DNA of 64,000 nucleotides, taken from assembly GCA_963922205.1 (NCBI GenBank), contig CAWUHX010000038.1:310001-374000 (forward strand). The letters run 5' to 3'. Both the position numbers and the translations under genes were made by a program. The DNA comes from Romanomermis culicivorax. Lineage: Eukaryota > Nematoda > Enoplea > Mermithida > Mermithidae. How positions within the stretch are numbered: the stretch's first letter is position 1; each line of letters starts with the position of its first letter. Below are positions 1 to 64,000 of the stretch, piece after piece. The notes below the pieces were generated by a model. It saw only the letters and a list, made by a program, of their open reading frames with translations. It made no database searches and was not told where the DNA came from.

Positions 1-426
1 AGCATTAGAGAGGCGTAATTAAGAAAGCATAAAAACCGTAGCAGGAAATGACGATTGGCGGAAGAAGATGGACAGAAGCTCGACCTCCCGCAGCGCCCAG
101 GGAGTGGCCAAAATCGCCGTATAAAAGAAGAAGCAAAGCGTGATTTATTCATTCTTATTCTTGTGGTTTTTCCGTTTTGACTTCCGCGCTCGCCCCGTCT
201 TTTTATACATTTGCAAGCGGCCGACTATTCGAAAGCAACTTAAACCGAGGCCCCCCGTCCCTATTTTAATTCGAAGCGCGTTTGTTGTCGACATCCAAGC
301 GACCGTCGATCCCCGTTGTTTATTGTAACCGTTCGCCCGCGCCCCGTCCCCTATTTGTCCCCGCCGTATCGACCGATTGGTTAATTGGTTAGAAGTAAAG
401 TACCTCACACAAATCTGGTCGTTACA
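1..426 (+). repeat. 5' LTR of element 1 (3' portion only)
   Basis: This is a direct repeat of 8408-8833. It ends in GTTACA, matching the ...TTACA end of the downstream copy. It contains a short GC-rich, CCCCG-rich stretch near 240-360. No TATA box can be assigned with confidence, although 'gtataaaag' at 119-127 is a candidate about 25-30 bp upstream of a plausible start site. Confidence 0.92.
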
Positions 427-450
427 TATTTTGGTGACCGTACCGTTACG
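427..450 (+). other. Candidate primer-binding site of element 1
   Basis: Directly after the LTR end, TATTT is followed by TGGTGACCGTACCG. A PBS normally begins with TGG (the complement of tRNA CCA) within a few bases of the LTR. The tRNA cannot be named by eye. Confidence 0.45.
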
Positions 451-669
451 TTAACCAGTGGAACTCCCTGCCCCCAGTTAGGTGTACTCTTATCCGGGCA
501 TTTAGAAGCATTAGATAATACCGTAGTAATCATTTCCTACAGTAAGACAGTATTCGTAGAAAGCAAACTGGAAATTCCCTCCAACGAGACATTAAGCGAT
601 ACATTTAAACAAATACAGCGTGAAGCAAAAATTGAAGCATTTAAGCAGAAATCCCATCCTAAACCAAGA

Positions 670-2346
670 ATGACCCACCAAACGCAAGATCATTTAGGAG
701 AAATCGTTAGAGAACAGATAAACGATTTGTTTTCAGAACATTTTCGTACCCTACGCACACAATTGAATCAGAATACAGTAAACCCTACCCTAATAGACGA
801 TTTAAGAACAGCAAACATTCGTAATAACATGGCAAACAATTTCTACGCGAAACCTACAGTATTCACGGGGGGCGTGACCCAACACTTTGGTGAATGGAAC
901 AAAAGATTAGAACAATTCATGGCACTCCAAGGCATGAAAGATACAGACGTACAGTTAAAGTTGGCATGTTTAGAAATTCATTTAGGAGGAGCCGCGTTAG
1001 CAAAATTCAGAAGTTTAGCAAATTCCGAAAACCCTCCCCACACATACGAGCAGTATAAAGTCGCACGACAGGCATTTTTCCCAAACAATAGAGATAATGA
1101 GCTACATCAGCAATTCTTACGCGAAAGAAAACAAAAGCGATCAGAAACAGTAACGGAATTCTTATTTGATCTAGAACATCTCGCAACCCTCGCCTACCCT
1201 AACTTTAACACAGACGCACGAGAAATGATTATAAAACCCCTCTTTGTAGAAGGCATGCAAAACGAAATCAGGGAAGCAATTAAGTATAGAAGGTTCGCAA
1301 CTCTGAAAGAAATGTCAGACGAAGCAGCTTACATTGAACAGCAAATTCTTAGAAATGAGTTAAAATCTGATGTCCTTCCCTTCATACCCCCAAAACCCGA
1401 ACCCATCTTTTCCCTCACCAAAAACACAGACCAACAGGATCTTTTGCATCAGTTAGAACAACAAGTAAAAGATTTACAGTTGCAGATCAAACAAAAACCC
1501 CAACCCCCACAACAAAGTAGCTACAACAATTTCAGTAACAACACTTACAGTAGGAATAATGCTTACAGGAACAATACCACCCCCAGGCAACCCACATGCT
1601 TCCAGTGTGGACAAATCGGACACGTAGCTCGTAATTGTAAATCAGTACGCACCTGAAAATCATGTGAAATCTGTTTCCGTAATAATCACAGTACACGTGA
1701 TTGTAAAAGTCCATGCATCCACTGCTCCCAAACAGGACATAGATCAGATAACTGCCCTTCAAAACCCTACTCCAATTTTCAATGTTTTATATGCAAGCAG
1801 AGAGGTCATACAAGCAGGTATTGCCCGAATCAGCAGAGTCGTAATATTCAAAATTGCATTGAGTACAGGCAACCCCAACCCCTCATGGACATTGACGACC
1901 CCGCATTTTACTCAAAATTACCCGCCATAACTAACAGCCCTCAGACTACTTTAGGAACTATCATGCCCAACACCCACCGCCGTAGTGACGAATACGTCCT
2001 TGATCTGGACGTACCCGATTGGTGCGCCATGTCACCACCCCCCACGCCTGAAGCCGCAAAAATCGAAAAATCGCCGCCCACCATCCCCGTAGGCTACAGG
2101 ATCCCCCGAAAGCAAGACACAACGCCGCCCACCGCCCCCGAAACCCCGTCGAAAACAGGCCGCAACTTGTTATCCCTTCTCCATGGCCTGACCCCCGAAC
2201 CCTACCAATTCCGCCCCCGCCAAACACTTCTACCGACCCCCATAAGTAAGCAAGTCCAAACCCCATCCCATAACTCAACTTCTAAAGTTTTACAGAACGT
2301 TCAGATTGCAAACCGGCCACCCCCCCAGCTCAAAATCGCAAAATGA
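670..2346 (+). CDS. gag: Gag of element 1 with in-frame TGA at 1654-1656
   Basis: This is the structural protein of the element. The first AUG in the open frame is at 670; the frame is open further upstream into the LTR but has no AUG there. A retrotransposon Gag capsid-like domain covers about 850-1350 (motifs FTGGVTQHFGEW, YEQYKVARQAFFP, LAYPNF). A Gln/Pro-rich linker and a CCHC knuckle follow at about 1594-1641 (CFQCGQIGHVARNC). An in-frame TGA comes next. The same frame then encodes three more CCHC knuckles (CEICFRNNHSTRDC, CIHCSQTGHRSDNC, CFICKQRGHTSRYC) and a Pro-rich tail with a YRIPRK motif, which ends at TGA 2344. Conserved knuckles after the TGA argue that the downstream part is, or recently was, translated. 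Alternatives are readthrough or a recent CGA-to-TGA mutation. Confidence 0.85.
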
Positions 2347-2430
2347 CAACACCAAAAACCGCCACGCCAAATCGAGCAGAGCGAAAAAACACAGTACCCC
2401 GCCGCCTCCACTAAAACACTACATTGGCCA

Positions 2431-4200
2431 TTGTATTGTATATTTTTATGTATAATAATCCCCACATCGTGTAGTGCCCAATTTCAGATGTGTGGAACTT
2501 CATTGAGCGGTCACTCAGTCAGCATACCAAAACTTGTATCATGCATGCCCCCTTCCACAGTAGACAAACCCGTACAAACATTCGGAAAAATCTATATCCC
2601 CTCCACTAAGCCCCACATTACAGACGCATACAAATGCAGTGTTCGCAAACGCAAAATTTGTACTAATACAGGATTTTTTGGATCAAAAGGTATTGTCTTC
2701 GACCAAACCGAAATGCAAAATCTAACCCCACATGTTTGTAAGGCAATCGTTATAGACAAAGAACACAACGGTCAAAAATTATACGAAACCCAACCAGGAT
2801 TTTGGTCAACAAATAACTCCCTAAGCGTAGAATACACATGGTGTTGTACAGACCATTGTACCTCGGTCACTAACGTCATCATAGAAATAGGACAAATAGC
2901 ATCTTGGAATGGAAAATCTATGACAGGTACATTAGGCGACTTAGGGTCATGCAAACCGACATCAGGTCATTGTGTCACAGCCGACGGATCCATTATCTGG
3001 AACGAAACAGCATTTGAAAACTTATGCCCCTTCGAATACAAAAATACACATCCCATAAAACTCACGCCAACCCACATGATAATAGAAGAGCTACAAGGTG
3101 CATTTTGGGTTAAAAACACACTCTTTTCAAACCCCAATTGCCCAGAAATCCAAGACAGCATTCTAACCGAACAAGGCATTATCGTACAATTAGACAAAAG
3201 CACCCCACATCATAATGCATTTTTAACCCCAAAAACCAACGAAACTCATACTACACTATACGATTTTGATGATTTTGAACCCATCAATGCAAAACTAAAC
3301 TATCTAGCAGACAAAATACAGGAATTCGAAATTCAAAATTTCAAAAATGTATGGAATGAATTATGCAGACAGGCACAGCGTCACCTTGATCTCGTATGGC
3401 AAATTTTACGTCTTGATGCAACCCTTGGAGCGCGTGCATTCCTACAGCGAACGGACATCATAGCAGAATTCACAGGAGAAGCCCTCACAGTCTGGCCCTG
3501 CAAGCAGGTAAACGCATCCAAAGTCTTCTACAACCACAAAATCAACCAAACATGCTACAAACTCTTACCCATTCTAGTAGGAACCGAACTCATGTTTTCA
3601 AATCCAGGAGGCAACAATTTGACCCCTTTCTCACAAACCGTTGACTGCCATCACATGCATGTAGCCCTTTACAAACAGAATAATACATGGGTCAGTGAAA
3701 CAGGATCCCCGCATGTCACAAATTTACCTTTAGAAATCGTCTGGAACCAAAATTTCTCCCTTTTTCATTTTAATACACCCGCCATTTTTCATGATCAACT
3801 TGCAACTATTTCAACCAACTTACTCTTTTTGAAACAATACATTTACAAAACTCACACACTCGAAAACATTGTCAAAAAACTCGTCAATTACACCGCCCAA
3901 ATGTCTCTCAATTCCGATACAGTTTACAACATGATCTCAGGCACTGGCCAAGCACTCGGAAATACACTCTCTGGCGCCGGTCAAGGCATAGAACATGTAA
4001 TAACCGGTACCACCCAAAGTCTCACGGACGGATTAAACAATTTACTCAAAGGACCCCTGCAAATCATTATCAATCTCGCCGTTATTACTGTAGTTATTGC
4101 AGGCGTCTTTTATTTGTTTCTCGTTCTTCGAAAATATTTCCCCTCTCCAAAGCATCATGCCACAAACAAACATGCATACGAAATACCATCAAACAACAGA
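2431..4200 (+). other. env: Env-like glycoprotein domain of element 1
   Basis: The domain has about 590 residues. It has an N-terminal hydrophobic stretch ending near a likely signal cleavage site (PTSCSA) and a paired-Cys block WCCTDHC. It also has a block AEFTGEALTVWPC followed by a Cys and LPI, repeated N-glycosylation sites, a Gly/Ser/Thr-rich juxtamembrane stretch, then a ~25-residue membrane anchor followed by basic residues. The same architecture and many of the same Cys are present at 28385-30245. The TGEAL...C...C...LP block is reminiscent of chuvirus-like (class III) glycoproteins; that assignment is inference and untested. No internal stop is visible. Confidence 0.8.
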
Positions 4201-7200
4201 CATTTACATGAGACCATTCCCCCATCATTCGGCCATGCTCTCTTAGAATTAGCTAATCGTCGTGGGGCACAAACGCAGCAGAAATACGTCCTTGTCGATA
4301 TTGATACCCCCCGAACCCCTGCAATCGAACTCATTAATCAAATTCACCAATCTGCATCAAATAAGCCACCCCAAAACGTACCTGAGAAACATACCCCTCA
4401 TATTCCAATCACACTTAACGGCAAATTAATGACAAAAGGCATGATTGACACTGGTGCAGTTTACTCACTCATTGATTCCCGAATCGCTCAAATCCTACAG
4501 TTAGACATGAAACCCCCGCTAGTCCAAGCAAAAGCAGCAAATAATCTCCCGATTCACTTTGTAGGAACCACTTTTGTCACAGTGACAGCCCAAACAATCC
4601 AGGAAACAATCATGGTCCATGTCCAAAAAGATTGCACAGCAGACATCCTTCTAGGCAAAAACTTTCTCAGTCGATTTTCGGAATACACTATCAACAATCA
4701 AAAATCACAGGTCAAATTTGGCAATGTTATACTACCTTGTGATGGCCTAGAATATAGCCCTCTTTCAACTCGTGGTAGAACTTATTTGGATGAGAAATTA
4801 GAATTACCACCCCGTACAGTAACCGAATTTACTGTCCCCTTGCCCAAATCGTACTTACAGGTCAAACAGCTTGAATTCACCCCGAAACCCAAAGAGAATC
4901 CCAAAGTCCATTTTGCAGCTTGTATCTCGGAAAATCAAAACAGTCGCATACGCATATCGGTCTTAAACACGCAAGAAACAGCTCAAACTCTTTACCCTGG
5001 AACATGCATTGGTACAGTCTCCTGTTACATCCCGAAACAAAATACTCCCGCTAACCTAACCCCTTCCACGCAGAACCAGCCAAACCGTTTTGATACATTC
5101 ACATGGTTAAAGGAAAACATCAATTTAACCTCCAGTGACCTCACAGAAGCAGAAAAAACACAACTCCTACGCGCCCTATCGAAGTACCCTACATTATATG
5201 CTAAATCCAAAATGGATGTAGGTAGAACCACCCTCGTTTCACATACAATTGACACCAATGGCTCCCAACCCGTACGTAGACAACTTTATCGGACTTCCCC
5301 AAAAGAAAAGCAAATCATACAAGCAGAAGTTGAGCAACTCGCAGCAGCAGGTGTCATAAGCCAAAGCAATTCCCCATGGTGTACCAACACAGTTTTAGTC
5401 CCCAAAAAAGATGGAGGCCATCGTTTATGCATTGATTTTAGAGGCCTCAACAAAGTCACAAAAAAAGATACCTACCCATTGCCCCGTATCGACGAAATTC
5501 TAGACACCTTACGTGGAATGAAATATTTTACGTCCCTTGACCAATCCAATGCATACTATTCCATTCCCATAGCACAAGCAGACAGAGAAAAAACGGCCTT
5601 TAATTGCTCAGCTGGCCAGTATCAATTCAATTACCTCCCCTTTGGACTCACCAATGCCCCAGCCACCTTCCAAAGGTTAATGGATGTTATTCTTTCGGGT
5701 CTGCAATGGAACACATGCCTTGTGTATCTCGACGATGTTTTGGTATTCGCAGACTCCCATGCCCAAATGCTGGAACGTTTAGACACTATTCTTGCCCGAT
5801 TCTCACAAGCAGGCCTTAAGCTAAACATACAAAAATGCAAATTCTGCCAGCCCCAAGTCCAATACTTAGGCCACGTCATTTCTCAGCAAGGCATTTCACC
5901 AGATCCCCATAAGGTACAGGCCATTTATGACATACCCACACCCAAAAGCTCAAAAGAAGTTAAGTCATTCCTTGGCCTACCCTCATATTATCGCAGATTC
6001 ATCCCAAATTGCTCCCAAGTTTCAAGCCCACTCACATCACTACTCAAAAAGAATTCCGAATTTTCCTGGGGCCCTGAACAGCAAAATGCATTCACTAAGC
6101 TAAAAGAATTACTCATCCATGCCCCAATACTACAGCATCCCGATTTCACAAAACCGTTTATTCTGCAAACTGATGCCTCAAAACTCGGAATCGGCGCCAT
6201 TCTCAGTCAGCTAGATAGTAAAGGTCAGGATCGCCCCATTGCTTTTGGAAGCCGCACATTGAAACCCGCAGAACGCAACTACCCGATCACTGAGCTGGAA
6301 ACCCTTGCAGTAGTCGAATTTGTCAAGTATTTCCGCCCTTATCTTTTCCAGCAACATGTTATTGTACACACTGACCACACAGCAGTTCAGGCAGTCTTAC
6401 AAAAGGAAAACCCGTCCCCTCGCATTGCCCGTTGGGGATTAGCCCTCTCCGGTATTCAACTCGACATTCGACCTAAGAAAGGCACTGCTAACCGCAACGC
6501 AGATGCAGTTTCCCGATTCCCCTCACAGACAGCAAAACAATCCTTTGATATTGAGCAATTAGAAACCCGCCCCGAAATATCAACTATCAATTCAGTTTTG
6601 GAAGCCGAAGCAACTGAACAAGAGGAGCAACAGAAAAATTTTGCCGAACTCCAACGCACTGATCCAACTGTCAAAAGCATATTAGCAAAAATCGCCCAAA
6701 AACACCCCCTCACTCTGATCAAATTCGCAGTGCATCAAAACATTCTCTTCCGTATAGTCGACAAACAGGCAAAACTATACATTCCCAAGTCCCAAGTCCA
6801 GCATCTCATCGCCTCACATCATGACAGCAAATTCACAGGTCATTTTGCGGCCCGGAAAACTTTACACTTGCTCAGACAGAAATATTTTTGGCCCCAAATG
6901 AGCCGTGATATCAAACGTTACTGCAAAACTTGCCACCCATGCCAGACACAGAAAGCTCTTAGACACAAAGTGCATGCAAACTTGGTACCAATTCAGCGGA
7001 CTGGCCCCTTTGATAGAGTCGGTGTTGATTGCATGGGACCGTTACCCCTCACTGAAGACGGCAACCGATTCATTGTCGTTTTCATCGATTATTTTACAAA
7101 GTATGTAGAGGCATTCCCGACCCCTGACATCACTGCAGCTACTATTGCCAAGCTATTCGTAACCAAAATTGTTTGTCATCATGGGTCCCCAAAAATCATC

Positions 7201-7899
7201 CATTGTGACCGTGGCACCGATTTCGTATCCGATCTTTTCTCACGGATCACCAGTTTATGCAATACTCAGAAAATTCATACCACCCCATACCATCCCATTG
7301 CCAATGGGGAAGTTGAGCGTTGCAACCAAACCTTAGCCACCCGTATCCGCATGTACATCAATTCAAATCACACTGATTGGGATACTTATCTCCCATATGC
7401 TGTTTTTTCGATCAATATTCATAAAAATGATAGCACATCATACCCCCCATTTGAATTACTCCACGGTAGGCAAGCTAATCTGCCGTCAGATGCAGCCTTA
7501 AACTTTTTCCCCACGTCCTACATGGTTGATTTAGATGATTACGCCCTTCATGTAAAATCGCATTTCACAGAAGCACTCTCAACCGTGCAGAAAAGTTTGC
7601 AAAAAGCCCAAGCCCACTATACCCATCAGTATAACAAGCATGCTCAGAACATACATTACAAGGCAGGTGATCTTATTCTCTACAAAAATCATTCGTGTAA
7701 ACAAGGGCTGACTCCCAAATTTCTCCCTCGCCAGAACGGGCCCTATACAGTTACAAATTTCATGTACCCCAACGTTACACTTAAACACCCCCATAAGAAT
7801 ATTACATTTACGGTGCATGTAAACGAGACAACCCCTTTCTACCCTCAAACAGCAACTATCGAATCTACCCCCACCCCTCCCCAACCTGGAAAGCCTTGA
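2431..7899 (+). CDS. pol: Env-Pol fusion polyprotein: glycoprotein, protease, RT, RNase H, integrase
   Basis: This is one uninterrupted 1822-codon frame (2431-7899). A hydrophobic signal-like start is followed by a Cys-rich ectodomain with several N-x-S/T sites, and a transmembrane segment near residues 542-567. A retropepsin follows (DTGA near residue 673, with later ILLGKNFLSRF). RT has YLDD near residue 1098, and RNase H has TDAS and TDHT. Integrase has an HHCC finger (about 6820-6960) and catalytic blocks DCMG, CDRGTD and NGEVER. The frame continues upstream to the gag stop TGA at 2344, and no in-frame AUG precedes the signal-like segment. It could therefore be made by readthrough from gag, by a non-AUG start (TTG at 2431) or from a spliced RNA. 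A fused membrane glycoprotein would place the enzymes on the cytosolic side of the anchor. Confidence 0.9.
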   Translation: MYCIFLCIIIPTSCSAQFQMCGTSLSGHSVSIPKLVSCMPPSTVDKPVQTFGKIYIPSTKPHITDAYKCSVRKRKICTNTGFFGSKGIVFDQTEMQNLTPHVCKAIVIDKEHNGQKLYETQPGFWSTNNSLSVEYTWCCTDHCTSVTNVIIEIGQIASWNGKSMTGTLGDLGSCKPTSGHCVTADGSIIWNETAFENLCPFEYKNTHPIKLTPTHMIIEELQGAFWVKNTLFSNPNCPEIQDSILTEQGIIVQLDKSTPHHNAFLTPKTNETHTTLYDFDDFEPINAKLNYLADKIQEFEIQNFKNVWNELCRQAQRHLDLVWQILRLDATLGARAFLQRTDIIAEFTGEALTVWPCKQVNASKVFYNHKINQTCYKLLPILVGTELMFSNPGGNNLTPFSQTVDCHHMHVALYKQNNTWVSETGSPHVTNLPLEIVWNQNFSLFHFNTPAIFHDQLATISTNLLFLKQYIYKTHTLENIVKKLVNYTAQMSLNSDTVYNMISGTGQALGNTLSGAGQGIEHVITGTTQSLTDGLNNLLKGPLQIIINLAVITVVIAGVFYLFLVLRKYFPSPKHHATNKHAYEIPSNNRHLHETIPPSFGHALLELANRRGAQTQQKYVLVDIDTPRTPAIELINQIHQSASNKPPQNVPEKHTPHIPITLNGKLMTKGMIDTGAVYSLIDSRIAQILQLDMKPPLVQAKAANNLPIHFVGTTFVTVTAQTIQETIMVHVQKDCTADILLGKNFLSRFSEYTINNQKSQVKFGNVILPCDGLEYSPLSTRGRTYLDEKLELPPRTVTEFTVPLPKSYLQVKQLEFTPKPKENPKVHFAACISENQNSRIRISVLNTQETAQTLYPGTCIGTVSCYIPKQNTPANLTPSTQNQPNRFDTFTWLKENINLTSSDLTEAEKTQLLRALSKYPTLYAKSKMDVGRTTLVSHTIDTNGSQPVRRQLYRTSPKEKQIIQAEVEQLAAAGVISQSNSPWCTNTVLVPKKDGGHRLCIDFRGLNKVTKKDTYPLPRIDEILDTLRGMKYFTSLDQSNAYYSIPIAQADREKTAFNCSAGQYQFNYLPFGLTNAPATFQRLMDVILSGLQWNTCLVYLDDVLVFADSHAQMLERLDTILARFSQAGLKLNIQKCKFCQPQVQYLGHVISQQGISPDPHKVQAIYDIPTPKSSKEVKSFLGLPSYYRRFIPNCSQVSSPLTSLLKKNSEFSWGPEQQNAFTKLKELLIHAPILQHPDFTKPFILQTDASKLGIGAILSQLDSKGQDRPIAFGSRTLKPAERNYPITELETLAVVEFVKYFRPYLFQQHVIVHTDHTAVQAVLQKENPSPRIARWGLALSGIQLDIRPKKGTANRNADAVSRFPSQTAKQSFDIEQLETRPEISTINSVLEAEATEQEEQQKNFAELQRTDPTVKSILAKIAQKHPLTLIKFAVHQNILFRIVDKQAKLYIPKSQVQHLIASHHDSKFTGHFAARKTLHLLRQKYFWPQMSRDIKRYCKTCHPCQTQKALRHKVHANLVPIQRTGPFDRVGVDCMGPLPLTEDGNRFIVVFIDYFTKYVEAFPTPDITAATIAKLFVTKIVCHHGSPKIIHCDRGTDFVSDLFSRITSLCNTQKIHTTPYHPIANGEVERCNQTLATRIRMYINSNHTDWDTYLPYAVFSINIHKNDSTSYPPFELLHGRQANLPSDAALNFFPTSYMVDLDDYALHVKSHFTEALSTVQKSLQKAQAHYTHQYNKHAQNIHYKAGDLILYKNHSCKQGLTPKFLPRQNGPYTVTNFMYPNVTLKHPHKNITFTVHVNETTPFYPQTATIESTPTPPQPGKP
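4420..7899 (+). other. Pol core of element 1 (PR-RT-RH-IN)
   Basis: Catalytic residues of all four enzymes appear intact: DTG in the protease (4447-4455), YLDD in RT near 5723, RNase H Asp/Glu blocks at 6171-6400, and integrase D, D and E at about 7026, 7207 and 7312. The order is that of Ty3/gypsy elements. I see no chromodomain after integrase. A short tail follows the integrase C-terminal GPYTV-like SH3 block. Confidence 0.92.
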
Positions 7900-7930
7900 A
7901 CGAGGACGTTCAACTCCGGAAGGAGGGAAA
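7900..7930 (+). other. ACGAGGACG box and polypurine tract of element 1
   Basis: ACGAGGACG lies at 7900-7908 and the purine run GGAAGGAGGGAAA at 7918-7930 abuts the 3' LTR, as expected for the plus-strand primer. The same ACGAGGACG box occurs twice upstream of the 3' LTR of element 2. Confidence 0.75.
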
Positions 7931-8833
7931 TGTAACGTACCTGCTAAAGCAGTACTGTAAATATGTAGCATACTGTATGTAATAGACATTTATTAGATAT
8001 TATTTTATTTTTCACATTTTATCGTCTCAAGGATGTCTGGGATTCACACCCAAACATTCCTACAAAATTACGTGAAGTACTTTATTTTGATCCGTTCACA
8101 CCCCGGTAGCCCAATTAAGATGCCCCAATTAATTTGCACAAACGGCAGCTGTTCCCCTAGAACCTACACTAAACTACACATTCCACAGCTACCGTAATCC
8201 CCCGTAAAAATCGTAAACAACACCTGCACACAGTAAAATATGTAGAAGCCCCGCCGTACAGTAGTCTCAAGTGTAACAGTAGCGGCAGCCCCACAAAACG
8301 TGTGTATACAGAGAAACCGATACAGGAAGCATGCACAGAAGCACGAAGGTGTGGCCAAGCCCACCGTGGAAAGCAAGCAAAGCACAGAAAGCATACAGTA
8401 CCAGAAAAGCATTAGAGAGGCGTAATTAAGAAAGCATAAAAACCGTAGCAGGAAACGACGATTGGCGGAAGAAGATGGACAGAAGCTCGACCTCCCGCAG
8501 CGCCCAGGGAGTGGCCAAAATCGCCGTATAAAAGAAGAAGCAAAGCGTGATTTATTCATTCTTATTCTTGTGGTTTTTCCGTTTTGACTTCAGTGCTCGC
8601 CCCGTCTTTTTATACATTTGCAAGCGGCCGACTATTCGAAAGCAACTTAAACCGAGGCCCCCCGTCCGTATTTTAATTCGAAGCGCGTTTGTTGTCGACG
8701 TTCAAGCGACCGTCAATCCCCGTTGTTTATTGTAACCGTTCGCCCGCGCCCCGTCCCCTATTTGTCCCCGCCGTATCGACCGATTGGTTAATTGGTTAGA
8801 AGTAAAGTACCTCACACAAATCTGGTCGTTACA
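7931..8833 (+). repeat. 3' LTR of element 1 (903 bp, TG...CA)
   Basis: It starts TGTAACGTACC and ends CGTTACA. Its last 426 bp duplicate 1-426. A diverged relative is the solo LTR at 18381-19271. Confidence 0.93.
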
Positions 8834-9086
8834 AACATGTGCGATAAGTTTTTTTTTATTCGAAAGAACAACATTCACAAAAAAAGATGATAACATACGT
8901 TTTCTTAAGGGAGGCGAGTCTAATTACTATTTGTTTTTTGCCTGTATTTCCTTGCGTGGAGAAAAGAGTAAGATTTGAGTTAAAAACAAATTTGTACGTA
9001 CCCGTATTTTAGCGGAAAAACAATTCATTCACCATTTCGGACACATTTTTCATATTTTTGTCATGTTGCATAATATTCACTTCACA
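8834..9086. other. Flank between element 1 and LINE
   Basis: This AT-rich stretch has no coding signal. It may be 3' UTR of the adjacent minus-strand LINE or the old insertion site of element 1. Confidence 0.4.
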
Positions 9087-12000
9087 TTAGAGAAAATTCA
9101 TAAATACTTTCTGGAGCAGATTTCCTTCCGCTTTTCTAGTTTTGTATATGAAAATTTTTCCTAGTGCTATAATCCAGTTAATTGCTATGTTTTTGGTTGT
9201 TTTTTCATCTGTCTTGTGACCTAATATAATTGTCATTCTATCAATTTTTATATTTTGTTCTAACTTCGTTTTTATTATGGATTCTAACTCTTTCCAGAAA
9301 ATTTTCACTAGTTGGCATTCCCAGAATGTGTGAATCGTATCATCTATTCGGCTACATTGATAACAAGCACTTGAAAATTTAATTTAGTATTTGACTAATA
9401 GGTGTGAGGTAATTATTGTATTGTGTAAAATTTTATAGTTTGTTTCTTTGTGTTTACTACTTATTTTAATTTGATAGAGCTTTTCCCAAGAATTACAAAA
9501 GGAATCGTAGTTAATATTTAGCCTTGATTGCCATTTTTCTTGCTCCTTAGGGATATCTAATTTTGTCTTTTTCAAGTGTTTCTTCAAATTTTTGATTTGT
9601 TGAATCTCAAAATTTTGTGGTTCAAATTCAGTTTCTGTTTTCGGATGACGATGCATCTTGACAAGAGTTTTCCACTCATGCGGGATTGCATGTATCACCT
9701 AACAATAATCAAACCATAGTATTCCACAATTTTCATTTCTGAGCTCTTCCCAGCTTTTCAGCGTCCAATCATTTCTGAACCAGTGAAAAATAAAATTGAA
9801 TTTTGTATCAGTCAGGGCATTCAAGAATATTGCCTTTTTTCCACTTAGGATGTAAGTATTGTTATTTATTCTCTGCGCCATGACTTGTGGTTATTTTACA
9901 AATGTTATTTGAGGGGATTGCTTGGATCTGTTCTTTTATTTCTGTATAAAATGGGATGAGTTTCACCCCTAGTGTTTTCTGTGAGAAATTATCGTTAAAT
10001 AATTTGGTTAATCCTCCTCTCCCTTGTAGTGGTTGAAGTGCCACTTCATTCCATTTTCCTGGTTCGATCAATCCGAGTAACGATTTTGCTTTTAACGTTT
10101 TAATCATAATTTCAATGTCCGGAGTTTTTATCCCTCCTTTGCAATAATCCTGAATTAAGACGTTTTTTCTGATTTTTGGTTTATGGTCGTTCCACAAGAA
10201 GTGTGTTAGCATGTCATTTAAGTTTTTTACTGTTTTTTGTTCGGTTGGAAGAATTATTAGGCTGTACACGATTTTAAGAGTTATGATATAATTCCATACG
10301 GCCACTTTCCCGTACATGGTCAGGTTTCTAGATTGCCATAATTTGCATAGTTGTCTACATTTCTCAACTTTGTTCCTGATATTCTCATTATACATTTCTT
10401 CTTTATTGTATGAAAAATTTATTCCAAGAATTTTTATCGACTTCACTATTTCACTCCCATTTACCTTGCCGTCTTTGTTTTTATTTTGTCCAAGTCCTAG
10501 TATTTGGGTTCTGTTAACATTTATTTTAAGGCCAGAAAGTGTTGAGAATTCCTGAATAACACTTAAGGCATGTTTCTAATCCTCTTTATCCTTAGCTAGA
10601 ATAGTTGTATCATCAGCATACACGCAGACTTTGTGTGTCATAGCTCCAATCTTTAGTCCCTGATAACTTTCACAACTTCTAAGCATGTGTGCCATGCCAT
10701 TAATTCCATTGAACAAGTAAATAGATATGGAGATATTGGGCAACCTTGCCTGACTCCTGTTTGGATTTCAAAACGTTTTGTACAGAAACCAGCATTTCGA
10801 ACTACTGCTTCAGATTTGTCATGGAGAGTTTTGATCCAAGTGGTAAAACTTTCTCCAAAGTTGAAAATTTTTAATGGATTAATCATAAAATCTCGGTCAA
10901 AAGCTTTTTCTATATCTAATGAAATTAAGAGTCCCGATTCCTCTTTACTCTCGTAATGTTCAATTATATCCAACAGGTATCGTATGCTTTCTCCGATATA
11001 GCTTCCAGGTACAAAGCCTTTCTGGTCTTCATTTATTATACTCTTCAGGTTAGTTTTTAGTCGTTCTGCTAAGGCTTTTGCTAATATTTTGTTATCTACA
11101 TTCATAAGGGATATGGGTCTCCAGTTCTGTAATTTATTGGGGTCCTTATTTGGCTTGGGAATCAGCGTTATGATACTTCTCCTTTGTGAATCACTGAGTC
11201 GATTATTCTGTAGTGAAAAATTGAAGCTTTTAACCAACGGGTTTTCTATTGTGTCCCAGTACGTCTTGTAGAATTCTATTGTAAGAGCGTCATCGCCCGG
11301 AGATTTGTTATTTTTCATATTTTTTAATGCATTTTTGTATTCTTGTACTATGAGGTCTTTTTCTAGGATACTTTTCTGTTCCTCTGATATTTTTGGTAAG
11401 TTGCAAAAGTTTTCTTTTTTTAAAGAGTTTCTGATGATGGATTTTTTTCCATATAGAGAGTTATAGTATTTATAAATTTCTTCTAAAATATCTGCTGGTT
11501 TGTTTACTTCAATACCTGATTATGATTTTAGTTGTATTATCTTGTTCCTATTGTAATTTCTCTTCTCCATATTAAGAAAATATTTGTTTGGTTTTTCACC
11601 ATATAAATGCCATCTTGTTTTTGCTCTTTCCATGATAAATTTTGTTTTTTCCTGTGTTAGATTTTTTAGTTGTTCGTTTACCTCTGTATACCTGTCCGAA
11701 TTTTCTTTTTGACTGTTGTTATCTAAGTAAGCCTCCAAATCCTGTAATCCCTTTGTAGGTCTTTTTCTCTATTTCTTTTAGATTTTGCTAGTTCTTTGGA
11801 ATATTTTATTGCATGACTTCGTATTTTGTATTTTACATATTCCCATGCTTTTACTGGATCCAGAGTGCTAATTTCACACTCATTATTTGTTTCCTCTATC
11901 AGCTTTTTTATACTTTTACTATAAAATTCGTCTTTGAGTAAGGAATTATTGAAGTGCCAGAAGCCTGGGCCTGCTTTTCTATAGAGTTTGCCGGATATGC

Positions 12001-12735
12001 ATAAACTTATTGCATTATGGTCCGAGGGAAGACCACTAATTATATCACATTCGGTAACTCCATCAATTAATTCATCAGATACTAAAAAGTAATCTTATCT
12101 GCATTTTACACGCGGCTTACTCTGTTTCCAAGTATATCTTCTTTTCATTGGATGTTTCCATCTAAATACATCTGAGATTTCGATTATTTTTAAATGCTCT
12201 TTTAACCTTTGAACTGAACATTTTTTATTATTCAAATAGTTTCCTCCAGATTTGTCCTTGTTTGGATCCATTATTATATTTAGGTCTCCTCCCATAAGAA
12301 CAGGAAGATTCTCTCGGTTTATATCTTGTATACTCTTGAATAAGTTATCCCAAAATATTCGTTGCTCCTGTTCTTTTGTTGGTGCATATACATTAATTAA
12401 AATAAAAGGTGTATCTTTTATTTTTATCCTAACTATTACATACCTACCTGCATTATCTCTTCGAATGTCCAGCGCTTCATAATTAAAATTGTTGTTGAAT
12501 AAAATTGCTACTGCTCTTGCATTTGTTTCTCCATGAGAGAATATAATATGATCCCATTCAAACCTGTGCCCCACTGTAAGAGTAGTTTTTTTTCTAATTG
12601 CTCTGAGAAATGTGTCTCTTGTAAAAAGATTATGTCGTACTTGTTTTCCCTTGAATAGTTTAGAATAGATCTCCGTTTCGCCTTGTTTTTACCTCCTTTA
12701 CAATTTAAAGATAAAAATCGCAAATTATAAGCCAT
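9087..12735 (-). pseudogene. L1/Tx1-like LINE ORF2 (endonuclease-RT), decayed
   Basis: Read on the minus strand, the ORF starts at ATG 12735 with an apurinic endonuclease (LSLNCKG, LQETHF, then MGGDLNIIMDP and SDHN near 12022). An RT follows (about 11320-10560: IPKPNKDP, NWRPISLMN, SLDIEKAFDR, GVRQGCPISPYLF, YADDTT near 10610). A long C-terminal part follows (KWQSRNLTMYGKV near 10330, FLWN, a Cys/His tail near 9320). Frames switch several times and stops break the gene (for example at 11520 and 10653), so it is dead. The C-terminal block after RT is of the type seen in L1/Tx1-group LINEs; the clade call is by motif memory and would need a tree. Confidence 0.85.
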
Positions 12736-13098
12736 TCACAATCAGTCTCATACTATAAACCATTTTGTAATGTGTACCATATTTTCTTCCTTGCTATAGG
12801 TTGCAAGAGTTTTATTTGCACAACAACCAAAAGTTGTTGATCTTTTTATGTTGGTTTGAAAAAAAGTCCGCACTACTGCACTCAAAAGCTGCACTACTGC
12901 AGACAAAACGTGATGATGCATTTTTTCAGCATCTTTCATAAATTTTATCAAAAAAATTATTCAAATAATTTTTACTAGAGTTCAAGTTCCTATAACTTAC
13001 ATTAAAAATTATATAATGGAAAATTCATTCGATGAATAAAATATCACATAACAGAAACAGTGTATAGTAATAAAAATAGAAAAGAATAACATTTTTCA

Positions 13099-14051
13099 TC
13101 ACTTTTGTTTGGGATTTTTTCCTTTGGTCTTTTCGCGTCTTTCATCTTGTTGCTGCTTGGTTAAATTGGGTGCAATAATTATTGGCAGCTTACGATTTTT
13201 ATCGATGTGGGCTAATTTTTTTGCATTGGCCATTATTGTCTCTTTATCTTCCAATCGTACTAAATCGATTTTAATATTTGGCCTTGGACCTTTCTTGGAA
13301 TTGTAACAGCCGACCCACTGACAAGTTGTTCGTCCAATTTTATTCCGTGTGCAGTGATCTGGCGCAAAATTCTCCAACTTCTTCTTGTTTTTTCGAATTG
13401 TTCAGTTTTTGATCAAAGATGATTTGGTTGTTCAGTGAAAAGAAAAAGAATAATGTAGATAATCAAGACTAATGTTAAGGTGATCTTTTCATTTCAGTAA
13501 TTAATTTGCAGCTATTATTTGTACTTATTTATTTTGAGCTTTTTATAATTCCTATTTTTTATTGTGATTTTTATTTTCTTTTTCCATGTTTCTCAAGTGT
13601 TTTAAAAAACGTTGCTTAGATTACTTACTTCTGCTGGGAGGAGTGACATAAGTAGAATACAAGAGAATTTCTTACTATGAAATTAAAAATCCATAAGGAT
13701 TTCGATTTCGAGACTCGTTCTAGATGTTCCACTGTTCTGGCGATAGTGCCCGTTTGATCTTCCAATTTTTCGATCTTGGTTTCCGTGTGATCTTTGTCCA
13801 ATTCTGTTTCGGAACCCGCCCACATTTGTTTCGAGCTTATCGACTTTTGCGACATTTTGTGGCAGTTTGATCAATGATAAAGTCGTAAGATGTTGATAAA
13901 TTGGTTCAATTTTTTGTATAAAATAAGCCAATATCGAAAATGCACGTTTTGTTGCACCAATTATGACAATCGTTCGAAACAAAATATAAACAATGGTGCA
14001 ATATAATCGACCAACTGTATGTAGTATATGCAAATATGTAAAAATCATCAC
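13099..14051 (-). pseudogene. LINE ORF1 remnant (coiled coil plus RRM/CTD-like part)
   Basis: Upstream of the LINE ORF2 on the same strand, 13625-13855 encodes a heptad-like, charged segment (ETKIEKLEDQTGTIARTVEHL). 13099-13377 encodes GPRPNIKIDLVRLEDKETIM...ANAKKL and a Lys-rich tail, typical of the nucleic-acid-binding half of L1-type ORF1p. The two parts are in different frames and separated by non-coding sequence, so the gene is broken. Confidence 0.6.
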
Positions 14052-14164
14052 TTCATATAATTATTGTGGCTATAATACATAGACTACGAAAAATTAGAGC
14101 TGTGCAGACATACAACCACTCTGCAGAAGTAAAAAAGTGTATTATGCAAAAGTCCATATTACGA

Positions 14165-16588
14165 TCAATTGATACACGCACGTCCAAATGGGAGGTCATC
14201 AAGGCCAGATTTGTCGAGGCGCTCCTTATAGCTTAAATATTGATAACCAAAAAGTCTTTTTGTAAGCCTTTGTTGAACTTTTTCTACCATTTTAGTATCC
14301 CCAACCAGACAAGGATTCCAGAGTGGTGAACCATATTCCAGAATAGGGAGAACATAGAATTTAGAAGCCCTGATTTTCAATTGATTAAAGTTAGAGTGAA
14401 AACATTTTAAAATCAAATTTTCCACCCTAGATGCTTTTTTAACCACATAATTACTGTTGGAGGTTGCTGACAATTTTTCATTCAACATAACACAAAGATT
14501 CTTCATCTCTGAAACAGTGGTAATCAGAAAAGCATTTATATAACACTCAACTTTGGGGTTATTTCTCCCAAGATGCAAAACAGAGCATTTTTCCAAAGAA
14601 ATAGATAATTGCCATTTCAATGACCATTCATAAACTTTGACAAGATCTCCTTGTAGTATTTTAGCATTTTCTGTTGCACTGAATATGTTCACATCAGCAA
14701 AAAGATAAATTTCACTGCTAATACCATCAAACATATCATTTATGAAAATTAAGGACAATGTTGGTCACAATACACTACCCTGAGGAACGTCTCAAGTAAT
14801 ACCAATCGGATTGGGGAAGCAATGGCCAATTTTTACCTGTCGAGTCCTATTAAATGAAAAACCATGTAACCACCTCAATAAAAATTCAGATACGCCATAG
14901 GAAGCTAATTTTTGGACCAGTTTTTCATGAGAAATAGAATCAAATACCTTTTGAAAATCGATATAAATTGAATCTGTTGCAACTCTTTTGTCCAAATTTG
15001 TAGCCCATAATGTTTTACAACTTAAAAACTGAAGAACACAAAATTTTTTCTTTCTAAATCCAAATTGTCTATCATTCAAAAAATTATTTGACAAAATAAG
15101 CCATCAGGTCTACTTTTATAACACTTTTCATAACCTTGCATGAGACACAAGATAAAGAAACTGGTCTATAATTTTCTACCTCTGCAGGATCCTTTTTTTG
15201 AAAATAGGTACCGCATTTGATGTTTTCCAAATATCTGGTAATTGTTCAGTTTCTAAATGAAATTTCAAAAATTGTTCTCAAAGATTCTGCCAAAACTAGA
15301 TATAATTTTTTCAGGAAAAAGGTACACAGACCATCAGGCCCAAGAGACAGTGTAGGCTTCAAATATTTTATAGTCAATAGGACTCTTAAGAAATCAAATT
15401 TGATTATGGTTGAATATTTCACTTTTCACTTTATCATCAGTTATATCAGACTCACCAGAAACAATAACAGGAATAGTTTGTCTCAACTCAGTTTTATTAT
15501 TGATAAATCTATAAAAAAATCCTTGATTGAATTCGATCTTAGCAAACTTCCTTCATTTCTAGCATAATATTTGATCATTGCAGTTTTCAAGACTTCAGAA
15601 TTGTGTTTGATTTTTGTTAGCATTACTACGATTTTAATATAAGTTTTACTTTATTGATTTCAATTTCGAAAGATACTTTGGCAAATTAGAGGTTTTTGAG
15701 AATGTTTTCTTCTTGGGAACATATTCCAGTATTAATTTCTCCATTAATTCTAAAAAACAAGATAGAAGTCATTGACAGTAATGCATTGTTTAAAAAAATC
15801 TGTCCAATCGACCTTTGCCAAATAGATTTGAAGAGATTCGTAATCAGCTTTCCTGAAATCAAATTTATCATCATAAGTGAGTTTATCCTTGATTCTATAA
15901 AATTGATGCTAAAATTGACAGTACAGTGGTCACTTGTAGAGAAATTTTCCCCTGTGGTGCAAGTATTCACAAGACCATGGAAATCACAGAATACTAAATC
16001 CAAAAAATTATGGCCATTAGTAGGTTTTGTTACAAATTGCTCAAAACCATTTCTTGTGCAGTGGAAGGGCAAAATTGTCAATATGGGAAGAATATCCATA
16101 CTGTTTCAAAGATGGTAGATTAAAATCTCCAAGAATTATACATTTGGAATTATCTGCAGCACAAAATTCAAAAAGCAATATAAATTTACCCATAAGCTCA
16201 ATGTCATATCTGGGTGGTCTATAACAGAGTATGCATTCAAGTTTGACGCCAGTCAAAATGACTTCAAATGTTACAACATCGGGTAGAGATTTTTCAGGGC
16301 CGGGTATTTTTGATACTTTAACTTTTAAATTTTTCCAGTATACAGCAGCAACGCCACCTCCATTCTGACCTTTTCTATCACAGCATATTACTTCATAATT
16401 GGTGTCCATACAAATGAGAGCATCTGGGATCTCATCTGATAACCATGCTTCAGTTGTGAAAATAATGTCAAAGTTAAGGACATCAGTAAGTCATGGAATT
16501 CTATAAGCTCATTGACAATGCTATGGGCATTGAATAAAATACATTTTAGTTTTTTTGATTCAATACTATTTCCATTGTTTCCTATCAA
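14165..16588 (-). pseudogene. CR1-like LINE ORF2 (endonuclease-RT), decayed
   Basis: The minus-strand order is an endonuclease start (CILFNAHSIVNE near 16540), GGGVAAVYW and ILCYRPP, ILGDFNLP near 16120, and LDLVF/SDHC near 15930. RT blocks follow (ENYRPVSLSC near 15160, FGFRKK near 15050, YIDFQKVFDSISHEKL near 14950, a FADVN block that replaces the usual FADD near 14700). The 3' end is YGSPLWNP and VQQRLTKRLFG near 14280. The FADV reading and many frame breaks show it is inactive. The terminal WNP/QRxxTKR block is typical of CR1/Jockey-type LINEs. Confidence 0.82.
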
Positions 16589-16679
16589 AAATTCAGAGTT
16601 ATATCCAGGGGCTACTCATGCTGTATAAACATGAGGCTTTTGAATTAGAATACCACTGTAGTCGATTCTCCAATTATGA

Positions 16680-17443
16680 TCACAATTTATCATCAAGTTC
16701 CTCACATGAATGCCGATGCTGCTCTCTTTCTGTGAATGTTAAATCTGGCCTAGCACAAATGCAGTTATTGCGATCAACTTTGTCCTGTTGGTTTTCATTC
16801 ACAGCTTTGATCAACTTGCTCTTCACTGTTGACGAAGTACATTTAACTTTAATGATATGTAGTAATTTAATATTACCACACGTTATTTCTGGGCCAGAAT
16901 GCCTAGCCCCTACAATGTCATCCATTGGAAATCCTACTTTGAACACAAGGGATTTAACATCCTCCAATATGGCTGAATTGTTATCAGTAAAAAAGTTAAG
17001 CAGGACAGTGGTATTGATTTTTGCATCATCCTCACTATTATTTTTACTGACTGAGACGATCCAGTTCATGTTCATGAAAGGTGGCAATGGCAATAATTTA
17101 GGATTCTTTGTAATAAAATCGATAACAACCTGTTGAATTTCATTCATTTTGGAGAGCAAATTTGACTCAATTTTCTTGACATAATTTTCCAAATCATTAA
17201 AACATTTATTTAATTGAAGAAATTTTTTTACTATTGGCTAGCAGATTGAGTAAAAACAAAGCTGAGCTGAATCTTTAAGGCTGTTGTAATAGGCATCCCA
17301 AATATTCGTGCAAGTTGCATGGACCCAAAGTTGACAAGAGTCACATTGCATTGTTCGATCATCTTTATTGACAGTTTTTTGCACAAAATGCATGGACAAC
17401 TAAGTTGAGCCTGTGAAGATGTCATCAAATTTTTATGTCCCAT
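16680..17443 (-). pseudogene. CR1-like LINE ORF1 with PHD-type finger
   Basis: 17231-17443 encodes, with one frame change, CILCKK followed by CDSCQLWVHATC, a PHD-like Cys4-His-Cys3 pattern. 16680-17192 encodes a coiled-coil-like start and a domain with VKSLVFKVGFP, VKCTSSTVKSKLI and a C-terminal DLTFTEREQ block. PHD-bearing ORF1 proteins are known in CR1-group LINEs. The gene is broken by a frameshift in the finger. Confidence 0.65.
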
Positions 17444-18376
17444 GATGAATTCTTGATGTTGAAGTTGAATAATAATAAACTAATCTTGACAGTATTGATT
17501 CTTGTTAATGTTTCAGTAGAATTTTTCAAATAGATCATGGGCTTTTTTTGATTTTCTTCCTTGAATAATAAAAGTGAGTATGAGTATTATTTACATTTGT
17601 GATTTTTTGCTAAACCAATGTTGCATGAGACTGATGAAAATTTGTGACTCTTTTACAGTCCAGGTTTTCAAATGAGCTATGAAAAGAAAAATGTCTTGAT
17701 GCAAATGATAAATAAATAGCATACGAGGCTGCATTCTTTTCAGAATGACTAGCTGTTAGGACTGAAATGCAAATAAAAGAAAATGTTAACCTGTGATGCA
17801 TGGTCGTCTTCAGTTTACAGATTTCTATGGTCCTTTTTTGTGTTTCCAGACTATTTTGATTATATGGATAGAGTATTGCTTCAACCTTTTCTGAGTAAAG
17901 CTACAATAAGGAAACAACTCTGATGGTTGTACTTTTTTTATCATTTTTTAATTTAGAATACTTTATAAAAAAGAGACAATGATTTAATTTATTCAAGAAT
18001 CAATAATAGCTTGATGCCAAATGTTACATGCACATAGCTGAGAAGAGGACAGGGGTAGATTGCATCTGCCTCAAAAAGGTTTTTTGTTTTTAGACTATGT
18101 AACTTATCAGTTAGTACATCTTGCTACACTAAGTTGATAAAAAAGCACTTAATTTACTGTGAGACATTGCGCAATGTATGCCAATCTAAATTAAGCATTG
18201 CGGAGTGAGATTTGTTGTCAATTGCATTGGTCAAAAAAATTTATTGGCTTAATCTTAGACTTAGACTTACGGTTAAGGAAGCAGCAAACTACATTGTTTA
18301 CCAATCAATTTGATGACACGTTTTACCAACCATTCCAATTGATGACAGTTCCCACTTGGCAATGCATAGTCTAATC
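17444..18376. other. No gene seen
   Basis: AT-rich sequence upstream of the CR1-like LINE, probably its 5' UTR and old flank. I see no conserved motif, RNA gene or LTR until 18377. Confidence 0.4.
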
Positions 18377-19275
18377 TAATTGTAATATAGGTGCTAATGC
18401 ATCAGTGTAAATTTACAATGTATGATATGTGTATTCGATTGCTGTATATAAATTTATTCCATGATTTACTGTCTCAAGGATGTCTGACTTTCCCTGTATT
18501 GACATTCCTGTAAATTCCCTTGAAGTGTTCTGATTTGAATGTCTCGCGCCCAGAAGCTGTTATTGACCCAATTAAAGATGTTATATAATTAATTTGCACA
18601 TCGGCACCTGGCCCTCATAACCCACTCAAAATACACCTTCCCATAGGTACAGTAATCCCCCCTAAAATCGTAAAGACACCTGTCCCATAAAAATGTAGAA
18701 ATCTCAACCCAGACACTGGTCTCAAGTGGAACAGTAGTGGCATTACATTACAGAAGCACATACACGTGTAATTATAAGAAGAAAGCACGTAGGCGTGGCT
18801 AAGCCTACCATAAGTTCAAAGCACATAGACAGAGAAGCTAAGCATAACACAAAAAGGCCTGGTAAAGCATACTACAGTCAGGAAGCATAAAAGGCGTGGT
18901 TAGATAAGCATACAGTATATGGAAGCCTATGAAGCAAGAAGGGACGATTGGTTAGAAGAAGATTTTGGAAGTGGACCCCCATGGATCAAGGGTGTGGTCA
19001 ACAGGAAGCAGTATAAAAGACGAAGAAAGCGTGAAATAGTCAGTTGTTTGGTATTTGTTTTAAAATCCGCATGTGGAAGCTTAGTTAGAGTAATCGTCTA
19101 AAATCGTGTGTGTTACCATCGACGCCAATTGTAAGCAGTCAGGTATATTGTATTTTGTTCAGTTACTGTTATTGTCGTATTGTATCCTGTATCGTTATCC
19201 TGTGTCGCCTAGGACTTTGGGAATCGAGCGAATTGAAGCAAGTAAAAGTATAGTGAAAATCGGGCATTACATAAT
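18377..19275 (+). mobile_element. Solo LTR, diverged relative of element 1, TSD taat
   Basis: 18381-19271 begins TGTAATATAGG and ends CATTACA. It aligns along its length with 7931-8833: shared GTCTCAAGGATGTCTG, AATTAATTTGCACA, AGTAATCCCCC and GGTCTCAAGTG, the region with repeated 'aagcat...aggcgtgg' and the end. The 4-bp duplication taat flanks it at 18377-18380 and 19272-19275. No internal sequence is present, so it arose by LTR-LTR recombination. Confidence 0.88.
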
Positions 19276-19757
19276 CACACATTGTGCCACACGTGTTTAA
19301 GTGGAAAAAAATGAATTCTGCAGGTGCAGCTGTTCATCATTAATGCAAATAATGATTGTAGAAAATACTGTTTTAAAAGTTACTAAAATATGTTAGTAAA
19401 ATACTGTATAAATTTCATTTCTCAAATTTTTGTTTTGATTGGCGATTTTGTCAAACTTACCTGGATATTGCTGAATTATATACTAGTGTTCGATCTTTGG
19501 AATGGCCAAAATTCACAATTCTGATAAGTAATTTCATATTATTTTACCTCCAATTGCAATGCTAAGTACTTTTGTCGGAAAGTAAACTTTATTTGATCAC
19601 TTTAGGATAGATATTACAAGTTCTATCACTTTCTGATCAGGAATGAGATTAGTAATATTGATTTTTTATCAGTATGATTACTTGTGAGGTGTTAAACATT
19701 TTTATGTGATCATTCAGTGACCACTCATTACTTAAGGAAAAAAAATCAAGCCGAAAA
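19276..19757. other. Left part of Tc1-like element, no gene
   Basis: AT-rich sequence before the transposase start. I could not locate a terminal inverted repeat. Confidence 0.35.
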
Positions 19758-20790
19758 ATGGCAGTCAGCCTAGAAAACCATGGTAGAATTTCAGCCTTTC
19801 ATCAAAATGGATTATCGGGAATGCAAATTAGCCAAAAATTGAATTCGATTTATGGTGTAAACATGACCAATGATGGTGTAAATAAAATTTTGAAGAGAAA
19901 ATGCGAAACTGGCTCACTGAAATCAAAACAAAGATCTGATAGACCAGGAAAACAACATCATGAATGGACAGAAAATTAAAAGGCTTGATTTTAAAAAATA
20001 TAAAGCAAACTCTGGCTAACTTATCATCAGATTTTGAAGTGGATTGTCATGTTTCCTTGTCAAAAAGAACCGTCAAACGTTGTCTAATTGACTTTGGGTT
20101 TGATATGTATCGTTGCAAGAAAAAACGACTTCTTACAAAAGCAAACATTAGAAAACGACTTGAATGTGCGAAATCGAAGTTCAAACAAACACCTGATTAT
20201 TGGCAAAATGTTATTTGCTCAGATAAATCTCGATTTTCCTTGTTTTCAGACAAGCCCTAGTCATACATCAGATGGCCTGGTGAAGCTTACCTGCCTGAAT
20301 GCTTAACAAAAACGGTCAAATTTAATGAAGGAGTCATGGTGTGGACATGTTTTAGTGGAAATGGAATTGGCCATTGGCTGGATCAGTTGAATATTGATCA
20401 ATGCAGGCATTTACCAAGACATTTTGCAGGCGGCTCCGTCAATTGCTTTGTTTCATCCAGATGGAAAGCAAATGTTCCCGCAGGATAATGCCAGCTGCCA
20501 CAGTGCCAGATATATCAAAAACACTGGTTTCTTAAAAAATCAATAAATTTGATCACTGATTGGCCACCCCAATCTCCAGATTTGAACTTAGTTGAAAATT
20601 TGTGTGCTTACATTGAAAGAAAAATCCATGAGAAGTCGTGATGAACTTTGGAATTCAATTGGGATAGCGTTGCACAAAATTTCAATTGTGATAGCTTGGC
20701 ACAAAAAAACATGTTATGAACTTTGGAATTCAATTGTAAAAGCTTGGCACAAAATTCCCCAAAGCTTGCTTCAAAACTTAATTTCAAGTA
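19758..20790 (+). pseudogene. Tc1-like transposase, 5' and central part
   Basis: The ATG at 19758 opens a helix-turn-helix start (HGRISAFHQNGLSGMQISQKL). The frame shifts near 19970 into the second HTH and catalytic start (VICSDKSRFSLFSD, first Asp near 20220). GVMVWTCFSGNGIGHW follows, then a PQDNA block near 20480 in another frame and WPPQSPDLNLVEN near 20560, which carries the Glu. These blocks are those of Tc1 (DD34E) transposases. A short duplication of the 'gaactttggaattcaattg' segment lies at 20642-20740. Several frame breaks make it inactive. The 3' end of the gene continues at 36857 after the LTR insertion. Confidence 0.85.
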
Positions 20791-20794
20791 TTAC

Positions 20795-22195
20795 TGTCAC
20801 GTGCCGCTCAATTTCCCCAATGTCACGTGATCCAAATCATGTCAACACTTTATTTTTTCATGTTTTGTTTATTACTTATTCATGTTTTCGTTTATTTTAT
20901 TTCTACACATGCATTTTGTGTTCGTTTTTATATTTTCCATGCATTTCTATGTTTCGTTTTGTTGTATTTTTATTTCTTTATGCACGCGGGCTACAGTAGG
21001 CCCTTTAGCCAAAAACTTCCACCAGCCATGCTCCACGAGCACATGGCTATTTTTGGTGCATTCCGTGCACCTCTTATCACCAAAAATTAGCATCGTTTTT
21101 GTTACGCAAAAACGACTAGCTAAGAAGTTTAGCTAAAGACGTTCATATGCTTAGCATAGGCACTGCAGTCGGCCTCAGTGCTAAACGCATGTGAACGAAA
21201 AAAATGTCTATGTGCTCATAGGCATCTTCTGCATCGCGTCTAGCTGCAGAAGTTAGCTTGGACACCGAGAAACTCCGCCCAAGCTGCAGCTGTAGCCAAA
21301 TATGTCCTTAAAAGGACATGCTTCTTTAGTTTTTCGCTCATTCCTGGGTTTACCCCTGCGTCCGATTTTGTTGTCAGCGTCCGCCGCCTGTTGCCTAATT
21401 TGAATAAATTGGAACAATCATCTTCACTGCATCCGCCGCCTTATATTAAATAAATTTGCATAAATTTATATCCCTCTACTGCGTCCGCCGCTTACTCGTT
21501 TACAGTACGCGCTGCCCATCAGTGCCAGGTGTCCGACCACTCCGGTTAGCCGAGAATCAATCGCGAGTCGCCTCCCGATCGCCTATACCCGTCGCCCAGG
21601 ACTCGTGTGGATCGCATCCCCGCCCCGTGCCAGAAGACCGAAAGCATCCAGGGACTTGCCGCCCGTTTTCGTCGAATCACTTGAGAAACAGGACTAGGTG
21701 AGTCTTCTCAGGGGATTATTGTTATTTGTGGGGTATTTGTTGGGGAACCCTTCTTAAGTCGGTTTCCCAGGTTTTCCCCAGATAAGTAGGGCCTTCATCT
21801 CTCAGGTTCCGGCTGAAAAGGGGGCTGTCTGGTTCATAATCGGGCCCCACAAATCAGGTCATTTTACGGGTGACCCTGTCCCCACTCTCACTGAGCAGGA
21901 CTCGGGGATTGTCACACCTAGCCTGGCGGCGTTGTCCAATACCCTACAGTAAGACCCCAGGACAACACCAGAGAGTACCAGCTATGGGTCTCCCTATAGC
22001 CACCATTCGCCAGGTTAGGCCCCCAACACCAACCAGGGGAGCCTGGGGAAAATGCCAGTATCCATCAGAAGTCACAGCCTATTACTCACTGTAATAGGAT
22101 CAATCTGATATGGTTCGCCATCAATGTGATGTCTAAAACACGGTACTACCTGATGTGATACCCAAACCTCCCCAGCTCCCCCGCTAAACGTGACA
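20795..22195 (+). repeat. 5' LTR of element 2
   Basis: A direct repeat of 35456-36852. It is rich in short hairpins: CGTTTTTG/CAAAAACG near 21090, and the near-palindrome CATGTCCTTAAAAGGACATG, intact in the other LTR at 35959-35978 and with one change here near 21302-21321. Related solo LTRs lie at 59793-61202 and 58487-61333. Confidence 0.95.
21696..21703 (+). promoter_or_regulatory. Candidate splice donor in LTR
   Basis: AG|GTGAGT, an excellent donor consensus, is present here and in the 3' LTR near 36355. Possible acceptors with pyrimidine tracts are at 25356 (ttctgttctcttag) before gag and at 28351 (ctgcccctcag) before env. Use is inferred. Confidence 0.4.
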
Positions 22196-22215
22196 TGGCC
22201 AGGCTGGAAAATCGA
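22196..22215 (+). other. Candidate primer-binding site of element 2
   Basis: TGGCCAGGCTGG begins at the base after the LTR end, as expected for a tRNA primer site. The tRNA is not identified. Confidence 0.5.
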
Positions 22216-22530
22216 CCTTAAGTCTGGCACTCGCCCTTAAGTGCAAAAACACTTCACCCTTGGGTCGGAACTACCCCCAGGTCGGGTCAATTCCCATTTT
22301 TAAGTCGGACAATCCCCCTTAAAATTGGGTACTAGCCATCCAATAAGTCGGAACCCCCCCAAATTCGGGTTTACTGCCTAATGGGTTGGGAATGCCCCTT
22401 ATTTCGGATTACCGCTACTGTAGGTCAGAAATTTTTCCCCTGAAATCGAGTGTTATTACTGTAGGTCGGGACTTTGTCCCTTAAAATCGAGTTTAATTAC
22501 TGTAAGACGAAAATCGCCCTTAGAGTGATC
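22205..22530 (+). repeat. Degenerate ~40-bp tandem array in element 2 leader
   Basis: About eight units share a 'taagtcgga...ccccttaaaatcggg' theme, with starts near 22211, 22261, 22310, 22351, 22381, 22420, 22461 and 22500. Each unit alternates a GTCGG and a CCCCTTA motif. It is non-coding and follows the primer-binding site. Confidence 0.65.
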
Positions 22531-23181
22531 TAAATGTGATCTATATGTGTAAATAATTATCTCATGCGAGTGTATCGCCCCTATGAGTAATAAATTCCCC
22601 CTGAGTCGAGTTATCTGTCCTCAGAGTGGAGTTATTTGTCCCCTCGAGTCAAATTTCCCTCAGAGTCGGGCCCCAGAGTTGAGTATATCGAGTATTCTGT
22701 ATTTCTCCTCTGAGTAATCCTGTACCTTCTACATGCTTAATCTGTGTTGTAAACTCCCTCATTTTTTTCTCTTTTCTTTCTTTTGCCTCTCTCCTTTTGG
22801 GTGGTATACTGTAACCCTCAGGGTGGGTGCCATTACAGTACCCCTGTATCCATTCCCGTACTGTAACTACAGTATACCCATACGCGGGTACTGGTATCAC
22901 AGCCGTAGGGGTTGACGGCCTCTACTGACTGTTGGTGGTCCATGACCCCATGATACCGTACACCCTCCACCTATGATTCTGGACGTCATACGTGGCTGCT
23001 ATCTGTTAATTGTGTACAGTATTTTTATATTTCACCGGAAACTGTCGGAGTTGCTCACTTCTCCGGCCCCAAAATTTTACACCTACTGTTTACACATTTA
23101 ACACACGTATGCCCAAATCTCGTATTTTCTGCTTTTCTGTTATTTTCTTCCTCCACTTTTCTTCTTCAGTCATCTGAGTGG

Positions 23182-23182
23182 T

Positions 23183-23213
<31 letters not shown>

Positions 23214-23218
23214 AAAAA
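23182..23218 (+). repeat. Poly(A) tract in leader
   Basis: Near-uninterrupted A run (A18, G, A16) inside the leader of element 2. It is not at a LINE end and may be a slippage product. Confidence 0.85.
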
Positions 23219-23363
23219 TTCTGTTTTTTTTCTTACGCCACCGCTAGAGTATGACACCCTTATGTAGGCCTCCCTCTTTTTCATTTCTTCTTACTGTAAA
23301 ATCTGTTTTCTTCTCTTTTCGGGTTGTTGCATCTGGACCATAGACTTTACGGGTCATGCTCTT

Positions 23364-24065
23364 TGACGTCAGCAACAACAATGTTACGTGTTGTTGTTGT
23401 GCGTGGTTCAGCCTCACAGACTCAACCACTGACGTCTGCAACAGCCGCTTCACTTGCTGTTGCTTTAAGGGGTGGGTAGCCCTCCGGGTTCTACTCCTGA
23501 TGTCAGCAACGACAACATCACGTGTTGTTGTTTTGGGTTGATACTCCTGCAGTACTGACTCCTGACGTCTGCAACAGTTGGAGCTCACGTTGTTGCAGCA
23601 GGTTTGGCTGGTCTCCTGCACCCCATCTATGACGTCAGCAATGGTGACGCAACGTGTCACTATTCAAAGATGTGCAGGTCTTACGGGTGCCACATCTGAC
23701 GTCTGCAACAACTGTATCTCATGTTATTGATGTAAGGTATCGGACCCGCGGTTCCACCTTCTGAGGTCAGCAACGGCCACATGAAGTGTTACTGTATACA
23801 GATATTTGGCTTCAGGGCCCTATTGCAGACCTCGTAATGACAATGTATCATGTTCTCGCAGCAGAAATTGAGGTTACATGATCCTATTTCTGACGTCTGC
23901 AACGGCAACATTACGTGTTACTGCAGGGGTCTGCTGGCCTTAGGCACTTACCCCTGGCGTCTGCAACTGCGACATGATACTTGAATACTCTTCTCCCAGG
24001 CACCTGCAGTCAGCACCAAGGTCATGTGTTGGTCCATACCCCCTACCTTTTGACGTCAGCAGCAG
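23364..24065 (+). repeat. ~66-bp array of TGACGTCA/TGACGTCT boxes
   Basis: Boxes start near 23364, 23430, 23498, 23563, 23630, 23697, 23762, 23826 (weak), 23891, 23955 and 24051, so spacing is 64-68 bp over most of the array. Early units alternate TGACGTCAGC and TGACGTCTGC, suggesting a ~132-bp dimer. Each box is followed by an inverted repeat such as CAACAACA...TGTTGTTG around ACGTG. One more box lies at 24391. TGACGTCA is the CRE/ATF core, so an enhancer is one option and an RNA stem-loop series is another. Confidence 0.8.
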
Positions 24066-25796
24066 GTTACTGTCGGTCCTTTGAGTATTCCACTTGAGTC
24101 GTAGGTGGTTGCTGGCACATGATCCTATCACCTACTGCTCTTGTCAAAGGGTTGGTGTGTGTTTGGGACTGATGCCTGGGAAACATCAGTCCACACACAT
24201 ACACCACCTGAGATGCTCTTTAGTCCGTGTACTGATCAGGTTGTCCGCCCGGGTAGCGGCACTGTTGATCAGCATGTGGCTGCCTTTAAGCTTTAACTGC
24301 AGGTTTGAACGAGTTACACTCAGCCTCAGCTGGGTCGGTTGTCTGAACTCGTGCAGGCAGCAGGCATTTGCAGTCGGTACTGCCTGTGTCTGACGTCTGC
24401 AAGGGTTCGGCAATCTTCTTGTAAATTTCTTATCTAAATTCACTCACTCTCTTTCATCTCATCGAGCTGTCATACATAGATCTTCTTTAGTGTCCCCGCC
24501 GTAGTGGTTCCCAAGGGACCGCGGCACAGCCTCCGGTTGGGCCTAGAGTGTATAGGACCCCCTGTCATATTTCCATTCACTTGAACGCCTTCGTTAACTG
24601 GCTTAACGATGTCCGCGCTAGAGTTGCCAGTCCGCCTCAGCGAAGGTATTGAGTACGCCTCAATGCATAACTGGGTTCGCCTCAGTTATTTACACTCAAT
24701 AATTCACCCAGGGACACCTTGTACCCGTGATCCCTTAGATGTTTGCGGGTGCGCCCTCAAAACATCCAGAGATATTCATTTTAACTGACTGAGTGTGTCA
24801 GAATAGCACCTTTGGTACCCGTGCTCCTCCTCTCTTTCACTGTGTGACCTGCGAGCCTCATTTCATCTCAGTGATCGGCAACCCGGCCACCAGTCTATAT
24901 AATACTCCTGGAGAGTGTCCGTTCTGTTCGGAATGCGGGCTCCCATTTCGGACACGGCTGTAAGTTACTTGCGAATGTGGTCCAACACGGAACCTCTGTA
25001 TAGTCCATCACACTGTACAGAGATCGCAATCGCTCCTGGCGAGTGAGGCCCGTTGCGTAACTGCGCGACCCCTTTGCATAACTGGGTTTGTAAATTAGTT
25101 TTGTCCCTATTTATTGCTCCCTTTTAAGTTCACTTTCAGTTGTCCCCATCCTTTTCACTTTATGCCACTTTATGCGCTACTCCTGGTGAGTAGGATCTTG
25201 CCGGCTACGAGTCCGCCTCGCCCTAAGGTTTGTAAACTAGTACAACGGTCGAACCTCCAGGAAAAATCCCTCCTGAGCGGGTTCATCCGTCATCTTATTT
25301 CTCGGCAGGAAAACCGCCTTTTCTCTCCTCTTATACCTAATCTTCTGTTCTCTTAGGCTATTCTAATTGCCGGGTCCAGGCCCCAACTCTACATTTTTTG
25401 GTCGGGATCGATTCCCCCATATCTCAAACCATGCCTCTGTCCATCACGGGCGACCAGATAAATTCCCTTCTGGGTCACCCTGATGTACTCTGATCTTGCA
25501 TCTTATAATCCTATTCCATTCTAGCTCCCTTTTCGTGGTCGCTAGTCTTAAGCTAAATCAAGTTTACATCACAAACGCCGTCGCGCATGCGTTTTCCGAA
25601 TTCACGCGCTCTTTCGCCGCGAATTCAAAAGTAGTACTCACTTTCACTTTACACAATAGAGACACCCCGTCGTTCCTGCCGTCTTAGTACCCAGCCTGTA
25701 CAGACCAGTGAGCCGCTCTCTATTCAATTTGACTTAATTGCTTCACGGGCAAGGACGTCTGTTCTAACCACCTTACGGGAAAACGAACCCTCGGAC
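24066..25796 (+). other. Rest of element 2 leader, no gene
   Basis: GC-moderate, non-coding sequence with short repeats (cgcctcag...gcctcaa near 24630-24690). A pyrimidine-rich tract ends in tcttag at 25356, the candidate acceptor. I see no reading frame with coding character before gag. Confidence 0.5.
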
Positions 25797-28338
25797 ATGA
25801 AGTCGGAAGCTGATCTCCCTTCACAGATCGAGAACAAGGTCCAAGCAGCATTTGAGAATGCTCTTGGACCCCTCAACCAAAAGTTAGAGGCCATGAATGG
25901 TCGGAGGCACCCTCCTGTGTCCAGCTTTATGGCCCCTCCCACCTTCTCCGGTGCTTTTGGTGAGTCTATCACTGATTTTATGTCGCATCTTACTCGTTTC
26001 TTTACACTCCAGGGTGTAAGCGAAACGGATCATGCGTATAAAATCGCCTTTCTGGAGTCATGCCTCACGGGTCCTGCTCTTGCCTCCTACCGGGACTTTA
26101 GCAGCAGCACTCCAATACCTACCCGCTACGAAGAGTTTACGGCTTTTCTACGGAGAGATTTTCCGGTAGGGCGCGACTCTGATCTGCATCAGCAGCTGAT
26201 CCAAGACCGACTGCAGAAGCCGACAGAGTCCGCGATAGTCTACCTTGAGCACCTCAAGAGACTATCCAGGGTAGCGTATCCCGATCTCGCGATGGATGTC
26301 CGAGATTCAATCATCAAACCTATCTTTCTGCGAGGATTGAAACCGGTCCTCCGAGATAGTATCAAGTTTAGGGAGTTTACGACTCTTGAAGAGACACTCA
26401 AGGCAGCCTGTTACGCAGAATCCCAAATCTTTCGGGACGAGATCCGGTACACTGCTCCATCTAACGCCGTTTTCTCTTCAGAACCTAAACACGCCAGATA
26501 TAATCCCCATATGCCTAACAGAAGCGCAAACGGTCGTCAGAGCAACGCTCCAACGTCGTCATCCTCCGCTGATGAGGTTCACCGCTTGAAACAGGAAATG
26601 GCCAGGCTCACGGCCCACGTAGCGAAGCTCACGGCCCAGCAACGTGCACCAGCGCCAATCCAACAGACGCCGCCTTCACAGCCGTCGACACCAAACCAGT
26701 CCGCCGGGCGACGCTCGTCGGGAGCACACCTTCAAACGTGCTCCTTCCATGGACTGTGTACACATAGCGACGCCGACTGCCGGGCCCAGCGTCCCACCGG
26801 TGCCGCTCCCGGTAACAACACCACTAACGGTGGTCGCTGTTATTTTTGCCGTACACCTGCCCACCCCACGGACCGATGTGATGGCCATGCCCTCATTGTC
26901 GTCAAGTGCGAGTGCACCGATCAACTGCCTGTCCGCAGCGCAATCCGGCAAACACGGGTGAGAATGACTACCAAAATACTGGTTATTCTTCCCAGGGGAC
27001 AAATGTGTATCATCAGAGAAGTGGTTATCACCCTCCTAACGGGATGGGAAACCAATATCGGCAGCCCATACGTCGCAACAACGCCGTTGGGGCTACCGAT
27101 GGCCCTCCTCATCCAGATCCTCTTGACCTGGATGATGAGGCGCTTGCTGTACACCTGACAGATTCTTCACAACAGTGTTATCCTGTCTGCGTAATCAGTA
27201 TTGGATTTTCAGTGGTCCAAGCAGCCCAGGTACCCGTACCGATAAATGTATCGGACATACCGCTGCCACCACCACCACCAAGGTATGCGATGCCGCTCAC
27301 TCTGGACCCCTTGACGACACCGCAGTTTGTTGGCCACGCTAACATCCTCGCATCGTATCGCATCCCCAAAACCACGACTGCCAAGCCAGCTCCAGCCGCA
27401 AACACGACGTCTTCGGCGCCACCGGCCCGCATCGTCCCTCCAGGACCACCGCCTTCGATCCCCACGGATTCCGCTACGGAAGTCCTCGACCAGGTCGAGC
27501 CCATGAATTTGTCAGGTATACTACCTTCTTCTTCAGGTGATCCTAGAGTAGGAACCAGAAATCTATCTCAGTCCACGACTCTATCGATTTCTTGTTCACA
27601 GCGCCATCGCCCGTCCAAGACGCGATGTTGGCCATCTGGTCAGTTGACCTGGCCAAGAAATACCCGCATTTGCCGTGGACTCTGCTCAACGAGCCATCGC
27701 ATGTCGAAGTGCTCACGGCCGCCGACGTGGTGCTTGCGGCGCCTGTTTCAATGCGACTCTTACGACCCGTCGTCGCCCGACGGGCACTCGAGTTCATTGC
27801 CAATGGGACTATCACAATCTCGCCCGTCGAGAAGTTCTTATTGGATGGGGAGCCATCCTCACCTTCGGTCGATGCCGTCCGCCGAGCAGTCGAACAGGCC
27901 AGTCGGATCCTCCTGCCTGCTGTCGCCGCTACATCACCGACAGCAGCGCCACCTGTTGCCGCGACATCGCCAACAAAAATGGACATTACTGCTTCCTCGC
28001 CCCCAGCCAAGGAACCCGCAAATGATCCTACACCGCCGGCAACAGCCCAAAATACATCCTCGGCAACAGCCCAAGCCAAATCGCTGGCGCCAGCCCAAGA
28101 GACATCTCCGACCGCTGCGACCAAGTCGCCCGTCGTCGAACACATGGCCGTCGACGAGAACTTACGTCCGGGTAACGAAGATGTCAGCATCATTGAGGAA
28201 TCTCCGTTCCCAACGGCAGTAGCCCCATGGTCGCCAAAAGTCGGTATCCTCCGGGAAATCCACCCGTGTGGTGGATTGGTCCTCGATTTCCCCCGCCAGG
28301 AACCCATCTCGTCTGACAGCGACGAAGAAGAAATCTGA
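25797..28338 (+). pseudogene. gag: Gag region of element 2, frames 0, +2 and +1
   Basis: The ATG at 25797 opens a Gag with the capsid-like domain (FMAPPTFSGAFGESI, FLRRDFPVGRDSDLHQQL, IIKPIFLRGLKP). It parallels element 1 Gag block by block. Zinc knuckles follow: CSFHGLCTHSDADC, CYFCRTPAHPTDRC and a third damaged one (CPHCRQ...HRSTAC) reached only after a frame change near 26900. Frame 2 runs on as a Pro-rich part with LDLDDEAL and SYRIPK, matching MDIDD and YRIPRK of element 1. Near 27550-27600 the frame changes again to a 240-codon stretch ending in DSDEEEI and TGA 28336. Two frameshifts suggest decay; programmed shifting is less likely but possible. Confidence 0.8.
27592..28338 (+). other. 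Element 2-specific Gag C-terminal extension
   Basis: Its first ~100 residues ([16 protein letters not shown] to [18 protein letters not shown]) look folded and have no counterpart in element 1. They are followed by an Ala/Pro/Thr-rich repeat-like linker and an acidic end. I do not recognise the domain. Confidence 0.5.
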
Positions 28339-28384
28339 CACTGCCCCTCAGGCCAGATTTGTGAAATTGAGTGAACACTTACAA

Positions 28385-30245
28385 ATGACGTTTGTACAGT
28401 TGTTTTTGATAATAAAATTGACCTTGGTAACATCACTGTTTCTAGGGGTGAGTTTGTCAGCACCCGCGGCTCAGTATCAATTTTGCGGTCTCTCAAGAAG
28501 CGGACATCCACTTGAGTTACCCCAGCGTGTAGAGTGTAAACCACCGCAATCTTCATGGAGCCCGCGGCGCATGAATGTTACGGTGTATGTCCCTAGTTCA
28601 GACCCGATTACAACCTGGAACAGCGTGGAAATGCACATTGCGCTCCCGCAAAGTCTGCACCAACACTGGTTTCTTCGGCTCTAGGGGCATCACTGCAGAC
28701 GTCATTACCACTCAGCACTTAGCGCCTGCGGCATGCACGCTAGCACATCGCACTAAGATGTTTGGTTCACAAAAACTTGTCGGCATTCGCCCTGGCTTTT
28801 ATAGCACAAACCAAACATTGGAAGTGATGTACGAATGGTGCTGCATTGACGTCTGCAAGACAGTGACTAACCTCTTCATCGAGGAGGGACAAGTCGCTTC
28901 GTGGGATGGCACTACGGCCCTAAGCACCTTAGGCGATGTAGGTGGATGCAGTCCCACTGCAGGCCAGTGCACTACTCTAGACGGGGTCATTGTCTGGCCT
29001 GCACAAAACTTCACGGCGCGGTGTCATTATCACCCCAAGGGAAATTACACTGCGTCCATGTCAGGGAACCACGTCATCATCGATGATCTACAGGTTGCCC
29101 TCAAGATCCCGGGAAACTCCCGTGTCTTCCAACTGTGCCCAGTACTACGTTCCACCACAGTCCGGACGGATCAGGGTCTTCTCCTTCGCATCCACGGGAG
29201 ATACAATTTGACCCAAAACTTGTTCAGAATGGCAAAGGACACCCGTCCCGATCCTGTCAATGCCAAACTGAACTATCTGGCTCAGCAGATCAAGGAGTCG
29301 GAAATTAACGGTTTCCGGTTCACGTGGCTTGAGCTCTGCTCTCACGCTCAAGGCTATCTTGATCTGACTTGGCAGTTGCTTCGCTTGGACCCTACCTTGG
29401 GTGCCCGGGCATTCCTCCAGAGGAATGACCTGACGGCGGAATTCACAGGCGACGCACTGACAATATGGCCGTGTCAGAAGGTCAACGCCACCTACGTTTA
29501 CCACTCGTACCCGGTGGGAAACGTTTGCTACAAGTACTTACCTGTACAGGTCGGCGGTACCATCTACTTTGCCACCCCCGGTGGTCCAGATCTCATTAAA
29601 TCTAGCCCAATTGTGCCGTGTCATCACCACTTTACAGGGATTTTCCGAAATCGCTCGGGCTGGTTTACTGAGTCTGGCGCGGTCCATGTGAGCCACATCC
29701 CACTGGAACTCTTCTGGAAGCAGCGTTTCGACATCACTCACTTTGAGGCACCGGCGCTCTTCCATGACCAGTTGGCGATGACCCCTTCAAACTTTGCCTT
29801 CTTTAAACACTACGTTTACAAGACTGAGCAAATTGAAGCGGTACTCAACCGGCTGGTAAACTTTACCGCTGGTCTATCCCTGCAACCAGACGCCATTTAC
29901 CAGGCCTTTGCATGGGTAGGAACCGACATCAAGGCCTCTCTGGAAGGTGTCTGTTTGGCAGCAAACCATGTTATTACGGGTCAACAACACACCCTCGCCC
30001 AGGGCTTCCATGCTGTCCTGAGCGGGCCGGTCCAGTTGATCTTTAACATCCTAATTACCCTGACAGTGCTGATCGGTGTCGGATACCTTGCCTATCTTGG
30101 TGTATCTTATTATTTCAGCTACTGTCTGCGGAGCAAACAGGTCAGGTTTGTTAGCCGTTTTTCCCCGTTGGGTCTTTACCGCAAAGTCCAACGCTGGATC
30201 GGATTTCACTACGTGCAAAACGATGTGCCCTCCCAGCTTGACTGA
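28385..30245 (+). pseudogene. env: Env-like glycoprotein of element 2, one frameshift
   Basis: The ATG at 28385 starts a strong signal peptide (hydrophobic run [18 protein letters not shown]). The ectodomain keeps the Cys pattern of element 1, including WCC-x-D-x-C, GDVGGC, the FTGDALTIWPC block and a later Cys-Tyr-Lys-x-Leu-Pro. Several N-x-S/T sites are present. The anchor is near 30025-30110 (LIFNILITLTVLIGVGYLAY). The frame changes near 28610-28632, so this copy cannot make a complete protein without a shift. It ends at TGA 30243, after which the same frame continues into pol. The gene sits between gag and pol, the same unusual position as in element 1. Family assignment is open; a chuvirus-like class III relation is possible by motif only. 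Confidence 0.85.
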
Positions 30246-30263
30246 ATCACACCGTGTTTCGTC

Positions 30264-30640
30264 GTGCTGCTGGATACCAAGGAAACTCCTGCTTTCCTTG
30301 ACAGGGGTTGCCCCCACACTATCATTAGCCAATGTCTTCATAAGGCCTTGGCTAAAGAAAGTCCGAAGGCGGTCATAGCGTTCCAGCAACATGACGACTT
30401 TAACCCATTGATGAGCATCAATGGTAAAGCCGTTCATACCATCCTTTCGGGACCATATGAAAACATGTTGCCCGGAAACCGCCAGCCGAACACACGGATC
30501 GATATACATCTCCATGTGTGCAAGACTGCGTCTCCCTTCTGGGCACCTGTTGACCTCATCCTCGGACTGGACTTCTTAGAACAGTTCAAGAACATTATGT
30601 TTGACTACCAACGTAATGTTTGTCGGCTGGACGCAGTAGA
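30264..30640 (+). other. Extra retropepsin-like domain with DRG
   Basis: FLDRG followed by ~80 residues and VDLILGLDFL has the layout of an aspartic retropepsin, but Thr of DTG is Arg. A separate intact protease lies 330 residues downstream. Element 1 lacks this domain. Confidence 0.6.
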
Positions 30641-33429
30641 ATTACCCCTCCTGCTGACCACGCCGGAGATTGACCAGATCGACCCCTGGTGGGAGAACAC
30701 ACGTGCTCTCTCGCGAAACTCACACAGGTCGGGATCACGATTGCGGTCCAGGGCTTCGTCCATCTCTCGGCCACACTCACGGGCCTCCTCAGTTGCCTCA
30801 TCACCTGGGTCAACCAGGGGATCCCGGGCCTCTTCTAGACAGGCAAGTCGTCATTTGTCGACCTTGCACGGGTCAGGTTGCCCTCGACCTCCGCCTGGAA
30901 ACTCTCCAGTCACGCTAGAGAAAGGCCGATACCGTGAGCCAAGTGATTCAGATGCTCCGGCATCACCCGTGCCGAACGCGCCACCGCTATCGGACACCGA
31001 GATTGAATCACTAGGAGCTACTCAGAGCCCAAGGGACCACTCAGACCACGTACTCACTGTACAGGATGAGTCCACCCTTCTGAACGACCCGGAACCCTCC
31101 CTCGGATACGCTCTAGTAGGTCTACTACGTCGTACGGGACTGCCGATTCCAAAGCGGTCCGGTAAGACCAAACACACGAGTGGTGCCACCACACCTGATT
31201 CCGGTCATGTGGTCTCTGCTTTTTACCCAAATGATATTCGGACACCCCATATCAAAGTTCTCCTCAACAACTGGGTAGAAGCAAAGGCACTGGTCGACAC
31301 AGGAGCTGTTTTCTCACTCCTGGACCACAAGTTAGTGGCCCAGCTGCCCAACTTGTCACTTTCACCAACCAGGGCTCGTCCTATCGCAGCCAATGGGTCC
31401 CCGATCCCACTGCTAGGAGCAGCCTACATCACGGTTACAGTGGCTGATGTCTCTGAACGGATTCAGGTCCAAATACAAGAGAACTGTTCAGCTGAACTAG
31501 TCCTCGGAACAAACTTCCTTGGCCGGTTCAATTGTGTCAGCTTGAACTGGGAGAAATCCTTCCTCCAGTTCAAAGAAAGTAGAATCCCCTGTGACGGTCT
31601 CATCCACAGCCCACCTTCTGCCCGCAGCGCCTTGCCCCTGAAGGACTTGGTAATTCTGGAGCCTCGCTCCCTGACAAGATTCACTGTACCTGTTCCGCCA
31701 ATCTATACGAACGTACCTGAGGTGGCCTTCTTTCCGAAGCACCTCACCGGATCTCAAAGACACGTATATTTTGCTGGAAGCGTGAGTAGCGTGACCAACA
31801 GTCACATACCACTTCAAGTAGTTAACCCGAATACTCATTCCGTGGTTCTCTACCCACACATGACCATCGGTCATGTGCAAATGCATAGTGAGCCCTCACG
31901 GGAATCACCGGTCGACTCAGACACCGTCCTCGATCGTCAGTGGGTCGAGGCCAATGCTGTAATCTCACCGGACATCTCCCCTCGGGACCGGGCAGCCTTA
32001 CTCGATCTGCTGGTTGCATACACCGACCTTTATGCTCTTGATGAAAAGGACACAGGTTCCACTGATCTTGTCCAGCACGAAATCAGCACGGGCGATGCCC
32101 GCCCAGTCCGCCGTTTCCATTACCCGTCCTCACCTGAGGAAAAGGATCTCATCATGCAGGAGGTCAAGGCGCTCCAGGAGAAAGGTATTATTCGGCCGAG
32201 CACGTCGCCGTGGGCTACTAATACTGTCCTGGTGCGCAAGAAAAACGGTTCTCACCGTATGTGTGTTGACTTTCGTGGTCTTAACGAGGTCACGAAAAAG
32301 GATGTCTACCCTCTCCCACCGATAGACGACATTCTCGACACACTCAAGGATATGAAGTATTTCACTACCCTTGACCAGGCTAACGCTTATTGGTCAATCC
32401 CGATCGCCGAGGCGGATAAGGAAAAGACGGCATTTAATACGCCTATTGGACTTTACGAATTCAATTATTTGCCTTTCGGTTTGTGCAACGCGCCAGGGAC
32501 ATTTCAACGCCTTATGGACCTCCTCCTTACTGGAATCCAATGGTGCACGGTTCTGACCTATCTCGACGACATTTTGGTGTTCGGGAACTCTCACACCCAA
32601 ATGCTTGAGCGCCTGGCAGATGTGTTCGCCCGTCTTCCCCGGGGTGGAATGAAGCTCAGACTGAGCAAGTGCAAATTCTCGCACTCAGAATTAGAGTACC
32701 TAGGCTATCGCATCTCACAGAGCGGCCTAGAACCTGACCAAGCCAAACTGGCCGCCGTCCAAAACCTACCCATTCCACAAAATGCCAAAGACATCAAGTC
32801 CTTCCTAGGCCTCGTGTCTTATTACAGGCGTTTCATCCCTGGTTGTGCCCGGCTCAGCGAGCCACTCACCAAGCTCTTACGGAAGGAAACTACTTTCCAG
32901 TGGTCAAAACCTCAGCAGGAGGCGTTCGATGAACTCCGCCGCCTGCTGACCAACCCTCCTATCCTGCGCCATCCGGACTTTTCGGAATCCTTTATCCTTC
33001 AAGCTGATGCAAGTATTTCGGGGATAGGAGCGGTTCTCAGCCAGTTAGACGAACATGGATACGACCATCCTGTCGCCTACGCCAGCCGAGGGTTAACAGC
33101 GGCCGAGAAAAACTATTCCATTACAGAACTGGAAACTCTCGCTGTTGTCCATTTCGTCAAGCACTTTCGACCATACCTCTTCCAGCACGAGGTGGTCGTT
33201 CAGACTGACCATACCGCGGTCAAAGCAGTGTTGGAGAAGCCTAACCCCTCTGCTCGGATTGCTCGGTGGGGACTCGCGCTCGCCGAATTCAAACTGACAA
33301 TTCGGCCGCGAAAAGGTCAGTCTAATGGTAATGCTGATGCATTATCGCACCTGCCGGATCCTAAATCCCTCACCGGTCAGAGTATTGATGATACTCCCCT
33401 TTACAGACCTGAGGGACATGTTATGATGA

Positions 33430-33590
33430 TCACCGATGGTGTGCAGCACCTGGGGAGATCAAGGACTTTGACCAATGGTGTGCAGCACCTGGCGCGATCA
33501 AATATTTCAGCACCGATCACTGCTGGCGCGGAGCGCCCGGTACGATCAGAGACTTATGCCGAGATATCGGTTGGTGCGCAGCACCCCGAC
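33430..33590 (+). repeat. In-frame ~50-bp repeat between RNase H and integrase
   Basis: Four related units (TDGVQHLGRS, TNGVQHLARS, TAGAERPVRS, SVGAQHPDF) arise from a tandem DNA repeat in pol. Element 1 has a Glu/Gln-rich linker instead. Confidence 0.75.
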
Positions 33591-34976
33591 TTTTTCGCTG
33601 CTCAGCTGGAGGATCCGGAGTTAGCTGACATCATTCGCTCTCTTAAGCCCCTGGGCGACCAGAATGATGTGCGAGGCTACCATCTGTTGGATAACGTTCT
33701 TCAGAAATGGACAGGCGAGTCCAACAAGATTGTCATACCCAGATCCATGGTTACTACCATTATCTGGGCTCATCATGATGAGATCTTAGCTGGACACTTT
33801 GGTGCTAAACGTACTGTGCCGCTCATTGCTCGCAGATACCACTGGCCTTCCCTCAGTCGGGATGTCAAGTCCTTCTGTCAGCGGTGTGATCTTTGCCAAC
33901 GGAATAAGCCCGCTCGACAGAAAACCACTGCGACCCTGAAACCCATCACCACTACGGGACTGTTTCATTGGTTAGGTGTCGACTGTATGGGACCTATGAC
34001 CACTAGCGAAGCTGGCAACCATTTCATCGTAGTCTTCATCGACTACTTAACGAAATGGGTCGAGGCTTTTGCTACTCCAGACATCACTGCGCACACCATA
34101 GCCTGGCTGTTTGTAACCCAAATTGTCTGCCGGCACGGGGCACCGCAGATTCTTCAGTCAGATCGTGGCACTGATTTCACATCAAAACTGATGACTGAGA
34201 TCACTGCGATCTGCGCAACGAAGAAGATCCACTCTACCGCCTATCATCCGATGACCAACGGCGAGGTGGAAAGAGCTAATCAGACGCTAACCACACGGCT
34301 ACGTATGTATGTTCATCAAGGACATACCGATTGGGATGAACACCTACCATAGGCTGTGTTTGCCGTCAATATCAGCATGAATGAGTCAACAGGGTACTCG
34401 CCCTTTGAACTCATGTACGGTCGCACACCCATGCTCCCTGTTGATGCCGCGCTCTCATTCAACCCTCCGGCCCATATCATTAATGTTTCCTCATATGATA
34501 TGGAGGTCAAACGTCATTTCACCTATGCGTTAACCTTAATCCAGAGTCGGATTGAGAAAGCACAGGAGGCCTATGCACGGTCTTACGACCGGAAAGCACA
34601 TGATGTCTCGTACAAAGTAGGGGATCAGGTGCTCAAACTGCGCACCTCCAGCAAACGTGGACTCACTCCTAAATTGCTGCCCATCTACGATGGGCCCTAC
34701 CTTGTAACAAGTGTGGCATATCCCAATGTCACACTTCGTCTCGAGACGGATCAGGAAGACACTGTACATGTCAACCAGCTTCGACTTTATGTGTCCCCTG
34801 AACCACCGAGTGAAGCAGAGGATACACCTCCCACTTCACAGGCAACGGATTCGGCACCCTTGTTGTTTCCTTCAACAAGCCGGGACTTTACACCGAATTT
34901 GATTGACCCACATCTTGATGCAGAGGTCCCCGACCCCTAATTCAAGATGTCTTCTCTTCATTGTCCCCGCTTACAA

Positions 34977-35455
34977 ACGAGGACGTCCTTTTTCGAAGGA
35001 CCGCCGTGCCCCTCACGAAGTATCCATTCTTATCCATGCTGGATCTTAGTGGATAGAAGAGAACGTGCAGCAACCAGAGCGTCACAGCTTAGGTGCATCC
35101 CCACGCGATAGCCTACACCTCACTGGGTACATCCCCTGCGATAACCCGATATCCTACACCTCACTGGGTGCATCCTCTGCGATAGCCTACATCTCGCCCT
35201 GAAAATTTTTCTTTTCTGTGTTCTAGACCTTCGCACAGGATATTCAATGTCTGCAACTTCACGCATCAACGATTTCCGGTTACCATACTGTCGAACGAAT
35301 TACGATCAAAGAAGGCTCCATCCGCCAACAACCCAAAGGACCTACTCGACCACTCGCCATCACAACTTGGAATGACCTACGACCACGGACACGCCGCACA
35401 AACCTCACTACTAACCACCACAAGGACGAGGACGCCCTTTTTCGAAGGACCACCG
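34977..35455 (+). other. Post-pol tail of element 2 with duplicated ACGAGGACG box
   Basis: ACGAGGACGTCC...TTCGAAGGACCGCCGTG at 34977-35008 recurs at 35426-35457, where it runs into the 3' LTR start. Between them, three ~35-40-bp repeats (gtgcatcc...gcgatagcctacacctcactgg) lie at 35092-35197. The second box copy may be the working plus-strand primer region. No reading frame is seen. Confidence 0.7.
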
Positions 35456-36852
35456 TGTCACGTGCCGCTCAATTTCCCCAACGTCACGTGATCCAAATCA
35501 TGTCAACACTTTATTTTTTCATGTTTTGTTTATTACTTATTCATGTTTTCGTATATTTTATTTCTACACATGCATTTTGTGTTTGTTTCTATATTTTCCA
35601 TGCATTTCTATGTTTCGTTTTGTTGTATTTTTTTTTATGCACGCGGGCTACAGTAGGCCCTTTAGCTAAAAACTTCCACCAGCCGTGCTCCACGAGCACA
35701 TGGCTATTTTTGGTGCATTCCATGCACCTCTAATCACCAAAAATTAGCGTCGTTTTTGTTACGCAAAAACGACTAGCTAAGAAGTTTAGCTAAAGACGTT
35801 CATATGCTTAGCATAGGCACTGCAGTCGGCCTCAGTGCTAAACGCATGTGAACCAAAAAAATGTCTATGTGCTCATAGGCATCTTCTGCATCGCGTCTAG
35901 CTGCAGAAGTTAGCTTGGATGCCGAGAAACTCCGCCCAAGCTGCAGCTGTAGCCAAACATGTCCTTAAAAGGACATGCTTCTTTAGTTTTTCGCTCATTC
36001 CTGGGTTTACCTCTGCGTTCGATTTTGATGTCAGCGTCCGCTGCCTGTTGCCTAATTTGAATAAATTGGAACAATCATCTTCACTGCGTCCGCCGCCTTA
36101 TATTAAATAAATTTGCATAAATTTATATCCCTCTACTGCGTCCGCCGCTTACTCGTCTACAGTACGCGCTGCCCATCAGTGCCAGGTGTCCGACCACTCC
36201 GGTTAGCCGAGAAACAATCGCGAGTCGCCTCCTGATCGCCTATACCCGTCGCCCAGGACTCATGTGGATCGCATCCCCGCCCCGTGCCAGAAGACCGAAA
36301 GCATCCAGGGACTTGCCGCCCGTTTTCGTCGAATCACTTGAGAAACAGGACTAGGTGAGTCTTCTCAGGGGATTATTGTTATTTGTGGGGTATTTGTTGG
36401 GGAACCCTTCTTAAGTCGGTTTCCCAGGTTTTCCCCAGATAAGTAGGGCCTCCATCTCTCAGGTTCGGGCTAAAAAGGGGGCTGTCTGGTTCATAATCGG
36501 GCCCCACAAATCAGGTCATTTTACGGGTGACCCTGTCCCTACTCTCACTGAGCAGGACTTGGGGATTGTCACACCTAGCCTGGCGGCGTTGTCCATTACC
36601 CTACAGTAAGACCCCAGGACAACACCAGAGAGTACCAGCTATGGGTCTCCCTATAGCCACCATTCGCCAGGTTAGGCCCCCAACACCAACCAGGGGAGCC
36701 TGGGGAAAATGCCAGTATCCATCAGAAGTCACAGCCTATTACTCACTGTAATAGGATCAATCTGATATGGTTCACCATCAATGTGACGTCTAAAACACGG
36801 TACCACCTGATGTGATACCCAAACCTCCCCAGCACCCCCGCTAAACGTGACA
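35456..36852 (+). repeat. 3' LTR of element 2
   Basis: A direct repeat of 20795-22195 with scattered substitutions and a small deletion near 35630. It is followed at once by the ttac duplication. Confidence 0.95.
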
Positions 36853-36856
36853 TTAC

Positions 36857-36960
36857 AAATCGATTGAATTTAGTCATCAAAAAAAAGGTGGTCCATTGAT
36901 TATTAATATTTTGTATGACGTTGTAATTTGTTTAGAAGGCTTTTCACATTGTAAATATTA
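36857..36960 (+). pseudogene. 3' end of the Tc1-like transposase
   Basis: This resumes the coding sequence cut at 20790. NLISSIT on the left joins, after the LTR element, to a VIKKK..GGP-type C-terminus with one frame change, as in Tc1 transposases. It shows that element 2 landed inside the transposon. Confidence 0.65.
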
Positions 36961-38071
36961 TTTTTTGCCTCATTAGTATTTCATAGCTTAAATTTGAAAT
37001 TATTCAAAAAAATTGTTACTGGATACAGACTTATGCCTGTTAGTGTACCCTATTTATTTTGAAGTGATGATCGATGCAGCGATTCCATAAAAGTGTGTTT
37101 GAAATGATCGATGCAGCGAGGTCGCAGCCAAACTTTTCATTCAATAAATTTATCTTTCGTGATACATACTCTTTCATGATCACTCTATTCAAGTGCTCCA
37201 ACATTATTGAAATTGATTTTCTGATCTCTACTGAGGCTTGTTTGCCAAAACTCCGACATCAATCATTTCAAAATGGAGTGTATAGTGACAATGTTATCAA
37301 GGAAGAAATTTTTCTTTCATTGAGCGGCAAAGAAAATTCAACTCGTTAACTTGGGTTGAGTGGTCAAAATTTCTCTATTAGCACTGGGTATCGACGTCTG
37401 TCTAAATTGATAGTGGATATGCATGGTTTTCAATGATTTCTCATGAAGGAATTAGTTGTTTTTTACAGCATATAGCTCATCGCTGAATGAAAATTTTTTA
37501 TCAGATTGAACTTACTTTTTCGGTTTTCCATGCGTCCATCATTATGTGATATAATCGTAGCTGCTACGTTCAACTGGCAATTGAAATATGTCCATGAGCA
37601 CCGGTAATTCATTTGCATGAACGTTTCTGTGCGCGCCGAAGTCCATTTAGAAAATAATAAACTTTAGAACGGCGTTTATCTATCGAGCATTTCGAATGTT
37701 TGGCAATAAGTTTTTTCCAATCGAAAGGTCTTTAAAGGTAATGAAGTTGGCTGAAAATACAGTAACCAGACGAGAATTGGGAAGGTCGCGGCCCGGGCCG
37801 TTTCGTTGTTTTTGAAATCATCTGAATAGTGTCCTCACTCCCAGGGTTTTTTGGTTTCAATATGCAACTTGGGGAAAAATTTTGGTTGCATAGATAAAAT
37901 TTTGGTTGCTCACTTTAAAATTGATAAATTTATCGGAAAAACCATCGCAAACTAGTTTTCTTGTATTTCACTCGATCCGCGTCAGTACTCAGTTTTAGAC
38001 ATTTAAAACCCAATTTTCTGAGTTTTGGAGAGAAAATCAAAATATTAAGATGACTAGACTAGAGTAATTTG
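36961..38071. other. No gene seen
   Basis: Likely the right part of the Tc1-like element and AT-rich flank. A 91-codon frame at 37074-37349 has no recognisable motif and is not called. Confidence 0.4.
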
Positions 38072-38090
38072 TTCGGCGCACAGCGCCGAA
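38072..38090. repeat. GC-rich hairpin TTCGGCGC-ACA-GCGCCGAA
   Basis: Perfect 8-bp stem with a 3-nt loop. It is the first of a series of similar hairpins from here to 52.4 kb. Confidence 0.8.
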
Positions 38091-38215
38091 AATTTTTTCT
38101 GAATTTCAATATTCTGGAACGCTGGAGAATGAATCTTTTCACTTTTTATTTCCCCGACAGAAGGAAACCCACCTTTTTTGAAAATCCTGGATACGGGTTC
38201 TAGGACAATGCGCCT

Positions 38216-38330
38216 TCGGCATTTCGTCCCCCACAATTGTCCCCCTATAATTCGTCCCCAGTGCTGTTCGTCCCTGGAAAATTCGCCCCAACATAATTCG
38301 CCCCTCAGAAATTCGCGCCTGGTACTAATA
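38216..38330 (+). repeat. ~16-bp ATTCGTCCCC-type tandem repeat
   Basis: About seven units vary around (a/t)attcg(t/c)cccc, at 14-18-bp spacing. It is non-coding. Confidence 0.7.
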
Positions 38331-38419
38331 TCTTACCTATGTTTTAGATTTAAAAGCAACTTCAAGTTCAAACATTTTCCCCATTAGGTAATCATATTCT
38401 ATGCGAAGCATGAAGGAGA

Positions 38420-38830
38420 TGAAAAGATTATTTTTCATTCCGCCCTGTCTCCTCTGTTTTCGTTTGTATATTCTTTTTTACATTGTCTTTTTTCCTTTCC
38501 TTTCTGGTTTCGTACATATTTTCCTTTTTCGGCTTCATTTCCTCTAACTGTTTATCGGGCATTCTACGTGTGACTGTCGTTTTTTTGTTTTTGATACAAC
38601 TTTGCAGTTTATCAAAAACAAAAATGAAATACAAAGAATAAAAATAGAAAAAAAACAGTAGAAAAATATAAAGGAAAAAAAAGAAAACGAAAATGAGTAA
38701 AAAATTAATCAAAAGCAATATAGGATAAGAAACTGAACAAGAAAGAAGAAAGAAATAAAGAGGAATACAAGCAATAAAATTAAACGAAAAGGGGAACAAA
38801 AACAGAAAAAAACAAATGCAGATCGAAGAA
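38420..38830. repeat. Pyrimidine-rich then purine-rich low-complexity stretch
   Basis: The plus strand is pyrimidine-rich to about 38600 and purine-rich after. A hairpin TTGTTTTTGATA...TATCAAAAACAA lies at the switch. The stretch mimics a 159-codon minus-strand frame that has no protein character. Confidence 0.65.
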
Positions 38831-38909
38831 CATAAACGATTCGCAATTCTGTTGATGATATCCGTGTTACACATTAAAATTATGTGTAAATTCTCCCGCG
38901 TATTCACGT

Positions 38910-39600
38910 CATCAGGCTAAAATTTGATATGAGTACTGGGCATTAGGACACCGTCATTACAAATGTAAAAAAACTATAAATTTATAAATTGTCAATGTTG
39001 AAATTTTTCACACTTTTTTGGTCGACATTGATCATTTTCAGTCCAGTTAAACTTTAGCTGCAAGCCTTCGTTTTGAACTCGAAGTCACACATTTTGTTTC
39101 AAGTGGAGAAAACAACCAACCACTTCAAATCCAGGGAAATACTGCCCAAACGCCTTTATTGCTGACTGAACGAGTAAAAAAGGCTTATACTGATTTAGTG
39201 CTAACTGCACGAGTAAAAAAGTCTTATATTCAAAGAAAATAAAAAAAATTGCTTGTGAACCTTTATTTGGAACATTGCTGTAGATCTGCTTGTACATAAT
39301 ACTTGCACTCTACACGCAGAATTCATGAACAAACATGCTATTTCGGATGGAAAAAATCTCTAATAGGTTTTGTGTATGGATGTTTGAAATTTTGAGATTT
39401 TGACCTTCTAAAGTTCACCAAAATGCATCTTTCCGGTTTTGAATTCCCAAAAAGTTTTTCCTCATTTCCAATTTTTGGGGGGTTTTGATGACTCCCACAA
39501 GATTTCGGAGAAATTAGGCACCCACACCCCACAAATTTACAACACTCCTCTCTTTAAACACTGATCAAATAAAGTATGTTATCCTAAAAATATGAAAACA
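38910..39600. other. No gene seen
   Basis: AT-rich sequence with a short duplicated 'ctgaacgagtaaaaaaggcttat' segment at 39165-39230. No coding signal. Confidence 0.4.
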
Positions 39601-41836
39601 TAATTTAAAAAAGTTGTTTCTGTGTAAAAGATACAAATCATCTAACTATCGCAGATAAACTGAACTACAAGTCTCATTCTTTACACTTAAAGAAATTAAT
39701 CTCTACTCATAAAGCTTCTTTTGGAGAGAAAATAATAGGCCAAAATAACCCTAAATCCTTTTATAATTTTGTTAGCTCTAAATTGAACTCCAGCAGTCGA
39801 ATTTCCCCCTTAGAAAAAGACGTCCTTACTGTCGTTCGTGATCCAAAAGAAATCATTGGATTACTCAATGATTATTTCTTATCAGTCTTTAAGGTTGATC
39901 AATGTTCCATTCCTCATTTTCCCATAAGAACCAAATCAAAACTTAATCCGTGCGATTCTCTGTTGTACTAGTTACAACTGCAATCGGACAAATGAATTCC
40001 TCCTATGTTCTTGTACCTGACAGTTTATGTGCATACTTCTTCTAATAAAAACTAGCACACCACCTGGCCATTCCATTAACCAGTATTTCTGAAGCTGCTT
40101 TCCGAACTTCTTCAATCCCCAATTTTTGGAATCAAGCAAATGTGATACCAATCTTCAAGAAAGAAGATCGCTCTCTTACCTCTGATAAGAGGCCTATATC
40201 CCTGTGTTGTGTCAATTGTAAAATTATATGATCTATCGTGAACAATTCTCTGATCAGCTATCCGATATCTAATTCTCTTTTGACTCAACACCAATATAGT
40301 TTTCTGCCCAGTAACTACAGCTCTTAAAACGTAAAAATGAATGAATTAGAAATATTGATTATGATATTTCTATGGATTGTGTAGATTCTCAAAAAGTCTT
40401 CGATTCTGCATCTTACTTCAAATTATTATTAATTAAACTGAGCGGTTATGGAATATCAGATTCCCTCAAAAGTTAGATTTCTGCTTTTCTTTTAGAGCGC
40501 TATCAAAGTGTTCATATAGGAACTAATTTCTCTGAATTCTCTTCTGTCACAAATGATGTTCCATATGGCAACACATTGGGACCAACACCATTCCTGTTGT
40601 ATACAAATGATCTTTCTGACAACATCAAGTTCAATATTTTTTGCTTGCTAATGATGTAAAAATTTTCAACTCCTCGACTAATAATCATGTACTCCAAGCA
40701 GATCTTGATGGACTTTCAGCTTGGTCTTCTGTCTGGCAGATATCTCTCCTGATAAAAGTAAAGTACCTACCTTGGTTGTTCGAATCCTATGCATTGTTAC
40801 CAGTTCGTCGACTGCAGATATTTACCCTAGGAAGAGCAAACAGTAAATGTTTTGATGTGCTCATGTCTCACAATGATTCTTTCAAAAATCACATCAAGTC
40901 AATTGTGAACAAAGCTCATCAACGGAGTTATGTGATCCTGAAGGCCTTCACTTCCAAAAATGAATCAGTTCTAATCTAATCAAAGCCTTCAACACATTAT
41001 GTCAGACCTATACTCGAGTAATGCTCCATTGGGTGGAATCCTTTTCATGTGAATGAAATTCAACGACGGAAGTCTGCCAAAAGATTATTTATTAAAAAAT
41101 CTAGCAATTCTTGAACCATTAAAAGCTCTTTATCAAGAATAACTTGAAACCCGTAGATTGATAGCCGCCCTTTCTTTAATGTATAAAGTCAGACTGCCCC
41201 ATAGGGAGGGGTATGAGGGAGGTATTACCCCTACCTAAAGTCCTAAAAATTGATCACTGTTTGCCTAATTTTGAGACAAAATGACGTGTTTAGTACACAT
41301 TTAGCTACACTACCTAGGAAAATTTCAACTTTACCCCCACCTTAAAAATCTGACCTTAGGGACCTCTGTATAAAGTTATTAAAGATCATACTTGTATTGA
41401 CAACAATGATTTCTTTATTCTAAACTAATGACAACACAAGTCGCCAACACAACTTGAAGCTTATTACTGGCAAAGCAAAAACGAATCAGATTATGAAATC
41501 TTTGTAACATGTATATTAATATATGGAACAACCTCCCTTCGGATGGTATCAATTCTTCCAGTCTGCAGTCTTTTAAAAATAATATGAAAATCGATTTTCC
41601 AAAGTTATATGGGGAAGTACGTTAGTTTGTTTATTGTGAACTAACATTACGTTGAAACTTTTGTTTTACTTCCGGTTTTTTAACCTTGTCCAATTTTGGA
41701 TGTTTTTTCACTATCTTTGTGTATTTTCTTACTTTTTTCGGTCTTCAAATTTTTTTATTTAGTGTTTCACCGTAATATTTTCTTTTTTTACGTTCTTACT
41801 TTGTTTTCGACTATTTAAATCAAATCAAATCAAATT
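39600..41836 (+). pseudogene. CR1/Jockey-like LINE, 5'-truncated, with (AAATC)n tail
   Basis: The plus-strand blocks are: FGEKIIGQNNPKSFYNFV near 39722, LNDYFLSVF near 39866, FWNQANVIPIFKKEDRSLTS near 40126, RPISLCCVNCK near 40190, a VFDSA block near 40400, the region of the RT active site near 40650 (ANDVKIF replaces the usual ADD), VRPILE and WNPFHVNEIQR near 41000-41080, LSLMYK, and WNNLPSDG near 41525. It ends with FKNNM and a short (AAATC)n run at 41815-41836, a typical 3' tail. Multiple frame breaks and the active-site loss show it is dead. A 177-bp insertion interrupts it at 41190. Confidence 0.8.
41180..41376 (+). mobile_element. 177-bp insertion with 10-bp duplication tgtataaagt
   Basis: tgtataaagt occurs at 41180-41189 and 41367-41376. 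The intervening 41190-41366 starts CAGACTGCCCC and has no coding content. Removing it restores the LINE reading LSLMYKVIKD, which proves it is an insertion. The family is unknown. Confidence 0.8.
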
Positions 41837-42059
41837 TGGGTTTACTCCCCTCAACTAATCGGAGCTCGCCGCACAAATATAGCCGGTAATGATTATGCGG
41901 AAACTGTTTGCTGTAATCCAGCTGAGGCATGACTGTTTAGCATGTCTACTTCACTTACAAGTTAACGTTTAATTTTTGTCACACCTAGAATGTCTTGTCT
42001 CATTGTTTATTCTATAATCTTTGATATTGTGCCCATGTAGTTGAGTGACTTAAATGATA

Positions 42060-43300
42060 TCCCTCGTCGCTCCACTGTCTGGCAATTATTCATTATCTTC
42101 CATCCCTGTCAAAAAAATTTCCTGTACAAGGTAACTCAAATCCTTAGAATCAATACACACTGGCTAGTTACCGTTTAGCTAACATCGATTATTCCTGTAA
42201 TGATCTTCGGTTATTTATTATCAGCGATTTATCACACAGAGTACATTTTGATAGTATTGTTACCAAAGCATCTAAAATACAAAATATGATTCATGGAGCC
42301 TTCTCCTTTTCCAAGGACCTTCTCTAGCTCTGCCTATCTTGGAATATGCATCTGTTGTTTGGAATCCGCATCAAGTTGTTGATATTCAGAATATTAAAAA
42401 TATTCAACGTTAATTTGAAAAAAGATACTCCCTGATAAAAAGATACTCTCTGTCTTATCAAGAGAGGCTTATTGTCGATTAAAATTGGGTTCCATCACCA
42501 CCTATAAGCATAAATGTAACGGGGCCACGAGATCTGGGGGGTCGGACGACTTTTTGGGGCCGGGGATCACTTATGCCCCAAAATTTAGGGGGGGGGGGTC
42601 TCTGAAGGGAAAAAATCGATTTTTTTACCAAAAAAGTCCCAAAATCGGTTAAAAATAGTAATTTTTACGTTGAAAAATCGGAAAAAAATGTATCCATAGC
42701 GCGAAGCGCCTAGAAAATTGACGTTTTTGACCAGTTTTTGTTCAAAAATTGGCATTTTTCAGTATTTTTCCGATCAGAAGTATGGGGGGTCCCTATGACT
42801 ACCATATGGCTAGCAGCCATAAGATTGGAAAATCTTGGGGGATTGCCCTATGGCTAGCCATATTGCGGACGATTTCTGGGGGGGGGGGGTTCCTATAGCA
42901 CTTCCCCCAATTACATGTATGCTTACAAGATAATCGAGGAATCATTTTAACATTAGGAAAATTTTTTGTACACGTCTCCCTCATCAAGTGCTCGATCCAG
43001 CCAACAAAATTTACTTTACATTCCCAAGTACAATCTTGATTGTAGAAAAAATTTATTTGCAATTTGGAGCGTAGAATATAGAATTATCTTCCAGAAAAAG
43101 TGAAAACTACAACCTCCTCTGCAGTTTTCGAAAGTATTTAACATAAATTAATTTTGATTATTTCCTGAAGGGGCTTACGACCACCTGTCGTTTCCTTTTC
43201 TTACGTCATTTTCGTGTTTAAATTATTAGTTCATGTTCACGTTCCATTTACTTTTTATGTTTTGTAGGTTCAGAATAAATTGTTGTAATAATCTTTTTGC
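42060..43300 (+). pseudogene. Second CR1-like LINE 3' fragment
   Basis: LSHRVHFDSIVTKASKIQ near 42232, PILEYASVVWNP near 42333, IQNIKNIQR, RYSLSYQERL near 42445, then after the nested MITE, NYLPEKVKTTTSSAVFESI near 43081. These are the C-terminal blocks of a LINE ORF2. The gene is truncated and frame-broken. Confidence 0.7.
42501..42929 (+). mobile_element. CATACATG-family MITE, copy A
   Basis: 42509-42921 runs from CATAAATGTAACGGGGCC to AATTACATGTATG (terminal inverted repeat). It is flanked by cctataag and cttacaag (6 of 8 matching), which interrupt the LINE frame. Internal features shared with the other copies: 'ggggccggg', a run of G, the GCGCGAAGCGC hairpin near 42699 and ATGGCTAGCCAT. 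Confidence 0.8.
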
Positions 43301-43320
43301 ATTTGGCAAATAATTAAAGC

Positions 43321-43740
43321 CATGCATGTATTTGAGGGGAATGCTATAGGACCCCCAGACATCGTCAGCCATATAGCTAGCCATTTGTTGACCTCGAGAT
43401 TTTCCAATCTTATGCTAGTCATACACTTCCCCTTACTTTTAGTCGGGAAAATACTGAAAAATGTAAATTTTTGAACAAAAAATGGTTAAAAATGTCATTT
43501 TTCTCGACGCTTTGCACCATGAATAAATTTACCGTTTATAGAAGAATCACTATTTTTTGAATCGTTTTCAGACTTTTGATGAAAAAATCAAATTTTTTTC
43601 TTCGGTAACCCCCACCCTAAAATTTTTTTTATCAGTGACTCCCGACCCCATAAAAGTCGCCTGACTCCTCGCCCCCAGACCCATACATGTAATAGGGGGA
43701 AGTGCTATAGGAACCAGAGGTCCCGAAGGTCGAAAATTTA
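43321..43740 (-). mobile_element. CATACATG-family MITE, copy B plus partial copy
   Basis: The reverse-oriented copy starts CATGCATGTATTTGAGG. It runs through the same internal blocks and stops near 43681, where another left end (CATACATGTAATAGGGGG) begins and fades by about 43740. The right terminus of copy B is not clear. Confidence 0.65.
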
Positions 43741-44040
43741 GGTAAGGGTGAAATCGCAAATTGTAAGGGTAGTACTTGACATATGTCGCGCGCCATACTG
43801 TGACCTTTTTTTTTGCTCTCAACTTTTTTGCGGAGGGGGGTGGTGTACGTACTTCCGCCTCTAAACCATTCTCACTTACAGCTTACATACTTACAAAAAT
43901 GAATAATGCCCCTACTTTACGCTTTTTACGTTCAAAAAGCATTTAGTATGTCAACCCCATTTTTCAGCTTCCAATCATGCAACTTGAAATTATACGCAGA
44001 GAATAGTCAGACTTGGAAGATTGTCGTGTCAACTGATTCC
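43741..44040. other. No gene seen
   Basis: Intergenic, with short runs of T and G. No coding or repeat boundary assigned. Confidence 0.4.
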
Positions 44041-44202
44041 TGCACATTTCAACAATAGGGCACAACATACTTTTGCAAATATTATTTGAACCAGCATCTT
44101 CAGCAGTGTGAGCTTATTCCGTCACTGATAAGGCTTGTAACGGTGCTTCCAATTGGAAGTGCTGATGCCGAATGTGGCTTTAGTATTATTAACCACGTTT
44201 GA
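44041..44202 (+). pseudogene. hAT transposase C-terminal fragment
   Basis: The frame reads LVTVLPIGSADAECGFSIIN near 44138-44197, the conserved C-terminal dimerisation block of hAT transposases (usual form AxxERxFS). It ends at TGA. The rest of the gene is absent. It is the only hAT coding trace close to the hAT-like MITEs. Confidence 0.7.
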
Positions 44203-44985
44203 TTTTGAATCACAAGTTTGAAACCAGGTGCCACTCAGACATGCACGGCAAGAATTTTCCAGGGGACAGGGTCCTCGGACTTTTCATCAGGGGGGTGAGG
44301 ATGTGTGAGCGAAAAAAGCTTTATAAGCATGTTTTTCATACAAAATATGCATAAAAACAATCAAAAAACCGTCGTCCAAAAAGTTCAGGGAGGGGTGTTT
44401 GACGATTTTTTCGGGCCAGGGAGGGGTGTCCAGTGTCTCAGGCAGAAGGGTTTACCTCCCCCTGACCCTCCCTATGTGCATGGGTGGTGCCACTCCTGAT
44501 CCCCGTCAACGGACCTCGCATGTCTCAACTCATAGCAGGAAAGTATGCCACAGCTTGGGTAACCATAATGCGCACAGAAGACCCAACGCAGAAGCGGGAA
44601 AAAGGAAAGGAGAGGATAAAGAGGAAGAATTTTAAGAACATAATGTTTTTCTTCCCGAGGGAGGGTTTTTTGATAAATCACATATTTACATAACTCATTA
44701 TTTGATCTCCCAATTATATATATAATGATTTCCTACAAGTAGTATATATTAATGTGCTGATATCCTTTCCTAAAAATCGCTATATGGCACAGAAGTTGCC
44801 TACTTTCCCATTATCATCTGCTCAGTAAATGTGTCAAAAAGACCAGTGAGTAATTCCTCTCAAGCACACTTTGTGCAATTTTTCTCGAATTACTATAACC
44901 TGTTGAGGACAGGATGAGGGCTACCAAAATCTTTTGCTATAGTGAGCTGTTTTTACGGAGGTAGTAAATGAATTTCCAAATCTAA
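44203..44985. other. Degraded repeat sequence
   Basis: Holds 'cagggaggggtgt' twice and a possible CATGCAC-ended element (44238-44479). No gene is seen, and boundaries are too weak to call. Confidence 0.35.
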
Positions 44986-44989
44986 GACC

Positions 44990-45446
44990 GGGGTAATACC
45001 CCCCCCCCATGGGGTGCTCTGATAGGAACGCCCGCAGAAATCGTCCGCCATATGGCTAGCCATTGGGTGACCCCCAGGATTTTCCAATCCTATGGCTAGC
45101 CATATGGTATTCATAGGGACCTCCATTACTTTTAGTTGCAAAAATACTGAAAAAAATCCTTTTTTATGAAAAATGTCAATCTTTCAACAAAAAATACTCA
45201 AAACGTCAATTTTCTCGACGCCTCGCGCCATGGATACATTTTTTCGGTCTTTTCAGACAAAAATTACTACTTTTTGAACCGCTTTTAAAACTTTGGCGAA
45301 AAAATCGATTTTTTTTCAGAGAACCCTCCCCTCAAAGTTTAGGGAATCAGTGAACCCCGGCCCCAAAAAAGTCGTCCGGCTCTCCCCCCAGACCTCGTGG
45401 CTTCGTTACGTGTATGCCCAGACATCGGGGCCCCGTTACATGTATG
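44990..45446 (-). mobile_element. CATACATG-family MITE, copy C
   Basis: Reverse-oriented, with ATGGCTAGCCAT-like blocks at 45048-45110 and the cgacgcctcgcgcc hairpin near 45219. Two successive right ends lie at 45391-45416 (GTTACGTGTATG) and 45435-45446 (GTTACATGTATG), suggesting a nested or tandem end. Confidence 0.7.
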
Positions 45447-45843
45447 ATTGAAGCATTTGAATTCTGTCCGACAATGTATAAATATTGAATTGGCCAAAAA
45501 ATTGAAATTTTGTCCAGCAAATGTACGTTGAAGAGCTTCATTTTCCAGTGGAATGTCAAACTCCAAAAAAGTTTTCGACGCTTCGCGCTGAAATTATATT
45601 TACGATTTTTGCTGTTTTCCCCCGAAAAACAGTCAATCATAATTTTTAATCGTTTATTGCTCAAGTCTGAACATCATTCTATGCCGAAATATTAAACCTT
45701 AAATTATTGTATATATTTTAAAAAGATTCATTTTCAATGTCCCCAGAGTATCGAAATCCAAAAATTTTTTCGGTGCTTCACGCCGGATAGAAGGATGATT
45801 CAAATACACTCGATAATTTTTCATTTTGCCCGATCACAGGTGC
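45447..45843. repeat. Two hairpin modules
   Basis: Two copies of a ~60-bp module (ttttccaa...gaatgtcaaa...ccaaaaa...tttt) end in cgacgcttcgcgctg at 45577 and cggtgcttcacgccgg at 45771. Confidence 0.6.
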
Positions 45844-47236
45844 GCCAGGAGCAGTGTTTTTTTGCCGGAGGCAAATGAAAATTTTTGGGGGCAAACGAAA
45901 TTGAGGTAGTTATTTGTACATGTACAAACGATTCTTTCTCCATTTTGGGAAGAAAATTTTAGGAATCAGATACAGAAAAGACGCATTTTGATGCATTTTA
46001 GAAGGTCATAATCTCAACATTTTCCCACGCTTCGCGCCGGGTAACTTCAATAACCATTAATCTGTATTACCTAGCTCAGGCGCGGCTTTCAGAATGTCTA
46101 CCTTCACCTATTATTTAATGTACAATAGTTTTCATCATCTCAAACATATTATCTCATGTTTTAAGTTGTATCTTCAATATTTTATGATATTTAATGAAGA
46201 TTCACAGTTTTTTCTTGAAACATTTTTTGAGAAAGATCAATACGTCAAGTTTCTAAATTTTTTGAAGCGATTATTCCTTTCTTAACGTAAAATCAATATA
46301 GAAGCTTCATTGAAGTAGTTTTCGGAAACTTCTACTTTTCCACTCATATCTTTTTGGCCGAGTTCATGAGAGTTAACGAATAAATTACTGGTTTTAAAAT
46401 TTTTCAAATAATAAAATTCTAAAAATTACGACTTTTGAACGCAAAATTCGAATCTAATTCTGGAAATAAACGTTTGGAGAATTGACTTTCCAGCGTTGCC
46501 AAATGTCAATACACAAAAAAGTTTTACATCTTTTTGGGATTTTCACTTGTAATCATAAAGGACTTAACCATCGATTTATCATCTAATGCAAATTCATTAT
46601 GCTATTGGATAGTTTTCTAAAAAATTTGTTCCACAATGCTTGTAAATTAGACTTGAAACTCGAAAATTTCAATTTTTTGCTGAATTTTAATGAATTTTTT
46701 TCGTAGTTATAAATAAAATTTGAAAATTACGTTGGTTCGGTTATTAGATTTTGGCCACGACGTAGAGGAACACAGGTTACTTATTTATACCTATTTTTGC
46801 TATGTACAAATTGTACAAAGGAAATATTGGCTCCCGTTTGTACATGTGCAAATGGGTCATGTACAAAAAAAAACCCTGGCCAGCATACATGTAACGGAGC
46901 CCCGTGGTCTGGGGGGGTTGGGCGACTTTTTTGGGGCCGGGGGTCAGTAATTCCCAAAATTTGGGGGGTCTCTCAAGAAAAAAAAAATGCCGAGAAAATT
47001 GACGTTTTTTTACCATTTTTCGTTCAAAAATTGACATTTTTAATTAAAAAATTGACATTTTTCAGTATTTTTCCGACCAAAAGTATGGGGGTCCCAACGG
47101 CTACCATATGGCTAGCCATTGGATTGGAAAATCCTGGGGGGCGGTCGCCCAATGGCTAGCCATATGGTCGACGATTTCTGGGGGGGGGGGTTCCCATAGC
47201 ACTCCCCCCCCCAATTACATGTATGCTGGCCAGGAG
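45844..47236 (+). mobile_element. hAT-like non-autonomous element with nested MITE
   Basis: The element runs 45852-46878 (CAGTGTTTTTTT... to ...ACCCTG). The 8-bp duplication gccaggag is at 45844-45851; its right copy, 47229-47236, lies beyond a MITE that inserted exactly in that duplication. About 300 bp of interior match 51330-51730. No coding capacity. Confidence 0.82.
46876..47233 (+). mobile_element. CATACATG-family MITE, copy D, TSD ctggccag
   Basis: 46884-47225 begins CATACATGTAAC and ends TTACATGTATG. A perfect 8-bp duplication ctggccag lies at 46876-46883 and 47226-47233. This is the cleanest copy and defines the family: 12-bp termini, 8-bp target duplication, inner GGGG-rich and ATGGCTAGCCAT blocks. 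Confidence 0.9.
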
Positions 47237-47615
47237 TCACTTTTTTATGCTATCTAGTTTTTTGCGTTGATTTTTTCTATGATGATGATAATAATAATAA
47301 ATAATTTATTATGAACTCACAAAACCTTAAATTCAAAAGCATGGAAAAAGAAAAGCGTTCGCCATTCAAAAAAAAGTTGTCCTTAGCACAAAAATTACTG
47401 GACCATCCTCTACCTAAGGGTTAATGACCGGGCGGCATTTCTAAACAAGGAGACCATATTTATTTATTTAAATTTGCTTGAACGCTGCTAATCTCGATAA
47501 TGTAGATAAGTTCACACGAAAAGTATATCTAGCCTAAGTTGCTCCTAGTATGTGTGGTAAGCTATGATAAAATCGTATGACTTCGGGTGAATCCTGAGTT
47601 GTGATTGTTCAGCGT
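47237..47615. other. No gene seen
   Basis: AT-rich, with a short (GAT/AAT)n run near 47281-47300. No feature is supported. Confidence 0.4.
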
Positions 47616-47976
47616 CTGTCAAGCATACGTTTTATTGGGGTGAGTGCCATAAGAACCCCCGATGACACTCCTGATTTGCCACTTATATAGCTTAAATGAA
47701 CTAGCCATAGGAAACCCAATCCTTTTGACTTTGATCCGAAAAAACTTGGAAAATTTTTATTCTTCGGGTGCTTCGCGTCATAAATAGTACATATTTTTAA
47801 GGGTTTTTCAGACAAAAATGATCATATTCGAACCGTTTTCTGGACTTTATAGGCGAAAAACAGAATATTTTTCCTGAGTTGCCCACCCAAAATTCTGGAC
47901 AATCAACGACCCCCCGCACCCAAAAAGTTTCTTTACTCTCCAGGTCTCGGAGCTCTGTTACGCATATAGTGTCAAG
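47616..47976 (-). mobile_element. CATACATG-family MITE, copy E
   Basis: 47624-47968 runs from CATACGTTTTATTGGGG to GTTACGCATATA, with ctgtcaag and gtgtcaag (7 of 8) as flanks. It is diverged; the hairpin reads gtgcttcgcgtc near 47768. Confidence 0.75.
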
Positions 47977-48222
47977 CATTCAAAATAAAAACGAATCGCG
48001 TTATAAAAAAGCGTGTTAAAGCATGCAATTTCTTATCGTGTATTTTTTGTGAATTATGCGTTTTATTCGTTGATTTTTTATCAATTTTTCCTTCCTTTTT
48101 GTCGAAAATCAGACGAGGAATGAAGTATTGTTAGTATTTCAGATTAATTTTATAGGGAAATTACTTTGGAAATTGAACTTCGATCGTACTTCACGCGTAA
48201 ATGACATTGCTTATATAGCGTT
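47977..48222. other. Region just upstream of the beta-TrCP gene
   Basis: AT-rich. It probably contains the 5' UTR or promoter, but no element can be pinned. Confidence 0.4.
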
Positions 48223-51200
48223 ATGGCCGAAAATCAGGCATACATGGTCGAAGATGAGGATTTCGACGAAGCGAGCAAAGTTGGTTCAACTTTTTTTAAA
48301 TTAAAATTAGTCGCTCGTTTATTTCTTCCCAAATTTTTTTTTGCAAAGAAATTCAAAGTTTTATTGCAGATTTTGGTGTTAGATTTGTGCTATGTTTTGA
48401 TTTAGCACATCAATTTGTTGTTTTTGATAAAAACCCTCGTATATCGTTCGCTTTTTTCAGACATCCAGTACTGGCTACCTACTGGCTGGCTTGACATTAT
48501 CAGAACAACAAAGACTGTCTTTCGGAAACCCAAACTATCTGACAGAAAGCAAAGAATGTCTTCAGGCAAGTACAATATAGCCATGAGAAATTAAACTAAT
48601 AGAATTTCTCGCTCAAAATGACTCGAGCTCAATCGAAAAGCAAGCTGCGTGCATTTGTATGCAAATTCTTTGACAACGGCTCTAATCTCTTTCCAATTTA
48701 TATGATACATTCATATAATCAGACTCAATTTTTTTAGGCTTTTTCCACGTGGTCACCCACGGATCAAGTCGATTTCGTAAAACGTCTATTATCCAGTATG
48801 TGTCATTTCCAATTGGGTCTTGTAGATATTTATTTAAAGCCCATGTTGCAACGCGATTTCATTTCCCTTTTGCCAGGTAAAATTATTCTTAATTTTCTGT
48901 TTATTTTTGTGAGAAATTTCTCTTTATGTTTAGGACGCGGTTTAAGTTGTATTGCTGAAAGTATTTTATCCTATTTGGACGCCGTTTCTTTATGTAGAGC
49001 CGAGTTAGTATGCCGCGAATGGCGCCGGGTCATTTCCGATGGCCTTTTATGGAAAAAGTTAATCGAACGCAAAGTTTGTAACGACTCGCTTTGGAAAGGA
49101 TTATCGGAAAAACGACATTGGTATTTTTACTCATCGAGCTCTTTAAAAATTTTATATTTCTGAAAAAATTGTATAAACAGAATTTCCTGTCGTCTAAAAG
49201 ATCGAATTTTGTTGTAGTTGCATTTGGTTGTCCGTTTTCTGCCTGAAATTTATACGGTTTTCGCTGTTGTGCTTGAATTTATCAATATTCATTGTCTGAC
49301 TGATATCTGATTCACTGTCTGACTGATTAAAGCATCAAGTTTCACTTGAAATACTTCATAAACTCTATTTTAGGATTCGCTTCCTCTTCAAACCACGGCA
49401 TAATGAACCTGCTCAGTTACATGCATTTTATCGTCAATTATATCCTCAAGTTTTGAAAGATATAGAAGTAACCACAGGTTTTATGTTTATCTTATCTAGT
49501 TGAAGTCTCACGTTTTGTTCTTGTCTAAACCAAAAAATTGTTCAATTTTTGATTTTTAAAGCTAGGAAATAGAAATGTCCCAAGCGTCGGTGCTGTCATA
49601 TTGTGGCAGTGTGAAGTACAACTTTGTGCACTGTAAAAGTGCAGTTTCCGTTGAAATTATCTATTCTAAGACATGTATTACGTGATAACATTTCAAAATT
49701 GCATGACAATAATAATGCAAAAAACAAACGCTATATTAAAAACGTAAGTTTGATGATCCGCTTCACAGTTGACGTCCTATATATGTCCAGCTTTTAAATA
49801 TGATCAAGTTGATTTCGGATTATGATAAACATTACTTGTTGATAAACATAACAAAATCAGCGTTATAACCTTCAAAATTCAGATAGAAATCAAATTCAAC
49901 CAAGAATTTTTGATTCATTCTCAAATTTTTAGAATTCTGGCATAAAAATGAGCACCATATTCCTCAAAATTCAAACAAAACCGAATTGAAGCTGAAATTT
50001 GTGGTTGATTGATTCCTGAATTTTTAGAATACTTCTGACTGATAAGCAGGGTTCATACACAACCTGGAAAACCTGGAAAACACAGGGAATTTTTTTTCAG
50101 GTCTGGAAAACCTGGAAAACCTGGAAAACACAGGGAATTTTGTGGAAAAATAATTATTTTGTGTTGAAAAGTAGAGGAAAATCGTCAAATTTTTTCGCCG
50201 CGCTGCGGCGAGTTTTCTTATTCGACTATGCACATTGAAAGTGAAATTGCTTAAAATCATCGAGTATTTGAGATTGTTTTTTTAGGTTTTCAACTTCAAC
50301 TTTTTATTTAGCCTTTAAATTATTACGTCAAAGTCAGCGTTTCAATTGGATTGTAAGGGTAATATTCGAGAAAACATTCAAACTCCTCATTTATGCCAGA
50401 AAATTGGAGACTAATCAATAAAATGTTTTCGGCTATATAGAGCATTCATATTTGCGAGCGAAAAAAATCGAGTCTGGTCAGGGTGTTTTAAGGTTAATTA
50501 GGAGCCATGGCTTCTAAAAACTCTGAGTGATTCCTAAAAATTTAGGGGCACAAGCCAACATGGCTTATAAAAATTAGACACTAACGACCCTTTTGATTGG
50601 GTGAGTTTCCTGTCCGGAGATGCATTCTTATGCGTTTCTAAGAAAACATATCGAAAATTTTCCGGCGCTCCGCGCCGGATTTCAAGTCACTTATGATTCT
50701 TGTTATCATTTCTGTTGTGCGGTTGGAAAATGTCGGCCTAGCTTACGCTGGCTTATAGCTTTTAAACATCAGCATGTTATGGATGAATGTTTGACCTTGT
50801 ATTGTTTTTTCAGATATTTGACTAAAACCTAGATTTTTCTAGATTATTTCCACAAAATCATTTTGTGGTTCCTCAGAATTTTCGACTTTCGTGAAGATAA
50901 CTTTTCGCATTGGGAAAATGATTAAGCGTGGGACAATAGCAGAGGATCTTCTGTCTGAAAAAGTCATTCAATTCATTGCTGCTTGCTTAATTTTTGAATT
51001 TTAGTTTGCCTGACTGAAAACATGTTGAATTCAATGAAAAATTAAACTTGTCAGGCAGGAAATAGATATTAAAAATGGTCATTTTCCAACGATATAGAAT
51101 ATCAAAATCCAAATTTTTTCTGATGCTCTGCACCGCATTAATTACCGATCGATATCCGAGTCCGAAGTAAAATATCTATCACACTTTTTCATGGTTTATA

Positions 51201-54200
51201 CCAGTGTTTTTTTGCACTGTGCAAAACTTTTTCCGCTCGTGCAAAACTCAGATTTTTTGCACCGTGCAAAAAAATATTTATTAAGTGTGAAAAAATTTGG
51301 TGTTTTCATATAGAAAAGATGGAATTCGGTGCATTTTAGTAGGTGCAAATCTCAAAATTTTCCGGCGCTTCGCGCCGGTTATAACTTTAATAAGCATTAT
51401 TATTTATTTCCTAGCGCAGGCGCAGCTTCTAGCATGTCTATACCTTCACTTATTACTTAATCTATTTTCATCATCCTAAACGTATTATCTCATGTTTTAA
51501 TTGGTAATCTTCAATATTTTATCTTGATATTTAATGAAGATTCACATTTTTTCCTTGACACATTTTTTGAGAAGGATCAATACGTAACTTTTTGAAGCGA
51601 TTATTCCTTTCTTAACGTAAAATCAATTCGGAAGCTTCATGGAAGAAGTTTTCGGAAATTTCTACTCTTTCCTTCATATATATCTTTTCGGCCAAGTTCA
51701 TGAGAGTTAACGAATAAATTACTGGTTTAAAAATTTTTCAAATAATTAAATTCTAAAAATTACGACTTTGAACACTGAATTCAAATCTAATTCTTGAAAT
51801 AAATGTTCAGAAAATTGATTTTCTAGTGTCGCTGAATGTCAATACCGAAAAAATTTTTCCGGCGCTTGGCGCCGGAAACATTACTATCTTTTTTGGGCTC
51901 TCACTTGTCATCAAGAGGACTTAACCGTCAATTTCTCGTGTAATTCAAAGTCATTATGTGCGAAAGCCCAGTGACGAGAAAAACACTGATGTGGAAAAAA
52001 ATTTGACTTCTTCATTTGTGGAAGAAAAGTTTGTGGAAAAATGTGACTATTTATTTAGCGTACAAAAAATTTTTTGGCGTGCAAAACTTTTTTGGTGATT
52101 TTTTTGCACCGTGCAAAACAGCTCGTGCAAAAAAAAAAACACTGGTTTATACGTTGGTTTATATATATCATAAATAATTATGATTGGTAAATTACTGGCT
52201 CTTGATATACGAAAACCTTAGAAAAATGTATTAACGCTTCCACCAATCAAATGGTGAAAAGATCACGATTGATCATCGGTAGCTGCATAAGAATGTGCTG
52301 AAAAATTGATTTTCCAACGTTTTAGAGGCCTCGGAATCAGAATTTTTCGGCGCTAGGTTGCGCAATAATTTGAAATAAATTTTTTGATTAAGTACTCTAT
52401 TTTTGATTATACTTTAGCTCACACATATTTCTATTATTCAGTATTTTTCTTCAGGATAGTATATTTCATCATAATAAAAACCTGGAAAAATTGTATTTGT
52501 CAACCTGGAAAACCTGGAAAACACAGGGAATTTTTTTTCTCCAACTTTGTATGAACCCTGGATAAGGAGCAAAATAATCCTCAGAATTCAGAAATTTTGT
52601 ATTTTCTAGAATTTGAGCCTTTAGATTGAAAATGAGAAACAGAATTTTCAAAATATAGATGAAAGTAAAATTTTCAGTTTATTCTTGAATATCAGAATTT
52701 GAGCATATTCAAAAAACCTGGGATCCTCTAAATTCAAAATGAAGGCAAAATAAACTATAACTCGCAGTTGATTCTGGAATCTCCAGAATTTGAGTTAAAA
52801 TGAACAGGAGTATCTCTAAAACTCAAATTAAAGCCAAGTCCAAGCTGAAATTTGAAGTTCATTATAGAATTGTTGGAATTCTTGACTGCAGAAGAAATTC
52901 AACTGAAATTTGCAGTTCATTCTAAGATTCTAACAAATCCTGCCAAGAAAACGCGAAAAAACTCCAGATTACAGCCAAATTTAAGGTCTAATTTGTAGTC
53001 CCTCTAGAATTTTCAGCATTTTCTTCGATAACGAGCATCGGAAGTTTAAAAATTTTGAGCGAAGAAAAAATTAAACTGGTAAAATTCGCAGTTCATTCTA
53101 GAATAAAACGATAAACGTTACTTGTTTTACTACAGACCATCAATTAATTGATTGCTCACATAAAAATTTTCTAGCCAGCTTATCAGGACCTTCAAATTTG
53201 TATTTTTCTCAATGTTAAAATAATTAAATCGTGCATTGACATATTTTTCAAAAATATCAATATTTTCGGCTATAATCAGCTTGTTGCACCTGACATACCT
53301 CCATCATATTCCAAAATGATCGTAATTTCACGGGCCGTATACGATGAAACCTCAAACGCAAAGTACTTCCGGAGCGAAAGTAACATCCATCAAAATGCAA
53401 TTTGAGTTTTTATTGAGACATATCAACGAACATGCTTCAAAATCATGCATTATCATTTCTAATACAGTTAATGTGGCCGAAGCTTGTTTTACTTGCCTCA
53501 GATTTTGTCTGGTGATTACGCATAATCTTGAAAACCAGAATCTAACGCAATCCTACAATTTACAAAACTTCCCTCCATGTTCACTTTGAAAAGCATGCGA
53601 TAGCTTATTCGATTGCAATTTTAATTCTCTATCGTTGCATAGAATAAAAAGATTGAAAGAGTGATCGAGTTCAATTTAAACAGTCGAAAACTGAATGTGC
53701 TTAGTTCAACTCTTATCCACGGCGGAAATACTAACTCAATTCAAAAAAGCTTCTATGTGTTTGTCAAGAATCTTTTTCTTTTTAATTTCAGCTATAAATC
53801 ACGAAAAATAGACTAGTTCAACAGAAATGTTTTGCTCTAGAAAAAATGTTGAATTGCTGTAGATTACAATTTTCGATAGATTCGCACCTTTTCAAACGAT
53901 TTTTCGTCAGTTTTATTCATTTTACTGCTGCAGAATTTTTTTCTGCGCTTGAATAAACCTCTCGCGATTTAGTTTCCAGTTGTTCTTGAAATTTGGTCGG
54001 TCTTGATATAGTCGATGACATTGACAACAACTCAGACTGCTGTTGAACTTATGTGGCTTGTAGATTTTACTTCTAAAGTTTTTCAAATTCATCCTAATTT
54101 TGAAAAAACGATGTATGTATCAGGCGCCGTTGCAGTGCAGTTGTCACCCTGGCAATGAAGTCGGCACCGAAGCATCATTACTAGGAACTAATTCTGCAAC

Positions 54201-56852
54201 TTCTTTTGTTCCATCAAAAATTTTATCTTCAGAATCTCGAAAATAATTGGAAAACCGGCCAGCACGTCCTTCACAAAATAAACTGCCACTCGGAGAATAG
54301 TAAAGGCGTTTATTGTCTACAATACGACGATAAAAAGATTGTTTCCGGCTTACGTGACAATACAATAAAGGTTTGTTTATAATTGTCCTGAAATTTTTTA
54401 TCTAAAGTTCTAATTACTGTAATTTTAGATCTGGGATAAAGAAACATTAGGATGTACAAAAACTATAACCGGACATTCCGGCTCGGTTCTATGCTTACAG
54501 TATGACGAACGAGTTATAATTAGCGGTTCGAGTGACGCGACTGTCAGGTGATGCAAACTTGTTATTTTGCAAACGTCGTTTTCTATTTAAAAAGACGAAA
54601 CTGAAATTTTGAGATCAAAGTTTTTCAACACTTGGCAATTTTGACTCAAGTTTGTTGGAATTTTATTGAATTTCAATCGGACTGTAAAATACTTCACTGC
54701 ATATTGGAAAATTTTCAACTATGATCGATCATAAAACTTCGTCTATTTCTTTTTTCAATTCATTTTCGATCAAAAATTTCCAACTTTGCTTTTTTAGAGT
54801 ATGGGACATCTTTACCGGAGAAATGCTCAATTCGTTGATTCACCATTGCGAAGCAGTTCTACATTTACGATTTCAAAATGGAATGATGGTTACTTGTTCA
54901 AAAGTATGCATAAGTTTTAGTTTTTCAGACTACGAAACTTGTAGTAAAATACTCATTTTTTCGTAGGACAGAAGCATAGCTGTGTGGGATATGGTCAGCC
55001 CGAACGAGATCATTCTTAGGCGGGTCCTAGTTGGTCACAGAGCGGCCGTTAATGTCGTCGATTTCGACGAAAAATACATCGTTTCGGCTTCGGGTGATCG
55101 GACAATAAAAGTAAAGTATTTTTGAAAAATTCTGATCAGATCGTAAAGAAGGCAGCTTCAGTATAATTCTTACAGAATTTAAAATTTTACAAAATTGTTT
55201 TCGTCAAATTATTGTTCGTAGGAAATATGACGGAGATGCTCATTTTTCTTGCGCAAATTTTTGGAGATTATTTTCATTCATTCCGATTCAAACTGGCTAA
55301 AAATTATTCATCCGATCGCGTTTAGCAGAGTACGTCATAGGGTGTATAATAAGAACTCCCCTAAAAATCGCTGACCAATAATCACGACTTCGCCAGTCTT
55401 ATGTCTAGATGAGGACTAGAATGCTTTACTGTTCAGATTATAAAAGCTCAGCAGTTCTATTCTTGATAGAAAATGCTCCTTTTTAAAATAAAAATTGCAC
55501 CAGAAATTCGAATTTTCGCAAAATTTTTCATTTTTTTGAACCATCTCAATTTTAAAAAAAATTGTTCTCGTATCAATGATCCGACCCCCCCCCCCTAAAT
55601 TTTTGGGGACGTATAAATCTGCAAATAAAAAACTAGCTGACCCCCTACCCTAGCTTCGGAATTCCTTTACATGATCTATGGATGTTTAATGTTGACATTT
55701 CGCTTCAAAATACTATATAATTCAGCACTTTTTCATCACAGGTATGGGATGCCACCACATGCGAATTTATTAGAACACTCAACGGCCACAAAAGAGGCAT
55801 CGCCTGCTTGCAGTATAGAGACTGCCTTGTAGTTTCCGGCAGTTCGGATAATACAATACGGTAATGTACAGTAATGAATGAATAATAGCGGAAAATGACA
55901 AGTTTCAGAATTATAAGCCTAGATGAAAATCGTGTGGCAAAAATAGCTTACATTGTTGATATTGCAGTCCCTCCCAGATCTTCGATGCTACCATATCGTG
56001 ATATATGCTTTTTAGTTTGTCAGTTTTCACATTGATCATGATAACGGATAAGTTGCAGTATCTGAGTAAATCCAGATGCTTCGGTTTTATGACCGATTGA
56101 TTGAAAATTTGTGGTCATGGTCAACCTGTTGTTGCACCTAATTTTCAATAGATATTTCTGTTGAAACGAGAAATATGTTACGCATATTCTTTTTAAACGT
56201 CCGCGATTTCCTTTTTTTCAAACTACGTGTTTCTTGTTTATAGATTGTGGGACATTGAAAACGGCGCCTGCTTGCGAACTTTAGAAGGCCACGAAGAATT
56301 AGTTCGTTGTATTAGATTCGATAGTAAACGCATCGTTTCAGGAGCTTACGATGGGTAAAATGCCATTTAAGCGATTTTTTACCAACTATCAGATTTTCAT
56401 TTTTAACCTGTCGAAATTTTTTTTCAAATTAATACATTTGTTCTGAAAATGTGCACAGATATAATATACGTTCTAATGCGTTTATTCATGTTTTGCAGCA
56501 AAATAAAAATTTGGGATTTACATTCGACTTTGGATCCACGTTCGCCATCTGGAGCTTTGTGTCTGAAAACTTTATCGGTAAGACATTTTTTTCCCATTCG
56601 AAGCAGCTTTTTTTCACTAGAAAATTTTGCTTAAAATTTTTAAAGAAAATTGTTCTAGATGTAGGTCTTAAAAGTTTAAATTTTTTCCAATCCTCAATAT
56701 TTGCACTCTTCTAGGAACATACGGGTCGAGTTTTTCGACTACAATTCGACGAATTCCAAATTGTTAGCAGTTCGCACGATGATACGATTTTAATTTGGGA
56801 TTTTTTAAATTACCAATCGAGCCCTTCTCCGACAACGGCGGCGATACCTTAG
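48223..56852 (+). CDS. BTRC: F-box/WD40 protein, beta-TrCP (Slimb) orthologue, 13 coding exons
   Basis: This is the substrate receptor of an SCF E3 ubiquitin ligase; known targets in other animals are phosphorylated beta-catenin, IkappaB and Ci/Gli. Coding exons: 48223-48279, 48461-48565, 48738-48876, 48934-49120, 49374-49467, 54233-54370, 54429-54547, 54798-54903, 54967-55110, 55742-55860, 56244-56354, 56499-56577, 56715-56852. Phases match at every junction and give 511 residues, the usual size. In order: the dimerisation segment ([19 protein letters not shown]), the F-box ([20 protein letters not shown]) and seven WD repeats (e.g. [34 protein letters not shown]). Arg/Tyr positions known to contact the phosphodegron appear kept. 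All introns are GT-AG except intron 2 (GC-AG). The start ATG is the first in frame. No defect is seen. Confidence 0.96.
48566..48737 (+). other. GC-AG intron 2 of beta-TrCP gene
   Basis: Exon 2 ends ...CTTCAG and the intron begins GCAAGT; the acceptor is tttttag at 48737. The nearby GT donor (48570) would break the frame, whereas GC keeps the phase and the conserved KECLQ-AFSTW join. Confidence 0.85.
50041..52566 (+). mobile_element. DNA transposon with CAGGGTTCATACA termini, 6-bp TSD gataag
   Basis: 50047-52560 begins CAGGGTTCATACA and ends TGTATGAACCCTG. gataag lies at 50041-50046 and 52561-52566. Both ends carry AACCTGGAAAACCTGG...CACAGGGAATTTTTTTT in direct orientation. It has no coding capacity. 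It contains four or more GC-rich hairpins (50194, 50662, 51362, 51856) and a nested hAT-like element. The 6-bp duplication does not fit hAT (8 bp) and leaves the superfamily open. Confidence 0.82.
51194..52152 (+). mobile_element. hAT-like non-autonomous element, TSD gtttatac
   Basis: 51202-52144 begins CAGTGTTTTTTTGCAC and ends GTGC-A11-CACTG. A perfect 8-bp duplication gtttatac lies at 51194-51201 and 52145-52152. The ends are rich in 'gcaccgtgcaaaa'. A relative lies at 45852-46878. Confidence 0.88.
53106..54232 (+). other. Rest of intron 5, no feature
   Basis: AT-rich intronic sequence. It ends with the acceptor of exon 6. Confidence 0.4.
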
Positions 56853-57464
56853 AAGAAAAACATTCGTTTCGTAAAATCGACAAATTCTACAAAAAATATG
56901 ACGCTTTCGACCAAATAATTTGGCTTTTTTGAGATTATTCCGCAAAAACGCCGACCATTTTCCTATAGCGCACGTTTTATTGTAAATTTCTATTGTCGTA
57001 AGCTTTCGATGCGTTTGAAAATTTGCAATTGTGACTCAAGGGATCAGTTGAGAGTTCGATTTATGAATTAAAGATCTTCCATTTTTTGTATTATGAGTTG
57101 TGAAAAATTTCCAAAAATAACATTTCTGGCGGAAATACAAAAAATTTTATCAAAATTCCTTTCCTTATTGTCGCAAAATCAAATGTTTTAATCGTTTTTA
57201 TTTATTTTTCTGCTACCTTTTACTGTATAATCGTTCTTTTCGTTTGTATTGTACAATGTAAGCGTATAATGAACTGAGTTCGTGTTTAGGTATTTTTTCT
57301 TTTCCAGTCCCTTATACCGTTTCGAGCATTATATTTTTGTATTAATCGAAATTATACCATATTCACGTCATTCATAATGTGTCACTAATGAATTATAATA
57401 GCTGGAATTTTAATGTCAGCGTTTTTTAATTTTCCACGATGTGATGAAACATACCAAGGCAGTA

Positions 57465-57470
57465 AATAAA
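57465..57470 (+). terminator. Candidate poly(A) signal AATAAA
   Basis: The AATAAA lies about 610 nt after the beta-TrCP stop, in an AT-rich 3' region. Other A-rich hexamers are nearby, so the choice is tentative. Confidence 0.4.
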
Positions 57471-58482
57471 AAACACCAAGTATAACATACAAAAACAGTA
57501 TAGCGATAAGGTCCATCAACTGCACAGTCTGTTTCTCTTATGCTTGAAAATAGGGTAGCAAGCGCAAATTTTATTTTAATTATTTTCTGTTAAACCGCCA
57601 CATAGGATTGGAAATTTTAAGCCAATTTTTTAACCATGGTAACAGTGTGTTAACTAATTTTTTGTCATTGTTCAATTAAGCATTATAAAAAACAGACTAT
57701 AAGCAAGGACGGTTCAAAAGGCTTGTCGGGGTCATCAATTGATTAGAGGAAAATCTGGGGGACACTGCAGACAGATTGTACAAAAAAAGAAAAAAACGTA
57801 AATCATGTTTTTGAATATTTCCTCAAACGTAATGAAGCAAAACATGTTGCGTTTGAATAAAAAATTCTTACCCGTCTAGAAAAAGTCACTTATTCGAACG
57901 ATGAGGTCGCAATTCCACGCCGACGACTCGGAATATATGCTACTTCACAACCAAGAAAAAAAATCAGGCCGGGAGAATTCGTGTTTCTTGCAGTAAAATT
58001 CGGGGGCGGTTTGATCAAAGCGACTTTAGCATGCAGCTCTACTGAATTTGTGCCACGTTAGAATGCAGTTGGTGAGCTTCGTGCAACATGTGTAAAAAGT
58101 TATCAGGTCTCTAATTGCTCAAGTCCTTAGTTTTAATTAATAATTTAATCTAATAGCTGCTCAATTTACGTGAAGACGTGTAGAGCTCACAGACAGGGGA
58201 AAATAAATGGATTATGTAGTCTGTTTGTCATGCTTTCAAATTATAATAGAAGACAACATATTTCTTTTGGAAAATTTTGAGGTTTCCACCGTTCAAAACG
58301 CAAGTTTGGCTCACCATAATCAGGATAATTATTCAATAAAAACATACAGTCTTCAATAAAAACATACAGTCTTGAGTCTTTCTCTTGAAATGTTCCTAAA
58401 TAATAAAAGTAGAAAGTAAATAGTAGTTCAGATTTTCACGATTTTGTTATAAACAATATATCATATAGGACTGGGAATTTGT
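57471..58482. other. No gene seen
   Basis: Intergenic, AT-rich. It includes a tandem 'cttcaataaaaacatacagt' (two copies, 58339-58376). Confidence 0.45.
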
Positions 58483-61337
58483 GAGCTGTCACATTAAGTA
58501 GAAATTGGGAGCCATGTCACATTAAATGAAGTGGGACAGTCACATTGATGAGTAAACCCCACACCATATCCCATAGGAAATATGGTCATGTCACTGGAAG
58601 TGGCATGCTGTGACCCCGTTGGGTGGTTCCATTATGGTTTATCTACTTCGGGAACCTAACCCAGCTGGTACTACCACAGGTAAACCTATGGTGTACCTCG
58701 GCCTTATCCTTGGGTTCTGCTGTAGAATAATGGACAAAGCGGCCGGGTCAGGGGTGCCAATCCCTAATCCTCATTCACTGGGAATGAGGGACGGTGCCAT
58801 TCGCAGAATGGCGTACTGTAGGGGACCCGATTGTCAACCTAAATTCCCTTATTGGCCCTGACCTTAAGGGTCTGAGGGCTTTCTTAGCTGAGGGTACTTC
58901 CAAGGGAAACTAGCTTAGGGGAGACTCCCACAAATATACCCTCAACAATAATAACCCCTGAGAAGACTTACTAAATCCTCTTCTCGACCTACTCGGCGCT
59001 GGGCGACGAGTTCTGGGGTCAAAGCAGGGTCCTACTGACGGCGGTGAGCAGGTATGGGAATCCGGAGTGATTCGGCGTAAGTGGTAATGCGGCTGCGGTT
59101 CGGCAGGCGGTGGTATCAAGCGTTTCCTCGGGGAGGGCAACAGGGGTTCTCGATCAATGGTGATGGGTGGTGAACTCCAATGGTTGGATTACTGTAGCAG
59201 GCCACGTAAGAAGACAGGGGACGAGAATATGTAAATTTTATTCGACGAGCGGTGAATGCAGTTGACAATATAAAAATATAATAATCGACAAGCGGCAGAT
59301 GCAAAGCGCAAGGCTAAAAGACGCAACAACAGTTAGGCCCAGAAATGAGTGACAAACTAACGAAACATGCCCTTTTAAAGGGCTCCATAAACTACAGTAT
59401 GCCTTGGGCGGAGTTAACACTCCCCCAAGCTAACTTCTGCAGCAGAAATCGTTGCAGAAGATGCCTATGGTCACATAGACATTTTCCAGTTCACAATGTT
59501 AAGCATTGGGGCGAGTTTTCACTCTCCATGCTTAACATAGGAACGTCAACTAGTGAGAATTTCAAACTAGTCGTTTCACGTTGCGAAACGTCGCTACTTT
59601 TTACTGATAAGAGGTGCATGTTGTGCTCCAATTACAGTGATGAGCTCGGAGAGCTTATCTCTAACGGAAATTCTTGACTAGCAGGCACATACCGTAGTCT
59701 ACGTGTATAACAAAATAATAAATCGAAACGGAAATAAAATGTACGCAAATGAAACAGAAATGAAACATGAAAAGTACACACATGAATTGCATTGTCAGGT
59801 TGAACGGGGGAGCTGGGGAGGTTTGGGTATCACATCAGGTAGAACCTTGTTTTCCCAGTCACATTGATGGTGAACCATATCAGATTGATCCTATTACAGT
59901 GAGTAATAGGCTGTGACTCCTGATGGATACTGGCATTTTCCCCTTGCTCCCTGGTTTATTTGGGGGCCTAACCCGGTGAGTGGTGGCTATAGGGAGGCCT
60001 ATAGCTTGTCTCTGGTGTTGTCCTGGGGTTGTGCTGTAGGGTAATGGACAACGCCGCCAGGTTAGGTGTAACAATCCCCGAGTCCTGCTCAGTGAGAGTG
60101 GGGACAAGGTCACCCGTAAAATGACCTAATTTGTGGGACCCGATTATGAACCAGACAGTCCCTTTTTAGCCCATACCCGAGAGGCGAGAGCCCTACTTAT
60201 CTGGGGAGACCTGGGAAACCAACTTAAGAAGAGTTCCCCAAAAATACCCCACAATAACAATAATCCCCTGAGAAGACTCACCTAGTCCTGTTCTTTCAAA
60301 AGGATTCGACGAAATGGGGGGCAGGTCCCTGGGAACTTTCGGTTTTCAGACAAGAGACGGGGATGCAACCCACACGGGTCTTGAGCAACGGGTGTTGGCA
60401 ATCCGGAGGCGACTCTCGATTATTTTCTGTTAACCGGGGCGGTCAGAAACCTGGCACGGATGGGCGACGGGTACTGTATGCAGAATAGGCAGCGAACGCA
60501 GTAAGAGATGTAAGTCTATGCAAATTTATTTGAAATAAAAGGCGGCAGATGCAGACGGGTATAAAATATGCAAATTCGAAGAGCGGCGGACACGGAGTTA
60601 CAACAACCGAAATGGAAACTTGGGTGAACCCAAAAATGAGCCAAGAATGAACACTGAACGAAAAACTAAAGAAACATGTCCTTTTAAAGACATGTTTGGC
60701 TACAGCTGCAGCTTGGGCGGAGTTTCTCAGCGTCCAAGCTAACTTCTGCAGCTAGACGCGATGCAGAAGATGCCTATGAGCACATAGACATTTTTTTCGT
60801 TCACATGCGTTTAGCACTGAGGCCGACTGCAGTGCCTATGCTAAGCATATGAACGTCTTTAGCTAAACTTCTTAGCTAGTCGTTTTTGCGTAACAAAAAT
60901 GACGCTAATTTTTGTGATAAGAGGTGCATGGAATGCACCAAAAATAGCCATGTGCTCGTGGAGCACGGTTGGCGGAAGTTTTATAGCTAAAGGGCCTACT
61001 GTAGCCTGCATGCATAAAGAAATAAAATACAATGAAAACGAAACATAGAAATGCATGAAAAATATAAGAACGAACGCAAAATGCATGTGCAGAAACAAAA
61101 CAAACGAAAAATGAATGAATAATAAACAAAAACATGGAGAAAAACAAAATGTTGGCATGATTGGGATCAGGTGACGTTGGAGAAATTGAGCGGCACGTGA
61201 CAGCATGTAAAAATTATAACAACGAAATGTAAAATTGATGCAAATTACTGTAACACAAAACGTAACGAAAAACATAATGAAAAATTGTGATTTGAATCAC
61301 GTGACGTTCAACAAAATTCGTCGGCACATGACCGAGC
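58483..61337 (-). mobile_element. Old solo LTR of element 2 family, TSD gagc
   Basis: Reverse-oriented LTR sequence runs 58487-59792 and 61207-61333, split by a younger solo LTR. gagc lies at 58483-58486 and 61334-61337. It matches the element 2 LTR only loosely (tcacattgatg..taaacc, the cctggcggc-like and tgagaagact blocks), so it is older or from a sister family. Confidence 0.7.
59789..61206 (-). mobile_element. Solo LTR of element 2 family, TSD gcat
   Basis: 59793-61202 is the reverse complement of the element 2 LTR (it starts TGTCAGGTT and ends GCACGTGACA). The 4-bp duplication gcat lies at 59789-59792 and 61203-61206. It is inserted in the older LTR. Confidence 0.9.
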
Positions 61338-61507
61338 GTACTGACCTAACCTTTAACGATATTTCGAGTACCGTAAGGGCTCTACGTAAACGATTTTGAC
61401 GAGAGTAGAGTTGTTTCACTTTTCTATTTGGAAGCTTTTTATAAAAAACATCTATGTAAGTATCTATAAATCTTTTTTCCCTGACTTTTCCAGGTTGCTG
61501 GACACTC
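61338..61507. other. Short flank
   Basis: Sequence between the old LTR and the Harbinger left end. No feature. Confidence 0.4.
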
Positions 61508-61727
61508 GGGGCCGTATGACAGAAGGCGATTTAGCGTTAAACCGAGTTTAAACTCGACTTAAACACATTTTAAAAACTCGATTTAATTTTTATGGTATGA
61601 CAGAAAGTGATTTAGGCTAAACTCGATTTAAAAGTTGACCCTTTTAAATCGAGATTTTAAACCTGGGTGGGGGTAGGTTTAAATCTCGATTTAACTAGAA
61701 GACACACATATTAGTATTTTGAAAGCC

Positions 61728-64000
61728 ATGAATGCGGTCGAATTTGTTGAATTTGTAGAGCTTTTAAGGGATTCCGATTCAGAAATTGACATTGCCCAAA
61801 ATGTTATCAGTAGGACAAATCCATTTGAAAAGTATCCGGATACAAAGTTTATTGAAAGATATCGATTTACGAAAGAAACAATGCGGGCCTTAATTGACCT
61901 TTTGGATGACAAATTACAACGAAAAACAAAACGTCACTTTGCTTTGGCTGTCGACACACAGGTAAATTTATATATCATAAGCATAAATGGGCAGATAAGT
62001 GCATGCAAGTGACAAATGTTTTTTTCTGATTTGAAACAAAAAATTTTAGGAAGGTCGAAAAGTTTTTTTTTCTACTCTACTAAAAAGTTATTTGGCTTAA
62101 CACTTTTGGATAAAATAAAAAGTGCAACTAGTTAGCATATTTTTACCTGTGTGCCCCAAGTAGTACATCAAATGCAATCACTGTTCAGTATACGTGATTT
62201 AAATATTCATATAAATCGAGCTGCCTTGTAGCGAATTGTGAAAATTATCAGGATGCTGGTCATTTCGAGGCATTACTTGATGGGCAGGTACACTTGCATT
62301 GAATTGTGACAAAACCTGGCAATAACCACGGAAAGGAGTTTCACTGAGCAGTCGACTGTAATATTGAGCCTTTAGCTGAGATGCGCAAATTTCTTCTTGT
62401 ATGGCTTTCATTTTAAGATCATGTTTTTCTTGCATCAGCTTCATCTTGAGTAAATGCTGTGCTTCACGTTGCGACCTTTCCAAATCAAACAGCTGTTTTT
62501 TAGCAATTGCTGACGATGTTGGATTTTCAACTAATTTTCCAAAGCTAGCGCGTAGCATTTTTTTTGGAGGATCTTGAATTATTTCGGATAGTAAGACAAT
62601 TTGACTGACACTTTTTGAAATTTCATTTTCTGGCAAAATGGATTCTTCGTCGTCCATTTTGGAATGGTTGGATTTTTCTGTGGCCAGATCTGGTGAAACA
62701 TGAAAATAAAAATGATTTTTAACCTATAAACTTTGGGTCGTATACAAATTGTTTTGGTGCCTGTGCCTGCCGTGCAAAATTTTTTTTGGAATCACAAATG
62801 CCAAAAATGTTTCAATTTTGCAGGAAAACAGCGAAACTTGGCCTTCCCGCCAAAATAGTATAAATTTATTTTATCTCACTTTCATCTAAGATAACAGTAA
62901 TTTCAAATTTTTGACCTTGTCTAAAAAGATACTACTCGTATTTAATGCTTTTTAAGTTAGTTTAGCATGAAAGTATTAGAACTTCTGAAATTTATAACAA
63001 GCACAATGACTCAATGAGTGACATTTATTTTCCACAGTTGCACTAATGTGGATAAAAGTTTTGAATGTGAATTTGTTTATACGTGCAATATTTTAAAGGA
63101 TAGAACGCAAATTGTAGTTTAAATCCGATTCTGAGCAAAAATGAGTGAAATTGAACTACCATGAATGCAATAAAACAACATAATATGGATAAGATGGTGT
63201 ATTTTGGTCTACTATTTGCAAAAACGAGGGCTGAATTTCAACTTATGTTGAAAGCAGGCTTTTTCACACTGTGGAAGAATATTTTGACTCATTTCCACAA
63301 ATTTTGAAAGTAAGTTTGACAAAATTGGCAGACTGCTTCTATTTATTTTTTGCCAATACACGTTTTTAATGTATTACAACGTATTAATGTTAGTGCATAC
63401 AATTTTTTCCATGAACAAATTTTTTTGATTTATGCACTCATGTGCCAAGACTCATGCCAAAACATCCTGTTTTTCAGTATCAAACAATAAACTTAACTGC
63501 AGTCCGAAAACAAATTCAGTCTGATAATTAAATAATTAAATGTTACCATAGGCAGTATCGGCATCGTTATCAAATTTGTTATCGATTCTTTCAAATTGAG
63601 ATGGGATCATATCCCATATTCGTTGGTATACATCATCCAATTCTGGAGGAGCGGGTCCACCACCAGTTCCTTTTCTATATTTTCGAATATCACTGACCCG
63701 CGATTTTGTCTTCTAAAAAATATTTTCCACAATTTTCATGCTTTCACATTATTTCAGGTCTTTCTGGCAATGCGATATGTGGCAAGTGGAAGTTTTCAAA
63801 GAGAATACAGTGATTTACATGGTGTAAGCCAATCAGGAGTGTCACGCGTAGTTCATAGAGTGTTTGAAGCTATTGCGGAATTGAGATCCAAATTTATATA
63901 CTTGCCGGCTGAAGACAAATATCAAGAAATTCAAGAAGCGTTCTATCAAAAAAGTGGTTTTCCAGGAGTTCTTGGTGCAATTGATTGTACACATGTGCCC
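61728..64000 (+). CDS. Harbinger-type transposase (HARBI1-like), partial
   Basis: Exon 1 is 61728-61961 (ATG at 61728; NPFEKYPDTKFIERYRFTKE is the usual N-terminal block). The donor is GTAAAT. Exon 2 starts at 63758 after atttcag and continues past the window end. The join is in phase (HFALAVDTQ then VFLAMRYVASGSFQREYSDL), followed by GVSQSGVSRVVHRVF and GVLGAIDCTHVP, which carries the first catalytic Asp of the DDE domain. No stops are seen. The 1796-nt intron contains an antisense gene. Whether it is active depends on sequence beyond 64000. Confidence 0.88.
62199..63712 (-). CDS. Myb/SANT-like Harbinger accessory protein, 5' incomplete
   Basis: Minus-strand exons are 63547-63712 (after an AG acceptor; VSDIRKYRKGTGGGPAPPEL) and 62199-62689 (acceptor caccag). 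They join in phase (TAY-D-LATEKS). The TGGGP block and the long C-terminal Glu/Lys/Gln-rich helix (LERSQREAQHLLKMKLM) are typical of the second, DNA-binding protein of PIF/Harbinger elements, which helps import the transposase and bind the ends. The N-terminal SANT exon(s) are not visible and would lie at or beyond the transposase exon. No internal stop. Confidence 0.72.

What the first reader, a model, noticed from the sequence alone, without database searches (positions are those of the whole stretch)
2431..7899. Membrane glycoprotein fused in frame upstream of protease-RT-RNase H-integrase
Seen: one 1822-codon frame carries a Cys-rich, N-glycosylated-type ectodomain, a transmembrane anchor and a complete pol. 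Known: retroviral and errantiviral env genes lie 3' of pol and are made from spliced RNA. Inferred: the enzymes are made tethered to the cytosolic side of a membrane protein and freed by the protease, a packaging logic I do not know from described Ty3/gypsy elements.
Basis: partly seen in the sequence, partly recalled or inferred. Interest (0 to 1): 0.92.

Follow-up and report, generated by a model that had tools for sequence, protein, structure and literature searches.

The report
Envelope fused ahead of retroelement polymerase
This is a retrovirus-like mobile element in which the gene for the surface fusion protein sits before, and runs straight into, the gene for the copying and integrating enzymes, the reverse of the usual order; a second, distantly related element nearby has the same order.

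Summary
Element 1 (window 1-8833, 5' LTR cut by the window edge) is a Ty3/gypsy-type LTR element. [quoted passage not shown] Only 31 nt separate the pol stop from the 3' LTR, so no env follows pol.

(2) The first in-frame ATG of env-pol (2488) lies behind the signal peptide, so the frame is entered from gag or by splicing. (3) A second LTR element (20795-36852, TSD TTAC), 38-48% identical in protein, has the same gag-env-pol order with env and pol in one frame, though a TGA (30243) lies between them. The order is thus a property of a lineage.

The paper searches showed no gag-env-pol LTR element. How Env-Pol is translated is unproven: stops may be read through, bypassed, or decay. Host unknown; no further copies could be searched.

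The parts
1..426 (+). Element 1, 5' LTR (3' part; its start lies outside the window), ends CGTTACA
   Evidence: 98.4% identical over 426 nt to the 3' LTR; end read
432..445 (+). Element 1, probable primer-binding site TGGTGACCGTACCG
   Evidence: TGG-starting stretch 5 nt after the LTR; primer tRNA not identified, inference
670..1656 (+). Element 1 gag: capsid and first CCHC knuckle (1597-1638), in-frame TGA at 1654
   Evidence: first ATG in any frame after the LTR; zf-CCHC 3.4e-6, Ty3_capsid 0.0092 below cut-off; 38% identical to the capsid of element 2
1657..2346 (+). Same frame continued: three more CCHC knuckles (1663-1824) and a Pro-rich region; TGA at 2344
2347..2478 (+). Same frame: linker and signal peptide (2419-2478); no ATG
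   Evidence: signal peptide recognised by eye, not by a predictor, and below the hydropathy threshold used
2479..4053 (+). Env ectodomain: 16 Cys, 8 sequons, RKRK at 2644, Monjiviricetes_fusion match
4054..4128 (+). Transmembrane anchor
   Evidence: hydropathy 2.64 over 4039-4140, position
4129..4404 (+). Linker between TM and the protease domain match, no stop
4405..4674 (+). Aspartyl protease, DTG at 4447, ILLGKNFL 4645-4668
   Evidence: gag-asp_proteas 2.2e-8
5398..5880 (+). Reverse transcriptase, YLDD at 5725
   Evidence: RVT_1 4.2e-39; Ty3 RT 4ol8 best PDB match
6067..6516 (+). RNase H (Pfam matches 6067-6450, a further motif at 6490-6516)
   Evidence: RT_RNaseH_2 6.5e-39, RT_RNaseH 1.7e-37
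6781..7899 (+). Integrase: HHCC stretch 6817-6945, motifs GVDCMGP 7021, CDRGTDF 7204, NGEVERCN 7303, GPY stretch 7726; stop TGA 7897
   Evidence: Ty3 7q5b best PDB match for RH-IN
7918..7930 (+). Polypurine tract
7931..8833 (+). Element 1, 3' LTR (TGTAACG...CGTTACA)
20795..36852 (+). Element 2, LTR element with both LTRs (20795-22195 and 35456-36852, 97.4%) and TSD TTAC
25635..27158 (+). Element 2 gag (Ty3_capsid 4.4e-7)
26882..28222 (+). Element 2: gag continuation in frame 2 (knuckle, Pro-rich), TAG at 28220
28385..28615 (+). Element 2 env N-terminus in frame 2, signal peptide with its own Met
28575..30245 (+). Element 2 env in frame 3 (Monjiviricetes_fusion 1.3e-13), TM 30027-30101, TGA 30243
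30246..34940 (+). Element 2 pol in the same frame as env: protease-like stretch with DRG at 30300, protease DTG at 31296, RT, RNase H, integrase; TAG at 34350 inside integrase

Best explanation
A lineage of Ty3/gypsy-type LTR elements carries a class III-like fusion glycoprotein between Gag and Pol. Shown: order gag-env-pol in two divergent elements; env and pol in one unbroken frame in element 1; one TM segment between ectodomain and protease. Inferred: Env-Protease-RT-RNase H-Integrase is made as one chain reached from the gag frame, either by reading past stops or as one Gag-Env-Pol chain whose stops here are damage. The signal peptide threads the ectodomain into the ER, the TM stops transfer, and Pol stays on the cytosolic side. 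The element's own protease then frees Pol, with Gag on the same side. The membrane protein thus carries Pol to the budding site in fixed ratio to Env.
For: One frame carries env and pol. No in-frame AUG ahead of the signal peptide, first ATG 2488. Of the six AGs between 2347 and 2500, the four ahead of the signal peptide have 5-10 pyrimidines in the 20 nt before them and at most one T, so no good acceptor is seen there. Gag C-terminal region and env N-terminus share a frame in both elements: frame 1 in element 1, frame 2 in element 2. In element 2 most of env and pol share frame 3. Env and pol both diverge most at third codon positions: env .444/.331/.687, PR .485/.309/.706, RT .395/.256/.673, RH-IN .382/.277/.708. 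Env (43%) and pol (48%) are diverged to a similar degree, as expected if the order is old. No room for env 3' of pol in element 1: 31 nt.
Against: TGA at 2344 in element 1, and TAG 28220 and TGA 30243 in element 2, separate the parts. The 101 nt after each of the four stops tested (1654, 2344, 28220, 30243) fold no better than shuffles: z -1.02, -1.15, -0.21, 0.14, so no readthrough stimulator was found. Element 2's signal peptide has its own Met at 28385. No RNA or protein data. A 1:1 Env:Pol ratio would be unusual.
Confidence: 0.55

Rival explanations
1. Env-Pol is made from a spliced RNA: a donor in the leader or early gag supplies the AUG and joins an acceptor just ahead of the signal peptide, so splicing removes gag rather than pol. 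Pol is still tethered to Env, but independently of Gag translation.
For: Env lacks an AUG ahead of its signal peptide in element 1. In insect errantiviruses env is spliced and, as I read a passage seen only in part (PMC12992720), its start comes from an exon upstream of gag or from within gag.
Against: The four AG sites between 2347 and the signal peptide lack a pyrimidine tract; the better sites at 2473 and 2486 fall inside or behind the signal peptide. Splicing would not require env to share the frame of gag, yet it does in both elements.
Confidence: 0.2
2. Env and Pol are separate proteins in the working element. The fused frame in element 1 is a variant or a loss of an original env stop, and element 2 with its stops and env Met shows the ancestral three-gene layout.
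For: TGA 30243 lies 142 nt after the TM of element 2; TAG 28220 and a Met at 28385 precede its env.
Against: Element 2 is decayed (TAG 34350 inside integrase, frame changes near 26880 and 28600). No in-frame ATG follows 30243 until 30411, inside a protease-like stretch. Pol would then lack an evident start in element 2, and Env in element 1.
Confidence: 0.2
3. Assembly or recombination artefact placed an env next to pol.
For: Only one genome seen; no second assembly could be searched (genome search failed in 13 tries).
Against: Two elements 38-48% identical in protein show the same order, each inside its own LTR pair, element 2 with a TSD.
Confidence: 0.03

Closest known systems
Errantivirus / insect ERVs (Metaviridae with env)
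   Same: Ty3/gypsy-type gag and pol plus a fusion glycoprotein
   Different: Their env is a third ORF of baculovirus F type (passage) that lies 3' of pol and is spliced (recalled); here env lies 5' of pol in the pol frame
Anakin (BEL/Pao with chuvirus glycoprotein, mosquitoes; PMC7642597, passages)
   Same: Chuvirus-type glycoprotein captured by an LTR element
   Different: BEL/Pao pol, where this one matches Ty3. PMC10084718 (passages) reports many Gypsy fragments beside such glycoproteins in insects but no clear capture by Gypsy elements
Dingle (Dimorphilus Ty3/gypsy with gB-like env; PMC7854359, passages)
   Same: Ty3/gypsy pol with a gB-like env
   Different: Its methods describe the protein as downstream of integrase
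Lokiretroviruses (PMC9040795, passages)
   Same: Env similar to Mononegavirales fusion glycoproteins
   Different: Retrovirus-like with dual RNase H; here one RNase H region by Pfam
Flavivirus/alphavirus polyproteins (recalled)
   Same: Capsid, internal signal peptide and membrane glycoprotein in one chain, processed on both sides of the membrane
   Different: Unrelated; no homology tested

Membership tests
Ty3/gypsy (Metaviridae) | PR-RT-RH-IN order in pol | tested here: met
Ty3/gypsy (Metaviridae) | RT and IN closest to Ty3 among solved structures | tested here: met
   4ol8 2.4e-68 (profile of both elements), 7q5b 3.2e-57 (element 1); no tree was made
Ty3/gypsy (Metaviridae) | TG...CA LTR ends and 4-6 bp TSD | tested here: met
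   element 2 TSD TTAC, TG/CA ends; element 1 TG/CA ends, TSD not testable, 5' end outside window
Errantivirus | env 3' of pol | tested here: not met
   31 nt between pol stop and 3' LTR in element 1; env lies upstream in both
Errantivirus | env from spliced RNA | tested here: inconclusive
   no good acceptor seen ahead of the signal peptide; no RNA data
BEL/Pao (Anakin) | Pao-type pol | tested here: inconclusive
   no Pao-named Pfam family among the hits and best PDB matches are Ty3, but no BEL/Pao sequence was compared directly
Retroviridae / lokiretrovirus | second RNase H (tether plus RH) | tested here: not met
   one RNase H region by Pfam
Troyka / Kuafuortervirus | CG...CG ends and 3 bp TSD; IADD, VADD or LADD in RT | tested here: not met
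   TG...CA and 4 bp TSD in element 2, YLDD in element 1
Monjiviricetes class III fusion glycoprotein | profile match above curated cut-off | tested here: met
   68.1 and 50.3 bits against 27; covers profile 296-468 and 311-448 of 653 only
Monjiviricetes class III fusion glycoprotein | class III fold | tested here: inconclusive
   AlphaFold2 mean pLDDT 32.6; no relevant PDB sequence match

The most novel reading that the evidence does not exclude
These elements make one membrane-threaded Gag-Env-Pol polyprotein, as flaviviruses do. Gag is held at the membrane by the internal signal peptide, the Env ectodomain lies in the lumen, and Pol hangs on the cytosolic side behind the TM until the element's protease cuts both sides. 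Packaging of the enzymes would then depend on Env, not on Gag-Pol.
Probability: 0.3. Interest if true: 0.9.

Novelty: new variant of a known kind. Interest (0 to 1): 0.72.

Why it matters
Retroviruses and the env-bearing LTR elements known to me keep env at the 3' end, where it can be spliced. An old lineage with env between gag and pol, in frame with pol, would break that rule and imply another way to set the Gag:Env:Pol ratio and load enzymes into particles. It would also show capture of a chuvirus/bornavirus-type fusogen by a Ty3/gypsy element, for which a survey centred on arthropods saw flanking Gypsy fragments but no clear case (PMC10084718, passages).

Tried and rejected
Fold of env from two sequences (pLDDT 32.6) and of the extra protease-like stretch of element 2 (pLDDT 35.7): too poor, no fold search made. 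PDB by sequence for env: none with one sequence, one hit (a thiaminase) at E 0.89 with the pair. Relatives: 4 scans of viral contigs and 1 of genome contigs gave no confirmed relative; by their descriptions these hold viral contigs and prokaryote genomes. Readthrough structures: none seen. tRNA and Rfam: no match in the window, so host and primer tRNA stay unknown. NCBIfam: no useful match.

Papers: 10 searches were answered. One search (gag-env-pol, gypsy, retrotransposon) found 0 papers. None of the listed titles or abstract starts describes a gag-env-pol LTR element, but several listings were cut (20 of 1,367, 25 of 186, 12 of 283). Read: PMC12440569 outline and part 1 of 5; PMC11673190 parts 1 and 2 of 3; passages only of PMC7854359, PMC7642597, PMC12992720, PMC9040795, PMC11952523, PMC10309623, PMC10084718. 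PMC13172572 was seen in listings only (one search failed). Most subscription papers and preprints were not searchable, so absence from print is not shown.

In one search the direct BLASTP of PR, RT and IN pieces used out-of-frame coordinates for element 2 and is void; the tblastn part of the same call is used instead.

Full report
Observation. The 1822-codon frame is there. Frame 1 between 400 and 7900 holds only TGA at 1654, 2344 and 7897; frames 2 and 3 hold 124 and 140 stops over about 400-8000. The longest stop-free run is 1850 codons, against a maximum of 236 in 300 mononucleotide shuffles. [quoted passage not shown] Protease DTG (4447), RT YLDD (5725), integrase HHCC stretch (6817) and the three acidic motifs (7021, 7204, 7303) are present (motif roles recalled). 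The ectodomain has 16 Cys and 8 sequons in 525 residues, and one strongly hydrophobic segment precedes pol.

Element 1. LTRs TGTAACG...CGTTACA: the 5' copy ends at 426 and starts outside the window; the 3' copy is 7931-8833; they are 98.4% identical over the 426 nt held. A TGG-starting stretch 5 nt after the LTR is a probable primer-binding site, and a purine tract abuts the 3' LTR. The first ATG in any frame after the LTR, 670, opens gag. Gag carries a zinc knuckle before TGA 1654 and three more in the same frame after it. A Pro-rich region runs to TGA 2344. The frame then continues through the signal peptide (2419-2478, by eye), env, TM and pol to 7899. Pol ends 31 nt before the LTR, so env can only be the upstream one.

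Entry into the frame. In element 1 the first in-frame ATG after 2344 is 2488, ten nucleotides past the end of the signal peptide. So Env with its signal peptide is not started by its own AUG. Of the six AG sites in 2347-2500, the four ahead of the signal peptide have 5, 9, 9 and 10 pyrimidines in the preceding 20 nt; the sites at 2473 and 2486 have 12 each but lie in or behind the signal peptide. This disfavours, but does not exclude, splicing. The signal peptide of element 1 is short and fell below the 19-residue hydropathy threshold, so its identity rests on reading and on its alignment in place with that of element 2, which passed.

Element 2. At 20795-36852 a second element has LTRs 97.4% identical and a 4 bp duplication TTAC. 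It holds gag (Ty3_capsid 4.4e-7), env (Monjiviricetes_fusion 1.3e-13) and pol, in that order. Identity to element 1: capsid 37.9% over 182 aa, env 42.7% over 508, PR-RT 48.0% over 540, RH-IN 48.3% over 669 (tblastn). Substitutions are most frequent at third codon positions in gag, env and pol alike, so both env and pol were selected as proteins. With two elements so far diverged showing the same order, the order was most likely inherited over a long time. Element 2 is decayed: gag continues in another frame near 26880, env changes frame near 28600, and TAG 34350 interrupts integrase.

Results against the fusion. In element 2 TGA 30243 lies between the env TM and pol, TAG 28220 lies before env, and its signal peptide has a Met at 28385. 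So element 2 does not show an open fused frame. For it: env and pol are nevertheless in one frame, and no in-frame ATG follows 30243 until 30411, beyond the start of a protease-like stretch (30294-30587). The regions after the four stops have no unusual folding. Whether the stops are read through, bypassed or damage cannot be settled from two copies. I name no mend.

Mechanism. If Env-Pol is one chain, the TM leaves protease-RT-RNase H-integrase on the cytosolic side, where Gag also is. Protease must then cut after the TM. If the chain also begins with Gag, the signal peptide holds Gag at the membrane, as in flaviviruses (recalled). The steps after topology are inference.

Comparison. RT and RH-IN match Ty3 best among solved structures; no tree was built and no BEL/Pao sequence was compared. 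The env type is known in BEL/Pao elements (Anakin, PMC7642597, passages). A survey centred on arthropods reports Gypsy fragments beside such glycoproteins but no clear Gypsy capture (PMC10084718, passages). Dingle carries a gB-like env downstream of integrase (PMC7854359, passages). Ten paper searches listed no gag-env-pol LTR element (details and cuts in Tried and rejected); the library leaves out most subscription papers.

Limits. The host is not identified. The protein database was off, and the window's own genome could not be searched in 13 calls. Two elements are the whole sample.

Noticed in passing
window 30246-30671: In element 2 a protease-like stretch with DRG in place of DTG and an LILGLDFLEQF motif precedes the true protease; BLASTP to the two proteases covers only the C-terminal 32-48 residues (E 4e-4 and 2e-4 for single comparisons). 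Possibly a tandem inactive protease copy; Pfam found no match.
   Followed up: partly
window 59338-61200: Copies of the element 2 LTR on the minus strand (85.6% over 61200-59793, 69.3% over 59749-59338), no internal region found there by tblastn with element 1 pieces.
   Followed up: partly
window 18587-18742: A 76.8% match to part of the element 1 LTR, perhaps an old solo fragment.
   Followed up: no
window 22196-25634: Element 2 has a 3.4 kb stretch between LTR and gag with seven imperfect 42-nt repeat units spaced by multiples of about 66 nt (23363-23931) and an A run at 23183.
   Followed up: no
window 10653-11318: Minus-strand reverse transcriptase fragment (RVT_1 5.9e-22), separate from both elements.
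   Followed up: no
window 2644-2682 and matching place in element 2: Basic RKRK (element 1) and RSRK (element 2) followed by [IV]CTNTGFFGS, conserved; could be a proprotein cleavage site.
   Followed up: no
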